IMG/VR virus record: IMGVR_UViG_3300042922_000725
Span: 28,584 to 92,583 of that record
DNA: 64,000 bases
Direction: 5' to 3' (one strand)
DNA from: a virus
A program made the translations under genes and the position numbers. The notes under the pieces are model-generated. The model saw only the letters and a list, made by a program, of their open reading frames with translations, was not told the origin of the DNA and did no database searches. Below, one piece after another: positions 1-64,000 of this stretch; position 1 is the stretch's first letter, and each line of letters starts with the position of its first letter.

Positions 1-293
1 AAAAAAGAGAAGAATTAAAGTCTTTTGCTATGAAAGGTGGATTTATAACCCTTGAATTAATTGAACAATCTGAGGAATTAAAGAAAGCTATTGAAGAGTT
101 AGATGAAAAAACTATAAAAGTAATTCGTGCAGAGAAAATAGCTGAGAAATATGATTCAGAAGCAAAAACAGAAGAAAAAGTTGAAACATCAAACGCAAAC
201 AATTCTGATTCTGCGTCTGCCAACTTAAACAACACAGAAGAAGGAACACTTTCTGCAACAGACATTATCAAAAGTTTATTAAAAAGGAAGTAG
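1..293 (+). CDS. C-terminal part of a head protease/scaffold-type protein (partial)
   Basis: The reading frame is open through the left edge (from base 3), so the first ATG at 30 is probably internal and the gene starts outside the window. The visible 97 residues are charged and low in complexity: a Glu/Lys-rich helical stretch, an Asn/Ser/Ala-rich linker, then a short helical basic tail ending in LLKRK. No catalytic motif is visible. It sits directly before the small head protein and the major capsid protein, where phages usually place a prohead protease or scaffold, and the disordered tail fits a scaffold. That role is inferred from gene order only. Confidence 0.55.
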   Translation, partial: KREELKSFAMKGGFITLELIEQSEELKKAIEELDEKTIKVIRAEKIAEKYDSEAKTEEKVETSNANNSDSASANLNNTEEGTLSATDIIKSLLKRK

Positions 294-365
294 TAATTTA
301 ATAAAAATATAAAACATTATGTTTTATATTAATATAAAAATAAATAAAATTAGGAGGTCATATTT

Positions 366-833
366 ATGTTAAGAAATTTAATAGGTGCTAAACACACTAC
401 TGAGATCTTTAAAATAGGAAGTACAGATGTGAAAAGGGGAGCAATTGTTGTTAAGGACTATACTAACAAAGTTGCAAACAAGGCTTCTGCTACTGGAGTA
501 GAAATTTTCTTTGTAGATTATAACTTTGTTCCATCTGGTTATCAATCTGACATGGAAATATCCGCTTATACAGACCAAGCAGATATTGTGAAAGCAGGAA
601 CTAATGCCGTTTTAATCAAACCACAATTGGGTGAAACTTGGGCATTAGACCAAGTAGTTACAACTGGTTTGGCTGCTGGAGACTATGCTATTGCTGGTTC
701 AAGTGGAAACGTTGGAAAGCTTGTAAAAGCTACCACTGGAAATGTAGCAACTTTAAGATATGTTGGAGAATACAAAGATGGAGATCAAACTCTTTACGCT
801 TTTGAAGTTGTAGAACCAAAGACAATAGCATAA
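366..833 (+). CDS. Small head protein, candidate capsid decoration protein
   Basis: This 155-residue protein has no signal peptide or membrane segment. It is rich in Gly, Val, Thr and Ala, as expected for a beta-rich capsid surface protein; residues 85-130 alternate short strands and Gly turns (for example GDYAIAGSSGNVGKLVKATTG). AGGAGG lies a few bases ahead of the ATG. It immediately precedes the major capsid gene, the usual place for a head-decoration or stabilisation protein. No specific family was recognised, so the role rests on position and composition. Confidence 0.6.
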   Translation: MLRNLIGAKHTTEIFKIGSTDVKRGAIVVKDYTNKVANKASATGVEIFFVDYNFVPSGYQSDMEISAYTDQADIVKAGTNAVLIKPQLGETWALDQVVTTGLAAGDYAIAGSSGNVGKLVKATTGNVATLRYVGEYKDGDQTLYAFEVVEPKTIA

Positions 834-865
834 TAAAAAATAAATAAAATTAGGAGGTAATATTT

Positions 866-1873
866 ATGTCAAAATTATTTAATACAGAGGTTGCAAGCAT
901 AATAAAAGAACAAAGCCTTTATAAGTGGGCTACAAAAGTAAATAATAAGTTTGAATTAAGTTCAGAGGATAAAGAAATCACCGAGGTAATGGATGCTTTT
1001 GCTAGAGAACTTGGTAAGACAGGTAAAAATTCTGACAATAACACAGTAATTGCTGAATATATTAAACAAGTAATTGAGCCAGAAGTATACAATCCAAATG
1101 AGTCAATATTAAGCGATATGTTTAATATTGGTAGTATTGGAGAGTTTGACGAAAAAGCTTATACTGGCTTACCAAAGAACACTATAAAAGTATTTGATGC
1201 TGTAAGAGGCGGTAATGTTCAAAAGTCTTTTGTTGACCCAGGCGTGTTTACTCCTGTTAGTTTTGCTTTACAGGCAGAAACAGAAATAGATTATTCTGAC
1301 TTGAGAAGGAATGGTTTTAAATCAATAGCTAGAATGACTCAATTAGCAGAAGAAGCTTTGAACAATGAAAAGTTTTACAGAATATTCCAAGGCGTTGATA
1401 ATGCGTTAGGCGCTTTGACAGGAGACCAGGATATAGATAGTGGTTCTGCTCTAACTTTAGCTAATATGGACACTTTTACCACTTATCTTAATGATATGGC
1501 TGAAGGAAATCCTTTCATGATAGGTTTAAGCAAAATAACTAATCCTATCAGAAGAATGGATGGATTTGAAAGCTTCTTATCTGAAGAAATGAAAAATGAA
1601 TTTAATAGATTAGGAAAAGTTGGTTTATACTCAGGAGTTAGAGTTGAAGACGTTCCAACAGCTAGAAAGACTGCAAATGGAAAATTCTTAATTCCTGAAA
1701 AGAGAATATTCGGTATAGCAGGTAAAATAGGTGATATGGACATGAAGGGTGAATTAAGATATTATGAAACTCCAGACCATGATGCTGAAAAGATAAGACT
1801 TAAATTCACTGGTTTTGATGTTACATATGTAATTTACTATCTGCAAAAAATGGCTAGAATTACTTTAGACTAA
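866..1873 (+). CDS. Major capsid protein (HK97-fold candidate)
   Basis: The 335-residue protein has the layout of clostridial phage capsid proteins: a helical N-terminal arm (residues 1-75), then a core with the segment RNGFKSIARMTQLAEEALN (roughly 150-168), which resembles the spine-helix region of HK97-like capsids, and a beta-rich C-terminus ending in FDVTYVIYYLQKMARITLD. The start has a strong AGGAGGT site. Lying between a small head protein and connector-like genes supports the call. A hairpin follows the stop. The HK97 fold itself is inferred. Confidence 0.75.
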   Translation: MSKLFNTEVASIIKEQSLYKWATKVNNKFELSSEDKEITEVMDAFARELGKTGKNSDNNTVIAEYIKQVIEPEVYNPNESILSDMFNIGSIGEFDEKAYTGLPKNTIKVFDAVRGGNVQKSFVDPGVFTPVSFALQAETEIDYSDLRRNGFKSIARMTQLAEEALNNEKFYRIFQGVDNALGALTGDQDIDSGSALTLANMDTFTTYLNDMAEGNPFMIGLSKITNPIRRMDGFESFLSEEMKNEFNRLGKVGLYSGVRVEDVPTARKTANGKFLIPEKRIFGIAGKIGDMDMKGELRYYETPDHDAEKIRLKFTGFDVTYVIYYLQKMARITLD

Positions 1874-1883
1874 TAAGCTTTAG

Positions 1884-1911
1884 TATTAGGGTGGAGAAAT
1901 CTGCCCTAATA
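1884..1911 (+). terminator. Hairpin after the capsid gene
   Basis: Perfect 8-bp arms TATTAGGG (1884-1891) and CCCTAATA (1904-1911) enclose a 12-nt loop and are followed by a T-rich stretch. It may attenuate transcription after the capsid gene. The core GGGTGGAGAAATCTGCCC (1889-1906) recurs with two changes at 16580-16597, so it may be more than a generic terminator. Confidence 0.6.
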
Positions 1912-1943
1912 TGATTTATTTTTAAAATTAGGAGGATATTAAT

Positions 1944-2684
1944 ATGCAATTAGTAAATGGAAAAATAAGAGTTTATAATTATGAGCAGAATCCTTGTGGA
2001 TTTCCATCGGATATGAATAAACGAGGAGTTTTTATTGAAGCTTCTAATGGAGAAGAACCTGTTATGGAATATATATTTTTCTCTGATATTGAGCAAGAAA
2101 ATACAAAATCAGATATATTTAAAACAGGAAGATTAAGATTTCATAAAGACGAAGAAGAAGAAGTTTATGAAAAATTAAATATTGTAGACAAAGAAAATAT
2201 AATGACAAATAGAGAAATGAGACAATTACTATTGGACAAATCAACAGATAATTTAAAAAGAATTGACAAAATAAAATCATTAGGATTATTAACTAGAATG
2301 AAATCTGTAATTATAAATATGTCTATTGGAGGAGAAACTGTGCCTAATCAAGTTATCTCTGTTGTTAATGAAAAATATGATGAATTGAGATACGGTGGAA
2401 GAAAAAATGAAAATTCATATTTAAATAAATTGGTAAATGAAGAAAAAGAAAGTCAAGAAAAAGAATCTTTGCTTGGTGCATTTAACGAATTAAATAAAAA
2501 GGTAGATTTAATACAAAGAGAAAAAGAAGAAAATGAGAAAAAGTCACAAGACGCATTAAATGATTTACTTAAAATGGTTCAAGCTCTAAAATTAGAAAAT
2601 GAAACTTTAAAGAATAAACCAGAAGAAAAAGTAGAAGAAAAGGCAAAACCAGGAAGAAAAAAAGTAGAAGTAGAAAATCAATAA
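1944..2684 (+). CDS. Head-region protein with C-terminal coiled coil and basic tail
   Basis: 246 residues. The N-terminal half looks globular, with a possible beta fold in residues 1-60. Residues 165-225 are Lys/Glu-rich with heptad-like spacing and predict a long coiled coil. The tail KAKPGRKKVEVENQ is basic and AT-hook-like, so DNA contact is possible. It lies between the capsid and connector genes with a good AGGAGG. It may act in head completion or DNA packaging, but no family was recognised. Confidence 0.6.
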   Translation: MQLVNGKIRVYNYEQNPCGFPSDMNKRGVFIEASNGEEPVMEYIFFSDIEQENTKSDIFKTGRLRFHKDEEEEVYEKLNIVDKENIMTNREMRQLLLDKSTDNLKRIDKIKSLGLLTRMKSVIINMSIGGETVPNQVISVVNEKYDELRYGGRKNENSYLNKLVNEEKESQEKESLLGAFNELNKKVDLIQREKEENEKKSQDALNDLLKMVQALKLENETLKNKPEEKVEEKAKPGRKKVEVENQ

Positions 2685-2705
2685 ATTTGGAGGTGGTCTT
2701 TTAAG

Positions 2706-3182
2706 ATGTTGACTCTATATTCAGATATTTTTGAAAGATTTAAAAGGAAGTTATTAAAAGACCCAGATTTTTTTCTATATAAAAATATATCAGACGAAGA
2801 AGCTGAAGAATTTGTGAATGAAAAATGTATAATTCTTTTGAATGAAGCAATATCTGAATTAATGAATAGTTGTATTCCAGATGTTGATTTTTATGATAAA
2901 GATGATAATTTACAGGTTTTTAATTTTGAAGTGGTTAACTTAGAAAAGGATTTAATTTCTGAGATTATGAGATATAAATATATAGAACAAGATGAGGTTA
3001 GATTAAAAGTTTTATTTAACAATTTTACAACTAAAGAAGTGAATATATTCTCTCCTGCGGAAGAAAGAAAATCATTCGAATTATTGCTAAAAGAAAACAA
3101 GAATAATATAGAAAATAAAATAAGCAATTATTCAATGAGAGATAGAATCACTGGAAAATTTAAAAGCGTTGTTGGGGATTGA
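2706..3182 (+). CDS. Candidate head-tail connector protein
   Basis: 158 residues, mostly helical and acidic (EEAEEFVNEKCIILLNEAISELMN, split around residues 30-55), the size and style of gp6-type adaptor proteins that sit under the portal. AGGAGGTGG precedes the ATG. The TGA stop overlaps the TTG start of the next gene, which suggests translational coupling. The adaptor role is inferred from order (capsid, this protein, neck, tail) and helical content. Confidence 0.5.
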   Translation: MLTLYSDIFERFKRKLLKDPDFFLYKNISDEEAEEFVNEKCIILLNEAISELMNSCIPDVDFYDKDDNLQVFNFEVVNLEKDLISEIMRYKYIEQDEVRLKVLFNNFTTKEVNIFSPAEERKSFELLLKENKNNIENKISNYSMRDRITGKFKSVVGD

Positions 3183-4474
3183 TTAAAATGATAAAAGATA
3201 TAAATTATTATAGGAAACTTGCAGGGAGTTATAATTTTAATACTGAAAAAGAATACAAACTATCTCAAATTTCAGACAACTATAACAAAAACATGGCTAA
3301 TGTGATAACTGGTTTTGATATATTGATAAGTACAGATAGAGCTGATGTAGTAAAAATTAATGGGATAGAAAAAAGAGCTTTAATTGATTATAATTCTAAT
3401 TTCACTCTGGCAAAGCTAGAAAATGGTCAAAGAACAATAAAAACATATCCTAACGATATGAAAACTGGTGATTATGTTGAAATAAAGAATTATACAGATG
3501 CAGATGTTTATATAAAACATATAGTAATAGCGAAAGACCCAATGAGAGAAAACTATGAACAAGGTTATATTAAAGAATGTAATTTTACTCCTAAATGGAT
3601 TGACGAATTCAATAATATAATTGAAAGATGCTGTATATTGGAGGATAAAACATTATATACTTCAGGTGAAAAAATAAACAAATATCTTGTTCAAGGAGAT
3701 ACCGATGCTATAATGACAATGCCAAATGATAAGAATACTATAAAACTTAAAACTGGGGATAGATTTATTTTAGGAAATAATATAAATCAAAGGAAGGTTT
3801 ATCGTATAACTAAAACTAATGATTTTGAAGAAGGTTTACTTAATATTTATCTTGTTGAAGATAAAATTAGTGATGAATACGATAATTTAACCCTTGGTAT
3901 AGCCAACTATTATGGTAAACCTACTATAAATATAAACATATTAAATGAACTTCCATTAAAGGTAACACAAGGACTAACAGTACAATTAAATCATGAAATT
4001 AAGGTTGACGGAGAAGTTAGTAACTTACCTGTAGTATACAGCTCCAATAATACAAATGTAAGCATTGATAATAACGGATTAATAACAGGAAATACTTTAG
4101 GTAATTCAACAATTACAGTAAGTCTAGAAGATAATCCAAATATAAAATCTACTATTAATATTGAAGTTGTTTCTTTACCTATATCCGACAATTACAGCGT
4201 AAAAATAATAGGCTCTGACTCTATACCAAAAACAGTTACTCCAAAAACTTATACAGCCAATATATATAACAATGGAGAATTGATAACTGATAATAGTCAA
4301 AGTGTTACATGGAGTGTTAGTGACAATAGTAAAATACAAATAACTTATCAAGATGATAAAACTATTAAAATTAAGGGATTGGCTTATGAAGGAACATTTA
4401 TATTAACGGCAAAATTAAATAGTGATATAACAATAAAAGATGATAAAACGATTATTTTATCTACTGCTAACTAG
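3179..4474 (+). CDS. Neck or head-closure protein with Ig-like (BIG2) domains
   Basis: 431 residues. Residues 1-240 form an unrecognised beta-rich region (for example ADVVKINGIEKRALIDYN). Residues about 245-330 match a bacterial Ig-like BIG2 pattern, with VYSSNNTNVSIDNNGLITG followed by GNSTITVSLED. Residues about 335-431 form a second, more divergent Ig-like domain. The chosen start is TTG, overlapping the upstream stop; an in-frame ATG at 3188 is an alternative. Ig-like domains on virion proteins often act in weak attachment to the host surface. Confidence 0.6.
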   Translation: MIKMIKDINYYRKLAGSYNFNTEKEYKLSQISDNYNKNMANVITGFDILISTDRADVVKINGIEKRALIDYNSNFTLAKLENGQRTIKTYPNDMKTGDYVEIKNYTDADVYIKHIVIAKDPMRENYEQGYIKECNFTPKWIDEFNNIIERCCILEDKTLYTSGEKINKYLVQGDTDAIMTMPNDKNTIKLKTGDRFILGNNINQRKVYRITKTNDFEEGLLNIYLVEDKISDEYDNLTLGIANYYGKPTININILNELPLKVTQGLTVQLNHEIKVDGEVSNLPVVYSSNNTNVSIDNNGLITGNTLGNSTITVSLEDNPNIKSTINIEVVSLPISDNYSVKIIGSDSIPKTVTPKTYTANIYNNGELITDNSQSVTWSVSDNSKIQITYQDDKTIKIKGLAYEGTFILTAKLNSDITIKDDKTIILSTAN

Positions 4475-4485
4475 GAGGTATTTGG

Positions 4486-5022
4486 ATGTTTGATAATTAT
4501 TATTTTAATGCAGACCAAGCAAATAATATAAATAGAAACATATCTGATAAGTTGTGTGAAAATGAAAGACTTATGAAGTTGCTTTTTTATGGTTCTGTGG
4601 ATGCCTTAGACAGACCTCCTATATATATGACAGATGAAAATATAATGTTTGAAATAGCAAAACAACCTATTATTTACGACAAGGATATAAAAACAAGAAT
4701 TTTCTTTTCTCCAAGTCCTAAGCAAACTCAAGAAGATCAAAGAGTGGAACTAAGGTTTTTTATACTTGATTTTATTCCAGAAAACAATGTACTATCAAAA
4801 GCGAGATTTTGTTTTCAAATAGTATGTTTTGATAGGCTGTGGAATTTAAACGAAGGTAAGGTTAGACCATATGAAATAATAACTGAAATATTAAATTCAT
4901 TAAATGGAGTGGATATTAAAGGTATAGGCTTATTAAGCTTTGCAAAAAATCCAATTACATATAGGGAGTTTTCTGATTGGCATAGAGGTTACGTTATGTT
5001 CGGTTCAACAAGAGTTGAGTAG
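4486..5022 (+). CDS. Candidate neck/tail completion protein
   Basis: 178 residues with no recognised motif. Alternating hydrophobic patterns (RVELRFFILDF, ARFCFQIVCFD) suggest a mixed alpha/beta virion protein. AGGAGGT lies seven bases before the ATG. Its place between the Ig-decorated neck protein and the tail-tube candidate matches tail-terminator or tail-completion genes, but this is by position only. Confidence 0.45.
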   Translation: MFDNYYFNADQANNINRNISDKLCENERLMKLLFYGSVDALDRPPIYMTDENIMFEIAKQPIIYDKDIKTRIFFSPSPKQTQEDQRVELRFFILDFIPENNVLSKARFCFQIVCFDRLWNLNEGKVRPYEIITEILNSLNGVDIKGIGLLSFAKNPITYREFSDWHRGYVMFGSTRVE

Positions 5023-5032
5023 GTGACAATTT

Positions 5033-5917
5033 GTGATAAGTATAGATGATGAAAGATTTATATATGATGAACCTTTTAAATATTTGCCAGAGAATATAAG
5101 AATAAAAAAAGATGAATTATTAGATGAATTTCATAGACTAGAACAGATATTAGGGTATTCCGAAGTAAATGAAAGAATTGAAGAAATATTAATTGAACTT
5201 AAAGAATTAGAAAAAGAAATATTGATGATTTATCCAGTTACAGTTAGAAGCTATTTGGGTTTTCACAGTTGTATTAATTGTTTATTACTTGAAAAAAATA
5301 GAGAACCAGATATTAGAATTTTAAAAATGTCATATTTAGATTATTTGTTTGAATTACAAACAAGAAGTGTTGAAAATAAGATATTTTTGCAATGGTTAGA
5401 ATATTTAATGTTTTTAGTATTTAAATGCAAAAGTCTTGATTTCTATTACGATAAAAATAAGAAAATATTTTTTAAAATAAATGATATAGTTTTAAATTCA
5501 AATGATTTTGACAATATAAAGGATATTATATTAAAACAAAATGGAATAGAGCATGAGGAAAATATAATTGATTTTGAGTTTGAAAAAGCTTTGAAAGAAG
5601 CGCAAAAATATAAAGAAAAACACGAAGATAAACCAGCCAATTTAGAAGAAAGAATAATTTCTTATCATTCTTTTAATGGATATGATTATGAAAAAATATA
5701 TAATTTAACTATTAGAAAATTTAATAAAGGACTACAAAGAATGTGTATGAAAACAGATTATGAAGTACATAAAGCCGCAGAAATATCAGGAATGGTTAAA
5801 TTTAAAGATAGCGTTAATCATTGGCTTTCTCACGTAGAACCTAAACAAAAATTTGAAGGTTTGGTTGTTAAAGATGCGGATTCAACAATTAATCAAATTA
5901 AATCTGCACTTGAATAA
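5033..5917 (+). CDS. Phage structural-region protein of unknown function
   Basis: 294 residues, helical and acidic, starting at GTG. A coiled-coil-like stretch covers residues 25-65 (Glu/Leu-rich), a Cys-containing segment (FHSCINCLLLEKN) lies near residue 80, and residues 195-215 are Lys/Glu-rich. No membrane segment. It starts 10 bases after the preceding stop and is followed by an A-rich leader before the tail-tube candidate. It could be a head-tail or tail assembly factor; no family was recognised. Confidence 0.45.
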   Translation: MISIDDERFIYDEPFKYLPENIRIKKDELLDEFHRLEQILGYSEVNERIEEILIELKELEKEILMIYPVTVRSYLGFHSCINCLLLEKNREPDIRILKMSYLDYLFELQTRSVENKIFLQWLEYLMFLVFKCKSLDFYYDKNKKIFFKINDIVLNSNDFDNIKDIILKQNGIEHEENIIDFEFEKALKEAQKYKEKHEDKPANLEERIISYHSFNGYDYEKIYNLTIRKFNKGLQRMCMKTDYEVHKAAEISGMVKFKDSVNHWLSHVEPKQKFEGLVVKDADSTINQIKSALE

Positions 5918-5951
5918 TAAAAAATAAATAAAAATAAGGAGGAATATACAC

Positions 5952-6923
5952 ATGAATGAGTTTTTAATTTCGGTATGTGATGCTATAGTTAGAGACAGAG
6001 AAGCTGACCAAATTATGATATATGCAAAAACAGAGATGGAATCAACTATGTCCCAAGAAGTTGCATCACAAGAAATAGCTGGTGGTTTTGAAAATAAACT
6101 TTTGTTTGACCACAATCATACAAAAAGATTGAATTTTACTCTTAATGATGCTAGATTTGACGAAGGGTATCTTGCAATAAACAGTGGGGTTCTTATTGAA
6201 AATGTTGCTAAAGATGTTTACAAAAGAGATATTATAACTCTTGATGCAAGTGGTAATGGAGTTGCAAGTTCTACTCCAGTAGGTAAAGTATTTATAAAAG
6301 GTTCAACAGGAATTGTATCTGTTACACCATCAGGTTCAAATTTTACATATTTGCAATTTGCAAGTCAAAAAGTTGAAGTGGTTTATAAATATAATACAAA
6401 TGTTGATTCTATTGATTTTAATGCTAGTAAATTTTCCAAGACTTATGAACTAACATTAATAGGCAAAAGATTTAATAAAACTGGACAGTCAGCAGAAATT
6501 CAAATTATAATTCCAAATTGGAAACCAACTGGTAGTTTTTCTTTGAACTTTACAGCAGAAGGAAATACTACTTCTCCAATAGAAGGTAAGGCATTAGCTG
6601 ATGATATAACAGATTCTTATGGTAGTTTAAATATAGTTCCAGTTAATCAAACTATAACTTATTCAGCAATAGCTTCTATACCAACAAATGCTGCTTTAAG
6701 TTCGTCTAATTCAACTGTACAAATAACTACTTATGGTATTCGCGGTGGAAGTTATGCAAATGTATTATTTGATGCGTCTGCATGTACTTATGTATCTTCT
6801 ACAACAGCTACAGCAACAGTAAATTCTAGTGGACTAGTTACAAGGGCTGCTTCAGGAACAACTACCATAACAATCACACACACTAGTGGGTTAAAGGATT
6901 ATGTTCAAATAACCGCTTCTTAA
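5952..6923 (+). CDS. Major tail tube protein candidate with C-terminal Ig-like domain
   Basis: 323 residues. Residues 1-220 have features of tail-tube proteins: an acidic N-terminus, then long beta segments including YELTLIGKRFNKTGQSAEIQ and SFSLNFTAEG. Residues about 225-323 read as a BIG2-type Ig domain with the typical ending SGLVTRAASGTTTITITHT. An Ig domain fused to the major tail protein is common in siphophages. Its C-terminus resembles that of the 8139 gene. A hairpin terminator follows at 6976. Confidence 0.65.
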   Translation: MNEFLISVCDAIVRDREADQIMIYAKTEMESTMSQEVASQEIAGGFENKLLFDHNHTKRLNFTLNDARFDEGYLAINSGVLIENVAKDVYKRDIITLDASGNGVASSTPVGKVFIKGSTGIVSVTPSGSNFTYLQFASQKVEVVYKYNTNVDSIDFNASKFSKTYELTLIGKRFNKTGQSAEIQIIIPNWKPTGSFSLNFTAEGNTTSPIEGKALADDITDSYGSLNIVPVNQTITYSAIASIPTNAALSSSNSTVQITTYGIRGGSYANVLFDASACTYVSSTTATATVNSSGLVTRAASGTTTITITHTSGLKDYVQITAS

Positions 6924-6938
6924 TAAAATATAAACAAA
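6922..6938 (+). repeat. 17-mer AATAAAATATAAACAAA, copy 1
   Basis: Begins inside the stop of the tail-tube gene. Identical copies lie at 29967-29983 and 37881-37897, with a one-mismatch copy at 34673-34689. The three exact copies are each followed by a hairpin and then a gene, so it may belong to a leader or promoter signal. Confidence 0.5.
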
Positions 6939-6975
6939 AGTATATAAATAGAATTACAAATTTATTTATAGTAAT

Positions 6976-7012
6976 AAAAGAGCTATGCCGAAACATGGCT
7001 CTTTTCCATTTT
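6976..7012 (+). terminator. Intrinsic terminator after the tail-tube gene
   Basis: A 12-bp stem with one G-U pair (6976-6987 with 6994-7005) and the loop CCGAAA, continuing into TTTTCCATTTTT. It separates the tail-tube gene from the inserted homing endonuclease gene. Confidence 0.8.
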
Positions 7013-7051
7013 TAATCCCTAATCCTTAATGTCGGAAGGAGAAAAATAAAA

Positions 7052-7996
7052 ATGTCTAAAAGATTGGATTATGAATATGTGAAGGATTATATTGAAAAGG
7101 AAAATTATAAATTGATATCTGTTGAATATAAAAAAAGTGCTGATAAATTAAATCTAATTTGTCCTAAAAATCATAACATATGGATAAGTTTTAATAATTT
7201 TAAAAAAGGTAAAAGATGTGGTGTTTGTTTTGGAAATAATTATCTAAATTATCAAACAGTTAAAAATTTTATAGAAATTGAAAGTGGTAGTAATTGTATA
7301 TTATTAAGCGAAGATTATATAAATAATGTACAAATGCTAAAAATAAAATGTAATTGTGGAAGTGTTTTTAAAACAACTTTTGCAAAATTCAACAATCGAA
7401 ATAAAAGACAATGTAATAATTGCGGTAATTTATTAAAAAATAAAGATAAAGCAAAAATTCATAGTAAATTTGTAGAAGAGATATATAATTTGGTTGCGAA
7501 TGAATATACAATACTAGGGCAATATGTTACTAGTAAAACTCCAATATTAATAAAACATAATGTATGTGGAAATGAATATTATGTAACACCATCTAACTTT
7601 AATAGTAAACATAATCAAACAAGGTGCCCTAAATGCAAAAGTTCAAAATCAGAAAAAGAAACAGAAAAGATTTTGAATAAAAATAAAATTATTTATAAAA
7701 AACAATTCAAATTTGATAATTGTAAAAATATATTTTCATTGCCTTTTGATTTTGCAATTTTTGATAACAATGAAAAATTAATAATTTTATTGGAACTAGA
7801 TGGAGAACAACACTACAAACCTGTTAGATTTGGTGGTGTTAGTCACGACATTGCAGAAAAGAACTACAAGTTAAACAAGATTAGAGATGATATTAAAAAT
7901 GAATATTGTGAAAAAAATAATATACGTTTACTTCGAATTTCATATATAGAGTTTAAAAATATTGAGCAAATATTAATTAACGAACTCAATAGATAA
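7052..7996 (+). CDS. Free-standing homing endonuclease, EDxHD/Vsr-like, with zinc-ribbon repeats
   Basis: 314 residues. The N-terminal two thirds carries three zinc-binding segments: CPKNH with CGVC (about residues 34-60), CNCG with CNNC (about 105-130) and CGN with CPKC (about 172-198). The C-terminal domain has LPFDFAIFDNN, LLELDGEQHY and a Lys/Arg helix ending NNIRLLRISY, the pattern of the Vsr-like EDxHD endonucleases of phage mobile elements. The gene has its own GGAAGGAG site and is bracketed by a terminator and a 140-bp spacer, so it looks like a selfish insertion in the tail operon. Confidence 0.75.
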   Translation: MSKRLDYEYVKDYIEKENYKLISVEYKKSADKLNLICPKNHNIWISFNNFKKGKRCGVCFGNNYLNYQTVKNFIEIESGSNCILLSEDYINNVQMLKIKCNCGSVFKTTFAKFNNRNKRQCNNCGNLLKNKDKAKIHSKFVEEIYNLVANEYTILGQYVTSKTPILIKHNVCGNEYYVTPSNFNSKHNQTRCPKCKSSKSEKETEKILNKNKIIYKKQFKFDNCKNIFSLPFDFAIFDNNEKLIILLELDGEQHYKPVRFGGVSHDIAEKNYKLNKIRDDIKNEYCEKNNIRLLRISYIEFKNIEQILINELNR

Positions 7997-8138
7997 AATA
8001 CAACTTTATAGTGTTTTTGTTGAATTAATGTATAAAAATAATCATTATCATATAAATAATGCTTTAAATTAGAAAATACTAGAGACTTGCTTAATCTCTC
8101 TAATAATATAAAACATTAAAAGGAAAGAGGTGTTTTTA

Positions 8139-8708
8139 ATGGCTCAATTATATTTTGGTTCTAATTCAACTCAAACTTCAACGGCAAATCAAGAAATAAT
8201 TCAAATAAATAAACCATTAAATTACGAAGGAACTTTTGTTACAAACACATTGAGTTTTAGTAACAATGAAGATTGTCATGTAAAAATAAATAACAGTGAC
8301 GAAATATTCATTCCAAGCGGTGGTTTTGATTTTGGAAGTGAGCATTCTATAAGAACTTTTGAAATTGTAGAAGCAGATATTGAGTTTAATTATTTAGGCT
8401 CATATTTACCAGCAAAAATCAATCAGAATCAATCAAAAGATAATCCTTCTAACTTTATAGGTATAACAGCAAGACCTGCTCAAATTACTCTAGATAATGG
8501 AGAGACCAGCTTGATAACTGTAACTGGTTTAAGAGAAGGCGTTTATAGTAATATAATTAATCCTGTAAATACATACTACTCTTCCGATGATGAAGATATT
8601 TGTTCTGTGTCTAATCAAGGTTTAGTGTCTTATGTAGGAAGTGGAGAAACGAATATAATTGTTACAAACAGTGGCTTTACAGATACTATCCATGTTACAT
8701 GTAATTAG
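8139..8708 (+). CDS. Ig-like (BIG2) tail-associated protein
   Basis: I chose the ATG at 8139 because AGGAAAGAGGTG lies just upstream; the in-frame GTG at 8130 is inside that site. About 189 residues. The N-terminal part (to residue 105) is beta-rich and includes DCHVKINNSDEIFIPSGGFD. Residues 110-189 form a BIG2-type domain (YYSSDDEDICSVSNQGLVSY, then GSGETNIIVTN). It is similar in style to the C-terminus of the tail-tube candidate, so the two may be surface decorations of the same tail. Confidence 0.6.
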   Translation: MAQLYFGSNSTQTSTANQEIIQINKPLNYEGTFVTNTLSFSNNEDCHVKINNSDEIFIPSGGFDFGSEHSIRTFEIVEADIEFNYLGSYLPAKINQNQSKDNPSNFIGITARPAQITLDNGETSLITVTGLREGVYSNIINPVNTYYSSDDEDICSVSNQGLVSYVGSGETNIIVTNSGFTDTIHVTCN

Positions 8709-8726
8709 TAAGCGAGGTGAATAAAA

Positions 8727-9056
8727 GTGGGTTATAATAATAATAAAGTTGGAATAGCAACAAATAGTCAAAAACTTGCTTCACGTGAAGATACTTACTA
8801 CCTAAACTTCAATAATCTAAGTAACAAACCACAAACATTAGAATTTACATATACGGCTAGTTCAGCAACAAATACAATTCCAATAGGAATGACAATCAAT
8901 CCATTAAAAGATAAGATATCAATTATATGGGAAGGTCTTCCTTTAACCTTGGAGAATTACGAATTAAAAACAAATAATTATGAAATCTTATTGACAGATT
9001 GGACTTGTGATTCTGGAGATAAGTTCTATTTTACTGTTTATAAGAACATGAAATAA
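8727..9056 (+). CDS. Small tail-fibre module protein
   Basis: 109 residues, GTG start after GAGGTGAA. It has no catalytic motif. Its second half (NPLKDKISIIWEG, then ENYELKTNNYEILLTDWTC and GDKFYFTVYKNMK) corresponds to residues about 255-310 of the fibre encoded at 37980 (DPLHDALKVTGEYG, then YTLNADNLSIDLVGWTA and GFKFNFELLKGM). It therefore looks like a stand-alone copy of a fibre domain. It lies 12 bases before the tailspike gene. Confidence 0.55.
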   Translation: MGYNNNKVGIATNSQKLASREDTYYLNFNNLSNKPQTLEFTYTASSATNTIPIGMTINPLKDKISIIWEGLPLTLENYELKTNNYEILLTDWTCDSGDKFYFTVYKNMK

Positions 9057-9068
9057 GGAGGTGTAATA

Positions 9069-10574
9069 ATGGCAAAGCCTCAAAAACAAGTAGAAATTGA
9101 TAATTTAAGTTCGGAATTGGCGCACATCTCGTCACAGAAAGCATATGTTAATAAAGATATGACGACGGCAGAAATTCAAGCAAAAGCTGATAGCCTTATT
9201 AACGGTGGAATATTAGAATTTATATATTCAAACGAGTATATAATTACAGAGGCTATTTTACTAAAGCCTTACACGACTGTAGAAGGTAATAATAGTAAAA
9301 TAACGGTAAATAGTGATATAACTGTTTTTGCTACATTGGGGTTGACTGAAACATATAGTAATATAATTATTCAAAATTTAGAAATTTGGGATAATGGTGT
9401 TTTGGCACGTAGTAAATATCACATTGATTTAAAAAATGCAGTTGTCTCAAGTATATTTAATGTAAAAATTTATAGTGGAACAATGTCTCCTAGTGATGTC
9501 GCAGGAATTAAATTTTCGAGAAATGAAGCAATTTCCACTTTTGTAAATACTGTAGAAAAATGTGTTTTAAATCAAGCCAGTATAGTCATGGAATCAAGTG
9601 ATTCATGGATAAAACATAATACGATTTGGGCATATAGTAGGAGTTTCGGCATTCATGTAGTTAAAACAAGTCAATTTATATCGGAAAATCAGATTGTTGG
9701 AAGCCCTGTGCATGGTGGCATATATGTAAATGATATAATAGACAATTTCAACATTGAACTATTGAAAATAGTAGATAATTATTTTGACGGTTCTTATGAT
9801 TTAATAGATTCGGGTATAGGCATCAAAGGGAATAAACTTGTTGAATGTTTAATAACCAATAATGATTTTTGGAGACAAATGGATGAAGCAATTATATTAA
9901 CATCTTCAAGCGATAATAAAATTATTGGTAATACTTTTAAAAATTGTAATAGACGTGATAATTCGAAATCAGATATAGTGATAAATGGTGGCGGATATAA
10001 CATAATTGCCTCAAATGGATTTACACGACAAGTTGTGCATACAAATAAAGGCAAAGCTATTAGCGGGACATCAACCAATAATAGTATATATGGCAATATG
10101 ATATATTTCGATAGTTATTATTTGGCACCGATAATTGATGTTGATGCTACAAATAAATTGCTAAACAATCTAAATAGCAATGTAGTTGACACAAAAAGAT
10201 TACCATCTAAGTCAATCTTAACATTTTGGCAAGATGGCGTAGCAGCTAGTGTAGGGTTAACATCTGTAAATACAAATGGAAGTGCATTAAAATCTTATAT
10301 ACTAGGTTACAATGCAAAGATTCTCGCAATAAGTTTAGTTGTTAGTATTCCAAGGACGGCAGGAACACTAGTGCTTACAGTTTACAAAAATGGTGTTTCT
10401 ACAGGAGAGCTTCTTACCTATAATACTGGTGTCTATACAATGAATAAAACATTTACAACTCCTATAACAATTACAACATCAGATGCTATTTCTTTAAGAT
10501 ATAATACAGACTCAAGTTGGCTGCCAACAACATTAAATTTCTCGGCTTCTTTGTTAATAGAAATTAGCGAGTAA
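9069..10574 (+). CDS. Tailspike with parallel beta-helix (pectate-lyase-like) domain
   Basis: 501 residues. A short helical N-terminus (KQVEIDNLSSELAHISSQK) probably trimerises or joins the tail; similar N-termini occur in the 40334 spike. Residues 40-375 show the short-strand, Asn-rich pattern of right-handed beta-helices, with repeated units such as NKIIGNTFKNCN and NSIYGNMIYF. Residues 385-501 form a C-terminal beta domain. It probably binds or cleaves a surface polysaccharide. No catalytic residues can be named with confidence. Confidence 0.65.
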   Translation: MAKPQKQVEIDNLSSELAHISSQKAYVNKDMTTAEIQAKADSLINGGILEFIYSNEYIITEAILLKPYTTVEGNNSKITVNSDITVFATLGLTETYSNIIIQNLEIWDNGVLARSKYHIDLKNAVVSSIFNVKIYSGTMSPSDVAGIKFSRNEAISTFVNTVEKCVLNQASIVMESSDSWIKHNTIWAYSRSFGIHVVKTSQFISENQIVGSPVHGGIYVNDIIDNFNIELLKIVDNYFDGSYDLIDSGIGIKGNKLVECLITNNDFWRQMDEAIILTSSSDNKIIGNTFKNCNRRDNSKSDIVINGGGYNIIASNGFTRQVVHTNKGKAISGTSTNNSIYGNMIYFDSYYLAPIIDVDATNKLLNNLNSNVVDTKRLPSKSILTFWQDGVAASVGLTSVNTNGSALKSYILGYNAKILAISLVVSIPRTAGTLVLTVYKNGVSTGELLTYNTGVYTMNKTFTTPITITTSDAISLRYNTDSSWLPTTLNFSASLLIEISE

Positions 10575-10585
10575 TTTAATTAAGA

Positions 10586-10636
10586 AATAAAAATAACTGA
10601 ATTGTATTGGTAGAATATAAATCAGTTATTTTTATT
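10586..10636. terminator. Bidirectional terminator between convergent genes
   Basis: Perfect 15-bp arms AATAAAAATAACTGA (10586-10600) and TCAGTTATTTTTATT (10622-10636) with a 21-nt loop. It lies between the rightward tailspike gene and the leftward acyltransferase gene. Confidence 0.8.
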
Positions 10637-10654
10637 AAAAATCATCAGAATATT

Positions 10655-11770
10655 TTAATTTCTTATGGTTACGAGATTTATTTTCATCATAAATATATTG
10701 GTTTTATAATTAATATATTTATGAAATTTGTTTAACAAGACCGATATAAAGATAATCATTGCTAAATAAATAAAAAAAGATACAAACAAGGGGAGTCTAA
10801 ATAATATAAAATCATAGCTATACATGAAAGCTCCATGTAATAAATAAATCTCAAAAGAAATATTCCCTAAAAAATAATAAAATATAGAAAATTTATTGCA
10901 ATTTGTTAATTTAATAAAAATAATTATGGCTATAATAGCAAAAAACATATTTATTGAATTACTAAATATATAGTTTGTTTTAGCATTAAGTTTAATTAGA
11001 ATTATTAACAATATAAGAAAAGAAAACATTAAATTAATTGATTTTATTTTTATTTTTTTTCGTAAAGTAAATAGCTGATTGAAAATTTTATCTTTATAAA
11101 ATGATAAGAATACTCCTAAAGTAAAATTAAAAGAATTATCCCTGAATAATTGTTTGTTTTTCAATATGCAAAATAATATTGTAGAAATGATAAATAATAT
11201 CAAAATATTATAGCTCTTTTTTATTTTTAAATTTATTGTGAAATAGAATATTAGATACCAGAACAACAAATAGAGTATGTACCAGTAATTTCTGTCAACT
11301 AAGTTTAGTCCAATTATTGATAATAAAATTGATTTTATTGAGTACTTATAATTTAATAAAATAGAATTTAACAAAATCCATATTATATTTAAAAGTAAAA
11401 AGGGTATATATATTCTAACTATTTTTTTATAAAAAAAATTTTTAATGCCATTAAGTCTTGCTGATTCGGTTAATCCATAACCGGATAAAAACAGAAATAT
11501 TGGAACCATAAAGGAACCAACTGTAGGGAAAATATAAATGGATTTATTGGAGTGTAAAGCATGTACAGCTAAATGTCCTACTACAATATTAAAAATGCAA
11601 AACCCCCTCAAAACTGTTGTAAATTCAATATTCATAGGTTTGTTATCTTTATATTTTTTTCTTGGAATAAAAGCTATAATATAAAACACAGAAATCAAAA
11701 GAATACTTGTTATTAAAGGATATCGATCAATAAGACTTATCTTGTCGTAATTTTTAAAAAGAAAATTCAT
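10655..11770 (-). CDS. Membrane acyltransferase, Acyl_transf_3/OafA type
   Basis: 371 residues with about ten hydrophobic segments. Near residues 50-65 the sequence LRGFCIFNIVVGHLAVHA contains the Arg and His typical of acyltransferase-3 enzymes, followed by FMVPIFLFLSGYGLTESARL and KKIVRIYIPFLLLN, which are characteristic of the family. Such enzymes O-acylate surface polysaccharides. It has its own AGGAGGT site and is divergent from the O-antigen-ligase-like gene. The pair looks like lysogenic-conversion cargo that may alter the phage receptor; that role is inferred. Confidence 0.75.
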   Translation of the reverse strand: MNFLFKNYDKISLIDRYPLITSILLISVFYIIAFIPRKKYKDNKPMNIEFTTVLRGFCIFNIVVGHLAVHALHSNKSIYIFPTVGSFMVPIFLFLSGYGLTESARLNGIKNFFYKKIVRIYIPFLLLNIIWILLNSILLNYKYSIKSILLSIIGLNLVDRNYWYILYLLFWYLIFYFTINLKIKKSYNILILFIISTILFCILKNKQLFRDNSFNFTLGVFLSFYKDKIFNQLFTLRKKIKIKSINLMFSFLILLIILIKLNAKTNYIFSNSINMFFAIIAIIIFIKLTNCNKFSIFYYFLGNISFEIYLLHGAFMYSYDFILFRLPLFVSFFIYLAMIIFISVLLNKFHKYINYKTNIFMMKINLVTIRN

Positions 11771-11884
11771 TAAATTACCTCCTTAAACTTATACAATTAT
11801 AATAACATATGATATAATAAAAGTTAAGATTTCATAAAAATTAAAATATATAAATGCAATTAAATAAATTAATGAGGTGATAAT

Positions 11885-13240
11885 TTGCAGTTAAAATTGA
11901 AATATTTTTTATTATATGTTATGTTTATTCCACTAATTTTTTTAATAGGAATAACTTCGGTTTTACCCATAAAATACATTTTGTACACCATAACTACATT
12001 ATCAATGCCATTTGTTATTATCTTATTGTGTAAAAAAAATAATATATTAATAGCGTTAATGATATATTCGTTCATTATTGATTGTAGTGGTATGCTTATT
12101 AGCACAATGATTAAGCCTGCTTTATTTCTATTATTAATTTTAATATCAATATTTAGTATAAAAGAAAGAGTTGATAAAAACACAAAATTAATATTTTTGA
12201 TATTATCAATTGTAATACCGATGTATGGTTTTATTGTATCTATTGTAAGAGGTAATATGTTAAGATATGCTTTAAGTGATGCAAATGGATATGTATTTTT
12301 AATTACAGGATATTTTTTTATTTTATTAATTAAAAAAAATAATAAACTTAAAGATACAATTAAACTACATTTATTAATAGCTACATTAATTGTATCTTTA
12401 TTAACAATACTTATGTTTTCATTAGTTTATATTGGCAAACTAAACATAATTGATGTTAATTCAATTTTAAAAAATGAAGGTATAGGATTAGCTTCAATAG
12501 AAAATGGTAATTATAGAATTTTTTTAGGTGGACAGATATATGTTTTATTAACTGCGTTATATGTATTTAATAAATTAATTGATAATAAAACTAAAATAAA
12601 TAAAGGGCATATCGGGTTATTTTTTATATATGTGATTGCATTAATTTTATCAAATACTAGATCGTATTGGATAGCAATGTTTATTGGAATAGGTCTATCA
12701 ATATTATTGCAAAAATTTTCTATTAAAAAAATAGTAACAATAATATTGATATTTTTAGTGACTTGGGGGACAATTTTACGTTTGCCGCAGGAATATGTGA
12801 GCAATTCATTAGATAGAATACAAAGCATTACAGATTTCAGTAGAAATAATATTTCTAATTATAATAGAATACTTCAAAGTTCAGAGTTATTATATGAATT
12901 TAAATTGTATCCAATATTAGGAAAAGGATTTGGGGCAACCTTAACAGATGGTTATACTAGAAATATTGAAGCGCCATATACATTTGAGCTAAGTTATTTG
13001 GAGTTATTATATAAATTAGGGATAGTAGGAATGACATTATTTGTTTTGGCTTTAATGTTAGGATTAATAAAGTTTTATAATGTTAAAGACAATTTTATGA
13101 TATCATTTTTGGTATCTACTTATCTTAGTTTTCTTTTTGTAAGTTCAACAAATCCATTTATAGTTTCAGGGATGGGTATATTTTTACTAGCACTTTTATT
13201 TGTGTTTTCTGAAACAGTAGATTCTGTCAAACAACAATAG
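11885..13240 (+). CDS. O-antigen ligase/polymerase-like (Wzy_C) membrane protein
   Basis: 451 residues with about a dozen membrane segments, TTG start after AATGAGGTGA. The large loop around residues 305-380 contains RILQSSELLYEFKLYPILGKG and FELSYLELLYKLGIVGMTLF, the usual Wzy_C/O-antigen ligase signature. These proteins polymerise or transfer surface glycans. It is divergent from the acyltransferase gene, and together the two suggest prophage-driven remodelling of the host envelope glycan. The substrate is unknown. Confidence 0.7.
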   Translation: MQLKLKYFLLYVMFIPLIFLIGITSVLPIKYILYTITTLSMPFVIILLCKKNNILIALMIYSFIIDCSGMLISTMIKPALFLLLILISIFSIKERVDKNTKLIFLILSIVIPMYGFIVSIVRGNMLRYALSDANGYVFLITGYFFILLIKKNNKLKDTIKLHLLIATLIVSLLTILMFSLVYIGKLNIIDVNSILKNEGIGLASIENGNYRIFLGGQIYVLLTALYVFNKLIDNKTKINKGHIGLFFIYVIALILSNTRSYWIAMFIGIGLSILLQKFSIKKIVTIILIFLVTWGTILRLPQEYVSNSLDRIQSITDFSRNNISNYNRILQSSELLYEFKLYPILGKGFGATLTDGYTRNIEAPYTFELSYLELLYKLGIVGMTLFVLALMLGLIKFYNVKDNFMISFLVSTYLSFLFVSSTNPFIVSGMGIFLLALLFVFSETVDSVKQQ

Positions 13241-13242
13241 GA

Positions 13243-13259
13243 AAAAATTACGAACTTAA
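13243..13259 (+). repeat. 17-mer AAAAATTACGAACTTAA, copy 1
   Basis: Lies immediately after the stop of the O-antigen-ligase-like gene. An identical copy occurs at 41969-41985, shortly after the stop of the 40334 tailspike. It may mark a recombination junction or a conserved 3' element. Confidence 0.45.
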
Positions 13260-13370
13260 ACAAGCATAATAAAATCACGATTTTATACGGATTTTTCTGT
13301 ATAAACATACAATAAATAATGTATAATATTGCATAAAATATGTATAAATGTATATAAAATAAAAATAATT

Positions 13371-13414
13371 ATAGGAAGACTTGACTAGCAAATAGTTAGT
13401 CTTCCTATTTTTTT
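13371..13414 (+). terminator. Intrinsic terminator before the endolysin gene
   Basis: ATAGGAAGACT (13371-13381) pairs with AGTCTTCCTAT (13398-13408), with extra ACTA/TAGT pairing inside, and runs into a T7 tract. It isolates the envelope-modification gene from the lysis cassette. Confidence 0.85.
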
Positions 13415-13475
13415 ACTAAATTTGAACATAATTAAAAATTAACATAAATGATAATTTAAAAGGAGATGTAAAAAT

Positions 13476-14969
13476 ATGCTACCAATTCAAAGGAAACCTA
13501 TATCTTTTAACTATACAAATTCAACCGATGAAAGATTATATATAGTAATTCATGATACTGGTAATAAAAATAGTGGCTCAAACGCACTAGCTCATTATGA
13601 ACTTTTCAATAGTGGAGACAAACAATCTAGTGCTAATTATTTTGTAGATGATTCAAATATTATTGAAACAGTTGACCCTAATAGTAGATATTCATGGCAT
13701 TGTGGAGACGGCAATGGGAAGTATGGTATTACAAATAGAAACTCTATAGGTATTGAAATATGTATTAATTCTGATGGAAATTATGATGTGGCTGTAAAAA
13801 ATGCGATAGAACTTACTCAGTATCTTATGCAAGCTTTCAATATTTCAATTGATAAAGTTGTTAGACATTATGATGCAAGTAGAAAGAATTGTCCGGGTAC
13901 TATGTCGGATAATAATTGGGAGAAATGGAGTTGGTTTAAATTGCAATTACAAAATAAATTACCAGAAGGATTTAACGAACAATTTTATTTATACGCCAAT
14001 TTAGATATTAAACAAGCTGTTGAGAGTAAAGTATTTTCAAATGGAGCATCTCACTATGTAGAATATGGATATAAAGATATTCCTACAAGAATATACAAAC
14101 CAACACTACCATTGGATTTTAAAGAGGAAGGTTATTTAGCTTTAAATGGAGATATAAAAAAAGCAGTAGAATTAAAACAAATTCCAAGTGGTTCATGGCA
14201 TTGGTTAATTCAAGGATGGACAGAAGGGAGACCTTACAAATATGACAATAATCCACCTAAATTTTATGAAACAGAACACGATGAGATAGAAGAACCTACA
14301 CCAATAGTAGAAGTTAAAACGCCTATTATGGGAAATGCTACAGCTATGGTTGAACAAGCTCAAGAATGGGCAAGGTCTAAGTCAGCTCCTCAAGAATTTA
14401 TTGATTTAGCGCCTTTATATTGGAAAATATGGACAGAAAGAGCGGGTTTAAATCCAGTTATAGGGTATGCACAATTTGCACATGAAACAGGATATTTATA
14501 TAAAGTACCTAGTGCAGCAGGTGTAGATGCAAGTTTCAAGAATCCTTGCGGTTTAAAAATAAGTCAAGGTGGGGGAGACTACGAAGCCAATGCACATAAA
14601 AGATTTGCAAGTTGGGAAGAAGGTATTACAGCTCATTGTGACCATATGGCTTTATATGTTGGAGTAAATGGATATCCAAAAATAGACACTCCTGACCCTA
14701 GACATTTTTCATTTATATTTGGTACAGCCAAATATGTTGAAGATTTATCTGCTAAATGGGCACCGTCTACAGAGTATGCAAGTAAATTATTAAAGTTTAA
14801 GAAAGAAATTGAAGAAACTATTGCTCCTATAGTACAAGAACCAGTTGTAGAAATTCCAACAGAAATACCTCAAGAACCACAAGAAGATTTTAAGGCTCAA
14901 ATCAAAACTAAGCTAGATATGATTAACATATTATCAAACCAAATAATATTATTATTAGAAAAACTATAA
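13476..14969 (+). CDS. Modular endolysin: amidase plus glucosaminidase
   Basis: 497 residues. Residues 18-155 form an Amidase_2 domain with zinc ligands H26 (IHDTG), H131 (VVRHYDASRKN) and C139, plus E94 in IGIEICIN. Residues 165-255 hold two repeats of the YL-N-DI-AV...GR type (FYLYANLDIKQAVES and YLALNGDIKKAVELK), probably for wall binding. Residues 320-440 resemble a glucosaminidase domain with E337 in YAQFAHETGY as likely catalyst. The C-terminus is a short amphipathic helix. There is no signal peptide, so release depends on the holin encoded next. AGGAGATG precedes the ATG. Confidence 0.85.
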   Translation: MLPIQRKPISFNYTNSTDERLYIVIHDTGNKNSGSNALAHYELFNSGDKQSSANYFVDDSNIIETVDPNSRYSWHCGDGNGKYGITNRNSIGIEICINSDGNYDVAVKNAIELTQYLMQAFNISIDKVVRHYDASRKNCPGTMSDNNWEKWSWFKLQLQNKLPEGFNEQFYLYANLDIKQAVESKVFSNGASHYVEYGYKDIPTRIYKPTLPLDFKEEGYLALNGDIKKAVELKQIPSGSWHWLIQGWTEGRPYKYDNNPPKFYETEHDEIEEPTPIVEVKTPIMGNATAMVEQAQEWARSKSAPQEFIDLAPLYWKIWTERAGLNPVIGYAQFAHETGYLYKVPSAAGVDASFKNPCGLKISQGGGDYEANAHKRFASWEEGITAHCDHMALYVGVNGYPKIDTPDPRHFSFIFGTAKYVEDLSAKWAPSTEYASKLLKFKKEIEETIAPIVQEPVVEIPTEIPQEPQEDFKAQIKTKLDMINILSNQIILLLEKL

Positions 14970-15004
14970 TCAAATTAAAATAAATAAAAGGAAGTGTATT
15001 TATT

Positions 15005-15427
15005 ATGGAACAAATATTTAATGATGCTATAGTACAAATAGTGGGAGCATTACTGGGATTAGCTGTATCTTATGCTGTGTTTTTTATTACCAAGGCTCAA
15101 GTTAAAATTCATGAAGCTACTGCTCAAAAAATTGCAGATGATAGCAAAAAGAAATTAATTGATGATGCTGTTGATAGAGTTATTGGATTAACTCAAAATA
15201 CTGTTTTAAAGATTGAACAGGTTTCTGCAAGTGCATTAAGAGAAGCTGTAAAAGATGGAACTATAGAAAAATCAGAATTAGAATCTTTAGGAAAACAGGC
15301 TGTACAAGAAGTTTATTCACAATTAACTGAAGAATCTAAGGCTTTATTGCAAACTCAAGTTGTAGACATTCAGAAATATATTTTAGATTTAGTTGAAAAG
15401 ACAGTATTTGAAATTAAAAATAAATAA
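15005..15427 (+). CDS. Holin, LLH family
   Basis: 140 residues with one strong N-terminal membrane segment (residues 8-30, IVQIVGALLGLAVSYAVFFI) followed by a long soluble, helical, charged tail. This matches phage holins of the LLH type (Phage_holin_6_1). It lies 35 bases after the endolysin gene and probably makes the lesion that lets the enzyme reach the wall. A terminator follows directly. Confidence 0.75.
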   Translation: MEQIFNDAIVQIVGALLGLAVSYAVFFITKAQVKIHEATAQKIADDSKKKLIDDAVDRVIGLTQNTVLKIEQVSASALREAVKDGTIEKSELESLGKQAVQEVYSQLTEESKALLQTQVVDIQKYILDLVEKTVFEIKNK

Positions 15428-15432
15428 CAATC

Positions 15433-15466
15433 AAAGAAGTGTTGATTTTTTAATTAGCACTTCTTT
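15433..15466 (+). terminator. Terminator after the holin gene
   Basis: AAAGAAGTG (15433-15441) pairs with CACTTCTTT (15458-15466) around a 16-nt T-rich loop; a short T-rich tail follows. It ends the lysis cassette. Confidence 0.7.
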
Positions 15467-15603
15467 ATTCTTAGAATTATGAAATATTTAGTGCTAATTA
15501 ACTCTATAAACCATAACTATTAATCTAGTAAAATATGATAGTTTGACAATCAAATTAATTAATTAGTAATCAATATTTCATAAAAAATTAATTAAATTAA
15601 TAA

Positions 15604-15690
15604 TTATGTTAAATTTTAATTACCCTATCGACATAACAATCTAGTTATGATAACATATATTTGACTTATAAATTGGCATATTTTATGTAA
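15604..15690 (+). promoter_or_regulatory. Operator/promoter region ahead of a small HTH gene
   Basis: The 334-base gene-free stretch 15428-15761 is very AT-rich. Nested dyads are visible: TATGTTA (15605-15611) with TAACATA (15651-15657), and inside them CATAAC (15632-15637) with GTTATG (15644-15649). A possible promoter follows, TTGACT at 15661-15666 with TATGTA 17 bases on. The dyads fit repressor binding sites near the HTH gene at 15762; the promoter is weak by sequence. Confidence 0.4.
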
Positions 15691-15761
15691 AATAAATGGT
15701 AATTGTTTACAATAAATTATCATAAACATAAAATAGGATATATTGTAATGAGGGAAAGTGA

Positions 15762-15983
15762 ATGAAAGTGATAATTATTAACAAGATTGATGACAGAATA
15801 AAAATATTTTGCGAAAATGAAAAATTAAAAAAGACAGATGTGGCTGCTATGCTAGGATTTAGTAAACAAAATTTAGAAAAGATTTGTAATAGTCCTAATC
15901 CAACATTAATGTCACTTATTAAAGTTTCTATTGCAATAGGGGTTCGACCTAGTGATTTATATGAATATAAAATAACAAAATGA
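15762..15983 (+). CDS. Small Cro/CI-type HTH regulator (cassette 1)
   Basis: 73 residues, essentially one helix-turn-helix domain. LKKTDVAAMLGFSKQNLEKICNS (split near residue 35) has the Cro/CI recognition-helix pattern, followed by PTLMSLIKVSIAIGVRPSDLYEY. GAGGGAAAGTGA overlaps the region just before the ATG. It is followed by the small gene at 16148 and then by the Rha protein gene. The HTH-then-small-protein order recurs at 20441 and 34839. It probably binds the dyads before itself and before 16148. Confidence 0.7.
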   Translation: MKVIIINKIDDRIKIFCENEKLKKTDVAAMLGFSKQNLEKICNSPNPTLMSLIKVSIAIGVRPSDLYEYKITK

Positions 15984-16048
15984 AAATAATTCAAATTAAA
16001 TCAAAAACTTTAAAATTTTGACAAAATAAAGAAATAGACTGTAGAAAC

Positions 16049-16071
16049 TTGACGTAAACTTATAGGTTTAC
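16049..16071 (+). promoter_or_regulatory. Candidate operator with -35-like element upstream of the 16148 gene
   Basis: TTGACG (16049-16054) is a possible -35. It overlaps the dyad GTAAAC (16054-16059) / GTTTAC (16066-16071). The -10 is not clear (TATCAT at 16076-16081 is close but at wrong spacing). It could be the target of the HTH protein encoded just upstream. Confidence 0.35.
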
Positions 16072-16147
16072 TTTTTATCATTCTAGTAGTATTATAAAGA
16101 TAGTGAAGTAATTCACAAATAATAGAATACGAGAGGATGGATAGTTT

Positions 16148-16474
16148 ATGAAAGCAAATAAAAAGTTAGAAAGAGTACCAATGGAGATAATATTAGAAAC
16201 GTTAAGAAAATTTCTTGACAAACTAATAGGAAGAGCGGTTTCTATCTATCAATATGGGAATGTCTGTCTACCGTTTTATATAGAAAAGTTTGATTATGGA
16301 ATTGAAGAACAGAATGGTAAAATTATGTTACTATTAATAGATGATTTCCAAGATGAAACTGTTGACGTAGAAATTATAACTGTTGATGATATTGAGAATA
16401 GCAAAGGTATGAATGACTATGTGATAACTTTACATATGAATAATGGGATTAATTTACAATTATTTACTTACTAA
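16148..16474 (+). CDS. Small protein partnered with HTH gene (cassette 1)
   Basis: 108 residues, acidic, no membrane segment. The segment GRAVSIYQYGNVCLPFYIEKF and the C-terminal pattern DYVITLHMNNGINLQLF align by eye with the shorter proteins at 21119 and 35378 (LVSIxYETKxFxPFYxExYFLG), so it appears to be a distant member of that family. Like them it directly follows an HTH gene. Function unknown; a regulator of the HTH protein or an anti-host protein are both possible. Confidence 0.5.
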   Translation: MKANKKLERVPMEIILETLRKFLDKLIGRAVSIYQYGNVCLPFYIEKFDYGIEEQNGKIMLLLIDDFQDETVDVEIITVDDIENSKGMNDYVITLHMNNGINLQLFTY

Positions 16475-16579
16475 AGATATTTTTGTCTATGCGAGAATAA
16501 ATATTGATAAAGAGTTTGCAGTAGTATAAAAGATATATGTTTAGTATGCATTAAAAAATGTATAATGTATAAATGGGTT

Positions 16580-16597
16580 GGGCGGAGCAATCTGCCC
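16580..16597 (+). repeat. 18-nt hairpin GGGCGGAGCAATCTGCCC
   Basis: Differs by two bases from GGGTGGAGAAATCTGCCC at 1889-1906. GGGC can pair with GCCC around the loop GGAGCAATCT. A T-run follows. The shared loop bases suggest a conserved RNA element rather than a random terminator. Confidence 0.45.
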
Positions 16598-16635
16598 TTT
16601 TGGGAAATGGTTTATAATTAAATATTGATAAAGAT

Positions 16636-16686
16636 AAATGCTTTAATAATGTCTATCTAAGTGGTAGGTAATATTAAGGCATTTTT
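16636..16686 (+). terminator. Terminator-like hairpin in the leader of the Rha-RusA-like gene
   Basis: AAATGCTTTAATA (16636-16648) pairs with TATTAAGGCATTT (16672-16684), 13 bp with one G-U pair, and runs into TTTTT. It lies 42 bases before the start of the next gene, so it may act as an attenuator. The 12-mer AAATATTGATAA occurs just upstream (16499-16510 and 16620-16631). Confidence 0.6.
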
Positions 16687-16727
16687 GTTGTGCCTAAAAA
16701 TATATAAAATGAGGAGATGTTTTTATT

Positions 16728-17873
16728 ATGAGTAATGAGTTAACAAAGTTTGAACAAGAATTTGGATTGACAGTGAATGAAGAAGGTAAAATTACTACTA
16801 GTAGTTTAAAGGTCGCAGAGTATTATGGAAAAGAACATTCAGATGTTTTAAAGAAAATAAGAAAATTTATTGAATTAATACCAGAATTAGCCGAAGGGAA
16901 TTTTTCCTTGGGGTCTTATATTGACAATAATAATCAATCTAGACCTATATATAATATGGATAGACAAGGATTCGCCATGTTAGTCAATAAATTCACTGGC
17001 GATGAGGCTACGATTTTTACATATAAATATACAAAAGCGTTTGAAGAAATGGCAGAAGAATTAGATGCGAGAAGAAGACAGAGTTCTGAAACAATTAATG
17101 CATTAAATGAAAAAGATGAAAAACTTCAAAGAAAGAAAATGTTAGAATCTTATTTTGGCAAAAGAAAAACAGTATCAACATTTAAGTTTTGTACATATGA
17201 AGAATTTAATGGGTTGTTGCAACTATTTGAAGAACACCTTGATGGAATAAGAAATTCAGAAGTAAAAAGAATAGAATATGAAAGATTTGCAAACGGATTA
17301 ACTCAAAATAGAAATGCATTGAATCCTAATGATAAAATGTATATGCCAAAAACAACTACATATTCATATTATATACACGAATATGTTAAAAGAAAAGGTT
17401 CTTCAGAAAATAAAAGTTATGGTCAAAAAATTAGATATAAAGATGAAACGATAAAAGAACAACAAAGCAAAATAAATAATTTGAATCCACCATTAGAAGA
17501 ATATATGTCTCTAGACATTCATGGGCTTTCTAATAATTATTTATATGAAACAGTTAAAGACAAGTGGTCTGACAATAATATTACCAGAAAAACTAATATT
17601 TATTACAAGTGGATTGATAGTTTTCCAAAACATCAATTAAAATTAAAAGAAGAATTAGATATAGATTGGACAAAACCTATAATAGTGTTTTTAAAATTTG
17701 ATTGCTTAGAAAAATTTGATGTTCAAAATTTAGTAAAGTCTGCTATAGACCAAATTATAACCAGACATTATCAAGAAGACGACAATATTGTAGATAAGGC
17801 AATAACAGAAAGAAATAATACTGTGTGCAATTATACCGAAGGAAAAATATACATATGTATAAGAAATAAATAG
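16728..17873 (+). CDS. Rha-family regulator with a RusA-like C-terminal domain
   Basis: 381 residues. Residues 20-112 match the phage Rha domain (TTSSLKVAEYYGKEHSDVLK, then RPIYNMDRQGFAMLVNKFTG and YTKAFEEM). Residues 120-260 form a charged linker. Residues 265-381 look like a RusA Holliday-junction resolvase: KFDVQNLVKSAIDQI followed by YQEDDNIVDK and YTEGKIYICI. D331 and D352 align with catalytic Asp positions, but the second Asp of the usual DxDN motif is Gln (Q333). RusA alone is about 120 residues, so this is a candidate fusion of regulator and resolvase. The Rha call is firm; the RusA call is by motif only. Confidence 0.65.
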   Translation: MSNELTKFEQEFGLTVNEEGKITTSSLKVAEYYGKEHSDVLKKIRKFIELIPELAEGNFSLGSYIDNNNQSRPIYNMDRQGFAMLVNKFTGDEATIFTYKYTKAFEEMAEELDARRRQSSETINALNEKDEKLQRKKMLESYFGKRKTVSTFKFCTYEEFNGLLQLFEEHLDGIRNSEVKRIEYERFANGLTQNRNALNPNDKMYMPKTTTYSYYIHEYVKRKGSSENKSYGQKIRYKDETIKEQQSKINNLNPPLEEYMSLDIHGLSNNYLYETVKDKWSDNNITRKTNIYYKWIDSFPKHQLKLKEELDIDWTKPIIVFLKFDCLEKFDVQNLVKSAIDQIITRHYQEDDNIVDKAITERNNTVCNYTEGKIYICIRNK

Positions 17874-17883
17874 CAATTAAATA

Positions 17884-17949
17884 TTGACAAATATATAATA
17901 ATTTGATATATTGAATATAGAAAGTTTGTTATATCAAATTATTATATAT
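17884..17949 (+). promoter_or_regulatory. Promoter overlapped by a perfect 20-bp inverted repeat
   Basis: TTGACA (17884-17889) and TATATT (17907-17912) are 17 bases apart. The arms of a perfect 20-bp inverted repeat (17891-17910 and 17930-17949) cover the spacer, most of the -10 and the start region up to the AAGGAG of the 17967 gene. This fits an operator for a dimeric or cooperative repressor. A long mRNA hairpin is also possible if transcription starts further upstream. Confidence 0.65.
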
Positions 17950-17966
17950 AAAGGAGTAATGATAAT

Positions 17967-18161
17967 ATGTATAAAAAAGTGGACGAATACTATTGTTCAT
18001 ATGAAGCTGAAAAGGATTATTTAATTAGTAAAGGGTTTAAACAACAGTTTCAAAAGATTATTATGGACTCAAAACCTACAATGGTATGGAAATTTATAAA
18101 ATCAGAAGAATTGTATCTAGCAGTGGCGGAGTTTTACAAAGAATTATTACATAACAATTAA
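17967..18161 (+). CDS. Small DUF5659-like protein
   Basis: 64 residues, with AAGGAG ahead of the ATG. The pattern AEKDYLISKGFKQQ...VWKFIKSEELYLAVAEFY resembles small clostridial DUF5659-type proteins. The next gene encodes a similar protein (YLIDKGF...VFLFEDSPVLRAIIKQY). It has its own strong, palindrome-covered promoter. The function of the family is unknown; neighbouring genes suggest early replication control. Confidence 0.55.
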   Translation: MYKKVDEYYCSYEAEKDYLISKGFKQQFQKIIMDSKPTMVWKFIKSEELYLAVAEFYKELLHNN

Positions 18162-18185
18162 AAATAAATAATGGAGGTAACAAAT

Positions 18186-18362
18186 ATGTATGTTATTAGA
18201 ACTCAAAAATTAGCAACCTATTTAATTGACAAAGGTTTTGAAATGAAAAAGAAAGATAAAAATAAAGAAGACCCCCGGTTTGATGTATTTTTGTTTGAGG
18301 ATAGCCCAGTATTAAGAGCTATAATTAAACAATATAGACTTCAAAATAATACAAGTAATTAG
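18186..18362 (+). CDS. Small DUF5659-like protein, paralogue of its neighbour
   Basis: 58 residues from the ATG at 18186, chosen because GGAGGT lies seven bases before it. KLATYLIDKGFEMKKK and FDVFLFEDSPVLRAIIKQY follow the same pattern as the 17967 protein. It is 24 bases after that gene and 15 before the primase gene, so the three probably form one operon under the 17884 promoter. Confidence 0.55.
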   Translation: MYVIRTQKLATYLIDKGFEMKKKDKNKEDPRFDVFLFEDSPVLRAIIKQYRLQNNTSN

Positions 18363-18377
18363 GGGGTTGTAACTAAG

Positions 18378-19910
18378 ATGGTAACAAATAAAAGTAACGA
18401 AGAAATAATAAAAAAGATAAATGAACTTTACATATTAAACAGATGGAAATATTTAATCTTAAACAAAGAAGGAGAATATAGAACAAATATATACCAAAAG
18501 AACAATCCTAAAGATGGAACGCAACCTTTAACAGATTGGAGGATTGATTTTCACTTACAGGGTAAACAGACTATAGGTGTATTTGCGGGAAAGAAAAATA
18601 ATATAGAAATAAGTAAATTTATATGTTTTGATATTGATTTACAAGATAAAACTTTATCACATAAACAAAATAAAGAGTTGTCAAAATGGTGTGTTTATAA
18701 AATATTTAATGAATTACAAAATTGTGGAATAAGTGAAGAATTTATCAATATATCATTTTCAGGAAAGAAAGGATACCACATTGAATTGTTTTTTGATATG
18801 CCTATAGAAGTTTCTATTTTAAAGAAATTTTACAATTATATACTTAATCAAATTTCTTTAAACCAGAATGAAGTAGAATTTAGACCCACTTATAATCAAG
18901 GTGTTAAAATTCCATTAGGGTTAAATTTTAAAAACACTGAAATGTTTGAAGATAATAAATGTTGGTATGTAACATATGAAAATGGTTTAAAACCAATAAA
19001 GAAAACAAAATACATTTTAAACATAAAGCAGCTCGACAATATTTATTTTAGGTTGTTAATGGATAAAATTTTTGATAACAACGAAGAAACAAATAATAAT
19101 ATAAGCGATTATTCTTATATTAAAATCAATCATAAACCATTAAAGTCATATAAAGAAAATATTGATAAAGATATTACAATAGAATCAATTGAAAAATTAG
19201 AGAAAATGGGATTAACGACATATGGAACAAGACATAATTCAATTCTAAAACTTTCAAAATATTATAGATATTTAGGATTAACTAAAGAAGATGCAATGCT
19301 TGAATTAAAACAGTGGATGTCATCGCAAGATAAAAGATTGTATAGTACATCTTGGGATGAATGTATAAAAGAAATTGAAAGAATAGTATCTATTACATAT
19401 AATAATGAATATCAGCTAGTTACAACAATCAAAGATATAAATATATATTATGAAGAAATGAAACAAATACTAAATCTTAAAAACAAAAATGAAAAATTAT
19501 TGATGTATTCATTTTTAATACATGGAAAACGCTATGCTAATAAGTATGGTGTTTTTTATTTTCCATATTCTTTGATAGAGAAAACCACTGGATTAACTGA
19601 TAAAACAATAACTAAGCTCATTAATGCTTTGGAAGAAGATAATTATATTGAAATATTATCAAGAAATCAAAATTCAATAAAAAACGGAGTATTTGTTGGC
19701 AAGGAAACTAATAAATATAAAATTAAAATTGAAATCATTAGTGATGAAGACTTTTATACTATACATGAAAATGATGTAATAATAGACACATTTAATAGAT
19801 GTATAGTTAAATGGTTTGATAAGAAAGAAATAAAAGACTTATGTGGCAGAAGACATTATGAGTCTATTCTAGAATATATAGAGAATAATAATATAATAAC
19901 CACAGCTTAG
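18378..19910 (+). CDS. Archaeo-eukaryotic-type (AEP) primase / replication protein
   Basis: 510 residues. Residues 20-225 show the AEP pattern: ICFDIDLQDK with metal-binding D85 and D87, ISFSGKKGYHIELFFD with H134, and EFRPTYNQGVKIPLGLNF. Residues 270-350 are helical and resemble a PriCT-like region (RHNSILKLSKYYRYLGL, DAMLELKQWM). Residues 395-500 look like a winged helix (SLIEKTTGLTDKTITKLINAL). It probably primes phage DNA synthesis. No helicase is fused or adjacent. The origin could lie in the gene-free region just downstream. Confidence 0.7.
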   Translation: MVTNKSNEEIIKKINELYILNRWKYLILNKEGEYRTNIYQKNNPKDGTQPLTDWRIDFHLQGKQTIGVFAGKKNNIEISKFICFDIDLQDKTLSHKQNKELSKWCVYKIFNELQNCGISEEFINISFSGKKGYHIELFFDMPIEVSILKKFYNYILNQISLNQNEVEFRPTYNQGVKIPLGLNFKNTEMFEDNKCWYVTYENGLKPIKKTKYILNIKQLDNIYFRLLMDKIFDNNEETNNNISDYSYIKINHKPLKSYKENIDKDITIESIEKLEKMGLTTYGTRHNSILKLSKYYRYLGLTKEDAMLELKQWMSSQDKRLYSTSWDECIKEIERIVSITYNNEYQLVTTIKDINIYYEEMKQILNLKNKNEKLLMYSFLIHGKRYANKYGVFYFPYSLIEKTTGLTDKTITKLINALEEDNYIEILSRNQNSIKNGVFVGKETNKYKIKIEIISDEDFYTIHENDVIIDTFNRCIVKWFDKKEIKDLCGRRHYESILEYIENNNIITTA

Positions 19911-20440
19911 TAAATGGTTTTAAATTGTTTGATGTTATAATAGTTATTTACCGTAATTTTGACACTTTTTATTAAAAAACAACTCATTTATAAGTTAAAA
20001 GTCGTATTGGTATTTCTTTATCACGACATAGTTGTAACCATTGATATTACTAGATTTTATGATTAAATTCCCATACAAATGTATTGGGATTGGAGGATTA
20101 TATATTAAATTTTTATATCCATCAAATAAATATTGACAAACTCAAATAAATCAATTAAACTATAATTACAGCAGAAGAAAACATCAAAATAACAAAAATA
20201 ACTATAATTAAACACCTCACAAATGGCTTAAAATGGTCAAGAAAAGTAACAATATTTGATTATAAACAACAAAACGATAAAGATTACGACTATGATTCTA
20301 AAAATGAATTGTAGAGCATTTTAGTGAACTAATGATAAAAGCTCCTTTTTAATATTATAAGTGACAAGTAGTGAGAAAAATATTTTACATATAATATATA
20401 AAAATAGTATAATGGTGTTATATAAAGGAGAGATTTGACT
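19911..20440 (+). other. 530-base gene-free region: possible origin or gene relic
   Basis: No complete gene is seen. It contains one copy of AAATATTGACAA (20128-20139) and an open stretch of 51 codons without a usual start (20159-20314; it reads ...HLTNGLKWSRKVTIFDYK...), which looks like the remnant of a gene end. GTCGT and ACGAC segments recur near 20000-20025. Position next to the primase gene makes it a candidate replication origin, but no clear iterons or DnaA boxes were found. Confidence 0.35.
20384..20413 (+). promoter_or_regulatory. Promoter of the 20441 HTH gene
   Basis: TTTACA (20384-20389) and TATAAT (20408-20413), 18 bases apart. The leader that follows resembles the one at 34804-34838 (a TATAAT box, an ATATAAA stretch, then GGAGAGATT), so both HTH genes share a promoter-leader arrangement. 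Confidence 0.6.
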
Positions 20441-20974
20441 ATGGGAATGAAAGATAATAAGCCAAAAGTAACTCAAAATAGATTGTTTGAACCGGGGGAT
20501 AGAGGTAAACCAAAAGTAATTAATAAAGAAACTAAACAAGAAGAAAATAACAAATCTAAAATGGTTGATTTAAACAATCTTGATGAAGAAAGTGCTAATT
20601 ATATTAGTGAGGTTGTAAAGAAACATGTAACTGAGCAGCTTAGAGAGGTTATGAGCGAATTATATGATACTGGAATGATAGACTATAAAACAGAAATACA
20701 TGTGAATAAAACTGTGATTGAAAATATAATAAAAAATCAAGGTAACAAAAACAAGCTTACTAATTTAGAAGTTGGTAGCGGTCTTGATGAATATATTAAA
20801 GACAATGGAATTAGTAAAACCATCTTAGGTGATTATGTAGGAATAAGCCGAGGAACATTGTTCAATATTATAAAAAATCCTAATACTGTAAGTTTAATTA
20901 ATGCAAAGAAGTTATCAATTGCTTTAGGTATAGATATTGAAAAATTATTTCCTACTATATATTCAGAAGAATAA
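20441..20974 (+). CDS. HTH regulator with long N-terminal arm (cassette 2)
   Basis: 177 residues from the ATG at 20441; the upstream TTG at 20435 is too close to AAGGAGAGA. Residues 1-115 are charged and probably an oligomerisation arm. Residues 125-175 hold a Cro/CI-type HTH (GISKTILGDYVGISRGTLFN, then NAKKLSIALGIDIEKLFP). It is followed by a consensus promoter and the small partner gene at 21119, as at 15762 and 34839. Confidence 0.7.
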   Translation: MGMKDNKPKVTQNRLFEPGDRGKPKVINKETKQEENNKSKMVDLNNLDEESANYISEVVKKHVTEQLREVMSELYDTGMIDYKTEIHVNKTVIENIIKNQGNKNKLTNLEVGSGLDEYIKDNGISKTILGDYVGISRGTLFNIIKNPNTVSLINAKKLSIALGIDIEKLFPTIYSEE

Positions 20975-21036
20975 AGCACAAAAATATAAATGTACAAAAT
21001 GTTGAACAAAAATATATAAAATATTAAACAATTGTG

Positions 21037-21065
21037 TTGACAATTTTGAACAGACTCCTTATAAT
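21037..21065 (+). promoter_or_regulatory. Perfect-consensus promoter with dyads ahead of the 21119 gene
   Basis: TTGACA (21037-21042), 17 bases, TATAAT (21060-21065). The -35 lies within AATTGT-N4-ACAATT, and the palindrome TGTTGAACA occurs about 35 bases upstream with a similar TTTTGAACA in the spacer. A promoter this strong, covered by dyads, is expected to be repressed, most simply by the HTH protein encoded just upstream. Confidence 0.75.
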
Positions 21066-21118
21066 AAAATTAAGGGTTGGTTAATCATACCAATAATAAT
21101 TATGAGGAGTTGTTACAT

Positions 21119-21400
21119 ATGGAAGATATAGTTAAAGAGTTAGACAAGGCTTTAGAAAATATGAAAGGTCAATTGGTATCTATTGATTATGAGACTAAAA
21201 GATTCACACCATTTTATCATGAAGTTTATTTCTTGGGATTTACAGATTATGAAGGAATACATATCGGTAGCGATGCGTTCACAAGTTGTATAACGTGGGA
21301 ATATGTAGAAGATATTGTGGTTAAGATATTTGGTGATAATATTGGATTTACTGTATATATGGATGATGAAAGTGTTGTTAGGGTTAGTAATGGGGAGTAA
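21119..21400 (+). CDS. Small acidic protein partnered with HTH gene (cassette 2)
   Basis: 93 residues from the ATG at 21119, chosen for the GAGGAG upstream. It is a clear paralogue of the 35378 protein: both have GxLVSIxYETKxFxPFY, FLGxTDxEGIHIGSD and TSCxxWExxxDI. No membrane segment or known motif. Both genes sit behind an HTH gene and a dyad-covered promoter. Function unknown. Confidence 0.65.
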   Translation: MEDIVKELDKALENMKGQLVSIDYETKRFTPFYHEVYFLGFTDYEGIHIGSDAFTSCITWEYVEDIVVKIFGDNIGFTVYMDDESVVRVSNGE

Positions 21401-21429
21401 TACATAGATTATTTTTAGGAGGATGTCAA

Positions 21430-21681
21430 ATGAGTAAATCAAGTTTAACTAGAAGAAATATGTATTATAAATACAATAAGATGAAAAAAGAAAAAGCCAA
21501 AGAAAGAGAAATTCAGGAATATTTAAAAGAAGAAAGAGATAAGAAAATTTGGGATAGTCTAACACCACAACAGCAAAGAATGAGTTTAGAAAACAAGAAA
21601 GCAGAAAATGAAAACAATTTAATATGGGGACTTCTAATAGTTGCCGTAGTATTTTTTCTAATGATTATTACTAATGGATAA
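21430..21681 (+). CDS. Small charged protein with C-terminal membrane anchor
   Basis: 83 residues. Residues 1-58 are Lys/Glu/Arg-rich and helical (KYNKMKKEKAKEREIQEYLK). Residues 63-80 form one membrane segment (LIWGLLIVAVVFFLMIIT). AGGAGG precedes the ATG by several bases. It follows the cassette-2 small gene and could be cotranscribed with it. No family recognised. Confidence 0.5.
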   Translation: MSKSSLTRRNMYYKYNKMKKEKAKEREIQEYLKEERDKKIWDSLTPQQQRMSLENKKAENENNLIWGLLIVAVVFFLMIITNG

Positions 21682-21764
21682 TAATATAAACCTATTCCAT
21701 TTATATATAATATGTATTATAATGGTATTAATGTATAAATAAATGAAATAGGAGTGGAATTTAG

Positions 21765-22268
21765 GTGACTTGGATTTTTATAATTGCACTAATAGGTATT
21801 TTTATTGTCGTCATTGGCTCAGTATCTTATAACCTACAAGAAGAAACTAATCTTCCCAATATGATTTATTCAAAATCATTGGTAGTTTATATTGGAGGGT
21901 TTCCAGAAATAAGCGGAGGAGAAAATCTAAAAGTAAATCTAAAATTAAATTCTGAAAAATTATTGATTGAATTTTTTACAAAAAAACTAGCTAAAGATAT
22001 TAAAATAGAGGATATTATAGATGCAGAATGTTCTACTGAAGAACAAATTTCTAAAGACATAACATTAGGAAGATTAATTGTATTTGGAGCTTTAGCTTTT
22101 GGATTAAAAAAGAACAATAAAATAACTAGAAAATATGCAGTAATAACATATAAAGATGAGTTTGGTAAACAAAGAAGTCTGGTATTTGAAACATACCCTG
22201 ATGAATTAATTAAAAATATATTAGACTTAAAAAGAATTGAATTTAAAAATAATAGCATTAATATATGA
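21765..22268 (+). CDS. Membrane-anchored protein of unknown function
   Basis: 167 residues, GTG start. One N-terminal membrane segment (WIFIIALIGIFIVVIGSV) is followed by a soluble beta-rich domain. The segment GRLIVFGALAFGLKKNN then YAVITYKDEFGKQRSLVFET resembles small PH-like domains of Firmicute membrane proteins. A terminator overlaps its end. It is the last gene of the non-tail insert. Confidence 0.5.
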   Translation: MTWIFIIALIGIFIVVIGSVSYNLQEETNLPNMIYSKSLVVYIGGFPEISGGENLKVNLKLNSEKLLIEFFTKKLAKDIKIEDIIDAECSTEEQISKDITLGRLIVFGALAFGLKKNNKITRKYAVITYKDEFGKQRSLVFETYPDELIKNILDLKRIEFKNNSINI

Positions 22269-22294
22269 GATAAGATTATTTTCTTATCTTTTTT
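22268..22294 (+). terminator. Terminator before the tail genes resume
   Basis: AGATAAGA (22268-22275) pairs with TCTTATCT (22282-22289), 6-nt loop, then a T-run. It marks the right end of the control/lysis insert. Confidence 0.8.
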
Positions 22295-22339
22295 ATATTC
22301 ATCAACAATCAAATATAAATAATTAGGAGGAAATATATT

Positions 22340-22867
22340 ATGGGAATTAAATTAAGTGAAATAGAGAAATTAACTGAAAGAAAATTAATAATTGAGGATG
22401 GAAAACCGTTTTGGCAAGAAAGAGTTTTGCGTGGAACTATTAATTTTAAACCTATGAGCATTGAATTGGGAGATAGTTTAAAAAATAATGCAGTTTCTAA
22501 ATTTACTAAAGATACCACAGATAACGAAGCCGCTTACATACTTATTCCTTTATTAACAGACATAGAAGACGATATAGATTTTGAAAGATTTGAAAAAATT
22601 ATAGGAAGTGGAAATGTTGTAGCTATAACTTTACTTGATGGTGTATTAGATATGTTTGAAGAAATAATTAATTATAGTAATGAATTAGAAAAAATACAAA
22701 ATAAATCCAAAAGAATAAATGAAAAATTACCACAAGTTAACCCTTTAGAATTAAAAAAGCAAGAGTTAGAAAATTTATATAAAAAATTTGCTGTGGTTAA
22801 TGATAATAAGGAAAGAGATGAAATTTTAAAAAGAGTAATAGAATTAAAAAATGAAATAGGTGAGTAA
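22340..22867 (+). CDS. Tail assembly chaperone-like protein
   Basis: 175 residues, acidic and largely helical, with a coiled-coil-like C-terminus (residues 110-175). VLRGTINFKPMSIELGD near residue 30 is a beta segment. It lies two genes upstream of the tape measure gene, the usual position of tail chaperone genes. No slippery frameshift site was seen at its end; the next gene starts at TTG two bases after its stop. Assignment by position. Confidence 0.5.
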   Translation: MGIKLSEIEKLTERKLIIEDGKPFWQERVLRGTINFKPMSIELGDSLKNNAVSKFTKDTTDNEAAYILIPLLTDIEDDIDFERFEKIIGSGNVVAITLLDGVLDMFEEIINYSNELEKIQNKSKRINEKLPQVNPLELKKQELENLYKKFAVVNDNKERDEILKRVIELKNEIGE

Positions 22868-22869
22868 TT

Positions 22870-23328
22870 TTGGATAGAGAAGATGAGCTATATTTAAAAG
22901 AACTCCTAAAAGAATATAAAGAAGATATTAAAAAGATTGAAAGAGATATAAAGAAGATTTGGAGTGATACAATAGAAGATACTGTTTATAGTCAAATAGA
23001 GTTACAATATTACGCCGATGGTAGTAGAGAAAGAACTTATCAGCTAAGAGACATGGTTACATCTAAAATAGAAGGTGATATGCTATATGTGTATGCTGAT
23101 ACTAGCAATATGCAATATTATAGTTTTGGCAGAAGAAGTCATCCTGTAAGTGGAGAAGATGTTTTAGGATGGGTAAATGATGGACACCATGAAAGCGGAT
23201 ATGAAGGAGTAAATGATAATTTTAGAGATTATAATGGAAGATATTTTTTAGAAGAGTTCTATAGACGAGTAAAAGAAAAATATTCTCAATATGAAATAGA
23301 ATTAATTAATAATAGTGATTTTGTGTAA
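22870..23328 (+). CDS. Tail-completion/chaperone-region protein
   Basis: 152 residues, TTG start after GGTGAG. Residues 1-35 form a Lys/Glu helix. The second half contains VNDGHHESGYEGVNDNFRDY and RYFLEEFYRRVKEKY, which recalls small HK97 gp10-like neck/tail-completion proteins, although such genes usually lie earlier. It sits directly before the tape measure gene. Confidence 0.45.
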   Translation: MDREDELYLKELLKEYKEDIKKIERDIKKIWSDTIEDTVYSQIELQYYADGSRERTYQLRDMVTSKIEGDMLYVYADTSNMQYYSFGRRSHPVSGEDVLGWVNDGHHESGYEGVNDNFRDYNGRYFLEEFYRRVKEKYSQYEIELINNSDFV

Positions 23329-23353
23329 GGAAGTTATAATGTAACTTCCTTTT
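23327..23353 (+). terminator. Hairpin between the chaperone region and the tape measure gene
   Basis: AAGGAAGTTA (23327-23336) pairs perfectly with TAACTTCCTT (23342-23351) around TAATG and continues into TTTT. It should lower read-through into the tape measure gene or be antiterminated late. Confidence 0.75.
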
Positions 23354-23380
23354 AATATTGTTTAAAGGGAGTGAATTATA

Positions 23381-26300
23381 ATGAAAGGGATAGGATTACG
23401 ATTTTCTAATATAGAAGAATTAAAGAAACAGTTTGATAATCTTCTTAATGATTTAAAATCAAAGGCTGATAAAAATCCAATATCAATAAATTTTGATGAC
23501 TTAACAAAAAGATTAGTAGATGTTGAAAATAAAGTTAATGAATCTACTAAAAGAATAGGGAAAATGACAGCTAAATCAGTTGAAAATGCTTTAACTGGTG
23601 TTAATTATAAAGATTTTCAATCAAAATTAAATGAAGTTGTAAATGGACTAAATAAAAGTGGAAATCAAGTTTCTGATATATTTACAACGATAGATGCAAA
23701 AACAGAAGCTATAACAGGAGCAACTGTAAAATATACAGATAGTTTAGGTAAAACAATAACTGAAGTATATAAATTAAAAACTGCATGGAAAAACATGAAA
23801 GATGATGAAGGTAATTTTGTTTTAGATAATAAGGGTAACAAAGTAAAACAATTAAATATGGAATTAAAACCTTCTACTATTTCTTATGATAATAATATTG
23901 CAAAACAACAACAAGATAATTACAAGAAGTTAAATGATTTATTAAATAGTACATATAATAATAAAAAGAAAATTGCTCAATTAGATGAAAAAAGTCAAAG
24001 TGGAGAATATGCTAACCAGTTACGTTCACAGATTTCTGATAATGAAAGAAAATATAATGAAATATATAATTCTGTAATAAAAATAGGGGACGAAGAAGAA
24101 ACTTTAGCCATCAATGCAAAACAAACAAATGATTTATTAGAGAAAAGAAAAAAAATAGAACAAGATATATCTTTATTAATAACTAAGCAAAACGATGCGA
24201 CCTTAAGAAAAACATCTACAACAACTAGTGGACAAAGAAATTTAGGAGAAGAAGTAAAGTTAGGAATTCCAATAAATTTTGAAGCCTCAAGAGCGGATTT
24301 GAATGCATACTCAAAGGCTGTCGCCGGAAGTGGAGCAGAATGGACTAGAGTTACTCCAAAAATTGATGCTGCTGGAAATAAAATAAAAGAAGTTAATGTA
24401 AGGGTTAAAGAAGGTTCTGATAAATGGCGTATGTACCAAATGACCTTAGATGAATCAACAGGAAAACTTTATAAGGTTGACAGGGGTTTGTCCGATTTAA
24501 ATAATCGACAATTAGGATTTATAGAGTCGACAAAAATTGCTATAGCACGTATAGCTGAATGGGGCATTTCAACAATGGCTGTATATGGAACTATAAGAAA
24601 GATAAGAGAAGGCGTAGAATTTATTAATTCTTTAAATAAAGCTCAAACGAACATTCAAATGGTAGGCGGCTATTCTCGAAAAGAGGTTCAAGGTTTAACA
24701 AGCGATTATTCGAAATTAGCAGACCAATTATACACAACCACAGATGCTATAATGGCAAGTTCTGAGGAGTTTTTAAGGGCAGGTAATTCTATAGAAGAAA
24801 CAAACTCATTATTGCAAGCCACAGCTATTGGAGGAGCAATTTCAGGACAAGAATCAAGTGCTATGGCAGAACAATTAATAGCCATTTCTAACGGTTTTAA
24901 AATGGCTACTGGGGATGCAAAACAAATGATGAGTGTTATAGACACACTGTCAATTCTTGACAATTCCTCGGCGACTTCCATGAAAGAGATATCTGAAGCA
25001 ATTATGAGAACGGCTTCATCTGCACAAATGGCAGGAGTTTCGTTTAAAGATTTGAGCGCATATATTGCCACAGTTTCTTCTGTTACAAGAAAAAGTGCCT
25101 CTAGCATAGGAGAATCATACAAAAGTATATTTTCTAGGTATCAGGACGTTAAAGGTGGAAAAAATTTTGACTCAGACGAAGAAGATATTTCAAATGTTGA
25201 AAGGGATTTTCGTAAATATGCTGATATATCTATAAGAAGCGCAAAAGGGGAGTTCAAAGATTTTGGAGTTGTACTTGATGAACTTAGTGGTAAGTGGTCT
25301 ACTCTTAGTACTGTTGCTAAAAGTGCAGTCACTAAAGCGCTTGCTGGAACAAGACAAAGAGAGAATCTACTGGTGCTGCTAAATGAGATGGGGCAAGTTA
25401 GAACATTACAAGAAAAAATAGAAGAAGGTGCAGGTTCAGCAAAGGCTAAGTTTGATGAAGCTTATGGAAAGTCTACAGAAGCTCAAATAAATAAATTAAC
25501 AAATAGCACACAAAGATTATACATGTCTATGTTTAATAGCGATATGATAAACAGTGCAATTGGAGGATTAAATACGTTTGTTGAATATTTACAAACTATT
25601 TCAGAAAGTTCAATTGAAACAAAAATAGGAATTGTGGCATTAACTGGAGTGATAGTAGCTATGGGTATTGCAATAAAGAAAAATGGAATAGATTCTTTAA
25701 ACACAAGTTTAGCTAGTTTGATTCCTAATATTACTAAATTTATATTTGGAGGTCAAGCTTTAACCACAATTTTGGGTGGTTTAAAAACCGCTTTTTCACT
25801 TTTGTTATCTCCAGTTGGATTGGTTGGAGTGGCTATAGGCGTTGTGACTGTCGCTATAGCAGGACATATAAAACACCAAAAACAGTTAAAGGAACAAACA
25901 GAATCATTATCTTCTAGCTATAAAAACTTAACTAATGCTATGAAAGAAAATAATGCGGAAACAATGAAATCAGAGCTTGACAATATTAAAAAGCAACAAA
26001 GTGAAATGAATAAATTAGTTTCTGAAAGAGCTGAATTAGAAAAGAAAATAGCAAGCGCAACTCCGGGTGGTGGTAATTATTCTGGTGCTGCTTATGCAAT
26101 GAAAGCTAATCAAGGATTATATAATCAACTTAATGCTGTAAATGACAAGATTGCAGAACAACAAAAAGTTATGGATTCAGCAGGAATTAGTGCAAAAGAA
26201 TTAGCTAAAGCAGAAATGATGGTTTCTAATAATGAAATAGCAAATCAAATCAAAAAGACAACAGAAGAAGAGTATAATAGAAAACAATCTATTTCAAATC

Positions 26301-28774
26301 TAATTCAAGAGTATCAATCTCTAAATGCAATAGAGAGTGCTAATACAACTCAAAAACAAAGAATGAGTCAAATAGCACAAGAATTACAAAGTAATATTCA
26401 GGGTTTAACAGTCACCAGAGACTCTGAGGGGAATTATATCATTCAAAACACAGACTTACTTGGAAAAGAAGTAAATATGTTAAATCAAGAAGGTCAAACC
26501 ATTGAAACATTGACAAATTTGAAACTTACAGATGCAAAGAATAGAGCTGAAATTGAAGTTGGTAATACAAAGATAACTTATTTAGAAGCTAAAAAAAGAA
26601 TATCTATATTACAAGAAGAAATGAAAGCTTATGAAAATGCTATGACATCAAGAATGTTAGGAATGACAGATGAACAAGATATTGAAAAACAAGGACGTTT
26701 ATATGAAAGATATATGTCAAACAGACAAAGTGTTCTTGGAGAATATCAAAGTTCAATAGATGCTTTAGACAAGATATTTGCAACAGGAGGAAATTACAAT
26801 AATGTTAATTCTTTAGAAACTGGAACAAGTTATACTCCTCCAGGCTCTTCATCCTCCGACAAATCCCAATCCCTAACAATAGACAATGCAAACACATATT
26901 CATCAATTATTGATACACAAAATTCATTACTTTCACAGCAAGATTCCTTACTATCAAAAATATCCGACACAATTTCTCAGCAAGAATCTTCAAATCAAAT
27001 AACAGAAGCTATATCAACTCAAAATCAATTATACACCGAACAACAGAAAAAACTTGATTTACTATATCAAACACGCGATAAATACACTAATGCAGAGCAA
27101 TCTGTAATAGATGCATTTTCTTCAAATGGTTGGTTAGGTGATCAAGATATTTACTCAATGAACCAACAAGATTTTGACTCAATATATGATACTGAATTTG
27201 GTGGAACTAGAGAATTCGGTACAGGTGAACAAGCTGAAAAAGATAAGCAAGCATTCCAAGACCGTGCTAATTTATTTAAATCATTATCATCTGAATGGTT
27301 AAAACTTAAAGATGCAATGGGTAAAACCAATGATGATATAGGTAAAATGGCTTATGATATGAATAAAACTTTAGTTGAAATGGATAAAAATGTATTAGAA
27401 AGTTACAACAAAAATCTTGAAGCAAGTTCTAAAAATCTAACTGAAAAAATGAAAGATTTAGATTTACAATTAAAACAGTTAGATGAAGGAGATTTGAAGG
27501 GTTCATCTGATATATTGTCCAAGAAATTAAAATTGGCAAATGATGAATTAAAATTAAGACAAGATTATTTAAATCAATTAAATGGAACAGTTACTTCATC
27601 TGTTGAAGGTGAAATTGAATTACGTAAAGCTATTGACAGTGCTAGTGATTCTGTAAGAGACCAAAAGGGAGTAGTAATTGATTTGCAAAAGTCAATGAAA
27701 GATGGTTTGGATAATCAAAAAAAACTTGTTGAAGATACTGAATCTAAGATTGTTGATGTTATTAAGAGTAGTGTTGAAAAGCAAAAGAAAGCTCTTGAGG
27801 AAAAATATAATAAGAAAAAGGAATTATTAGATAAGGAGTACAATCAAGAGAAGGATACACTTGACAAGATTCAAGATTTATATAATCGTTCTAATGAAAC
27901 CGATGATTATGAAAAAAATCTCAAGAAAGAAAAAGAAGTTGCCAATAACATTGACTCTCAAATAGCAAATGCAAGATTAGATAAGAGCTTAGAAGGACAA
28001 AAACGACTTAGAGAATTAGAAGCTCAAAAAGTAACTCAACAAGAAAAAATTGACGAAATGGTGCTTGAACGAACTAGAGATTTAAATAATCAAATGTTTG
28101 ATGATAGTAAGGAAGCATTAGATAAGAAACATGAAGCGGAAACTTTAGCCTTAGATGAAAAATATAATAAAGATGTGAAAAGATTGGATGATTTCTATAC
28201 AGAAGCTAAAATACAAGCAATAGCACATCAAGCTATTATAGATGGGACGTTTGCTAATGCACAAGGTAGTATTGTTAGTATCTCTTCAGCATTTAAAGAC
28301 TTTACAATTGAATCCGGCACTAGTATTACAACTTTAGTTGATAAGGTTAATGAGTTTAATAATAGTTTAAAAAACGCAAGAGATATTATTAATAGTATGG
28401 GAAGTATGAATTTAAGTGCTAGTGTAGGAGTGTCTACATTGCCTAGTTATGCAGTTGGAGCAACATCTTTAATATCTGACCAAATAGCAGAAGTACATAA
28501 GAATGAAGCAATTATACCAGCAAACATGAACCCATTTTTAGGGGGTAAACCTTTGGATAACTTTATGAATTTATTTCCTAAGTCTCCTAGTATAACACCT
28601 ATGAGCAGTAGTAATGGAGGTATAACATTAAATGAACCATTCTTAGTAATCCAAGGAAGTGTAAATGAAAATGTAATGCCAGAAGTTAGAAGTTTGATTA
28701 AGGAAGGATTTAGTGAATTAACTAGAATGCAAAGAAGAAGTCAAAATATTAGTGGTCAAGTTGCAAGAGCTTAA
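23381..28774 (+). CDS. Tail tape measure protein (TP901 family)
   Basis: 1797 residues. Residues about 418-670 carry the TP901-type core, including NIQMVGGYSRKEVQGLT, SNGFKMATGDAKQMMSVIDT, MAGVSFKDLSAYIATVSS and KALAGTRQRENLLVLLNEMG. Hydrophobic segments lie at about 748-766 and 806-830. The rest is long coiled coil, with strong Lys/Glu heptads at 1360-1620. No lytic domain is seen. At about 0.15 nm per residue it predicts a tail near 270 nm, if tape length scales as in other siphophages. Confidence 0.92.
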   Translation: MKGIGLRFSNIEELKKQFDNLLNDLKSKADKNPISINFDDLTKRLVDVENKVNESTKRIGKMTAKSVENALTGVNYKDFQSKLNEVVNGLNKSGNQVSDIFTTIDAKTEAITGATVKYTDSLGKTITEVYKLKTAWKNMKDDEGNFVLDNKGNKVKQLNMELKPSTISYDNNIAKQQQDNYKKLNDLLNSTYNNKKKIAQLDEKSQSGEYANQLRSQISDNERKYNEIYNSVIKIGDEEETLAINAKQTNDLLEKRKKIEQDISLLITKQNDATLRKTSTTTSGQRNLGEEVKLGIPINFEASRADLNAYSKAVAGSGAEWTRVTPKIDAAGNKIKEVNVRVKEGSDKWRMYQMTLDESTGKLYKVDRGLSDLNNRQLGFIESTKIAIARIAEWGISTMAVYGTIRKIREGVEFINSLNKAQTNIQMVGGYSRKEVQGLTSDYSKLADQLYTTTDAIMASSEEFLRAGNSIEETNSLLQATAIGGAISGQESSAMAEQLIAISNGFKMATGDAKQMMSVIDTLSILDNSSATSMKEISEAIMRTASSAQMAGVSFKDLSAYIATVSSVTRKSASSIGESYKSIFSRYQDVKGGKNFDSDEEDISNVERDFRKYADISIRSAKGEFKDFGVVLDELSGKWSTLSTVAKSAVTKALAGTRQRENLLVLLNEMGQVRTLQEKIEEGAGSAKAKFDEAYGKSTEAQINKLTNSTQRLYMSMFNSDMINSAIGGLNTFVEYLQTISESSIETKIGIVALTGVIVAMGIAIKKNGIDSLNTSLASLIPNITKFIFGGQALTTILGGLKTAFSLLLSPVGLVGVAIGVVTVAIAGHIKHQKQLKEQTESLSSSYKNLTNAMKENNAETMKSELDNIKKQQSEMNKLVSERAELEKKIASATPGGGNYSGAAYAMKANQGLYNQLNAVNDKIAEQQKVMDSAGISAKELAKAEMMVSNNEIANQIKKTTEEEYNRKQSISNLIQEYQSLNAIESANTTQKQRMSQIAQELQSNIQGLTVTRDSEGNYIIQNTDLLGKEVNMLNQEGQTIETLTNLKLTDAKNRAEIEVGNTKITYLEAKKRISILQEEMKAYENAMTSRMLGMTDEQDIEKQGRLYERYMSNRQSVLGEYQSSIDALDKIFATGGNYNNVNSLETGTSYTPPGSSSSDKSQSLTIDNANTYSSIIDTQNSLLSQQDSLLSKISDTISQQESSNQITEAISTQNQLYTEQQKKLDLLYQTRDKYTNAEQSVIDAFSSNGWLGDQDIYSMNQQDFDSIYDTEFGGTREFGTGEQAEKDKQAFQDRANLFKSLSSEWLKLKDAMGKTNDDIGKMAYDMNKTLVEMDKNVLESYNKNLEASSKNLTEKMKDLDLQLKQLDEGDLKGSSDILSKKLKLANDELKLRQDYLNQLNGTVTSSVEGEIELRKAIDSASDSVRDQKGVVIDLQKSMKDGLDNQKKLVEDTESKIVDVIKSSVEKQKKALEEKYNKKKELLDKEYNQEKDTLDKIQDLYNRSNETDDYEKNLKKEKEVANNIDSQIANARLDKSLEGQKRLRELEAQKVTQQEKIDEMVLERTRDLNNQMFDDSKEALDKKHEAETLALDEKYNKDVKRLDDFYTEAKIQAIAHQAIIDGTFANAQGSIVSISSAFKDFTIESGTSITTLVDKVNEFNNSLKNARDIINSMGSMNLSASVGVSTLPSYAVGATSLISDQIAEVHKNEAIIPANMNPFLGGKPLDNFMNLFPKSPSITPMSSSNGGITLNEPFLVIQGSVNENVMPEVRSLIKEGFSELTRMQRRSQNISGQVARA

Positions 28775-28788
28775 TTATAATATATGAT

Positions 28789-28820
28789 AAGGAGTTGCAT
28801 TAAATTGTGACTCCTTTGTT
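28789..28820 (+). terminator. Terminator after the tape measure gene
   Basis: AAGGAGT (28789-28795) pairs with ACTCCTT (28810-28816) around a 14-nt loop; TGTTTT follows. It ends the tape measure transcript ahead of the inserted antirepressor gene. Confidence 0.7.
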
Positions 28821-28868
28821 TTAAATTGAAAAATAATAAAAATATTTAATAAAATATAGGTAAACTTA

Positions 28869-28915
28869 TTGACATGATTTTCCTCCTGTAGTATAATTGG
28901 ATTGTAAGGAAGAAT
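28869..28915 (+). promoter_or_regulatory. Consensus promoter with operator for the 28976 antirepressor
   Basis: TTGACA (28869-28874), 17 bases, TATAAT (28892-28897): a perfect consensus. Just downstream is AGGAA-N5-TTCCT, a short dyad in the likely start region, suggesting repression. The gene therefore has its own transcription inside the tail block. Confidence 0.75.
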
Positions 28916-28975
28916 ATTCCTGCGGCGCATAAAATATATCAATAAAAAATAAATAAAAAAGGAGAAAATCAAAAT

Positions 28976-29965
28976 ATGAAAGAGACAAATTTACAATTAA
29001 TTAAAGGTGGAAAAATAACAACAAAGGATGGACGAGAGTATACTAGATTAATGGGAGGATTTGGGGAAGGAAAACCGAGTTTAACCGTAAGGCAAATTTC
29101 CGAACTAATGGAAAAAGAATTAAAACACGTAAATGAAACAATTAATAATAACATCAATCATTTTGAGAAAAATATTCATTTAATTGACTTAAAAAACTCA
29201 GTCGATATAATCGACCCAGTTTTAGAGACATTAAAATCCTTGGGTTACAGTAAGCAATCTATATCGAACAGTAAAAACATTTATATACTTTCAGAATCAG
29301 GTTTCTTACTATATCTTAAGTTTGCTGAAGGCGATAAATCAGTAGATTTATATAAAGATTTTATTGAAGACTATTTCCAAACCAAAGCAGAAAATGAGAA
29401 GTTAAAAGTTGCGGTATCAGAAGAATTAGATTCTTTAGTCAATGAAAGAATAACAATATTAGGGAAAATGTTTTATGAACAAGATGAAAAAATAAAAATG
29501 GACTTATTCAATAGATGTGAAAGTCTAAATGATAGAATATCAAAACTTAATTTAGCATTAAAAACAGAAAGTCTTGAAAATGCTATTTTGAATCAAGCTA
29601 GATTAAAAGAAAGTAAAGCTGAATATGTTAATCAATCAGACTTTGGTGAAAGATTCAATAGAAAATTAGGAGCTAAAACAGTGGGTAAATTATTTCAAAT
29701 CGTTGGATTGGCAAAGAAAACTTACAATAGAACTACACCATATGAAAGATATGTACCGAAATATGCCGTAAATGTAGTTGATAATGAAATTGCTAAAAAT
29801 TATGATGTAGCTTATGTTTGGAATTATAACCTTGTAGTTGAGTTTATAGACAAGTGGTTGAAAAATAATGGAAAATATGACATCTTCTATTCAATCGTAA
29901 AAAAGGGTGAAATGATACAATATGTAAATACTTTATATGAAGAAACATTTTCTAAAGCAGTGTAA
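28976..29965 (+). CDS. Phage antirepressor-like protein, paralogue of 35770
   Basis: 329 residues. Residues 15-135 contain GGFGEGKPSLTVRQISELM, INNNINHFEKNIHLIDLKN and NSKNIYILSESGFLLYLKF, the order seen in ORF6N/antirepressor-type proteins; the same pattern recurs at 35770. Residues 140-205 are coiled coil. The C-terminus (GAKTVGKLFQIVGLAKKTYN) looks like an antirepressor C-terminal DNA- or repressor-binding domain. It sits between the tape measure and Dit genes with its own promoter and may release repression to start lytic growth. Confidence 0.65.
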   Translation: MKETNLQLIKGGKITTKDGREYTRLMGGFGEGKPSLTVRQISELMEKELKHVNETINNNINHFEKNIHLIDLKNSVDIIDPVLETLKSLGYSKQSISNSKNIYILSESGFLLYLKFAEGDKSVDLYKDFIEDYFQTKAENEKLKVAVSEELDSLVNERITILGKMFYEQDEKIKMDLFNRCESLNDRISKLNLALKTESLENAILNQARLKESKAEYVNQSDFGERFNRKLGAKTVGKLFQIVGLAKKTYNRTTPYERYVPKYAVNVVDNEIAKNYDVAYVWNYNLVVEFIDKWLKNNGKYDIFYSIVKKGEMIQYVNTLYEETFSKAV

Positions 29966-29966
29966 T

Positions 29967-29983
29967 AATAAAATATAAACAAA
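29967..29983 (+). repeat. 17-mer AATAAAATATAAACAAA, copy 2
   Basis: Begins just after the stop of the antirepressor gene; identical to 6922-6938 and 37881-37897. A terminator hairpin (30097-30122) and the Dit gene follow. Confidence 0.5.
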
Positions 29984-30096
29984 TATAAAATCTCTTAAAT
30001 AAATCTTACATATTTTCTAAGCTAAAAGTTTTTACTAAAAATAATCATATGAAAGAAGTTGTTTGAGTAGTGAAAAATATAATAATGAAAAATAAG

Positions 30097-30122
30097 AGTT
30101 CTAGTGAAAGCTAGGACTTTTT
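30097..30122 (+). terminator. Hairpin terminator ahead of the Dit gene
   Basis: AGTTCTAG (30097-30104) pairs with CTAGGACT (30111-30118, one G-U) around TGAAAG and runs into TTTTT. Only 70 bases of leader remain before the Dit start. Confidence 0.7.
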
Positions 30123-30193
30123 CATATATAAAAACATATAAAAATAAATAAATATCAGCATATAAAATTATATAAAAACAAGGAGGAATTCAA

Positions 30194-30976
30194 ATGTCGT
30201 TTGTTCAAACAGGTTTTTCATGGAATAGCAAAAGCAATGAAGAAGTTGGCGTTATGTTAGTTCATGAAGATTCTTCAAGCATTAAACAAGCTTTTGGAAT
30301 AACGTCTAAACAAGTAAGAGAAAAAATTAGATATAGAGATATTCCAGTTAGTTATGGAGTTGAAAAAGAAACATCTACAATGCCTATTTCTATTACAAAA
30401 ATAGATGGTTCAGAATTTACATATGAAGATAGAGTTGAATTAGCAAGGTTCTTTAGACCAGACAATAACTTTCATGAATTTTGGAGTTACGATTACGGTG
30501 ATAGACATATATTCTATCTTTACTTTAATTCAGGTAGTTTTGAAAACTTCTTTTCTGATAAAGGTATTATAACTTTAGAAGCTGAAATGTTAGCTCCTTA
30601 CGCATTTAGCCCGGTATCTCACGAAGTATATGATTTATTTAACAATACAACTTCAACTATTATAGAAGTAGAAAATAAAAGTAATGTAATAGAATTTTAT
30701 TATCCTAAAATTGAATTTACATTATTAGATACAGCTACAAGTTTTAAAATAATAAATCACACCAACGGAGGTCAAGTGTTTGAATTTACTGGACTTCAAA
30801 CAGGGGAAACTGTGAGTATAGATAATTTGGCTAGAAGAATTAAATCTAGTACGGGATTACCTAGATTATCTGATTTTAATAAGAACTGGTTTAATTTATG
30901 GTACGGAGTAAATACGATTGAAGTATTTGGAAAGTGCATATTAGAAATAAAGTCACAATTCCCAATGATGATATGA
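30194..30976 (+). CDS. Distal tail protein (Dit, Sipho_tail family)
   Basis: 260 residues. The N-terminus FSWNSKSNEEVGVMLVHED, the belt-like region RDIPVSYGVEKETSTMPISI and the C-terminal half (HTNGGQVFEFTGLQTGETVSID) follow the Dit pattern: a ring-forming N-domain then a galectin-like domain. It follows the tape measure region and is 16 bases before the Tal gene. It should form the hub under the tail tube that carries the fibres. Confidence 0.8.
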   Translation: MSFVQTGFSWNSKSNEEVGVMLVHEDSSSIKQAFGITSKQVREKIRYRDIPVSYGVEKETSTMPISITKIDGSEFTYEDRVELARFFRPDNNFHEFWSYDYGDRHIFYLYFNSGSFENFFSDKGIITLEAEMLAPYAFSPVSHEVYDLFNNTTSTIIEVENKSNVIEFYYPKIEFTLLDTATSFKIINHTNGGQVFEFTGLQTGETVSIDNLARRIKSSTGLPRLSDFNKNWFNLWYGVNTIEVFGKCILEIKSQFPMMI

Positions 30977-30992
30977 TAAACGAGGTGAAAAT

Positions 30993-33383
30993 ATGTTAGT
31001 AGAACAATATGATATAAATAAAAAATATCCTTTTATATTGATGTTAATGAGTGCAAGGGGAGTAGAATTAGCTGAAATTAAAGATGCTTTTAATAGGCAT
31101 TTGGAAATAAAATCAGAAGATATAAGTACATTAAGTTTTGACATTCCTTATAACGTTGAAGATACAGAAACACATCTATTTGTAAAAAATGATTATTATG
31201 AATTATTACAAGTTGGAATGATAATTAGATTGAACAACGATAGAAAATTTGTAATTGTGGATGCATGGGATAATGAAGGAGAGTCGGATATAAAAAATAT
31301 AACCGCTTTATCCTTAGAAAATCAATATACCACAAGAAGAATAACTTTAGATAGTTTAACAAGAGAGTTATATTCTGATACAGAAGGTTCTCCAGAAGGA
31401 ATATTAAATATAATAGAGAAAAACTTCCCTTTATTTAAAGTTGGATATGTAGACCCGGCTTGTAGATACGAAACTATAAATGGTGGTTCTGTAAAGAAAT
31501 ATAGGTTCTTTGATGTATTTAGAAAGCCACTATATGAGTTTATTAGAACTGACTTACAACAAGCTTTTAATATTATAGTATACTATGATACAATTAATAG
31601 AGTATTTAATGTATATGATAGAGATACTTTTGGAGAAGATACGGGAATATACATAAGCAAAGAAAATTATGCTAAATATGTTAAAAGACAAATTGTTGGA
31701 GATAATATAGTTACAAGATTAAGCGTTTCTGGAAATAAAGTAACACCAAACGGAACTGAAAATATATTTATATCTGGAGTTAATTTATTGGGGGGAGACT
31801 ATGTAGAGAATTTTGACTTTTATAAAATTAATGGACAAATGGACGAAATTCTTATTAATGCATTAGATAGATATGATTTATTGTTAGCTGAGAAAAATAT
31901 TGAGTATCAGAATTTAAAAACAATATTAACTGGATATAATGCAACTTTAGTAACTAGACAAGCAGAGTTAACCCAATTAGAAGAAGAGTTAGACGCTTTA
32001 ATTTATACTCAAATGGGATATGCACAAGCTGGAAATAACACACAATTACCAACAGCTACAGCAAATGTAAATAATAAAAAAAGCCAAATAAGCACTAAAA
32101 ATGCTCAAATAACAAGCGTTCAAAGTCAAATTAATGGAGTTTTAAATCAGATAGAAGATATTGCTGAAGCTATACAAAGACAAAATGCGAGAGATATTGA
32201 TACTAATGAATTAATATTTACAGAAGATGACTTAATTGAACTTGAAAATTTTATACATGAAGAAGATTGGTCGAGTGATTATTTTGACAATGAACAATCT
32301 TTATATAATGGAGCTATTGAGAAATTAGCTGATTGGAGTGAACCTCCTATTGAATTTGATATTAGTTTAGTTGATTTATTGAGTTGTGCAGAGTTGCAAG
32401 ATGATTGGGAAAACATATTAACAATTGGAAATTATATTACAGTACATATGAGTAATTTAAATCTAGATTATAATATGAAAATAGTTTCTTATAGTTATGA
32501 ACCTGATTCAAATAATTTTAGTATGACGTTTAGTAATAAAAATAAAAAAATTGATAATATAAGAGATAGTAACGCTATTAATAATAATGCCGTAGAATCA
32601 GGAAAAAGTGTAAATAGAAAGAAATTAGAGTGGAATCAAGTAGTTGGATTAAAAACTGGATTTGATGATTATAAAAATAATGCTTTAGATATGGCTAAAC
32701 AAAACGTAATAGCAAGTCAAGGAAGAAATAAGGTAGATATATCTGAAAATGGAGAGTTTATAACAGATACTGAAAATCCTAATTTACAATTAATTCTAAC
32801 CGCTGGACAATTGCTTATAACAGATGACGCATTAGAGACAGTTCGTACCGCGGTTAATTCCCAAGGAATTACAGCAGAAGAACTAATAGGAGAAATGATT
32901 CTTTCTAATAAATTATTTGTAAAAGACACTACAGGAACATTTTCTATCGTGAATAACTTATTGACAATTAAAGATGCTAGTAATAACATCAAAGTTAAAA
33001 TTGGTATGTATGCTCCAGGACAATATGGAGTACAAGTATTTTCTAGTACAGGACAAAGTTTAATTAATGGAGATAGTATAGTTTCTGATGAGTTAAGAGG
33101 AGAAATCATTTATGTTGATGGTGCATTAAGGTTAAAGAGACCTACATATCAACTTGGTGTAGGGGCAGCTAGAATAGAATTTTTAAATTCTAATGGAGAT
33201 GTTTTAACCTTGCAAAATGATGGATTAACTGGAATAAGATTTGATGGTGGGGGAGCTTTTACGGCGAATAATTTTTATGCAAATTATAACGTTACTTGTA
33301 CAAATTTAATTGCAACTAATATAAATACTGCTTTAAGTAATATTTATGCAAGATTATCTGCGTTAGAGGCTGGAACTCCATAA
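30993..33383 (+). CDS. Tail-associated protein (Tal / prophage endopeptidase tail type)
   Basis: 796 residues. Residues 1-370 match the conserved hub of Tal proteins (DISTLSFDIPYNVED, KNDYYELLQVGMIIRLNND, KYRFFDVFRKPLYEFIRTDL). Residues 295-400 contain a coiled coil. Residues 590-796 form a beta-helical distal part with DGALRLKRPTYQLG and GLTGIRFDGGGAFTANNFY, like phage shaft domains. It likely makes the tail tip and contacts the cell wall. No catalytic peptidase residues can be named. Confidence 0.75.
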   Translation: MLVEQYDINKKYPFILMLMSARGVELAEIKDAFNRHLEIKSEDISTLSFDIPYNVEDTETHLFVKNDYYELLQVGMIIRLNNDRKFVIVDAWDNEGESDIKNITALSLENQYTTRRITLDSLTRELYSDTEGSPEGILNIIEKNFPLFKVGYVDPACRYETINGGSVKKYRFFDVFRKPLYEFIRTDLQQAFNIIVYYDTINRVFNVYDRDTFGEDTGIYISKENYAKYVKRQIVGDNIVTRLSVSGNKVTPNGTENIFISGVNLLGGDYVENFDFYKINGQMDEILINALDRYDLLLAEKNIEYQNLKTILTGYNATLVTRQAELTQLEEELDALIYTQMGYAQAGNNTQLPTATANVNNKKSQISTKNAQITSVQSQINGVLNQIEDIAEAIQRQNARDIDTNELIFTEDDLIELENFIHEEDWSSDYFDNEQSLYNGAIEKLADWSEPPIEFDISLVDLLSCAELQDDWENILTIGNYITVHMSNLNLDYNMKIVSYSYEPDSNNFSMTFSNKNKKIDNIRDSNAINNNAVESGKSVNRKKLEWNQVVGLKTGFDDYKNNALDMAKQNVIASQGRNKVDISENGEFITDTENPNLQLILTAGQLLITDDALETVRTAVNSQGITAEELIGEMILSNKLFVKDTTGTFSIVNNLLTIKDASNNIKVKIGMYAPGQYGVQVFSSTGQSLINGDSIVSDELRGEIIYVDGALRLKRPTYQLGVGAARIEFLNSNGDVLTLQNDGLTGIRFDGGGAFTANNFYANYNVTCTNLIATNINTALSNIYARLSALEAGTP

Positions 33384-33515
33384 TTTATAAAAATAATTAG
33401 AAAATATTTTAGAAGCATATTGCAATTTAGTAAGATTTATCATATAATGTAAATAAGAACAAATCAAAATAAACAATTATAATATTATATGATAAATCAA
33501 AGGAGATTTAAAAAA

Positions 33516-34610
33516 ATGAAAAGAATTAAAAAATTAGCAATGTTGTTATCGGTTGTATTGTCCTTAAATATAAATACTTTTGTTGCAAAAGCAGATTCTA
33601 CAAGTGTAAGTCAATTGGTGGAAAAAGCGGTTTCTCAGAAATCCTTCTATTACTATAATCAGGCTTATGCTCAAATTGTGGTTCTTGAGGATGGAAAAAT
33701 AAAAGATGCTCTATTAAATAGACTTTCTAGTGTTAGCAGTCAAATTTGGAATAATGATGTTAAACTTATCAATAGTGATTTAGATAGTCTTTCTAAAACG
33801 GGTAGTGCAAAACTATATGACGAAGTTCAAATCAAGATCAATAATTCTAAACTTCCAGAAATTGATAAAGCTTATTTTTTGGCAGAAGTTAATTCGTGGG
33901 GTGTAAATCTTGTTTGGACAGAAGATTATAAATCAGCCATGAAAGCTTTATTAGGGGCAGGAATACAAAGAACTTCCAAATCAGTTCAAAATGCAAAACA
34001 AGAAATTAACAAGGTAAAAAACATAGAAAATAGGGGGTATCTTATGGATACACTAAATAGTTACAATATAGTAGAAACTTCGACAATTGAAAATAATTCT
34101 AATCAAACTATAAGCTTAAATGAAACATATGATAAAAATAAAGTTGGAAATATTAAGGGGGTAATAAATTATCAAAATAAAAATGGTGAATTACTTCCAG
34201 ATGTAGCAGCAAGTATTGCTTTTATTCCCATGACTTCTTTAAAATATATTGACGATAAAGATTATATAAACCAATTTTGCCAAAGTCTTGTTCCAACTAC
34301 TAAGGTAGGAATTCAAATTCTAGGAAAATATGGAATTTATTCAGATTACATCTTGAAAGATGAATATAATTTCAAAGATGTTCCTGCTGGTAAATATTAT
34401 GTTGTAGTAAGATCATTTAATTCAACACAATCTCTTTGGAGTTGGGAACTTGATGAAAACGACATGGCTATTTTAGATGCAATATTCAATTCAAAGGATA
34501 TTGGTAATATGAAACTAATGTTACAACAATACAAATATGTTATAACTACAGTTGAAATAAAAGAAAATGAAACTACAACTTTCAATTATAATTTCATGTA
34601 TGAAGAATAA
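33516..34610 (+). CDS. Secreted protein with Sec signal peptide; lysogenic-conversion candidate
   Basis: 364 residues from the ATG at 33516, chosen because AAAGGAGAT lies just ahead; the ATG at 33489 would bury the signal. The N-terminus MKRIKKLAMLLSVVLSLNIN continues to FVAKA/DS, a standard signal peptide. Residues 30-190 form a helical repeat-like region typical of surface proteins. Residues 205-364 resemble a carboxypeptidase-regulatory/Cna-B fold (YNFKDVPAGKYYVVVRSFN). No wall anchor is seen. A terminator follows. Its place inside the tail block and its secretion suggest a moron. Confidence 0.65.
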   Translation: MKRIKKLAMLLSVVLSLNINTFVAKADSTSVSQLVEKAVSQKSFYYYNQAYAQIVVLEDGKIKDALLNRLSSVSSQIWNNDVKLINSDLDSLSKTGSAKLYDEVQIKINNSKLPEIDKAYFLAEVNSWGVNLVWTEDYKSAMKALLGAGIQRTSKSVQNAKQEINKVKNIENRGYLMDTLNSYNIVETSTIENNSNQTISLNETYDKNKVGNIKGVINYQNKNGELLPDVAASIAFIPMTSLKYIDDKDYINQFCQSLVPTTKVGIQILGKYGIYSDYILKDEYNFKDVPAGKYYVVVRSFNSTQSLWSWELDENDMAILDAIFNSKDIGNMKLMLQQYKYVITTVEIKENETTTFNYNFMYEE

Positions 34611-34617
34611 TCGACTT

Positions 34618-34654
34618 ATTGAAGACTAGGTGATAAAATTACTTAGTCTTCAAT
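34618..34654 (+). terminator. Terminator after the secreted-protein gene
   Basis: ATTGAAGACTA (34618-34628) pairs perfectly with TAGTCTTCAAT (34644-34654). The loop can pair further. Confidence 0.8.
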
Positions 34655-34734
34655 AATTTATAAAGTTTTATTAATTAAATATAAACAAAGTCTTTACAAT
34701 TTCTTTTAAATGTGTTAAGCTAAATATAATGTAA

Positions 34735-34809
34735 ATAAATAGTAATCTCTCTATTTATAACATACATTACATATTTCATATTTTAAAAATTCAATAGTTT
34801 TGTTATAAT
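34735..34809 (+). promoter_or_regulatory. Operator and extended -10 promoter for the 34839 HTH gene
   Basis: The dyad ATAAATAG (34735-34742) / CTATTTAT (34751-34758) lies upstream of an extended -10, TGTTATAAT (-10 at 34804-34809). The leader up to AAGGAGAGATTGA resembles that of the 20441 HTH gene. A near copy of the 17-mer (34673-34689) precedes it. Confidence 0.5.
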
Positions 34810-34838
34810 ATAGATATATAAAAAGGAGAGATTGAAAG

Positions 34839-35270
34839 ATGGATAATAACAAGAAAGAAGAGCCAGATAAAGATTATATAGAAAAAGCTGTAAAAGATGC
34901 AATAGATAAAATACTTGTAAAAGAAACATATGATTATGAAGATAAGTTAGATAAAGTAATAAGAGAAACAAATAGTCTTAAAAAAGCAATGGAAAATTAT
35001 TTTAAAAACGAGCCAAAAGAAGCTGTAAGTATTACTAAACAATATTTTACGAAATACAATTATCAAATAGAAAATAATTTAAAATATTTAATATCTCAAA
35101 CACCTTATACTCAAACTGAAATAGCAGAGATGCTAGGAATATCTCCAAAAACGTTGAGTAATATGGTTGCAAACAGGTTTAATACATCTTTAGAAATAGG
35201 TTTAAAATTAAGCTTATTATTTGGAGTTAGTGTTAATGAAATATTTAAACTTGTAAAACAAGAAAAATAG
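34839..35270 (+). CDS. HTH regulator with N-terminal arm (cassette 3)
   Basis: 143 residues. Residues 1-80 are charged and helical. Residues 88-140 hold a Cro/CI-type HTH (YTQTEIAEMLGISPKTLSNM, then LEIGLKLSLLFGVSVNEIF). AAGGAGAGATT precedes the ATG. The next gene, behind a dyad-covered promoter, is a paralogue of the partner gene of cassette 2. Confidence 0.7.
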   Translation: MDNNKKEEPDKDYIEKAVKDAIDKILVKETYDYEDKLDKVIRETNSLKKAMENYFKNEPKEAVSITKQYFTKYNYQIENNLKYLISQTPYTQTEIAEMLGISPKTLSNMVANRFNTSLEIGLKLSLLFGVSVNEIFKLVKQEK

Positions 35271-35273
35271 AAA

Positions 35274-35348
35274 AATATTACTTGTTATATATTGATAAGT
35301 AATATTTGCCATGTTATATTATTCTTACAAGACAAGAAAAAGTCTTGT
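35274..35348 (+). promoter_or_regulatory. Dyad-covered promoter and leader hairpin for the 35378 gene
   Basis: Perfect 10-bp arms AATATTACTT (35274-35283) and AAGTAATATT (35297-35306) overlap the -35 TTGATA (35292-35297). The -10 TATATT (35315-35320) is 17 bases on with an upstream TG. A leader hairpin ACAAGAC (35327-35333) / GTCTTGT (35342-35348) follows. This resembles the strongly repressible promoter at 21037. Confidence 0.65.
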
Positions 35349-35377
35349 GGAATAAGAACAATATGGGGGTTTTATAA

Positions 35378-35683
35378 ATGGAAGTTTTATTAAATAAGTT
35401 TTCAATTGACGACATAAAAGAATTAGACAGTGTATTAGAAAAGATGAACGGTGATTTAGTTTCAATTCAATATGAAACGAAAGAATTTAATCCTTTCTAC
35501 TTCGAAAATTATTTTTTAGGTTATACGGATTGCGAAGGTATACATATTGGAAGCGATGAGTATACAAGTTGTGTCTTATGGGAAAAAATCTGTGACATAA
35601 TAATTAAAAGATTTTGTAAAAATATAGAATTTATTATATATTTACAGAGTGGTAGTGTCATTAGAATTAATAATGAAGTGTAA
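35378..35683 (+). CDS. Small acidic protein partnered with HTH gene (cassette 3)
   Basis: 101 residues, paralogous to 21119 (about half the residues look identical by eye) and more distantly to 16148. Shared landmarks are LVSIQYETKEFNPFY, FLGYTDCEGIHIGSDEYTSC and a C-terminal SGSVIRINN. No membrane segment. GGGGG lies before the ATG. Role unknown; it may be an antagonist of the HTH protein or a host-directed small protein. Confidence 0.65.
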   Translation: MEVLLNKFSIDDIKELDSVLEKMNGDLVSIQYETKEFNPFYFENYFLGYTDCEGIHIGSDEYTSCVLWEKICDIIIKRFCKNIEFIIYLQSGSVIRINNEV

Positions 35684-35769
35684 GTAAAATAAAAGCACCA
35701 ATGATGAAAAATATTACATATATTAATATATTAAAAATCATATAAATTAAAAGATGAGGTGTTTTTATT

Positions 35770-36684
35770 ATGGAAGAAAAATTTGAGCAATTAAAATGGG
35801 ACATAGTTTGTACAGGGAATGAAGTAATGATTTCAGATACTACTATTAAAATTCAAGAAATATATGGTGGATTTGGACAAGGTCAAAAGGTGTTAACAAT
35901 TCCACAAATAGCATTGTTACATGTTGATAATCCGAATGATAAAGAAGAAGTTAAAAAACGTATAAAAAGAATCAATGAACTTATAAATGATAATATTATT
36001 CTTGAAAGTGGGGATAAATATTTTGAATTTGGTATAGATATTATAGATTTAAAACGTGACGGTAGAAACGACCTGTTCACAAACCTTAAAAGAGCTGGAG
36101 TTTACACGCAAGCACAAATAGGAAACGCAACCAATTTGTATATATTATCCGAACAAGGATATTCTTTATTAATTAACTTAATGAAAGATACTCGTTCAAA
36201 AGTAATATATAAAAAAGTTATTCGAGACTATTTTAAATTAAAAGAGTATATATTAAGCAAAGAAGATACAGAACAATATATGCTTAGATTATTAGGTAAA
36301 AAAGAAAGAAAACGCACTACCGATACTATTAAATATTTTATAGACAATGGCTTTATAGAACATGACCCAAAAGACCCAAGAAGAAATGCTTATGCTAGAG
36401 AAACTAATTATATTTATAGATTATTGTTTGGAATGACAGCAAAAGAAATTGAAGCCTTTTTAGGATTAGAATTAAAACCGTATGATACTGTAAGAAACTA
36501 TTTATCTGCCAAAGATATTGATGATATTATGAGAATTGAAGGTAGAGTTGCTTATATGCAAGAAGATGACAAGAATTATAAACAAATACAAAATAGATTA
36601 AAAGAATTGTATTCGAGACCTAGAAGACCTCAAATGGCTGATAAAAGCATTTCACTAATAAAAAGACTTTCAGCAACAGAATAA
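35770..36684 (+). CDS. Phage antirepressor-like protein, paralogue of 28976
   Basis: 304 residues. Residues 30-155 share with 28976 GGFGQGQKVLTIPQIALL, INELINDNI, DIIDLKRD and NATNLYILSEQGYSLLI. Residues 175-304 differ and look like a separate DNA-binding C-terminus (RRNAYARETNYIYRLLFGMT). AGATGAGGTG precedes the ATG. It follows cassette 3 and could be controlled with it. Confidence 0.6.
   Translation: MEEKFEQLKWDIVCTGNEVMISDTTIKIQEIYGGFGQGQKVLTIPQIALLHVDNPNDKEEVKKRIKRINELINDNIILESGDKYFEFGIDIIDLKRDGRNDLFTNLKRAGVYTQAQIGNATNLYILSEQGYSLLINLMKDTRSKVIYKKVIRDYFKLKEYILSKEDTEQYMLRLLGKKERKRTTDTIKYFIDNGFIEHDPKDPRRNAYARETNYIYRLLFGMTAKEIEAFLGLELKPYDTVRNYLSAKDIDDIMRIEGRVAYMQEDDKNYKQIQNRLKELYSRPRRPQMADKSISLIKRLSATE
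36499..36520 (+). other. Sequence with no separate feature (part of 35770 gene)
   Basis: This stretch lies inside the antirepressor C-terminal coding region and holds nothing additional; it is listed only to state that no internal promoter or start was found in the 35770 gene. Confidence 0.2.
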
Positions 36685-36692
36685 GCTTATCT

Positions 36693-36720
36693 AAGACTAG
36701 GTTTATATATCTAGTCTTTT
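36693..36720 (+). terminator. Terminator after the 35770 gene
   Basis: AAGACTAG (36693-36700) pairs with CTAGTCTT (36711-36718) followed by TTTT. Confidence 0.8.
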
Positions 36721-36726
36721 CTATTA

Positions 36727-36756
36727 TTGACATTTATTCACACTCAAATGTATAAT
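36727..36756 (+). promoter_or_regulatory. Promoter of the PIN toxin-antitoxin pair
   Basis: TTGACA (36727-36732), 18 bases, TATAAT (36751-36756), placed right after a terminator and 37 bases before the antitoxin-like gene. Confidence 0.7.
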
Positions 36757-36792
36757 ATAATTAACATTCATTATTATGAATAGAGGTGTGAA

Positions 36793-37077
36793 ATGATAAG
36801 AAATAGAGAATTAAAAAGAACACGTAGAAATATTGTTTCTACAGATAATAAAAAAGCTCAATTGGTTCAAATTATTAAAGATTTAAGTTTAAAACATAAA
36901 GGAGGGAAATTGGCTATGAAAGTAATAGTTGAAAAACCTATTAAGCCAGAAGAATCTATCCTTAGCAGGTCTTCCAGACATTATATAGATGAAAACGGAA
37001 TTATAAGAAGTAATTCTAAACGGTCAAATATGGTTTTCAAGAGAATGTTGGAGGAAGAAGGCAGTGAAAGAGATTAA
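36793..37077 (+). CDS. Candidate antitoxin of a PIN module
   Basis: 94 residues, basic at the N-terminus (RNRELKRTRRNIVST) and charged at the C-terminus (FKRMLEEEGSERD), with no recognised DNA-binding fold. AGAGGTG precedes the ATG. Its end overlaps the GTG start of the PIN gene by 14 bases, the coupled order typical of antitoxin-toxin pairs. The antitoxin role is inferred from position. Confidence 0.5.
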   Translation: MIRNRELKRTRRNIVSTDNKKAQLVQIIKDLSLKHKGGKLAMKVIVEKPIKPEESILSRSSRHYIDENGIIRSNSKRSNMVFKRMLEEEGSERD

Positions 37078-37765
37078 TTATCCAAATAATTTGTTATCTT
37101 TTAATAAGGATATTAAAGTATTATTAGATGCAAACATATTTTTACACGATTTATATAGTAGCGACAAGGTAGGAATTATATGTTCAAAATTATTAAAGGA
37201 ATTATCGGATTCAAGTACACAAATATATATATCAAATGTAATAATTTCAGAAGTTTTAAATAAGATTATAAAAGCAGAGTTTGAGTCTGATATGTATTAT
37301 AAATTGGATAAAATTGTTCCTATAAATTCCACAAAAATTATTGATAAGATTGTTTCTGTATTAAATAGTAGTCATGGTTTTAATATAAAATTAGAAGATA
37401 AAGATATAATGGATAAAATAAATTTAGCTCAATGTTTTAATATTTTAAATAAAAATAAAATGAACAGGTATTTATTAAAACCATATTTTGATATTACAAT
37501 TAATATTTATAATAATTTTAAGAAAAAATTAGGACTTGAATATCTGATGGTATCAGAAGATATTTATAACAAATCTTTAAATAATTTTCAAATTCAAATG
37601 ATGAATATAAATGATGCTCAACATTTACAAGTTGCTTTAGATAATAAAATGGATTATATAATCACTACAGATAAAGATTTTTCATTTGTTGCAGAGGTGT
37701 ATGAGACTAAAATACTTAAAATAGATAAAAATAGTGAAGATATTGATTATGTTGCAATAAATTAA
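37064..37765 (+). CDS. PIN-domain ribonuclease, VapC-like toxin candidate
   Basis: 233 residues, GTG start overlapping the upstream gene. Acidic PIN residues are in place: D22 (LLDANIFLHD), E63 (IISEVLNK), D184 (NINDAQHLQVAL) and D203 (IITTDKDFSF). It is larger than typical VapC (about 130 residues) because of an insert at 70-175. It may cleave RNA and act as an addiction or abortive-infection module for the prophage. Confidence 0.65.
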   Translation: MKEINYPNNLLSFNKDIKVLLDANIFLHDLYSSDKVGIICSKLLKELSDSSTQIYISNVIISEVLNKIIKAEFESDMYYKLDKIVPINSTKIIDKIVSVLNSSHGFNIKLEDKDIMDKINLAQCFNILNKNKMNRYLLKPYFDITINIYNNFKKKLGLEYLMVSEDIYNKSLNNFQIQMMNINDAQHLQVALDNKMDYIITTDKDFSFVAEVYETKILKIDKNSEDIDYVAIN

Positions 37766-37880
37766 GTTATATAGATATTTACTTTAAAATTTGGTTATAA
37801 TAGGTTGTACGTCATTATGAAAAATGAATATTAAAACCTCTGATTAATTTTAGTGGTTTTACTATAATTTAAAATTTATC

Positions 37881-37897
37881 AATAAAATATAAACAAA
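37881..37897 (+). repeat. 17-mer AATAAAATATAAACAAA, copy 3
   Basis: Identical to 6922-6938 and 29967-29983; the terminator hairpin 37914-37952 and then the fibre gene follow. Confidence 0.5.
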
Positions 37898-37913
37898 ATA
37901 AAACCCAATAAAT

Positions 37914-37952
37914 GAGCTGTTTTATTAATCAATTATAAACAGTTCTTTTTTT
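37914..37952 (+). terminator. Terminator ahead of the fibre gene cluster
   Basis: GAGCTGTTT (37914-37922) pairs with AAACAGTTC (37937-37945, one G-U) and runs into seven T. It lies 28 bases before the 37980 start. A weaker AAAACC/GGTTTT hairpin lies at 37833-37860. Confidence 0.75.
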
Positions 37953-37979
37953 ATTTGCAAAAGAAAGCGAGGTAATAAA

Positions 37980-40184
37980 ATGGCAGAATTATATAATTAT
38001 TACTATACACAAAGATTCATAAATTCTACAACAGGTGCGCCAGAAAGTCGTTTACAATCAAATGAACCACACAAAGTTCTTGATTACAAAATTACACTAG
38101 ATACTATACCCGACCAATATTATAGAACTTCCGTGGTGTGTTCTACAGTTCCAAGTATGTATGAAATACCTTTACAAGCCATGATAACAGCATCAAATCA
38201 GTACAAGGTGGATTATTATTCTGGAAGTGGATTTATATATTTTCATTCCTCAATGGAGGGTAAAGCTGTAACAGTTACATATCGTGGTAAGGGATGGATA
38301 ATAGTTGACATTAGTAGAATGGGAACACTAGTGGAAGGTCAAACAGTGCCTCAAACTATAAAAGAGATGATTGATGATTTTAGTGAAGCTGAAGCTCAAA
38401 GAGTTTTAAATGAGGAACAAAGACAAGAAGATGAAGATATAAGAAAAGGAAACGAAATAATACGTACAGCTAACGATGCAACACGACAAGCGGTAATAAA
38501 TGCATTCAAAGTAAATGAACCATATAATAATACTCATTCATATATGCCTTTAAACAAAGTATCATACATGGGTAATTTTTATCAAAACCAAATAGCATGT
38601 AGCGGAATAGCTCCAGACCCATTAGGTTCATCAACTAATTGGTTACTAATTGCACAAAGAGGTAACGACGGACTAGCTTCATTTAGAGAAACAACAATAA
38701 CCGTTTCGTCTAACGGAACAACTCATATAGTGCATGGACTAGATTTTGACCCACTTCATGATGCATTGAAAGTGACAGGAGAATATGGACAAAAATTATT
38801 TAAAACCGAGCAATATACACTAAATGCTGATAATTTATCTATAGATTTGGTAGGATGGACAGCGGATGCCGGATTTAAGTTTAACTTTGAATTATTAAAA
38901 GGAATGAACGATGCAACTCTACAAGAATTAGTCGATGAAGCTGTAATTGCTAAAACTGAATTACAAGCTGTATTAGACGATGCAGAAGAGTTAATTGAAT
39001 TAGGAAATACGGTTGCAGGGCATACAACACAGATAGCGAGTATAAATGATGAAATAGGTGATATTAATACAGCTATAGAAAATATTGAAAGCGATGTAAC
39101 ATCAATAAGTGGTGGACTTACATCTCACTTAAACGATACTATTTCACATGCGGAAACTTCAACAAGAACTCTTTATGTAGATATTACAAACGGGAATAAT
39201 AGCAACAGCGGAACACAAGCAGCACCTTTTCAAACTTTAACATATGCCTTGACAAAAATAAAAAAGAATTTATATTCAGATGTAAAGATAAGAATACTTC
39301 AAGGCGATTATACTTCTGAGGGTGTTGTAAATATAAATAATTTTAAAAGTGCATACTTAATTATAACCGCGTTTGATGGAACAAACGATGTGTCCACTTT
39401 AAGTGATAGCTACAACTTTTTCAAGTTTAGAGTAGATAGTTGTGATAAAATACAAATACAAGGTTTAAAAATTAATTGGAATCAAGCAAATGATTACGGT
39501 ATTTTTACAACAAATACCCGGTTCGGCTATTACATTGGAATAAAAAACACTGACACAACTGCACTAAATAATGGATTTGGCGTTACAGTTAACTCAGAAG
39601 TATATTTAGATGGTTGCTTATGTTCCGGCAAAGATACGGTTGTTAGTTGTAATTTTGGTAGTAGAGTTGTATCTGCAAATTGGGATTCGGGGTCAACTGG
39701 AAACAGAGTTGGTTTGTGGGCGCATGGAGGTTCGATAATATTTAAAGACGGAAATCAACCCGTTGGAACAGTTTATAATGATAATGTAGATCATGGCGGT
39801 AAAATAGTAGAAGAATCTGGTCAAAACAGAACTAGCCAAACGTTTTTTACAGCAAATGCAACTACAACTGGATATATTGATATCCCTATAAACTTACCAA
39901 TATCACCATCATGGATTAAAATTGATTCAATACTGACAGGGTCAAAAGAAATGTCATGGGGACAATGGAGCAAAAACAAAGGTACGCCGTCTCAAAGCTG
40001 TGTATTTAGAAACAATGCCGACACAGTTGGTGGCAGCTACGACATGGCTCAATTGAATGATGGAGGAGGAAACGTTGTACAATATCAAGTTAATTTAGCA
40101 TATCCTAGCGTAATACGATTAAACATTACTAAGACTGGTTCTCCAACAGGAACTATATATTTAAATGTATTGTGCGGTTGTTAA
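37980..40184 (+). CDS. Tail fibre / upper-baseplate protein with beta-helix region
   Basis: 734 residues. Residues 1-115 form a beta-rich attachment domain. Residues 120-160 are a coiled coil (EAEAQRVLNEEQRQEDEDIR). Residues 165-225 resemble a carbohydrate-binding-like module (NTHSYMPLNKVSYMGNFYQN). Residues 245-310 are shared with the 8727 protein. Residues 390-560 begin with the DUF1565-type motif TLYVDITNGNNSNSGTQAAP and form a beta-helix. The C-terminus is a beta sandwich with Cys-Gly-Cys at the end. It likely joins the baseplate to receptor-binding parts. Confidence 0.7.
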   Translation: MAELYNYYYTQRFINSTTGAPESRLQSNEPHKVLDYKITLDTIPDQYYRTSVVCSTVPSMYEIPLQAMITASNQYKVDYYSGSGFIYFHSSMEGKAVTVTYRGKGWIIVDISRMGTLVEGQTVPQTIKEMIDDFSEAEAQRVLNEEQRQEDEDIRKGNEIIRTANDATRQAVINAFKVNEPYNNTHSYMPLNKVSYMGNFYQNQIACSGIAPDPLGSSTNWLLIAQRGNDGLASFRETTITVSSNGTTHIVHGLDFDPLHDALKVTGEYGQKLFKTEQYTLNADNLSIDLVGWTADAGFKFNFELLKGMNDATLQELVDEAVIAKTELQAVLDDAEELIELGNTVAGHTTQIASINDEIGDINTAIENIESDVTSISGGLTSHLNDTISHAETSTRTLYVDITNGNNSNSGTQAAPFQTLTYALTKIKKNLYSDVKIRILQGDYTSEGVVNINNFKSAYLIITAFDGTNDVSTLSDSYNFFKFRVDSCDKIQIQGLKINWNQANDYGIFTTNTRFGYYIGIKNTDTTALNNGFGVTVNSEVYLDGCLCSGKDTVVSCNFGSRVVSANWDSGSTGNRVGLWAHGGSIIFKDGNQPVGTVYNDNVDHGGKIVEESGQNRTSQTFFTANATTTGYIDIPINLPISPSWIKIDSILTGSKEMSWGQWSKNKGTPSQSCVFRNNADTVGGSYDMAQLNDGGGNVVQYQVNLAYPSVIRLNITKTGSPTGTIYLNVLCGC

Positions 40185-40241
40185 TTACTTAAAGTTAATA
40201 AAATCAATTTTTTATAGTAAAAAACTGAATATAAACAATAC

Positions 40242-40297
40242 AAAACTTGCAGTATTTTAATTATTTAAGTGACTATTTAGTTAATATTGCAAGTTTT
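40242..40297 (+). terminator. Hairpin ahead of the second tailspike gene
   Basis: 15-bp arms (40242-40256 and 40283-40297, one G-U pair) with a 26-nt loop and TTATTAT behind. ATATAAACAA lies 13 bases before it, similar to the core of the 17-mer found ahead of other hairpins. Confidence 0.65.
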
Positions 40298-40333
40298 ATT
40301 ATACTTGGAATTAAAACAGAAGGAGGAATTTTT

Positions 40334-41950
40334 ATGGGAGAACCCAAATTAACTGAAAAAATTAAAAGCCTTGATTCGCAATTGGCAGAAATAGATAACA
40401 AATTTAATAGCACTATTATTAATGTCAAATACCCACCACTAGGACTAACGCCAGCAGTAGGCGACGGAGTAACGGACGATTGGTCTGCTCTGCAAGCAAT
40501 TTTCAACTATGCTTATGATAATGACTGTAGAATATATTTACCAGCAGGTAATTACCTTATTTCAAAACCATTAATTGTTTATAGCTATTCTGACGATTAC
40601 GGCAACCAAATATTACTTATTGATGGTGCTGGGCAAGATGTATCTGTAATAGTAAAAAATAATAATACTACATTAGGCACAGGCGAATATGCTACTATTG
40701 ATGCAATTATGATTATCGCAAATCAGTACACCAAAAACGGGCAAGCTATAACAAATATTTGGTCGCATGAAAGTATTACTGAAAAAGGAGTTTTGTCAAA
40801 TTTTTCATTGAAAAGTACGGCAACAACACCTGTATCGTATGGTATTTATTCATATGGATTATTCTTTTTTAAGTTCTTTGGAATGAGTTTTCTTGATATG
40901 AATACCGCTTTTGCGACAACAAGATATTGCAGTTTCAACATATTTGAAAAACTTGAAGTAAAGCAATGTGCGATTGGATTTAATATTTGGAGCGACGCAA
41001 GCGGTGCAACAACACTTAGATTTTTGGATATTCACTTAAATGGAGTAACACAATATGGCTATAAGATTAAAGGACATGCTATGTTTGAGGATTGTTCAAA
41101 TGATGGAGGAAGTTTAGTTGCGTATTACTTTCTTTGTAGCAGAGCAACACTAATCAATTGTCACTCTGAAAGTCCAGCTTGTTCACAAGTTATTTATGCT
41201 GATGGTAACACTACATGGGGTCCCTCAACCATTACTTTGCTTAATTGTGGGATCATGACTCCTTTAAGTACAACAAATCCAACATTCCAGTTAAATAATA
41301 TGACAACCTTACATTGCATAGATTTAAAGATTACAACAACGGTTGTCGGTGGTCTTCCAACAACACCAGCCGGAAAACTATATCAAGCGTCTGCAAATAG
41401 TAGAATGATATTTGACAACTTAAAATTTATAGGCGCGCAATACGCAACAAAAGTTAATTACAGTATCAGTGAAAATGAAAAAGTTATTGTATCTGACAGA
41501 AACCGTTTGAATACACCAAAACATACTTATATGGCATATGTTCCAGGTGCGGTTCCGTCCGGAGAATATAACACATCAACTGTGACTAATGACGGTGAAA
41601 ATCTTATTTTTACAATGAGTGGAGAAGCCGGGAAAGGTTATCAAGGTATTGCATTTGAAACTGGATTTAAGATGGATAGTTACTCTAGGCTATACATGAA
41701 AACCTCTATTGACTTCACGAATGCAAGTGGAAACAGTGCATTACTTAGAATATTAACCAGTACTAGAAGTGGTGTTAATACTTCTGCAACAGTATACAAT
41801 GATGTGATTAAAACATTATCATTTACGGCTGACATAACAGACTACGAGTACTGGATTGATATATCTGATTTATACGGTACATATTATGCAGAAGTAGTAT
41901 TGACGAATATTGGTACTATGACTATTAAAGAAATAGCGTTATTAAAGTAA
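40334..41950 (+). CDS. Tailspike, pectate-lyase superfamily
   Basis: 538 residues from the ATG at 40334, chosen for the GAAGGAGGAA just upstream; the longer frame starting at 40247 runs through the hairpin. A short coiled N-terminus (LTEKIKSLDSQLAEIDNKF) is followed by the pectate-lyase-3 motif GDGVTDDWSALQAIFNYAYD and IYLPAGNYLISKPLIV. The beta-helix runs to about residue 390, then a C-terminal beta domain. It probably binds or cleaves a host surface polysaccharide. Confidence 0.75.
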   Translation: MGEPKLTEKIKSLDSQLAEIDNKFNSTIINVKYPPLGLTPAVGDGVTDDWSALQAIFNYAYDNDCRIYLPAGNYLISKPLIVYSYSDDYGNQILLIDGAGQDVSVIVKNNNTTLGTGEYATIDAIMIIANQYTKNGQAITNIWSHESITEKGVLSNFSLKSTATTPVSYGIYSYGLFFFKFFGMSFLDMNTAFATTRYCSFNIFEKLEVKQCAIGFNIWSDASGATTLRFLDIHLNGVTQYGYKIKGHAMFEDCSNDGGSLVAYYFLCSRATLINCHSESPACSQVIYADGNTTWGPSTITLLNCGIMTPLSTTNPTFQLNNMTTLHCIDLKITTTVVGGLPTTPAGKLYQASANSRMIFDNLKFIGAQYATKVNYSISENEKVIVSDRNRLNTPKHTYMAYVPGAVPSGEYNTSTVTNDGENLIFTMSGEAGKGYQGIAFETGFKMDSYSRLYMKTSIDFTNASGNSALLRILTSTRSGVNTSATVYNDVIKTLSFTADITDYEYWIDISDLYGTYYAEVVLTNIGTMTIKEIALLK

Positions 41951-41968
41951 GTATTAATTAACTATCGG

Positions 41969-41985
41969 AAAAATTACGAACTTAA
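41969..41985 (+). repeat. 17-mer AAAAATTACGAACTTAA, copy 2
   Basis: Identical to 13243-13259. Both copies follow the end of a gene for a surface-glycan-related protein. Confidence 0.45.
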
Positions 41986-41998
41986 TAAATTCAATTAC

Positions 41999-42019
41999 AA
42001 GACCGCCGAGGTCTTTTTT
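41999..42019 (+). terminator. Terminator after the tailspike gene
   Basis: AAGACC (41999-42004) pairs with GGTCTT (42010-42015) around GCCGA, then TTTTT. Confidence 0.8.
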
Positions 42020-42060
42020 ATTTTATAATAAATTTATTATTGTGTTTTTAGAGAAAATAT

Positions 42061-42129
42061 TTGTGACATATTACAAAAATGTAGTGAAATATTATATGTT
42101 TTGTAGGTTATATTTGTGAGAAGTTACAA
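42061..42129 (+). repeat. Two copies of the dyad TTGTGA-N4-TTACAA
   Basis: Exact copies at 42061-42076 and 42114-42129, spaced 53 bases (about five helical turns). Another exact copy is at 52358-52373 and a one-mismatch copy at 52400-52415. The imperfect dyad fits a dimeric DNA-binding protein. Confidence 0.55.
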
Positions 42130-42160
42130 TGAAGGTTTTTTGGATTGTGACTTCTTTTTT
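42119..42160 (+). terminator. Hairpin before the 42178 gene
   Basis: AGAAGT-T-ACAAT (42119-42130) pairs with ATTGT-G-ACTTCT (42144-42155) with one T-G pair, then TTTTT. Its left arm overlaps the second TTGTGA-N4-TTACAA site. Confidence 0.7.
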
Positions 42161-42177
42161 AAATTAGGAGGGATTTT

Positions 42178-42375
42178 ATGAATTTAAATAAATTATCTGA
42201 AAATGAAATAGAGGAATTAAAAAATATAATATTTTGGGCAATCTCTGAAGGATATAATACAAATTTGACGACTAAACTTTTAGTAAACAAACTTGCTATA
42301 ACAAAAGAAGATGTAGAATATATGGAATATCTTGATGAGAATTGTAATGTTGGTGAAAAATTAACTGATAAATAA
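42178..42375 (+). CDS. Small acidic protein in the fibre cluster
   Basis: 65 residues, acidic, helical, no motif (NLNKLSENEIEELKNIIFWA...). AGGAGGG precedes the ATG. It is 16 bases before the next fibre gene. Function unknown; it might be a fibre assembly chaperone. Confidence 0.5.
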   Translation: MNLNKLSENEIEELKNIIFWAISEGYNTNLTTKLLVNKLAITKEDVEYMEYLDENCNVGEKLTDK

Positions 42376-42391
42376 TCAGGAGGTGTTATAA

Positions 42392-43426
42392 ATGGGAAAA
42401 CCAATATTCGAAATGGATGTAATTAATGGATTGAGTTCAGAGTTAACTAATCTTTTGGTTAAACCATCGGGATACTTATATGTAGCAAAGAGTGGAGACG
42501 ACACGAGTGGTGATGGGAGTGCAAGCAAACCGTTTTTAACAATAGGTAAGGCTATTACAACGGCAACAAGTGGAACAACAATATTTATATATCCTGGAAC
42601 TTATACAGAAAGCTTAACATTAAAAGCTGGAGTAAACTTAACATCTTCTGCGAGATATTCGGTATATGTAAGAGGAAATGTAATCGCAAATTTTACAGGA
42701 GCGGTATTCGCTGAGAAAATTGTATTTCAAAGTAGTTCTGGAATAGTAATGAATTTTATTGGAACTGGAGTTCAAAACTTTCAAGCTTTAATGTGCAGCT
42801 TCGATTCTTTAAGTGGAAATAATTCAAATGCTATAGATTATTCAAATACAAATTCTTCAAGTAGATTTTTCTTATATGATAGTATTGCAAGTGTGGCTAC
42901 TTCCACAGGTGGAGCAAAAGTATTCTCAAGTACTTCTGGTTCTTTTGGTTCAGTTGTGTTTGACAAAACAACTTGTCAAATTACTGACAATGCAAATAAT
43001 ATATGTTTAAATTTATTAGGTGGAATTAATTATACTCATACTCAAGACCAAATAAAAGGTCAAGTTGTTGTTGGTGGAATTGCCAATTGTACCATTGCAA
43101 TATTAACTATGCAAACAAATTCTGTACCAGTCTTAGTCACTAATTCAACTGGAACAACAACGGTTTCTGAAGTAATAGTTTCTACAACTTCAACACCTGC
43201 TTTTAGTGGTGCAGGAATTTTAGTTTATATGGCTTTGATATATGCAAGCACAGGAGTGGGGGGTGCTTCAACTCTAACTGGTGGACTAGGGGCAATTCCA
43301 CTTGCAATGGCACCAATTAGATTAAGAGCAGGTTCTTTAACTACTGGTAAGAATGATGGGACGTTTGAATATGATGGGAACCATCTTTACTTTACAATTG
43401 GAACAACTAGAAACACTATTGTTTAA
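42392..43426 (+). CDS. Tail fibre with DUF1565-type beta-helix
   Basis: 344 residues. After a short N-terminal helix comes YLYVAKSGDDTSGDGSASKP, the DUF1565 start also seen in the 37980 fibre, then a Ser/Thr-rich beta-helix (about 45-280) and a C-terminal strand domain ending YFTIGTTRNTIV. AGGAGGTG precedes the ATG. It probably binds a cell-surface receptor. Confidence 0.65.
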   Translation: MGKPIFEMDVINGLSSELTNLLVKPSGYLYVAKSGDDTSGDGSASKPFLTIGKAITTATSGTTIFIYPGTYTESLTLKAGVNLTSSARYSVYVRGNVIANFTGAVFAEKIVFQSSSGIVMNFIGTGVQNFQALMCSFDSLSGNNSNAIDYSNTNSSSRFFLYDSIASVATSTGGAKVFSSTSGSFGSVVFDKTTCQITDNANNICLNLLGGINYTHTQDQIKGQVVVGGIANCTIAILTMQTNSVPVLVTNSTGTTTVSEVIVSTTSTPAFSGAGILVYMALIYASTGVGGASTLTGGLGAIPLAMAPIRLRAGSLTTGKNDGTFEYDGNHLYFTIGTTRNTIV

Positions 43427-43475
43427 AAATAACTAGATATTGACAATAAAATTGAAACAAGAAGGGAATGATTTT

Positions 43476-43808
43476 ATGAGCAATGTATGTATGACTAATT
43501 TTATATTTTTAAAAAATGCTACAGACGTAACCGATGGACAAATATTAACAATTGCATCTTGCTACAATTCAGTTTCAATTGAGGTTACAGGTACAGGGAC
43601 AAGTAAAGTTGTTTTTGAAGCAAGTGTAACTGGAGAAAACTGGATTCCAATAATAGGTGCGGATTTGACCACGTTGGATACACTTTCTGAAACAACTGAT
43701 AAAGGTAAAATATTTTTATTTAGTTTAACGGGTTTATATAAGTTTAGATGTAGAGTTGATAGTTATAGTAATGGAACAGTAACTTGTATAGGAAGAGTGG
43801 TGAATTAA
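43476..43808 (+). CDS. Small beta-sandwich fibre-associated protein
   Basis: 110 residues from the ATG at 43476, chosen for AAGAAGGGAATG; the frame upstream is open but lacks a ribosome site. It is beta-rich, with SVSIEVTGTGTSKVVFEASV and a Cys-containing end (GTVTCIGRVVN). The 46712 protein has the same size and pattern, and both precede larger fibre genes. Confidence 0.55.
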   Translation: MSNVCMTNFIFLKNATDVTDGQILTIASCYNSVSIEVTGTGTSKVVFEASVTGENWIPIIGADLTTLDTLSETTDKGKIFLFSLTGLYKFRCRVDSYSNGTVTCIGRVVN

Positions 43809-43810
43809 AT

Positions 43811-44614
43811 TTGGATATTATCTCTTTGGGAGTGGCTAAAAAAAGCAGAAAAATAACATTAAAGCATAATACAAACGTTCCTGTTGGAGGAATAGACATT
43901 GATACAGAAATTAAAGTTATGGATACAAATGATTTGTTCGAGAAGATGTTAATAAAAAGTTTAGCACCAAAAACAAAACTTGAATTTTATGATTCTGCTG
44001 ATGAAATTATAGACTCTACCTTAATAAGAACAGCAGGAGTTCCATTAACAATAAAAACAATAAAAGCCACATCGGAAAAATCTACAAGTTCTGATATTAT
44101 TGTGAGTATGGAAACATATTCAACACCTTCGATAAGTGATTTTGACAGGTTAGATTATAACATAAATGAAAGTGAAAATATATGGACTTTTAATGATATT
44201 ACAATTGACCAAAAGGCTACTTTTTCAATAAAATCAAATAATAATAAAGGTTTAATTGGCAAATGCAATACGACATTTAACTTTGTAAATTGTTCTTATG
44301 CCGGTATTGTGCCTAGTACAACAACAATATCTACAATAACTGAAGCAGAAATAAAAAGTGGGAAGATTATATTGCAGCAAAAGGGAGATATAAATGACTC
44401 ATTTATTGGAAATGGAAAAATGTTTTTTGCATATGAATCTACTTGGGGAAATGCAAAATCTATAGTCGATGTGTTAAATAATGTGAACATTATAAATGCA
44501 TTTGAAAAAAAAGAAATAGATATAACCAATGCTAGTGGAGTTGTAAAATATGTGGTTTATTTGGCAAACGTAAGAGGTAACTACAATGAAAGTGAAGTAA
44601 ATTTAAAGTTTTAA
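43811..44614 (+). CDS. Fibre-cluster protein of unknown function
   Basis: 267 residues from TTG at 43811, chosen because AGGAAGAGTGGTGA lies just ahead and overlaps the end of the previous gene. It is beta-rich, with no membrane segment or motif recognised (KKSRKITLKHNTNVPVGGID, VVKYVVYLANVRGNYNESEV). It probably is a virion surface protein by context. Confidence 0.5.
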   Translation: MDIISLGVAKKSRKITLKHNTNVPVGGIDIDTEIKVMDTNDLFEKMLIKSLAPKTKLEFYDSADEIIDSTLIRTAGVPLTIKTIKATSEKSTSSDIIVSMETYSTPSISDFDRLDYNINESENIWTFNDITIDQKATFSIKSNNNKGLIGKCNTTFNFVNCSYAGIVPSTTTISTITEAEIKSGKIILQQKGDINDSFIGNGKMFFAYESTWGNAKSIVDVLNNVNIINAFEKKEIDITNASGVVKYVVYLANVRGNYNESEVNLKF

Positions 44615-44639
44615 AACTTAAATTTAAGGGGTAATCATA

Positions 44640-45197
44640 ATGAAAAAAATAAAAAATTATATAAAAGAATATATTAAAAAAATTGTATTATCTTTACTTC
44701 ATGATTTTATTGAAAATGAAATAAAGAAAGAAATAAACGAAAACATAAAAAGTTATTTAAAACTCGAAGCCGATAATGACAATACAAGTAAAATTATTGA
44801 AGAAATAAATGATATTAAAGAAATATTGAAATCAAAAGAAAATAATGAACAATATATTTCTCTTCCAAATGAAAATATTATTAATAATGGCAATAAAAAA
44901 GAAATAAAGAATGGAACTATATCTTATGATTATTCGGGTAATCAAGTAATTGAAAGAGTTTATTTAGATGGAGAATGGCTAATACCTAATAATAACATGA
45001 AAGAAGTACAAATAGTTAAAAATTATGTGAATATAGATAAGTTTGAAAGAGAATTAGATAAAGATTTGGTGTTTTCTAGTGACAAATCAATTGTTATTAC
45101 GGATAGCTTAAATCATGATGATAAATACAAAATAGTTATTAAGAGTTCAAACCTGACTTTAGAAAAAGTTAAAGATGTTAAAAAGGAGGGATTCTAA
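44640..45197 (+). CDS. Coiled-coil fibre-cluster protein
   Basis: 185 residues. Residues 1-70 are a Lys/Ile/Glu coiled coil (KKIKNYIKEYIKKIVLSLL, ENEIKKEINENIKSYLK). Residues 85-185 form a beta-rich domain (GNQVIERVYLDGEWLIPNN). AAGGGG precedes the ATG and the collar gene starts two bases after its stop, so they are probably translated together. Confidence 0.5.
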   Translation: MKKIKNYIKEYIKKIVLSLLHDFIENEIKKEINENIKSYLKLEADNDNTSKIIEEINDIKEILKSKENNEQYISLPNENIINNGNKKEIKNGTISYDYSGNQVIERVYLDGEWLIPNNNMKEVQIVKNYVNIDKFERELDKDLVFSSDKSIVITDSLNHDDKYKIVIKSSNLTLEKVKDVKKEGF

Positions 45198-45199
45198 AG

Positions 45200-46648
45200 A
45201 TGAGTGACTTTTTAAAGGGAAATCCCTTAATAGTACCTAATTATTACCTTGGAGATGTTCCTATGGACACCAAAACAAAAGCTTCTTCAGTTTCAGAAGT
45301 TTTAACAACTCTTGAAAAAGAAAATAGATATACTGGATTAACAATATATTGCGATTTAGAAAAACAATTTTATTGTTTTAAGAATGGAATTGAAGATTCT
45401 GATTTTATAAAAATAGGTGGTTCAACTTCAATAATTAAAGTTTCAAACTATGCTTCATTGCCAACTGAAAATCAAGATATTACTGCGATTTATATGACAG
45501 AAGATACAATGATTGAATATATGTGGAATGGTATTGCATGGACTAATTTTAAAAATATAGCAGACAATATATCATTTAATAATAATCCAAATGGAACTCC
45601 AATATATTCCACTGATTATGGAACAGTACAAAAAGTATTAGAAGAAAATAAAAAAGAAGTAGACTTAAAGGCTGACAAAACTTATGTTGACACTGAATTG
45701 GATAAAAAACCAATTATAGATGATGTTAGTTCAAGTATTTCATCAGTATATTCGTCAAATAAAGTTGATGAGTTAAATAACACTTTATTAGGATATATTG
45801 TAATAAAAGCTGAAATCAATGATGAAGAAGTAAGTGGTGGAATGACATATAGTTCAAGTAAATTGGAAAATGATAAATATTTAATAAATACTGATTTAAA
45901 TAACAAAGTAGATAAAGTTATAAACAAAAGTTTAATTGATGATACAGAAATAATAAGATTACAAGGAATTACTACAGGAGCAAATAAAGTTGAAGACTCT
46001 GCTGTAAATGGAAATATTAAAATCAATGGTGTTGAAAGCGTTGTATATACTCATCCTGGAACAGGTACAAATCCACATGGAACTACCAAGAGTGATATAG
46101 GTTTGGGAAACTGTGATAATACTAGTGATGTAAATAAACCAATAAGTAATGCTACACAACAAGCAATTAATAATAATTCTGTTCCTACAGGAAGTGTATT
46201 TTATACTATATCTATGACAGCTCCTAGTGGATATATAATAGGTGACGGAAGTAGTATTTCGAAAACTACATATTCGGCATTATATGCAGTTATTGGTGGC
46301 AGATTTGGAGAAACTTCAACTACATTTAATTTACCTGATTTAAGAGGTACTTTTATAAGAGGTAATAATCCAAGTGCGACAGGATATGATTCAAACAGAA
46401 CATTGGGAAGTTTGCAACAAGACGCATTCCAAGGACATACACATACGTTAAATCCTAAGGTTGGTACGAGAGCAAGTGGTGGAGATAGATATTTTTGGTC
46501 AGATGACCTCTCGTCAGTTAGTCGCGCAAAACAAACCGAATCCGAACAACTGGCAGTACCAATTACATTAGAAGGTTATGGCGTGGCTAAAATTGCTAAT
46601 GAGACACGTCCTGTCAATATTTCATTTACACCAATTATAAAACTATAA
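45200..46648 (+). CDS. Tail fibre with phage collar domain
   Basis: 482 residues. The middle is fibrous, with short alternating strands and helices (DKTYVDTELDKKPIIDDV). Residues 330-395 carry the Collar motif: SMTAPSGYIIGDGSSISKTT, then YSALYAVIGGRFG and FNLPDLRGTFIRG. GHTHTLNP and the C-terminus follow the usual collar-fibre tip pattern (NETRPVNISFTPIIKL). It is a likely receptor-binding fibre. Confidence 0.75.
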   Translation: MSDFLKGNPLIVPNYYLGDVPMDTKTKASSVSEVLTTLEKENRYTGLTIYCDLEKQFYCFKNGIEDSDFIKIGGSTSIIKVSNYASLPTENQDITAIYMTEDTMIEYMWNGIAWTNFKNIADNISFNNNPNGTPIYSTDYGTVQKVLEENKKEVDLKADKTYVDTELDKKPIIDDVSSSISSVYSSNKVDELNNTLLGYIVIKAEINDEEVSGGMTYSSSKLENDKYLINTDLNNKVDKVINKSLIDDTEIIRLQGITTGANKVEDSAVNGNIKINGVESVVYTHPGTGTNPHGTTKSDIGLGNCDNTSDVNKPISNATQQAINNNSVPTGSVFYTISMTAPSGYIIGDGSSISKTTYSALYAVIGGRFGETSTTFNLPDLRGTFIRGNNPSATGYDSNRTLGSLQQDAFQGHTHTLNPKVGTRASGGDRYFWSDDLSSVSRAKQTESEQLAVPITLEGYGVAKIANETRPVNISFTPIIKL

Positions 46649-46711
46649 AATATAATTATGCTCAACATGTAATACTAGGAAAGCTAATATTAATAACAGG
46701 AGGTCTTATAA

Positions 46712-47062
46712 ATGCCAAATTCAACAATTACACTTTGTAAAGTTTTTGACAACATTAGTTCTACAGGAGAGTGTATTATACCCATAAGTTCAAATGGTTC
46801 ATGTATGCGTATTGAAGCTAGAACAGATGGGGTGGCAACTTTTGAAGTTTCAACTAGTATGACAAGCAATCAAGATAATAATTATTCTTTAGTTGGAATA
46901 TTGATAAATTTAGTAAATATTTCGATAAATAATCCAGTAACAATAACATCTACCGATGGTCTTGTAGCATATTCTCTTGATTTAGGCTGTGTAAGTTATG
47001 TAAAAATAAAATTGACAAATAATACTGGAAATACAACAATAACTTGTAAAGTTTCAGATTAA
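46712..47062 (+). CDS. Small beta-sandwich fibre-associated protein, similar to 43476
   Basis: 116 residues, beta-rich, with ECIIPISSNGSCMRIEARTD and a C-terminal NTTITCKVSD that parallels GTVTCIGRVVN of the 43476 protein. AGGAGGT precedes the ATG. It sits between two collar-type fibre genes, so it may be an accessory domain or fibre chaperone. Confidence 0.5.
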   Translation: MPNSTITLCKVFDNISSTGECIIPISSNGSCMRIEARTDGVATFEVSTSMTSNQDNNYSLVGILINLVNISINNPVTITSTDGLVAYSLDLGCVSYVKIKLTNNTGNTTITCKVSD

Positions 47063-47092
47063 TTGAAAAATAATAGAAAGGAATGATATCAT

Positions 47093-47878
47093 ATGGGAAG
47101 TTTAAGCCTAAATACTGTTATTGCATTGATTAATGAATTGATTAAGAAAAATGTTAAAAATGTTGGAGATATAAAAATGACAGGAAAAACTATAGCTGAT
47201 AACGGATGGTTAATTTGTGATGGTTCGGCTATATCTAGAACTCAATATTCTGAATTATTTAGTGCAATTGGAACTGTATTTGGGACAGGAAATGGAAGTT
47301 CTACATTTAATATTCCTGATTTTAGGTCAAGAGTTCCATTAGGAGCTGGTCAAGGTGAGATAAATTTAAGTTTTGCTTCAACTGATGTAAACATTTCAAC
47401 AAATGTTATTACAATTCCATCAAACAAATCAATTTATACGGGTACACCTATAAAGTTAACATCGTTAGGCACTGCTCCAACAGGACTAACTAGCGGAACA
47501 ACATATTATGCAGTTAAATTAACAGATACAACAATTTCATTAGCAACAACAGTTTCAAATGCTGTAGCAAATCCGGCTGCTGTGATAGATATTACTGGAC
47601 AAGGAAGTGGTTTAAATAAATTAACTATAACATATTCTAATCGAAGTATTGGTGAAATTGGAGGCGAGGAAAACCATAGTCAAAATATCTCCGAACTTGT
47701 CAAGCATACACACATATATAACGATACATATGGAGTTCAAGACTTAGAAGGAGTGTTTAACAATGCTAATGCCTGTGATGAAATTAGCAGAGATGAAACA
47801 ACTTCTGTAACTGGTGGAAGCGTACCATTTAATGTTATGAATCCGTATTTAGGAATTAATTTCATGATTAAATATTAA
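47093..47878 (+). CDS. Short tail fibre with collar domain
   Basis: 261 residues. Residues 22-85 match the Collar motif (GDIKMTGKTIADNGWLICDG, YSELFSAIGTVFG, FNIPDFRSRVPLGAGQG). The middle residues 90-180 are a Thr-rich insert. The C-terminus (GGSVPFNVMNPYLGINFMIK) is the standard tip of this family. AAAGGAATG precedes the ATG. It is the last gene of the tail block. Confidence 0.75.
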   Translation: MGSLSLNTVIALINELIKKNVKNVGDIKMTGKTIADNGWLICDGSAISRTQYSELFSAIGTVFGTGNGSSTFNIPDFRSRVPLGAGQGEINLSFASTDVNISTNVITIPSNKSIYTGTPIKLTSLGTAPTGLTSGTTYYAVKLTDTTISLATTVSNAVANPAAVIDITGQGSGLNKLTITYSNRSIGEIGGEENHSQNISELVKHTHIYNDTYGVQDLEGVFNNANACDEISRDETTSVTGGSVPFNVMNPYLGINFMIKY

Positions 47879-47894
47879 TAATTATTTATTTAGA

Positions 47895-47915
47895 GTGGGA
47901 TTGAATTTGACCCAC
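47895..47915 (+). terminator. Weak hairpin after the last fibre gene
   Basis: GTGGG (47895-47899) pairs with CCCAC (47911-47915) around an 11-nt loop, with no clear T-run. It may end the tail transcript. The 12-mer AAATATTGATAA (47933-47944) follows. Confidence 0.4.
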
Positions 47916-47949
47916 CCTATTAATATGTAATTAAATATTGATAAAATAA

Positions 47950-48159
47950 CTATCTATAATTTCTAACATCTTCACGGATTTTGTCTTGTAAATTTTGATT
48001 GGTACATAGTTCAATAATTAATTTATCAAGAATTTTACCCATTGGCTCTTTCCATCGAATACTTAGTATTTGCAAATCTTCATATACCTTTTCATGGAAA
48101 GTTAGATGACCGTCTACTCTACTACCAGTTTTTAAATAATCCATTTTGGATTTCATCAT
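47950..48159 (-). CDS. Small regulator candidate divergent from the integrase
   Basis: 69 residues. Basic N-terminus, then two predicted helices (TFHEKVYEDLQILSIRWKEP, MGKILDKLIIELC) consistent with a ribbon-helix-helix or similar small DNA-binding fold, though no signature is decisive. AGGTGG precedes the ATG. Its promoter has a palindrome over the -35, so it may repress itself and the integrase. Confidence 0.55.
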   Translation of the reverse strand: MMKSKMDYLKTGSRVDGHLTFHEKVYEDLQILSIRWKEPMGKILDKLIIELCTNQNLQDKIREDVRNYR

Positions 48160-48179
48160 TTATACACCACCTCATGTAA

Positions 48180-48208
48180 ATTATACTATAATTTGTACAT
48201 TTGTACAA
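48180..48208 (-). promoter_or_regulatory. Promoter and palindromic operator of the small regulator gene
   Basis: On the minus strand: -35 TTGTAC (48203-48208), 17 bases, -10 TATAAT (48180-48185). The palindrome TTGTACA-TT-TGTACAA (48193-48208) covers the -35. Confidence 0.7.
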
Positions 48209-48221
48209 GAGTTCAAATATA

Positions 48222-48235
48222 CGAACGAACGTTCT
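48222..48235 (+). promoter_or_regulatory. LexA/DinR-like SOS box upstream of the integrase gene
   Basis: CGAACGAACGTTCT fits the Gram-positive LexA consensus CGAACRNRYGTTCG in 13 of 14 positions. It lies in the divergent spacer between the small regulator and the recombinase gene, so host SOS induction may activate either. Confidence 0.5.
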
Positions 48236-48354
48236 CTAAATTTACATTTATTAGATTCGTTAGGCTAGAGACATATTTTAAAAAGAAAAAGGTTTATGGA
48301 AGATATTAAAGCTATTAGAAACTTATATTAATAATCAAGGAGGACATACATATT

Positions 48355-49401
48355 ATGGCTAAAATAGTAAGAGTTAAATATTTTACAGAAGAAAAGAAAA
48401 AATTAATCAGTGAATCAAATAAAAAACTTTATGATAAATACCTTAAATCAAATATAATAAAAAACAGAGAAGTTGAAGATACAACTTATGGTGTTTATAC
48501 TAATAATATGACACACTTCATGATATTTTTGGCTGAAAATTATGATAATGTTGGGCTTTACGATGAAGATTTTATAAAAAATGCAGTAGATATAATGGAA
48601 GATTACATATCTTTTTGTCAAGATACTTTGCAGAATAATAAAAAAACTATCAACAACAAAATAGCTGCGGCATCGTCGTTTTATGCATGGTCAATGAAAA
48701 GAAAATATATAGGATTTCATCCCTTTGATAAGAGACTTGACAGAATGAAAGGAGCAAAAGACGAAAAAATTATTAATTCTTATTTTTTAACAGAAGAAGA
48801 AATAAATAAAATAAAAGAAGGATTGGAAGATTCTAAGAGTTTCGATATTCAAGATAAAATATTGTTTTATTTGGCTATCGATAGTGCTAATAGAATAGGA
48901 GCATTGAGTAAGCTGACCCTTTCTAGCATGGATATAGATGAAATGGTTTTTAAAGACATAAGGGAAAAACGTGGAAAACGTGTTGAAGTGGTATTTGAAG
49001 AAAAAACTCGTGAGTTAATTGAAGATTGGCTTTATCAAAGAAAAGATAATTATGATAAAATGGAAGTTGACTCTTTATTTATAGCAAATTATAAAACATG
49101 GATACCTATGGGAAAAAGTTCTTTACAAGAAAGAATCAGAAAAATAGGAATGATTATTGGATTAGAAGATTTTCATGCTCACTGCACAAGAAAATCGGCT
49201 ATAAATTTAATAGTTGAAAAGACAGGAGATATCTCGTTAGGTGCCGAAATTGCGAATCATGAAAGTGTTGAGACAACTCGTCAAAGTTATGTTAAACCAA
49301 GGTCAAAATCTCAAACTAGAAATAAGATAAAAGAGTTAATAAAAGAGAAAGACTTGGCAAAGAAACAAATAGAAGATAATGAAAAACAAGAGGAGTTATA
49401 A
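48355..49401 (+). CDS. Tyrosine recombinase/integrase
   Basis: 348 residues. An N-terminal SAM-like core-binding domain (about 45-130) is followed by the catalytic domain with R180 (SANRIGALSKLTL), H276 and R279 (HAHCTRKSAINL), H302 (IANHESVETTRQ) and Y312 (SYVK). AAGGAGG precedes the ATG. It could integrate the phage or resolve dimers of a plasmid prophage. No att core was identified by eye. Confidence 0.85.
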   Translation: MAKIVRVKYFTEEKKKLISESNKKLYDKYLKSNIIKNREVEDTTYGVYTNNMTHFMIFLAENYDNVGLYDEDFIKNAVDIMEDYISFCQDTLQNNKKTINNKIAAASSFYAWSMKRKYIGFHPFDKRLDRMKGAKDEKIINSYFLTEEEINKIKEGLEDSKSFDIQDKILFYLAIDSANRIGALSKLTLSSMDIDEMVFKDIREKRGKRVEVVFEEKTRELIEDWLYQRKDNYDKMEVDSLFIANYKTWIPMGKSSLQERIRKIGMIIGLEDFHAHCTRKSAINLIVEKTGDISLGAEIANHESVETTRQSYVKPRSKSQTRNKIKELIKEKDLAKKQIEDNEKQEEL

Positions 49402-49410
49402 TCCTAACAA

Positions 49411-49587
49411 ATGCAATCCCTAATCGGTAAGAAACTTGTTACTACCGATAAACGAATTATTGAAATAACAAAAGTAATAGATGGAGTGGCTTATTTTTTA
49501 GTCTACCATCAAGATAACATAACTGATAAAAAGATAGGCTGCTGTAATGTATTAAAAATTATAAACGCCTTGAATGTAATAAAATAA
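49411..49587 (+). CDS. Small protein downstream of the integrase
   Basis: 58 residues (MQSLIGKKLVTTDKRIIEIT...NALNVIK) starting 10 bases after the integrase stop. Its only AGGAG is about 15 bases upstream, inside the integrase end, so coupling to integrase translation is likely. The pattern of alternating strands and a Cys-Cys pair looks protein-like. No family recognised. Confidence 0.45.
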   Translation: MQSLIGKKLVTTDKRIIEITKVIDGVAYFLVYHQDNITDKKIGCCNVLKIINALNVIK

Positions 49588-49638
49588 AAATGGGAAGTGA
49601 TGATTAATAATTTAAGAGAAAGGCAGGTAAATAATAAT

Positions 49639-50193
49639 ATGGAAGAAAATTTGATGCATCAAATGAAATCTGAAATGGACGTTATGCAAAACAAGATAAA
49701 ATTTCTTGAATTGAAACTTGAGTATATGGAGAAATCAGGATTAAGGAGAGAAGAATATACTGAGTTAGTTAAGGAGATAGCAACTTTAAAAGCTTCTTTA
49801 AAAGAGATTAAGAATGATAGAGAAGAAGATAAATCGATGATTTATGCTCTTAGTGGAAAAATAGAAGACGTTGAAAAATTAATAAGACAATTTATAGCTA
49901 ATACTGCAAAAATAGAAATATCTCAACAAGATGTTGTTAAACAGGTTGATACAATGGATAAACGAGTTAATAATAAAATAGACTCATTAGAAGCAAAGAT
50001 TGAAAAATTAACTCAATTAATGACATTTAACTGGGTTGAAATGGTTAAAAATTTTATTAACTATAATTTAGTAACAAAATTGTTTTCATATTTCAGTTTT
50101 GTAAGTATTATATTTTTAATTATAGAAATGGTTTTATATTACTTAGGTATACCTATTGATATAAAAGCAATAACAAAAGCATTTAAAGGATAA
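49639..50193 (+). CDS. Coiled-coil protein with C-terminal membrane segment
   Basis: 184 residues from the ATG at 49639. Residues 1-135 are a long Lys/Glu coiled coil (KFLELKLEYMEKSGLRREEY, DKRVNNKIDSLEAKIEKL). Residues 150-172 form one membrane segment (FSYFSFVSIIFLIIEMVLYYLG). It precedes the agr-like genes on the same strand, 27 bases before the receptor-like gene. XhlA-like hemolysin/holin accessory proteins are one comparison, but a role with the agr cassette is also possible. Confidence 0.5.
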   Translation: MEENLMHQMKSEMDVMQNKIKFLELKLEYMEKSGLRREEYTELVKEIATLKASLKEIKNDREEDKSMIYALSGKIEDVEKLIRQFIANTAKIEISQQDVVKQVDTMDKRVNNKIDSLEAKIEKLTQLMTFNWVEMVKNFINYNLVTKLFSYFSFVSIIFLIIEMVLYYLGIPIDIKAITKAFKG

Positions 50194-50220
50194 CAAAATA
50201 AAAAGAATGGAGAAATAAAT

Positions 50221-50676
50221 ATGCAATTTGCACTAGCATTTTTATACTTAATACTTGAGACAATATGGATAGTCTATATAACGTTAGTCTTTCTTAAGAA
50301 AGATAATATAAAATTAATAAATTTAAAAGTTCTAATTCCTATAACAGGATTTTCTTTATTAGTTAAATATCACACATCCTCATCTATGCTTATACAAATA
50401 GTTTTAGCAATATTGTTATATTCTACAATAATATGGATTCAAAATTATAAAATTAATCCATTAAAGGTTTTTGGTTTTACAATATTGTCCTTTCTAATTA
50501 TGTTTGGTATAGAGTTATGTGTAACAAAAATAATATTTGACTTATTACATATTAATGCTTTTTTAATAAAAAATAATGTTGTTTTACATTTTATTATTAA
50601 TTTACCAATTAAGAGTATAATGTATACAATATTATATATAAATTACAATAAAAGGAGGATTGCAAACTATGTTTAG
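50221..50676 (+). CDS. Polytopic membrane protein resembling an AgrC sensor domain without kinase
   Basis: 151 residues with five or six membrane segments (AFLYLILETIWIVYITLVFL; LIQIVLAILLYSTIIWI; VFGFTILSFLIMFGIELCV; and others), the size and layout of the peptide-sensing N-terminus of AgrC-type GHKL kinases. It ends at ILYINYNKRRIANYV, so the kinase part is missing. Its end overlaps the start of agrD by eight bases. It could be a decoy receptor, an immunity factor or an unrelated membrane protein; the AgrC link is by layout and context. Confidence 0.45.
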   Translation: MQFALAFLYLILETIWIVYITLVFLKKDNIKLINLKVLIPITGFSLLVKYHTSSSMLIQIVLAILLYSTIIWIQNYKINPLKVFGFTILSFLIMFGIELCVTKIIFDLLHINAFLIKNNVVLHFIINLPIKSIMYTILYINYNKRRIANYV

Positions 50677-50776
50677 AAAATTATTATCTTTAACAGCATT
50701 CGTATTCGTTGGTGTTGGAACAATGGTTGGAATGTGTTGGTTTGTGGGTTATCAAGAAGAAGCTCCAAAGCTTTAA
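50669..50776 (+). CDS. agrD: AgrD-type cyclic-peptide pheromone precursor
   Basis: 35 residues. A hydrophobic/basic amphipathic leader (MFRKLLSLTAFVFVGVGTMV) is followed by the core GMCWFVG and a charged tail YQEEAPKL. A Cys followed by aromatic residues and then a Glu/Pro/Lys tail is the clostridial AgrD pattern; the probable thiolactone ring is CWFVG. AGGAGG lies ten bases before the ATG, and the start overlaps the upstream gene. AgrB is encoded 18 bases downstream. The exact ring boundary is inferred. Confidence 0.8.
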   Translation: MFRKLLSLTAFVFVGVGTMVGMCWFVGYQEEAPKL

Positions 50777-50794
50777 TAGGATAAAACAAAACTA

Positions 50795-51382
50795 ATGATT
50801 ATAAAAATTGCAGAACATTATGCTAGATTACTTGTTGAAAAATCTAGCGAAACAGAAAGAGAGTATCAGATATATAGATACTCTCTTATATTTTATATCA
50901 GTACAATATTCCAACTAACATTGATATTTTCTATGACCTATTTACTAGGCTTATTTTTATATGCACTACCTATTGTTTTAATGTACATTCCTCTAAGAGC
51001 TATTGCCGGAGGATATCATCATAAATATTTAGGTAATTGCACCTTATTTTCCATGATTGAAATAATATTGTTCTCATATTTAGCTAAATCACAGTATTTA
51101 AACAATGCAATCTCGATAGCTTTTATTTGTATTTTTATGATAGTAACTATTATAACATCTATGCCAAAAGACAATATTTATTTAAAACCAACAAATAGAA
51201 ATAAAAAAATTGTAAAGAAGTTATATATCATAGTTTTAATTTTAATGACTGTATTAGTGATAGTATTTCCTAATTTACAATCATTTTTATTAGCTGCTAT
51301 TACATATTCGTGTTTACAATGTAGTAACCCTTATTATGTTATTAATATATGGGTAGATAAAAAAATAAAAATTGAATTATAA
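50795..51382 (+). CDS. agrB: AgrB-type pheromone-processing membrane protease
   Basis: 195 residues with about five membrane segments. The catalytic pair H75 and C82 lie in RAIAGGYHHKYLGNCTLF with the spacing of seven seen in AgrB. It would cut the AgrD tail and help form the thiolactone. It directly follows agrD. No full AgrC kinase or AgrA regulator lies within the window, so the signal is presumably sensed by host or by proteins encoded elsewhere on the phage. Confidence 0.85.
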   Translation: MIIKIAEHYARLLVEKSSETEREYQIYRYSLIFYISTIFQLTLIFSMTYLLGLFLYALPIVLMYIPLRAIAGGYHHKYLGNCTLFSMIEIILFSYLAKSQYLNNAISIAFICIFMIVTIITSMPKDNIYLKPTNRNKKIVKKLYIIVLILMTVLVIVFPNLQSFLLAAITYSCLQCSNPYYVINIWVDKKIKIEL

Positions 51383-51534
51383 AGAATAAAGGAGCAGTCA
51401 TTCCATAGCACTGATGCATCTAGATACCATAAAAATCATGCCCTTATATATACAATAACATATTATTTAAAAACTGTCAAATACTTTCACAAAGAAAATT
51501 AAAAATTATTTGAAAATTTGTTAAGGAGTATAAT

Positions 51535-51693
51535 ATGTTAATAGAATTAGAAAAGATAATTGATAAATTACAAAATCACGTAGATTCTACAGACCTTAAT
51601 TGGTTTAATGACAGTACATTAATAGAATCTAAAATAGAAAAAGATACATATAGAAAAATAATAAGAGAATTAAAAGAACTTAAAGTTCAGTGA
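51535..51693 (+). CDS. Small helical protein after agrB
   Basis: 52 residues (MLIELEKIIDKLQNHVDSTD...KELKVQ). AAGGAG precedes the ATG; a terminator follows its stop. It is charged and helical with no motif. The 152-base gap from agrB (51383-51534) holds no clear gene. Confidence 0.5.
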   Translation: MLIELEKIIDKLQNHVDSTDLNWFNDSTLIESKIEKDTYRKIIRELKELKVQ

Positions 51694-51704
51694 ATAAAGT
51701 TATA

Positions 51705-51727
51705 GGCGCATTTCGGTGTGCCTTTTT
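51705..51727 (+). terminator. Terminator ending the agr-side transcripts
   Basis: GGCGCA (51705-51710) pairs with TGTGCC (51717-51722, one G-U) around TTTCGG, then TTTTT. Confidence 0.8.
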
Positions 51728-51768
51728 ATGTTGAATATAATAATCTTAATTGATAAGGAGATAAATTG

Positions 51769-52215
51769 ATGGCTAGATTTTTTAGTAAGAAGGTAGAGTT
51801 ACCAAATGGTGACGTGTTCGATAGTCAAACTGAATATGAATGGTGGAAATTACTTTTAGAAAAACAAAAACAAGGGTTAATAAGCAATTTGCAAAAACAA
51901 GTTCCCTTTCTTTTACAAGAAGCCTTTAAAACTAAAGATGGTAAAAGTATTAGAAAGATGGAATATATCGCTGATTTTACATATATAGAAAATGGCGAAT
52001 TACATATTACTGACAGCAAAGGAGCAATGGCTTGTATTGAAGAAACTTTTAAAATCAAGTGGAAATTAATGAAATATAAATATCCTGATTATAATTATCA
52101 CATCATAATTATAGATAAAACAAAAAAATGGATTGACCTTGAAAACAAAGAAGAAGTAAAAGCAATGAAAGAACGGGAAAAATCAATTCCAAAGAAAACT
52201 AAGAAAAAGAAATAA
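51769..52215 (+). CDS. DUF1064 family nuclease-fold protein
   Basis: 148 residues from the ATG at 51769 (AAGGAGAT upstream). The order FDSQTEYEWWKLLLEK, EYIADFTYIENGELHITDSKG, then FKIKWKLMKYKYPDYNYHII matches DUF1064, a phage family with a restriction-endonuclease-like fold (D of ADF, D and K of TDSKG). It may resolve or trim DNA during replication. The C-terminus is strongly basic (PKKTKKKK). It is the last rightward gene in the window. Confidence 0.75.
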   Translation: MARFFSKKVELPNGDVFDSQTEYEWWKLLLEKQKQGLISNLQKQVPFLLQEAFKTKDGKSIRKMEYIADFTYIENGELHITDSKGAMACIEETFKIKWKLMKYKYPDYNYHIIIIDKTKKWIDLENKEEVKAMKEREKSIPKKTKKKK

Positions 52216-52232
52216 CACAATATAATATTAAT

Positions 52233-52300
52233 AAGGGAAGTCAATTATATACTAAGTAGATTAAATTCTATTTTAGTAATAATGACTTCCCTTATTTTTT
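52233..52300. terminator. Strong bidirectional terminator at the end of the rightward genes
   Basis: AAGGGAAGTCA (52233-52243) pairs with TGACTTCCCTT (52283-52293), extendable by two pairs, then TATTTTTT. It lies at the convergence of rightward and leftward transcription. Confidence 0.8.
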
Positions 52301-52357
52301 GCTTTTTATATTTACTTAATAAAACAGATATTTTATCGTGATTTTTAGCTCATTTTC

Positions 52358-52433
52358 TTGTGATAAGTTACAAAAAAATGCTTAAAATATCTTAATTATT
52401 TGTGACAATATACAAATTGCATTGTCAATATTT
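52358..52433 (+). repeat. TTGTGA-N4-TTACAA sites and AAATATTGACAA in a convergent spacer
   Basis: Copies at 52358-52373 (exact) and 52400-52415 (one mismatch) are 42 bases apart, about four helical turns. The dyad TGACAAT (52403-52409) / ATTGTCA (52421-52427) and a minus-strand AAATATTGACAA (52422-52433) overlap the second. The sites lie between two convergent gene ends, where a promoter role is unlikely. Confidence 0.55.
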
Positions 52434-52576
52434 GGTTAATTTTTGCATAATGAGTGTTATTTGAATATAAATTTATAAATTATCAATAATCATTTAATTC
52501 CTACAAAGTTTAAACCTATAGAAATCATTAAACATACATATCCTAGACTTAGTAAATTCTATAAGCTTAAATTTTA

Positions 52577-53620
52577 TTACAAGGCACTCTTTAAAATGCA
52601 ATCCAATCTCCTTCCCTTTACGAAACTTTTAATTCCATATTGTACGTTCATAAAACTATTTATTACAACTGTTAAGGTAATTGCTGAAACCTCAATTGCA
52701 AAAATGTGAATAAGTATATTACTTGTTATGAATATAATAGCTCCGGCAATTCCTAATTTTAAGCTATTCGTTCTTATCATTTCATGGATTTTATCTTTTG
52801 TTTCTTTTCCATGTTTTAAATTATCAATATATAATTCATTAACTTGTAAGTTTCTGTTTAGTTCATCAACATCAATACTGTTTCTACTTAATAACCATTG
52901 AATTAAAGGATTGATGATAAACATTAAGCCACTATTTATTAATAAATTATCAGCTACTAAATTACTTAATAAGCTGCTAATAACTAAACTTGTTGTATAT
53001 GTATTTCTTCCCGAAAAACTAAGCTTATCAACTTTGCCTTTATAATGAATATCAATATCTTCTGTACTTTTTAAAATTCTGTAATTATATGTAAATAACA
53101 ATCCTATAGAAGCAAATGTTAACAAGGTAGACACTAAGCTTCCTGTAGATAATCCTATAATAATTTTTGGAATACTAAATATAAAATTAAGTAATATTGA
53201 AATTGAAATTCCGTCGATAGTTTTAAGTTTATCTAGTTTGTCAATTATAAAAGTAGTTGCTGTAGATTTTAATATGTTGAGCGATAAGGAAATAAAATAA
53301 TTAATACCATCATACCGACTTGAAACTATTAATCCTGTTATTATGCCAGTTGCAATTGATAAAGTTTTTGTATATTTTGATATTTGGATTTTATTAATGT
53401 CTGGTTTTATAGATTTAATAGTTTCTATAATACTAGAGCTGATTAAATAAGGAGTATATGATGGTATATTTTGATTTAGGCTTACTGGGAATTTATTTAT
53501 ATTATTTATTTTTAATTTATCTAAGAGTGTAATTAAAGTTTGAACTGTAGTACATTTTAGTGTTAACGTTAGTATATTGTTTATTTTATCAGTTGCTATA
53601 TTAATAGAATTTTTATTCAT
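52577..53620 (-). CDS. Large integral membrane protein of unknown function
   Basis: 347 residues with several hydrophobic segments (SIATGIITGLIVSSRYDGIN, SIPKIIIGLSTGSLVSTLL, KLGIAGAIIFITSNILIHIF and others) separated by Lys-rich loops. AGGAGTG precedes the ATG. It is the last gene of the ThyX operon. No known family was recognised; superinfection exclusion or membrane remodelling are untested possibilities. Confidence 0.55.
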   Translation of the reverse strand: MNKNSINIATDKINNILTLTLKCTTVQTLITLLDKLKINNINKFPVSLNQNIPSYTPYLISSSIIETIKSIKPDINKIQISKYTKTLSIATGIITGLIVSSRYDGINYFISLSLNILKSTATTFIIDKLDKLKTIDGISISILLNFIFSIPKIIIGLSTGSLVSTLLTFASIGLLFTYNYRILKSTEDIDIHYKGKVDKLSFSGRNTYTTSLVISSLLSNLVADNLLINSGLMFIINPLIQWLLSRNSIDVDELNRNLQVNELYIDNLKHGKETKDKIHEMIRTNSLKLGIAGAIIFITSNILIHIFAIEVSAITLTVVINSFMNVQYGIKSFVKGRRLDCILKSAL

Positions 53621-53641
53621 AATATTACACTCCTGATTTAT

Positions 53642-53812
53642 TTATTTTAAAATAAAATATGTAGCCGAATAATACTTTCTCATTCCCTTATCATTAATTA
53701 TCTCAAATTGCAATCCATTATTGCTTTTATATGTATGCTCTATTTTATATCTCTTTTCTTTAGTTAAAAAATATTTAATATCAATTTTACTGGTTATATA
53801 TTGATTACTCAT
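53642..53812 (-). CDS. Small protein overlapping the ThyX gene end
   Basis: 56 residues ([20 protein letters not shown]...[10 protein letters not shown]). Its ATG overlaps the stop of the ThyX gene, indicating translational coupling. It is basic and beta-rich with no motif recognised. Confidence 0.5.
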
Positions 53813-54638
53813 GATTGTTCTTTTCTGTTAATTGTTTTAATGTTGGATATCTTCCACATGACATATTACCTTCTTTACAGTATCCTAATTGTACACATGA
53901 AGCTCCTGCCTTTTTAAATAAGGTGGGGGCTATTTTTTTTACTTCAATCAACATTGCATAGGCTAATTCTTGTATCTCGTCTTGTGCTCTAGAACAGCAA
54001 CGATGATTGAAAAAATTTAATAAGCTTCTAGCATTCATGGTTACGATAATTTTTGTTTCACAAGCGTTAGGGAAAACATATCTTGCATTTTCTATAGCTT
54101 TCTTTTCAAATTTACTATAAAGTTTTTTATTATCACTCTTAATTTCATGTAAAGCTTGATTAATATAATCAATATTTTTAAAATCCCAATAATCTAATTT
54201 TAAATGTTCAGCTATATAATGTTTAATCAAACCTTCAACTAGACTATCATAGTCTCTTTGTGATTGTTTCATATTCTCTATGTATAACTTTCTTAATTCA
54301 GTATATCTATCTATTTCTTTAGGAATAATATATTCAAATTGATTCAATCTGACATATCTTTGACTTTGCTGAGAATAAGATGCTATCCTATGTCTAACTA
54401 GTTGATGTGAAAGGCTTCTACTAACACCTTCTATTCCAAATGTAAATGAAACGTGTTCTAAAGGTGATTCATGCCCAAGAGATATTAACATATTTACAAA
54501 TTTATCAATGTTTTCTTCGGTTAAATCTTCTCCTATTTCGTCAATTGTTGAAGCAGAATAACATAATTTCCCTGCTTGAGCTATTACCTTTTCAGGATTT
54601 GGTGTATGTTCTAATATTTTTACTTCTAATTCTACCAT
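53805..54638 (-). CDS. thyX: FAD-dependent thymidylate synthase ThyX
   Basis: 277 residues. The ThyX signature RHRxxSxxxxSxR is exact at residues 82-94 ([13 protein letters not shown]). The C-terminal part [19 protein letters not shown] with [14 protein letters not shown] is also typical. It makes dTMP from dUMP using folate and FAD, useful for phage replication in a low-GC host. Its promoter and a long leader lie upstream; a 56-residue gene overlaps its stop. Confidence 0.95.
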
Positions 54639-54665
54639 CTAATTTCCTCGCTTTCTAAATTATAT

Positions 54666-54773
54666 TTATCAATATTTAATTGGATATATGGTTACTAAAG
54701 TGAATTGATTGTTTTATGTATAAACCTTAGTAACCACTAATATCATAGTATCATGTTTTGAAATTCATGTCAA
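54666..54773 (-). promoter_or_regulatory. Promoter and structured leader of the ThyX gene
   Basis: On the minus strand: TTGACA (54768-54773), 17 bases, TACTAT (54745-54750). The transcript then forms a hairpin from GGTTACTAAGG and CTTTAGTAACC (54690-54700 with 54725-54735, one mismatch), followed by AAATATTGATAA (54666-54677) before the ribosome site. The 100-base leader may carry translational or attenuation control. Confidence 0.6.
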
Positions 54774-54808
54774 TATAGTAGATTGAATATATTTATATTT
54801 AATTGTAT

Positions 54809-57079
54809 TTATTCGAACTTTACTTCTTTAACGCTATCATTTGTACTTCTCAAGTTCAAAATAAAGTTCCCTTGGTTTCTTACTCTGCTTTTTAGGTATT
54901 CGTATAAACACCTTGTCTCTGAATTTTTCCCAGTAGTGGCAATATCATCAAGTTTAAACTCTTTAATTTTTCCCTTTTCCGTTGTAATTGTAAAGTTAAG
55001 AATTTTACTAGGATTAATTACACAAGCCATTACTTTATTATTTTCAGATTCTCCCAAATTCATTGCTTGGTTTCCTTGACTATTTCTAGATTGCTTGCTT
55101 GATATTTCTTCTACATTGACAAGTACGCCTTTACATTCCTGTGAAATCATAAACACATCTACATCGTTTTTAATGTATTCTATATCTAATAATTTACTTT
55201 CTATAGAGTAACAATTTTGAAGTTTTTTATTTGCAGATATAAAAGATTTAATATCTACTTTGGAGATTTTACCATTTTCATAAACTGATAATATATAACC
55301 CTGTGCTTTTGTTTCATCTTCCAATGATACTAATTTAATTACTTTTTCATTTGGTTCAAGGTCTATTAGATTTGGAAGATATTCTCCTAATACAGAAGGT
55401 TTAGAATCAGAAATATCATAAGCATTAAGTTTATATCTATTGGCTTTATTGGTTATACAATATAGTGTTGATTTATTAGTTGAGTCTATTTCTTGTATGA
55501 TATTATCATTATCTTTTAATTTTTGCTCGTCGGTTCCCTTTCCTCTGAGGGATGTTAATGGGATTTTCTTAATCCAATTTTGTTCTGTGAATATTATTTT
55601 GGTGTTATAATCAGGAACGGTATCAAGTTTTGAAATATCTTCAATATTTTCATCTGTAATTATTTCTGTTTTACGCTCAACACCGTATTTCTCTTTAATA
55701 TTTTCTAGCTGAGATATTATTATATCTTCTATTTTTTGGTCAGAGCTTAAAATTTGTTGAAGTTCCATTATTTGATTTTTAATTTCGTTAACGTTTTTAA
55801 TTTTCTTTAGTATCCAGTCTTCGTTTATATTAATCAGTCTAATTGTTGAAACATATTCAGATTGTGCTTGATTTAAATTAAAGTGATTTGTTAACTTATC
55901 AATAGCTTCTTTTTCTGTTTTAGATGTTCTGATTAATTTTATTGCCATGTCTAAATCTTGATTAATCAACTCTAGCCCTAGAAGTTTGTTTAAATCTTCA
56001 TTTAATTTGTTAATATCATATGTTAATTCACCCTTTATACATGTGGTTCTATGAATCAACCATTTAATATAAATATCTTTTAAAGACATAAGCTTTGGAG
56101 TTTTTCCATCTAAATCTAATACGGTAAAGTTACATGAAAATTTTGATTCATAAGGAGTATACTTTCTTAGTTTTTGTTCAAATTGTTTTAAATCCGTATT
56201 CTTTTTTAAATAGATGTCTAACTGAATACCTTGTCTTCCATTATTGTTGTGAATATGGGTAATTTCTTTAAATAATCCTTTGTCATAGGCAGCTATAAGT
56301 TTTGTTTCAATATCTTCAATATATGCTTCATACGGAACTTCTATAATTGAAACTTTGCTTTCTTTTTCATCGTAAATATATTTACCTAATAAAGTAAAAC
56401 TTCCTCGACCTGTCTTATAAATAGTATTAAAGGTATTTTTATTATATATTATTCTACCACAAGTTCCTATGAAGTCTGGACATTGCAATATTTCTATAGC
56501 TTTATCTATATCTTTGTTTAATATAAATGATTTTAAGCTATTACATGTTTCTATTAAATTATGAGGTGGTATTTTAGACGCTTCCCCAACGGCTATACTT
56601 TGTGATATATTAGTTAGTATATTAGGGATTATTGATGGAAGTAAAATAGGTTCATCTTCTGTATTATCAAAATTTCTTTTAGTAGGAACTATGTTTTTAT
56701 TAATTCCTTCTAACATACTTTCAGAATAAGGACTTAACTTACATTCAACATATCTAGGACTCGCTCCATCATCTTCTTTCTTTCTCTTATCTCCATAGCT
56801 ACCTTTTGGTGTTAGATAAAAATAATTAAGTCCGTTGTTAGCCATGTTTTTCATAGCAGAGAATAGTGGAATATCTCCAAATATATAAAAGACCATTGCA
56901 AATGCTCCTGCTCTATGGAGCTTTATAAATTGTTTGTCACTGTTTATTTTATTAATGTGCAACGCCCAAATGACTTTTCTTTGAACTGGAAGTAAGCCAT
57001 CGATACTAGGTAAATTATTGATAAGTACGGGGCTACAAAATTCAGTAAATTCTTCTTTTAATACTTCAACTATGTCCAT
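54809..57079 (-). CDS. Type II DNA topoisomerase subunit A (GyrA/ParC-like)
   Basis: 756 residues. The N-terminal domain contains SIDGLLPVQRKVIWAL and the breakage-reunion motif GASPRYVECKL with R109 and catalytic Y110. The coiled-coil arm (about 340-450) follows, then a reduced C-terminal beta-pinwheel region (about 500-756). It starts 11 bases after the B-subunit gene, so they are coexpressed. Together they would relax or supercoil phage DNA. Sequence is diverged from bacterial GyrA. Confidence 0.9.
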   Translation of the reverse strand: MDIVEVLKEEFTEFCSPVLINNLPSIDGLLPVQRKVIWALHINKINSDKQFIKLHRAGAFAMVFYIFGDIPLFSAMKNMANNGLNYFYLTPKGSYGDKRKKEDDGASPRYVECKLSPYSESMLEGINKNIVPTKRNFDNTEDEPILLPSIIPNILTNISQSIAVGEASKIPPHNLIETCNSLKSFILNKDIDKAIEILQCPDFIGTCGRIIYNKNTFNTIYKTGRGSFTLLGKYIYDEKESKVSIIEVPYEAYIEDIETKLIAAYDKGLFKEITHIHNNNGRQGIQLDIYLKKNTDLKQFEQKLRKYTPYESKFSCNFTVLDLDGKTPKLMSLKDIYIKWLIHRTTCIKGELTYDINKLNEDLNKLLGLELINQDLDMAIKLIRTSKTEKEAIDKLTNHFNLNQAQSEYVSTIRLININEDWILKKIKNVNEIKNQIMELQQILSSDQKIEDIIISQLENIKEKYGVERKTEIITDENIEDISKLDTVPDYNTKIIFTEQNWIKKIPLTSLRGKGTDEQKLKDNDNIIQEIDSTNKSTLYCITNKANRYKLNAYDISDSKPSVLGEYLPNLIDLEPNEKVIKLVSLEDETKAQGYILSVYENGKISKVDIKSFISANKKLQNCYSIESKLLDIEYIKNDVDVFMISQECKGVLVNVEEISSKQSRNSQGNQAMNLGESENNKVMACVINPSKILNFTITTEKGKIKEFKLDDIATTGKNSETRCLYEYLKSRVRNQGNFILNLRSTNDSVKEVKFE

Positions 57080-57090
57080 AAAATCTCCTT

Positions 57091-59130
57091 TTACTCAATG
57101 TTATTTAAGTCAATTTTAGTTATATTTTCTCTTATAAATTCTTTTCTTGGTAAGGTGTCTGTATCCATAAACATTTCAAAATGTTTATTTATCAAAGCTT
57201 CGTTCAATTGGTCATATTCTACAGGAATAAAAGTTTTTTTTCTTGCCTCATCAGATAAAACATATAACCAAAAATCCTCTTTGTTAAATTCTCCTAAACC
57301 TTTTTTTATTCCGATAGTGTATTTTATATTTTTAGAATTTAATTCTTGAATTAAGTTTTCTTTTTCAATATCATTATATGCAAATAAGCTTTCTTCTGTT
57401 TTTGTTAATATAAATTCATATCTAGGAGATGTAATTAAATACACTCTGTTTTGTTTAAGTAATGTTGGCATAAATTTATACATAAAGGTTAATATTGACA
57501 GATTTATTGCCCTACCAAAGGCATCTCGGTCACAAAGTATTCCAAGTGAACCATAATTTAAATTATCTATATTAAATGTTTGGATATCTTTATATTTTTT
57601 TCTTTCTTCATAAGGTATTTCTATTCCACAACCCAATGCATTAATAATTCTTAAAGCAGGTTCATTGTCTAATACATCAGATACTTTGGCTTTATAACTA
57701 TTAATAAACCTACCTCTTAATCCACAACAGCCCATTATTCTAGGGTCAATTGAGTTTTCTATTGTAGAATTAGCAGAAATACCTTCATCTACAATGAATA
57801 TGCGTTCCTCAACTTTTGATTTTTTAAAATCACAATGTTTAACGCCCGGTATTTTACTGAATGAGGATTTTGTTTCACCTTGTAATTTTTTCTTTATATC
57901 TAATTTAGATTGTTCAGCTTTTTCATTTGCTCTTTTATTAATAAGGCACTGTCCTATAATTTTATCTGCAACAAGTTTGTTTTCTGTAAAATATACTATT
58001 AGTTTATCTTTTAAAGAGCTTGTTGTAAAGTCTTTTATAAATTTATTATTTATGCTTAATTTAGTTTGATTAGCATAGCTCGTCATAGTTGAAAAACTAG
58101 AAATCATACAACTAAAACTGTCTTGTATATCCGTAAACTTTATTTTACTTTCGTTTTTGTTATATAAGTTGTTATTTTTTATATATTCATGAATTGCATT
58201 AGTAAAAGCACTTTCAATAGCTTCAGCAGTTGAACCACCCTGCAATAATTCAGAACTATTGTGAAAATATTGTAATGTATTAACAGTATTGTTAAAAACA
58301 AAAGCTATTTCGTAACTAAATTTATATTCTGGTTTATCACTTCTATCTTTACCTATTCCACTATCACTGAAAGTTATAATATCTGTTATATTTTCATCAG
58401 TAGTTATTTCTTGCAGATAGTCTACAATTCCATTTTCATAAAAGTGGGTGTATATAATATCTGCACTTTCGTCATAAACATCTATTTTTAAACCTTTGTT
58501 GACCACAGTTTGTTTTTTTAACTTATCATTTATCCAATCTATGGGTATATTGATATTTGTAAAAACTTCTAAGTCTGGCTTATAATAAATTTTTGTTCCC
58601 TGCTCATTATCAATATTTGACTCCGTTTTTAAAACTCTTTCTCCTTGTTCTTTGCTAAATAAATTATCATCATCATCACAAATGAATTCTTCTGTATTTT
58701 TGTCTACTGGTCTGCCTTTTTTGAATTTAGTAGTGTATTTTTTGCCATCTCTGTATGATATAACATTCATGTAGTCTGATGCATATTGTGAACTGGTAAG
58801 ACCTAATCCATTAAGACCTATTGAAGTGGAGTCTGCGTCATAATTGTCAGAAGCATACAATACTTTTAAAGCCAAGTCCCAATTGTAAGCATTTTCTTTT
58901 TCGTTCCACTCCATAGGTAGTCCATCTGCAAAATCTAATACAGAATAATTTAAATCTTTATGTTTGATGATTTTAATATAGTTCCCATATCCTTTTCTAT
59001 ATCTATCTATAGAATTACTCGTAATTTCAAACAAGGTATGTTGGCACCCTTTTATGTCATCTGAACCCATCATTACAGAAACTCTTTTTCTAATTCTTTC
59101 AGAACCTTTTAATCTTGTTAAATCTGCCAA
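57091..59130 (-). CDS. Type II DNA topoisomerase subunit B (GyrB/ParE-like)
   Basis: 679 residues. The GHKL ATPase shows FEITSNSIDRYRKGYG and VLDFADGLPMEW, with GLNGLGLTSSQYASDY as lid. The Toprim domain has IFIVDEGISANSTIENS, the spur GLRGRFINSYKAK and LCDRDAFGRAI, where bacterial GyrB has DADVDG: the third Asp is Phe. It is coupled to the A subunit and follows a GIY-YIG gene on the same transcript. It supplies ATP-driven strand passage. Confidence 0.88.
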   Translation of the reverse strand: MADLTRLKGSERIRKRVSVMMGSDDIKGCQHTLFEITSNSIDRYRKGYGNYIKIIKHKDLNYSVLDFADGLPMEWNEKENAYNWDLALKVLYASDNYDADSTSIGLNGLGLTSSQYASDYMNVISYRDGKKYTTKFKKGRPVDKNTEEFICDDDDNLFSKEQGERVLKTESNIDNEQGTKIYYKPDLEVFTNINIPIDWINDKLKKQTVVNKGLKIDVYDESADIIYTHFYENGIVDYLQEITTDENITDIITFSDSGIGKDRSDKPEYKFSYEIAFVFNNTVNTLQYFHNSSELLQGGSTAEAIESAFTNAIHEYIKNNNLYNKNESKIKFTDIQDSFSCMISSFSTMTSYANQTKLSINNKFIKDFTTSSLKDKLIVYFTENKLVADKIIGQCLINKRANEKAEQSKLDIKKKLQGETKSSFSKIPGVKHCDFKKSKVEERIFIVDEGISANSTIENSIDPRIMGCCGLRGRFINSYKAKVSDVLDNEPALRIINALGCGIEIPYEERKKYKDIQTFNIDNLNYGSLGILCDRDAFGRAINLSILTFMYKFMPTLLKQNRVYLITSPRYEFILTKTEESLFAYNDIEKENLIQELNSKNIKYTIGIKKGLGEFNKEDFWLYVLSDEARKKTFIPVEYDQLNEALINKHFEMFMDTDTLPRKEFIRENITKIDLNNIE

Positions 59131-59142
59131 AATATCACTTCC

Positions 59143-60252
59143 TTAATTGTTTATATTGTTATGTGTAGATATTATTTCTACATTTTTTAAACAAAATAAT
59201 GTTTGATTAGGCTTTAATTTTATCTTACAACCTTTTTTATTTTTAATACTATTACTTTCACTTAAACTTTCTATATCATTTATGTAATTTATAAATTTTA
59301 GCCATTCTTTACAAACAGAATATTTAACTTCTTTTGATTCCGTTATTTTTTCATCGTAGCAACGTCTTAACATATCTCTCCATTTGTCATATAAATAATG
59401 ACTTTGTGGTTTGTTTATTTCTTTTCCCACAATTCCTACATCACAAACATAAGGAGCATCCCAATCTTTAATATGCCCATTGGATATTTCTTTAGTTTCA
59501 GCAACGGTTTCAAATCCTGTATTTATAAACTTAACTTTTCTTTTACCATTCTTCAGATTTTCTATAATCTCAAATTTATATCCTTTGGAATTACTATATA
59601 TTTCTCCCACTAGAAATTTATTTATTTTAACTTCTTTTTCTTTATAATTAAAATCAGTAATGCCTTCTTTAGACCACTTAAAACCATAGAATATTAAGTT
59701 TTTCTTTGTAGCTTGGCGAATTCTAAAATTAACTTGATTGAAATTAAAGTTTTCTATATTTCTTTTACTATCAAGTAGATAATTCGTAGCTTCATTATAG
59801 GAATTAAATTCAATTATATTATCTTCGCTTATAGCTAGAATAGGAATAGCATTTTGAGGGATACTACCTTTTTTAAATCTGGTTTCTTTTCCTACTTTTA
59901 TAACGTGTTCAGGCTCCCCGTTTTCACTTTCTGAAGCAATGTTATTATAACCCATTTCTACACTATTATATTGTAATATATATTCTGTTTCTATTTTAAA
60001 TAAGTCTTTTAAAGGAACTATATCTAATACTTGAAATGTAAAATCACTTATACCATACTTCAGCATATCAAACAATAAACTTCCTTCTTCATTATTGGGT
60101 TGTTGTAAAGAAAAATAACCTCTGTGATAAGCATTTATATAATCATGCCATCTTTCAGTTACAACTCTTCTTGTGGCTCCTATATAATTTTTATTTGAGG
60201 TTATACAATGTATTAGGTATATATAACCGTATTCTTTTTTACGTTTAAGCAA
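59143..60252 (-). CDS. GIY-YIG homing endonuclease
   Basis: 369 residues. The GIY-YIG nuclease motif is at the N-terminus (YGYIYLIHCITSNKNYIGAT), with FKIETEYILQYNS behind it. Residues about 145-215 resemble a NUMOD-type DNA-binding segment (FNSYNEATNYLLDS). Residues 290-345 carry YDKWRDMLRRCYDEK and VCKEWLKFINYIND, as in phage HNH/AP2-linked mobile proteins. It lies 12 bases upstream of the B subunit gene and shares its promoter. It is likely a mobile gene lodged in the topoisomerase operon. Confidence 0.8.
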   Translation of the reverse strand: MLKRKKEYGYIYLIHCITSNKNYIGATRRVVTERWHDYINAYHRGYFSLQQPNNEEGSLLFDMLKYGISDFTFQVLDIVPLKDLFKIETEYILQYNSVEMGYNNIASESENGEPEHVIKVGKETRFKKGSIPQNAIPILAISEDNIIEFNSYNEATNYLLDSKRNIENFNFNQVNFRIRQATKKNLIFYGFKWSKEGITDFNYKEKEVKINKFLVGEIYSNSKGYKFEIIENLKNGKRKVKFINTGFETVAETKEISNGHIKDWDAPYVCDVGIVGKEINKPQSHYLYDKWRDMLRRCYDEKITESKEVKYSVCKEWLKFINYINDIESLSESNSIKNKKGCKIKLKPNQTLFCLKNVEIISTHNNINN

Positions 60253-60284
60253 TAACTTTCTCCTTTCTTAATTAAATTAAAATA

Positions 60285-60337
60285 TTTTGTGGAAATATAT
60301 CCAATTCCATTATATAATATATCTCCACAAAAATCAA
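60285..60337 (-). promoter_or_regulatory. Promoter of the topoisomerase operon with long operator dyad
   Basis: On the minus strand: TTGATT (60332-60337), 17 bases, TATAAT (60309-60314). A 16-bp inverted repeat with one mismatch (60285-60300 with 60317-60332) brackets the -10, with TTTTGTGGA as its outer arm. It probably binds a repressor and controls the homing endonuclease and both topoisomerase genes. The rest of the spacer to 60464 has only a weak CTCAAG/CTTGAG hairpin. Confidence 0.65.
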
Positions 60338-60464
60338 TACTTTATTAATATTAAATTGAATAAAATAGTCATTTTATGCACTTTTATGAGTCTTTAAACT
60401 CGCTCAAGCTCCATTATGCTTTGATTTACTTGAGTTTTCATATTAACAAATTGTAAACAAATAT

Positions 60465-60761
60465 TTAATTTTGATTATTTTTAATACTTTTTATAATAAT
60501 ATCTAAAATTTCAGATTGTTCTGTATGTAAATCTATTTGATGATTTCTATAATCCAAAAAATCATCAGAAATCTTTTTTATTTCTTTTTTAAGATTGTCA
60601 ATTTGTTGTTGCTGAAAAGTTGTAACCGGTAAAATTAGTGAGAACAAGGACGTCTCCATATTATTTTTAAATATATTTGCAATCATTATAATAAGAAATA
60701 TAATTGTAAAGATAAAGTTTATATGTTTATTAATGAATTTTAATATTTTTATTTCAATCAA
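60465..60761 (-). CDS. Small membrane protein
   Basis: 98 residues, TTG start. One membrane segment at residues 15-32 (NFIFTIIFLIIMIANIF), then a helical soluble part rich in Gln, Asn and Asp. AAAGGATT precedes the start. Last gene of the ligase-side operon. Holin-like or signalling roles cannot be told apart. Confidence 0.5.
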   Translation of the reverse strand: MIEIKILKFINKHINFIFTIIFLIIMIANIFKNNMETSLFSLILPVTTFQQQQIDNLKKEIKKISDDFLDYRNHQIDLHTEQSEILDIIIKSIKNNQN

Positions 60762-60772
60762 ATCCTTTCATA

Positions 60773-60916
60773 TTATTTACTTTGTTTATTTTTACTTAAT
60801 TTAATTTTAGTTTCATCAATCACTACTGGATTTCCGCTAACTCTTTGATAATATACTACATTATCAAAATATATTGGTGTATCACCTATGTAACCTACTA
60901 TTTTTTCATTTTCCAT
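60773..60916 (-). CDS. Small protein in the ligase operon
   Basis: 47 residues (MENEKIVGYIGDTPIYFDNV...SKNKQSK). AGGAGG lies seven bases before the ATG, which makes it a convincing gene despite its size. Beta-rich start and basic tail. No family recognised. Confidence 0.6.
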   Translation of the reverse strand: MENEKIVGYIGDTPIYFDNVVYYQRVSGNPVVIDETKIKLSKNKQSK

Positions 60917-60918
60917 AT

Positions 60919-61479
60919 TTAATCCTCCTTATACCATCTTGTTCCATATTTTTCTTGACCAATTCTCATTAGCTCCCAATATTTGTTTTTATAATCATTA
61001 GACTCTCTTTCGAAATATTTTATTCTCCTATTTAACTTATCAATTATATTAGAGTCTTCACTTTTAATTAATTTTTCAGCTTCTCTATATAACGATCTTA
61101 TCATTGAATTTTTTAATACTTGTTCATCTACTCCTAATTCTTGTTTCTTAGCTCTTTTAACACATGTCTGACCACAATAAACGCCTATATGATTTGGAAT
61201 TTCTTCTTTAACTTCTTCATACAACTTTGAAGGCATAACATAATAATTATAATGTCCTAAAAATGTTTTCTTGGCTTTACTATGAAAATCTGATTTAGAT
61301 ACTTTTATCTCATAACAACGCCAAACGCTTTTAGTATCAAAGGTTATAAAATCGCAGCGCTCTTTACCCCACCAGCCAATTGTGACTTCAAAACAACTAA
61401 ATACTCCTTGTTTAGAAGTGGCTTTCCATATTTGTTTTTCTAAGTCAAGAGTTCCTTGAGTTTTAGCTATAATAATCAC
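60919..61479 (-). CDS. MmcB-like DNA repair / nuclease-fold protein, probable non-standard start
   Basis: About 183-187 residues. WGKERCDFITFDTKSVWRCYEIKVSKSDF follows the MmcB/VRR-type nuclease-fold pattern (D, then E-x-K), split here at 20 residues: WGKERCDFITFDTKSVWRCY then EIKVSKSDF. HIGVYCGQTCVKRAKKQEL comes later. The longer frame to 61569 overlaps a separate small gene (61511-61615) in another frame. AGGAGG sits just before in-frame ATT, ATT and ATA codons (61476-61468), and the only normal start there is a GTG overlapping AGGAGG. Start therefore probably ATT or ATA. Confidence 0.6.
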   Translation of the reverse strand: MIIIAKTQGTLDLEKQIWKATSKQGVFSCFEVTIGWWGKERCDFITFDTKSVWRCYEIKVSKSDFHSKAKKTFLGHYNYYVMPSKLYEEVKEEIPNHIGVYCGQTCVKRAKKQELGVDEQVLKNSMIRSLYREAEKLIKSEDSNIIDKLNRRIKYFERESNDYKNKYWELMRIGQEKYGTRWYKED

Positions 61480-61510
61480 CTCCTTATAATTATTTATATT
61501 TATATATGCA

Positions 61511-61615
61511 TTACTTCTTTTTCTTTGGATAATTAACCCTAACATATAACTCAAACATAACCATACCACCCATTACAAAACCAATAAACCAACTAATAAA
61601 TAAATTTTGCCACAT
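61511..61615 (-). CDS. 34-residue membrane protein
   Basis: MWQNLFISWFIGFVMGGMVM continues to YVRVNYPKKKK: one membrane segment and a basic tail. GAAGGG precedes the ATG. It lies between the ligase and MmcB-like genes; its frame excludes the long N-terminal extension of the latter. Confidence 0.55.
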   Translation of the reverse strand: MWQNLFISWFIGFVMGGMVMFELYVRVNYPKKKK

Positions 61616-61643
61616 TTTTATTTTTCCCTTCTTTTTAAAATTG

Positions 61644-61664
61644 AGGGTAAGAATGACTTACCCT
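61644..61664 (-). terminator. Hairpin after the ligase gene
   Basis: AGGGTAAG (61644-61651) pairs perfectly with CTTACCCT (61657-61664) around a 5-nt loop, without a strong T-run on the minus strand. It may limit read-through or protect the mRNA end. Confidence 0.55.
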
Positions 61665-61687
61665 ATATGTTCAGATTATTTAGTAGT

Positions 61688-63670
61688 TTATTCTATTATT
61701 TTTAAGAAATCATCTTCTGTAATTATTGGAATATTTAATTGCTTTGCTTTTTGATTTTTGCTTGAAGGTGAGTTAATATCATTATTTAATAGATAATTAG
61801 TATTTTTACTTACACTCCCTGTTAATTTGCCCCCAAGTTCAAGTATTTTTGCTTCAAGCTCTTTTCTATTTTTAAAATGTATTACATCCCCTGTAACAAC
61901 GAATGTTAAGCCTTGAATAGATGAATTTGAATTAACTTCTTTTGTTTCTTCTTTTTCAATATTTAATATATCAATTAATTGATTAAACATTGATATATTT
62001 TCATCTATAGAAAAGAATTCCTGAACAGACTTGTTTGTTATTTCCCCTATATCCTCAATTTGTGAAAAATTAAAATCATTTTGAATAGCCTTTCTAAATG
62101 TATCTATTGAACCTTTAAAGTGTTTAGATATATCTTTAGCAGTTCCTCGACCAACATTAGAAATACCTATTGAAAATAGCAAATTAGCCAGTTTACAAGT
62201 TTTAGAAGTTTCTACAGATTTTACAATATTTTCATATGATTTTAAACCAAAACCTTCTAATTTAACAATTTGATTTTTATATCTTTCTAAAGAATACAAA
62301 TCAACAATAGTTTTTATAAAACCTTTATCAATAAAAGTTTCAATAATGGATTCAGAGACTCCCATTATATTCATAGCATCTCTTGAGCAATAATGTACAA
62401 TTTGTGCTATTTTCTTTGATGGACAATTATCATTTGTACAATATAAAACTCTTGCGGTTTTTAGTTTTCGTATTTCTGTTTTTTCTTTGCAAATTGGACA
62501 CTCTGTTGGAATTACTTCTGTGTTACTTCTTGTTAAATTATCTAGTATCTTTGGTATTACTTCATTTTGACGTGCCACAGAAACTATATTGTCTTTACCT
62601 AGCTCTAATGCCTCAAAATAATCTATATTGTGTAAGGTTGCTCTTTCTGTCATTGCTCCATCTAAATCTACTGGTTCAAAAACTCCAACAGGATTCACTA
62701 ATCCAGTTCTTGATACTTGCCATTCAGTTTTAATATATTTTGTTTCATACTCTGTATTCTGAAATTTAAAAGCTAGGGCATTCAGGGGATGATGATTAGT
62801 TTCCCCTAATGATTTGCCATAGGCAATATTATTGAATTTAACTACTAAGCCATCTATGGGAATTCCATTATCCTTTGCCAAATCAGTAAGTTGTTGAATA
62901 ATATTTTCTAAACTATTGATATTGTTTTTATTTATCTTAACGTAGGGAATTATATTAAAACCTAAGTTTTTCATAAAAGCAAATTGATCTTCTAAAGTCT
63001 TAAATTCAATCTCCTTTCCATTAGTATCTTTGCATTCTAACAAACCAAAAGATAAAAGTTGAACATTTCTTTTTGCACAAATAGAAGAGTCTAGTTGCCG
63101 AACACTTCCGGCAACAAGATTACGTGAGTTACTATATTTATCATCTTCCGATAAATTCTTATTAATATCTATGAAATCTTCATCGACTATAATAGATTCC
63201 CCCACTGTTTTTAAATATCCTTCAAATCCTATTGTTAAAGGAAATTTTTTGAATGTTTTAACATTATGTGATATATCTTCTCCAATAATTGAATTTCCTC
63301 GGGTACTTCCTTGTTTAAATGTTTTATTTTCATGTATTATTTCAGATGTTAAACCATCTCCTTTAAGCATTAATAAAACTTCTTCATGTCCTATAAAACT
63401 TTTTAATTCAGATATGTCTTTGGTTTTATCTAAGCTTTTTAAAGGAATCGTATGTGTTACTTTTTCTAGTTTTGACTTTACTTCAAATCCAACTCTTTGC
63501 GTTGGAGAGTTACTTAGAATTAAACCAGTTTCATTTTCTAGTTGTTTTAATTCGTCAAACAGCCTATCATAATCAAAATCTGATAAAATAGAAAAATCCG
63601 AGTTGTAATAAGAATCACTCGCCATATTTAATTCTTCAATAAGTATATTTATTCTTTCCAATTTATCCAT
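61688..63670 (-). CDS. ligA: NAD-dependent DNA ligase LigA
   Basis: 660 residues, full length for LigA. The N-terminal Ia domain is followed by the nucleotidyltransferase with catalytic K103 in LKGDG and KQGSTRGNSIIGED. A four-Cys zinc finger lies at CPIC and CTNDNCPSKK, then helix-hairpin-helix repeats (SIGISNVGRGTAKDISKHF). A C-terminal BRCT domain holds GLTFVVTGDV and LEAKILELGGKLTGSVS. It seals nicks during replication using NAD+. Its ATG overlaps the stop of the upstream small gene. Confidence 0.93.
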   Translation of the reverse strand: MDKLERINILIEELNMASDSYYNSDFSILSDFDYDRLFDELKQLENETGLILSNSPTQRVGFEVKSKLEKVTHTIPLKSLDKTKDISELKSFIGHEEVLLMLKGDGLTSEIIHENKTFKQGSTRGNSIIGEDISHNVKTFKKFPLTIGFEGYLKTVGESIIVDEDFIDINKNLSEDDKYSNSRNLVAGSVRQLDSSICAKRNVQLLSFGLLECKDTNGKEIEFKTLEDQFAFMKNLGFNIIPYVKINKNNINSLENIIQQLTDLAKDNGIPIDGLVVKFNNIAYGKSLGETNHHPLNALAFKFQNTEYETKYIKTEWQVSRTGLVNPVGVFEPVDLDGAMTERATLHNIDYFEALELGKDNIVSVARQNEVIPKILDNLTRSNTEVIPTECPICKEKTEIRKLKTARVLYCTNDNCPSKKIAQIVHYCSRDAMNIMGVSESIIETFIDKGFIKTIVDLYSLERYKNQIVKLEGFGLKSYENIVKSVETSKTCKLANLLFSIGISNVGRGTAKDISKHFKGSIDTFRKAIQNDFNFSQIEDIGEITNKSVQEFFSIDENISMFNQLIDILNIEKEETKEVNSNSSIQGLTFVVTGDVIHFKNRKELEAKILELGGKLTGSVSKNTNYLLNNDINSPSSKNQKAKQLNIPIITEDDFLKIIE

Positions 63671-63864
63671 TAATTTTCCTCCATAAAATTATTATTTTTA
63701 TTATGTAATATATCTTCTATTTCTTGCTCTCTTAAAACGTCAATTGCAAACCATCTACATAGTATCGCAAATTCTTTATGTTGTCTATTATTTAATTTGA
63801 TACCATTAAGACATTTATTGTGCAATTCTTGATAAATCTTATAATAATTAATTATAGTTTTAAT
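63670..63864 (-). CDS. Small protein upstream of ligA, probable ATT start
   Basis: 64 residues if translation starts at ATT (63862-63864). It reads (M)KTIINYYKIYQELHNK, then HKEFAILCRWFAIDVLREQE. No ATG or GTG is in frame; AGAGGG sits eight bases before the ATT, a normal spacing. A TTG lies further in (residue 14). Its stop TAA overlaps the ligase ATG, so the two are coupled. Helical; no family recognised. Confidence 0.5.
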   Translation of the reverse strand: MKTIINYYKIYQELHNKCLNGIKLNNRQHKEFAILCRWFAIDVLREQEIEDILHNKNNNFMEEN

Positions 63865-64000
63865 TGTTCACACCCTCTCATTATATTGCTAAATCTGCAC
63901 ACCTTATTGATGTACACATCTTAACAATTAATGAAGTTATCCCATCCCCATAGGATTTTACTTTAGTTTATTACTTTACTTCCCCACAATCCCCTAATTG
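63865..64000 (-). other. Right edge: end of an unseen leftward gene and spacer
   Basis: On the minus strand a frame entering from the edge reads QLGDCGEVK and stops. A second open stretch after it (KVKSYGDGITSLIVKMCTSI, then RCADLAI) lacks a start and could be the same gene after a frameshift, or chance. Nothing firm can be called. Confidence 0.3.

What the first reader, a model, noticed from the sequence alone, without database searches (positions are those of the whole stretch)
50221..51382. Agr-type peptide signalling cassette on the phage, with a receptor-like protein that lacks its kinase
Seen: a 35-residue AgrD (core GMCWFVG, tail YQEEAPKL), an AgrB with H75/C82, and an overlapping upstream gene for a five- to six-segment membrane protein that ends where an AgrC kinase would begin. 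There is no full AgrC or AgrA in the window. Known: Agr systems control toxins and sporulation in clostridia, and some C. difficile phages carry agr genes. Inference: the phage makes its own cyclic peptide, while the truncated receptor could be a decoy, an immunity factor, or a sensor signalling by another route. The neighbouring integrase and LexA-like box hint at arbitration of lysogeny.
Basis: partly seen in the sequence, partly recalled or inferred. Interest (0 to 1): 0.85.

Follow-up and report, generated by a model that had tools for sequence, protein, structure and literature searches.

The report
Phage Agr peptide signalling without kinase
A bacterial virus carries genes to make and probably sense a bacterial-style cyclic signal peptide, but without the usual relay enzyme; related viruses carry the same kind of kit next to their dormancy repressor, in phages that lack the known phage signalling gene, which suggests a second, unstudied way for viruses to communicate.

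Summary
The window holds a real AgrD (TIGR04223, over cut-off), a real AgrB (PF04647, 82.6 bits; H75/C82 conserved) and an overlapping 151-aa membrane protein; no kinase, AgrA or LytTR was found in the 92.6-kb record. The 151-aa protein is related to the AgrC sensor region but not visibly truncated: it has the length and five segments of a stand-alone family next to agrB in many Bacillota chromosomes. The phage belongs to a clade of large phages sharing a terminase and, in all larger relatives, the SPbeta master repressor MrpR. AgrB occurs in 13 of 21 records, with no kinase nearby in any phage region examined. In most relatives the cassette is MrpR, kinase-less sensor, AgrB, AgrD and a stand-alone LytTR (AgrA's DNA-binding domain without receiver). 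AgrB and AimR (arbitrium) never co-occur (13/5/0, p about 0.003, not phylogeny-corrected). Best reading: a phosphorelay-free Agr circuit tuning lysogeny. The window's own output protein was not found; the record is probably a fragment. Kinase-less phage agr sets were mentioned in 2014; I found no report of the LytTR partner, the MrpR neighbourhood or the AimR exclusion.

The parts
48222..48235 (.). LexA-like palindrome CGAACGAACGTTCT, upstream of the recombinase gene; weak
   Evidence: 1 mismatch to CGAACNNNNGTTCG; matches with up to 2 mismatches in the window are not more than shuffles give
48355..49401 (+). tyrosine recombinase/integrase, 348 aa; first gene of a same-strand run that ends at the terminator
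   Evidence: PF00589 1.3e-19; not an MrpR by profile; only a weak match to the YopP-position recombinase of G038 (E 7e-4)
49411..49587 (+). 58-aa protein of unknown function
49597..50193 (+). 198-aa coiled-coil protein with one C-terminal membrane segment; unknown function
50221..50676 (+). 151-aa protein with five membrane segments, related to the AgrC sensor region, no kinase
   Evidence: profile and profile-profile matches over residues 1-149
50669..50776 (+). AgrD precursor MFRKLLSLTAFVFVGVGTMVGMCWFVGYQEEAPKL; start overlaps the previous gene by 8 bases
   Evidence: TIGR04223 24.6 bits over cut-off 19
50735..50749 (+). predicted ring of the signal peptide, Cys-Trp-Phe-Val-Gly
   Evidence: position relative to the AgrD family; inference, not measured
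50795..51382 (+). AgrB peptidase/cyclase, 195 aa, catalytic H75 (51017-51019) and C82 (51038-51040)
   Evidence: PF04647 82.6 bits; alignment
51535..51693 (+). 52-aa protein of unknown function
51704..51723 (+). intrinsic-terminator-like hairpin, the likely end of the transcription unit
   Evidence: 1 found, 0.7 expected

Best explanation
The cassette is the signal-making and sensing half of a phosphorelay-free Agr circuit on a large temperate phage related to SPbeta that probably persists as a plasmid. AgrB cuts and cyclises AgrD into a small thiolactone peptide (predicted ring CWFVG), which is exported. The kinase-less AgrC-type membrane protein binds it. Instead of phosphorylating a response regulator, the receptor holds or releases a stand-alone DNA-binding output protein (LytTR in most relatives, a Spo0A-like fold in G010), and this tunes the lysis-lysogeny switch according to how many infected cells are nearby. 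Shown: the genes, their homology, the lack of kinases, the LytTR neighbours and the link to MrpR in relatives, and the absence of co-occurrence with AimR. Inferred: peptide production, receptor binding, direct receptor-regulator contact and the effect on lysogeny. Not shown for the window: its output protein.
For: AgrB/AgrD over cut-off. Sensor homology of the 151-aa protein. In records sharing its terminase (about 75% identity for the nearest; others 44-78%), AgrB recurs beside kinase-less sensors. LytTR accompanies the cassette in Bacilli-type phages: Pfam 8.2e-7, 9e-5, 1.2e-11, 2.9e-9, 1.1e-6; 15 hits in 14 of 18 phage regions and no kinase in any, against kinases in 18 of 30 bacterial loci. 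MrpR lies 1.3-2 kb from agrB in 9 of 12 relatives. Three of the AimR phages have AimR 4-5 kb from MrpR, in G038 beside the same yopQ-position/MrpR pair, and AgrB and AimR never co-occur. Spo0A-like fold of the G010 partner: the 7 best PDB hits are all Spo0A-C.
Against: No LytTR, Spo0A-like, MrpR or AimR gene was found in the held 92.6 kb of the window's phage. In bacteria the 5-segment protein usually coexists with an AgrC kinase, so a sensing role is not proven. The window protein's profile score is modest (20.8 bits). In G023 the agr cassette lies 93 kb from MrpR. No LytTR-type direct repeats upstream of the cassettes rise above shuffles. The AgrB/AimR exclusion is not corrected for shared ancestry. 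The Spo0A-like fold has Foldseek E-values of 0.1-0.9 and no sequence-profile support.
Confidence: 0.45

Rival explanations
1. Host manipulation: the phage makes an Agr peptide that acts on the host's own AgrC/AgrA, changing host behaviour (sporulation, biofilm); the 151-aa protein is an accessory to peptide maturation or an immunity protein, not a receptor that signals.
For: No output gene in the held record. In bacteria the 5-segment protein is often coupled to agrB and accompanies an AgrC kinase, as an accessory would. Hargreaves 2014 proposed host-directed roles for phiCDHM1 (32).
Against: Relatives keep a kinase-less sensor together with a stand-alone LytTR gene in 14 of 18 phage regions, which host-only signalling does not need, and mostly keep the set next to MrpR.
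Confidence: 0.25
2. Split receptor: the 151-aa protein is the N-terminal part of a split AgrC and pairs with a host or phage kinase encoded elsewhere.
For: Split AgrC loci exist in bacteria (L160, L166, L167: 157-170-aa 5-segment protein followed by a 285-300-aa kinase).
Against: No kinase in the held record or in any phage region examined. Most relatives have a sensor with six or seven segments that seems complete in itself.
Confidence: 0.12
3. Decoy or sink: the membrane protein only soaks up peptide, protecting the lysogen or blunting host quorum sensing.
For: It lacks any output domain.
Against: Nothing specific supports it; the phage also encodes its own peptide, and relatives add a DNA-binding gene (58, 59, 113).
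Confidence: 0.07
4. Non-functional cargo: a chromosomal agr fragment picked up by the phage and decaying.
For: The kinase and AgrA are missing; G037 has a weak, stop-riddled AgrB-like match.
Against: All three frames are open, two of them coupled by overlap, catalytic residues are intact, and AgrB recurs in 13 of 21 related records.
Confidence: 0.08

Closest known systems
agr cassettes of Brevibacillus phages Davies, Emery, Abouo (Hargreaves 2014, PMC3901668; also Paenibacillus phages Harrison and Paisley here)
   Same: AgrB, putative AgrD, membrane protein(s) lacking HATPase_c, in Davies and Abouo beside an integrase and regulators
   Different: Sensor of 219-223 aa with six or more segments, order sensor-AgrB-AgrD, and a LytTR-like gene (unrecognised: PHROGs call it peptidase). 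The window has a 5-segment sensor, order sensor-AgrD-AgrB, and no LytTR found
agr3 locus of C. difficile phage phiCDHM1 (PMC3901668)
   Same: phage-borne AgrD/AgrB, no AgrA
   Different: phiCDHM1 AgrC has a HATPase domain and no recognised receptor domain; the window has the reverse
LytTR Regulatory Systems (HdrRM, BrsRM; PMC6193735)
   Same: membrane protein plus LytTR regulator without receiver or kinase, as in the relatives
   Different: LRS operons have no signal peptide genes and the regulator gene lies upstream of the membrane protein; the paper names neither phage nor AgrB; no LytTR found for the window
Arbitrium (AimR-AimP) of SPbeta phages
   Same: phage peptide signal near the MrpR lysogeny module
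   Different: cytoplasmic AimR that binds an imported linear hexapeptide; here a membrane sensor and a cyclic peptide; no AimR in AgrB-bearing relatives
Canonical Agr (AgrBDCA)
   Same: AgrB, AgrD, sensor-domain homology
   Different: no histidine kinase, no AgrA receiver

Membership tests
Agr quorum-sensing system (AgrBDCA) | AgrB peptidase with catalytic His/Cys | tested here: met
   PF04647 82.6 bits; H75/C82 conserved
Agr quorum-sensing system (AgrBDCA) | AgrD precursor peptide | tested here: met
   TIGR04223 24.6 bits, cut-off 19
Agr quorum-sensing system (AgrBDCA) | AgrC histidine kinase | tested here: not met
   only sensor-like homology; no kinase profile hit in the held record
Agr quorum-sensing system (AgrBDCA) | AgrA response regulator (receiver + LytTR) | tested here: not met
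   no PF04397 match in the record; the record may be a fragment
AgrC sensor-domain family | homology over the first five membrane segments of AgrC | tested here: met
   20.8 bits E 2.6e-6 among 150 multi-segment ORFs; hhalign E 2.7e-5 over residues 1-149
LytTR Regulatory System | LytTR regulator without receiver, encoded with a membrane protein | tested here: not met
   window: none found. Relatives: LytTR present in 14 of 18 phage regions
LytTR Regulatory System | membrane protein inhibits the regulator | not testable with these tools
   needs genetics
Arbitrium system | AimR receptor | tested here: not met
   NF038310 no match in G000; full-length only in five AgrB-lacking relatives
SPbeta-like phages | shared terminase clade and MrpR | tested here: inconclusive
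   terminase about 75% identical to nearest relatives; MrpR in all 18 larger virus records and G018 but not in the held part of G000

The most novel reading that the evidence does not exclude
Large phages have built an Agr-type communication system that works without phosphorylation: a cyclic peptide, a kinase-less AgrC sensor and a stand-alone output domain of AgrA or Spo0A type, which steers the MrpR lysogeny switch and takes the place of arbitrium in SPbeta relatives.
Probability: 0.4. Interest if true: 0.92.

Novelty: new variant of a known kind. Interest (0 to 1): 0.8.

Why it matters
Arbitrium is the model for peptide communication between phages. A second, cyclic-peptide system in related phages, with a membrane sensor but no kinase, would show how a two-component receptor can signal without phosphotransfer, and would make phage group decisions testable beyond arbitrium. 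It may also explain what stand-alone AgrC-sensor-like proteins do in bacterial agr loci, a family that none of the libraries I searched names. Named phages with the cassette exist (Davies, Abouo, Paisley).

Tried and rejected
Single-sequence searches with the 151-aa protein in viral contigs, phages and plasmids: nothing. AgrB single-sequence scans of viral and genome contigs: nothing confirmed; AgrB alignment too diverse to scan. Structure of the 151-aa protein: too poor to use (pLDDT 70, pTM 0.36). LytTR-type direct repeats upstream of cassettes: not above shuffles. Window recombinase as YopP: only E 7e-4, generic similarity, not claimed. RNA families near the locus: none. The Spo0A_C Pfam profile does not find the G010 105-aa protein, so its Spo0A likeness rests on fold alone. 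'Truncated receptor' rejected on length and coverage.

Full report
What is there. AgrB scores 82.6 bits against PF04647, AgrD passes the TIGR04223 cut-off (24.6 vs 19), and the AgrB residues H75 and C82 align with the His/Cys of every relative examined. The 151-aa gene overlaps agrD by 8 bases, and the same-strand run 48355-51693 ends in a terminator-like hairpin at 51704-51723. The window is part of a linear 92,583-base virus record.

The 151-aa protein. It matches nothing in Pfam, PHROGs or NCBIfam. A search of 348 Bacillota genomes found AgrB in 140 over the cut-off. Reading the 30 best loci showed that a stand-alone protein of about 155 aa with about five membrane segments often lies directly before agrB (L159, L163, L170, L172, L175, L177, L180, L181, L184, L186). 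Usually an AgrC kinase is also present. In L160, L166 and L167 such a protein is followed by a separate 285-300-aa kinase, that is, a split AgrC. A profile of this family finds AgrC N-terminal halves at 58-110 bits and the window protein at 16.5 bits, against 2.3 for the best of 200 shuffles. Adding AgrC residues 1-165 raises the window protein to 20.8 bits (E 2.6e-6 among 150 multi-segment ORFs). Unrelated membrane proteins and AgrBs reach at most 6.2 bits, while the other phage cassette proteins score up to 30.8, some of them below 6. Profile-profile alignment covers residues 1-149 (E 2.7e-5). So it is an AgrC-sensor homologue of normal length for its stand-alone family, not a visibly broken receptor. 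Whether these stand-alone proteins sense, or help AgrB, is not known.

The phage and its kin. The terminase finds a family of large phages, 44-78% identical. All 18 other virus records of at least 119 kb that I tested, and the Paenibacillus xylaniclasticus genome, carry MrpR, the SPbeta master repressor (PF22822; MrpR described in PMC10516654). The window's record lacks it, but is shorter and is probably a fragment. AgrB occurs in 12 of these records plus the window's.

The cassette in relatives. In G018, G022, G029, G030, G036, G048, G051, G054 and G055 the order is [444-aa gene in the yopQ position] - MrpR - kinase-less sensor of 215-240 aa - AgrB - AgrD - 120-200-aa protein, except that in G029 and G018 AgrB precedes the sensor. 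agrB lies 1.3-2.0 kb from mrpR in these nine; it is 6.3 kb away in G032, 8.6 kb in G010 and 93 kb in G023. The last protein is a stand-alone LytTR domain: over the Pfam cut-off in G030, G029, G023 (twice) and G022's second copy, below it in others. A profile built from bacterial AgrA LytTR domains plus four of the phage proteins that pass Pfam finds it in 14 of 18 phage regions, including Davies, Emery, Abouo and Paisley; with the bacterial domains alone the signal is still present in Davies, Emery, Abouo, Paisley, G029, G051 and others but weak in G055, G054 and G018. The same scan finds no kinase in any phage region, but finds kinases in 18 of 30 bacterial loci; several of the other bacterial loci hold an AgrC cut off by the locus end. 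The nearest relatives of the window differ. G010 has a 282-aa sensor, AgrD, a 105-aa protein and AgrB; its AgrD scores below the TIGR04223 cut-off. The 105-aa model (pLDDT 80, pTM 0.63) has as its seven best PDB matches only the Spo0A DNA-binding domain (TM 0.54-0.64, but E 0.1-0.9). G032 has two 7-segment sensors, DUF5317 and a PemK/MazF-like protein around AgrB/AgrD, followed by the yopQ-position gene and MrpR.

Link to arbitrium. Full-length AimR occurs in G037, G038, G040, G043 and the Metabacillus genome G057, all without intact AgrB, and in none of the AgrB-bearing records. Counts: 13 AgrB only, 5 AimR only, 3 neither, 0 both; one-sided Fisher 0.0028, or 0.0048 after merging two near-identical pairs, without correction for ancestry. 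In G038 the order is AimR, AimP, several small genes, a recombinase, the yopQ-position gene, MrpR, and the last two are homologous to those of the Agr phages. Agr cassettes and arbitrium therefore tend to sit in the same lysogeny neighbourhood.

Mechanism. The cassette has a signal, its maturation enzyme, a sensor without kinase and, in relatives, a response-regulator output domain without receiver. The simplest reading is direct control of the output protein by the membrane sensor, as shown genetically for LytTR Regulatory Systems of S. mutans (PMC6193735). For the window itself the output protein is missing from the held sequence. The step from relatives to the window is an inference.

Prior knowledge. 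Hargreaves 2014 (PMC3901668) noted in one passage that phages Davies, Emery and Abouo have AgrB, a putative AgrD and membrane proteins lacking the HATPase domain. A 2025 review (PMC11945551) says in a sentence that SPbeta-like phages have agr homologues; the titles of the two references it cites there concern other subjects. I found no mention of the LytTR partner, the MrpR neighbourhood or the AimR exclusion in the open-access library. That library lacks most subscription papers, so absence there is weak evidence of novelty.

Noticed in passing
L002:1509-2603 (-), 3387-4199 (+), 4686-5876 (+) (record G000, outside the window): Tubulin/FtsZ-type GTPase (PF00091 1.4e-15, TubZ-like), MerR-type regulator and Rep_3 initiator (1.9e-22): the phage probably persists as a plasmid.
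   Followed up: partly
window 52577-53620 (-): 347-aa SecY-like protein (PF00344 36.9 bits, over cut-off) just beyond the agr run; a phage-borne translocon homologue.
   Followed up: no
L003:4558-7482 (record 22557-25481); L004: Terminase about 345 aa longer than in most relatives; probably an intein.
   Followed up: no
L159, L163, L170, L172, L175, L177, L180, L181, L184, L186: Unnamed family of stand-alone AgrC-sensor-like proteins directly before agrB in bacterial chromosomes, often beside an AgrC kinase; no Pfam or NCBIfam model above cut-off.
   Followed up: partly
L129, L133, L134, L135, L136, L137 AgrD genes: Most Bacilli-phage AgrD peptides have Ser rather than Cys at the ring position, suggesting lactones rather than thiolactones.
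   Followed up: no
L132:7619-8440, 3064-3447; L189:6966-7430: PemK/MazF-like proteins (PF02452) near the agr or MrpR loci; MazF is the arbitrium target in phi3T (abstract of PMC10769878; hits).
   Followed up: partly
PHROGs phrog_15081, phrog_10353, phrog_15604: PHROGs label Davies' LytTR-like protein 'peptidase', AgrB 'unknown function' and the sensor 'membrane protein'.
   Followed up: yes
window 53805-63670 (-): ThyX-like, type II topoisomerase A/B-like and NAD-dependent DNA ligase genes on one strand.
   Followed up: no
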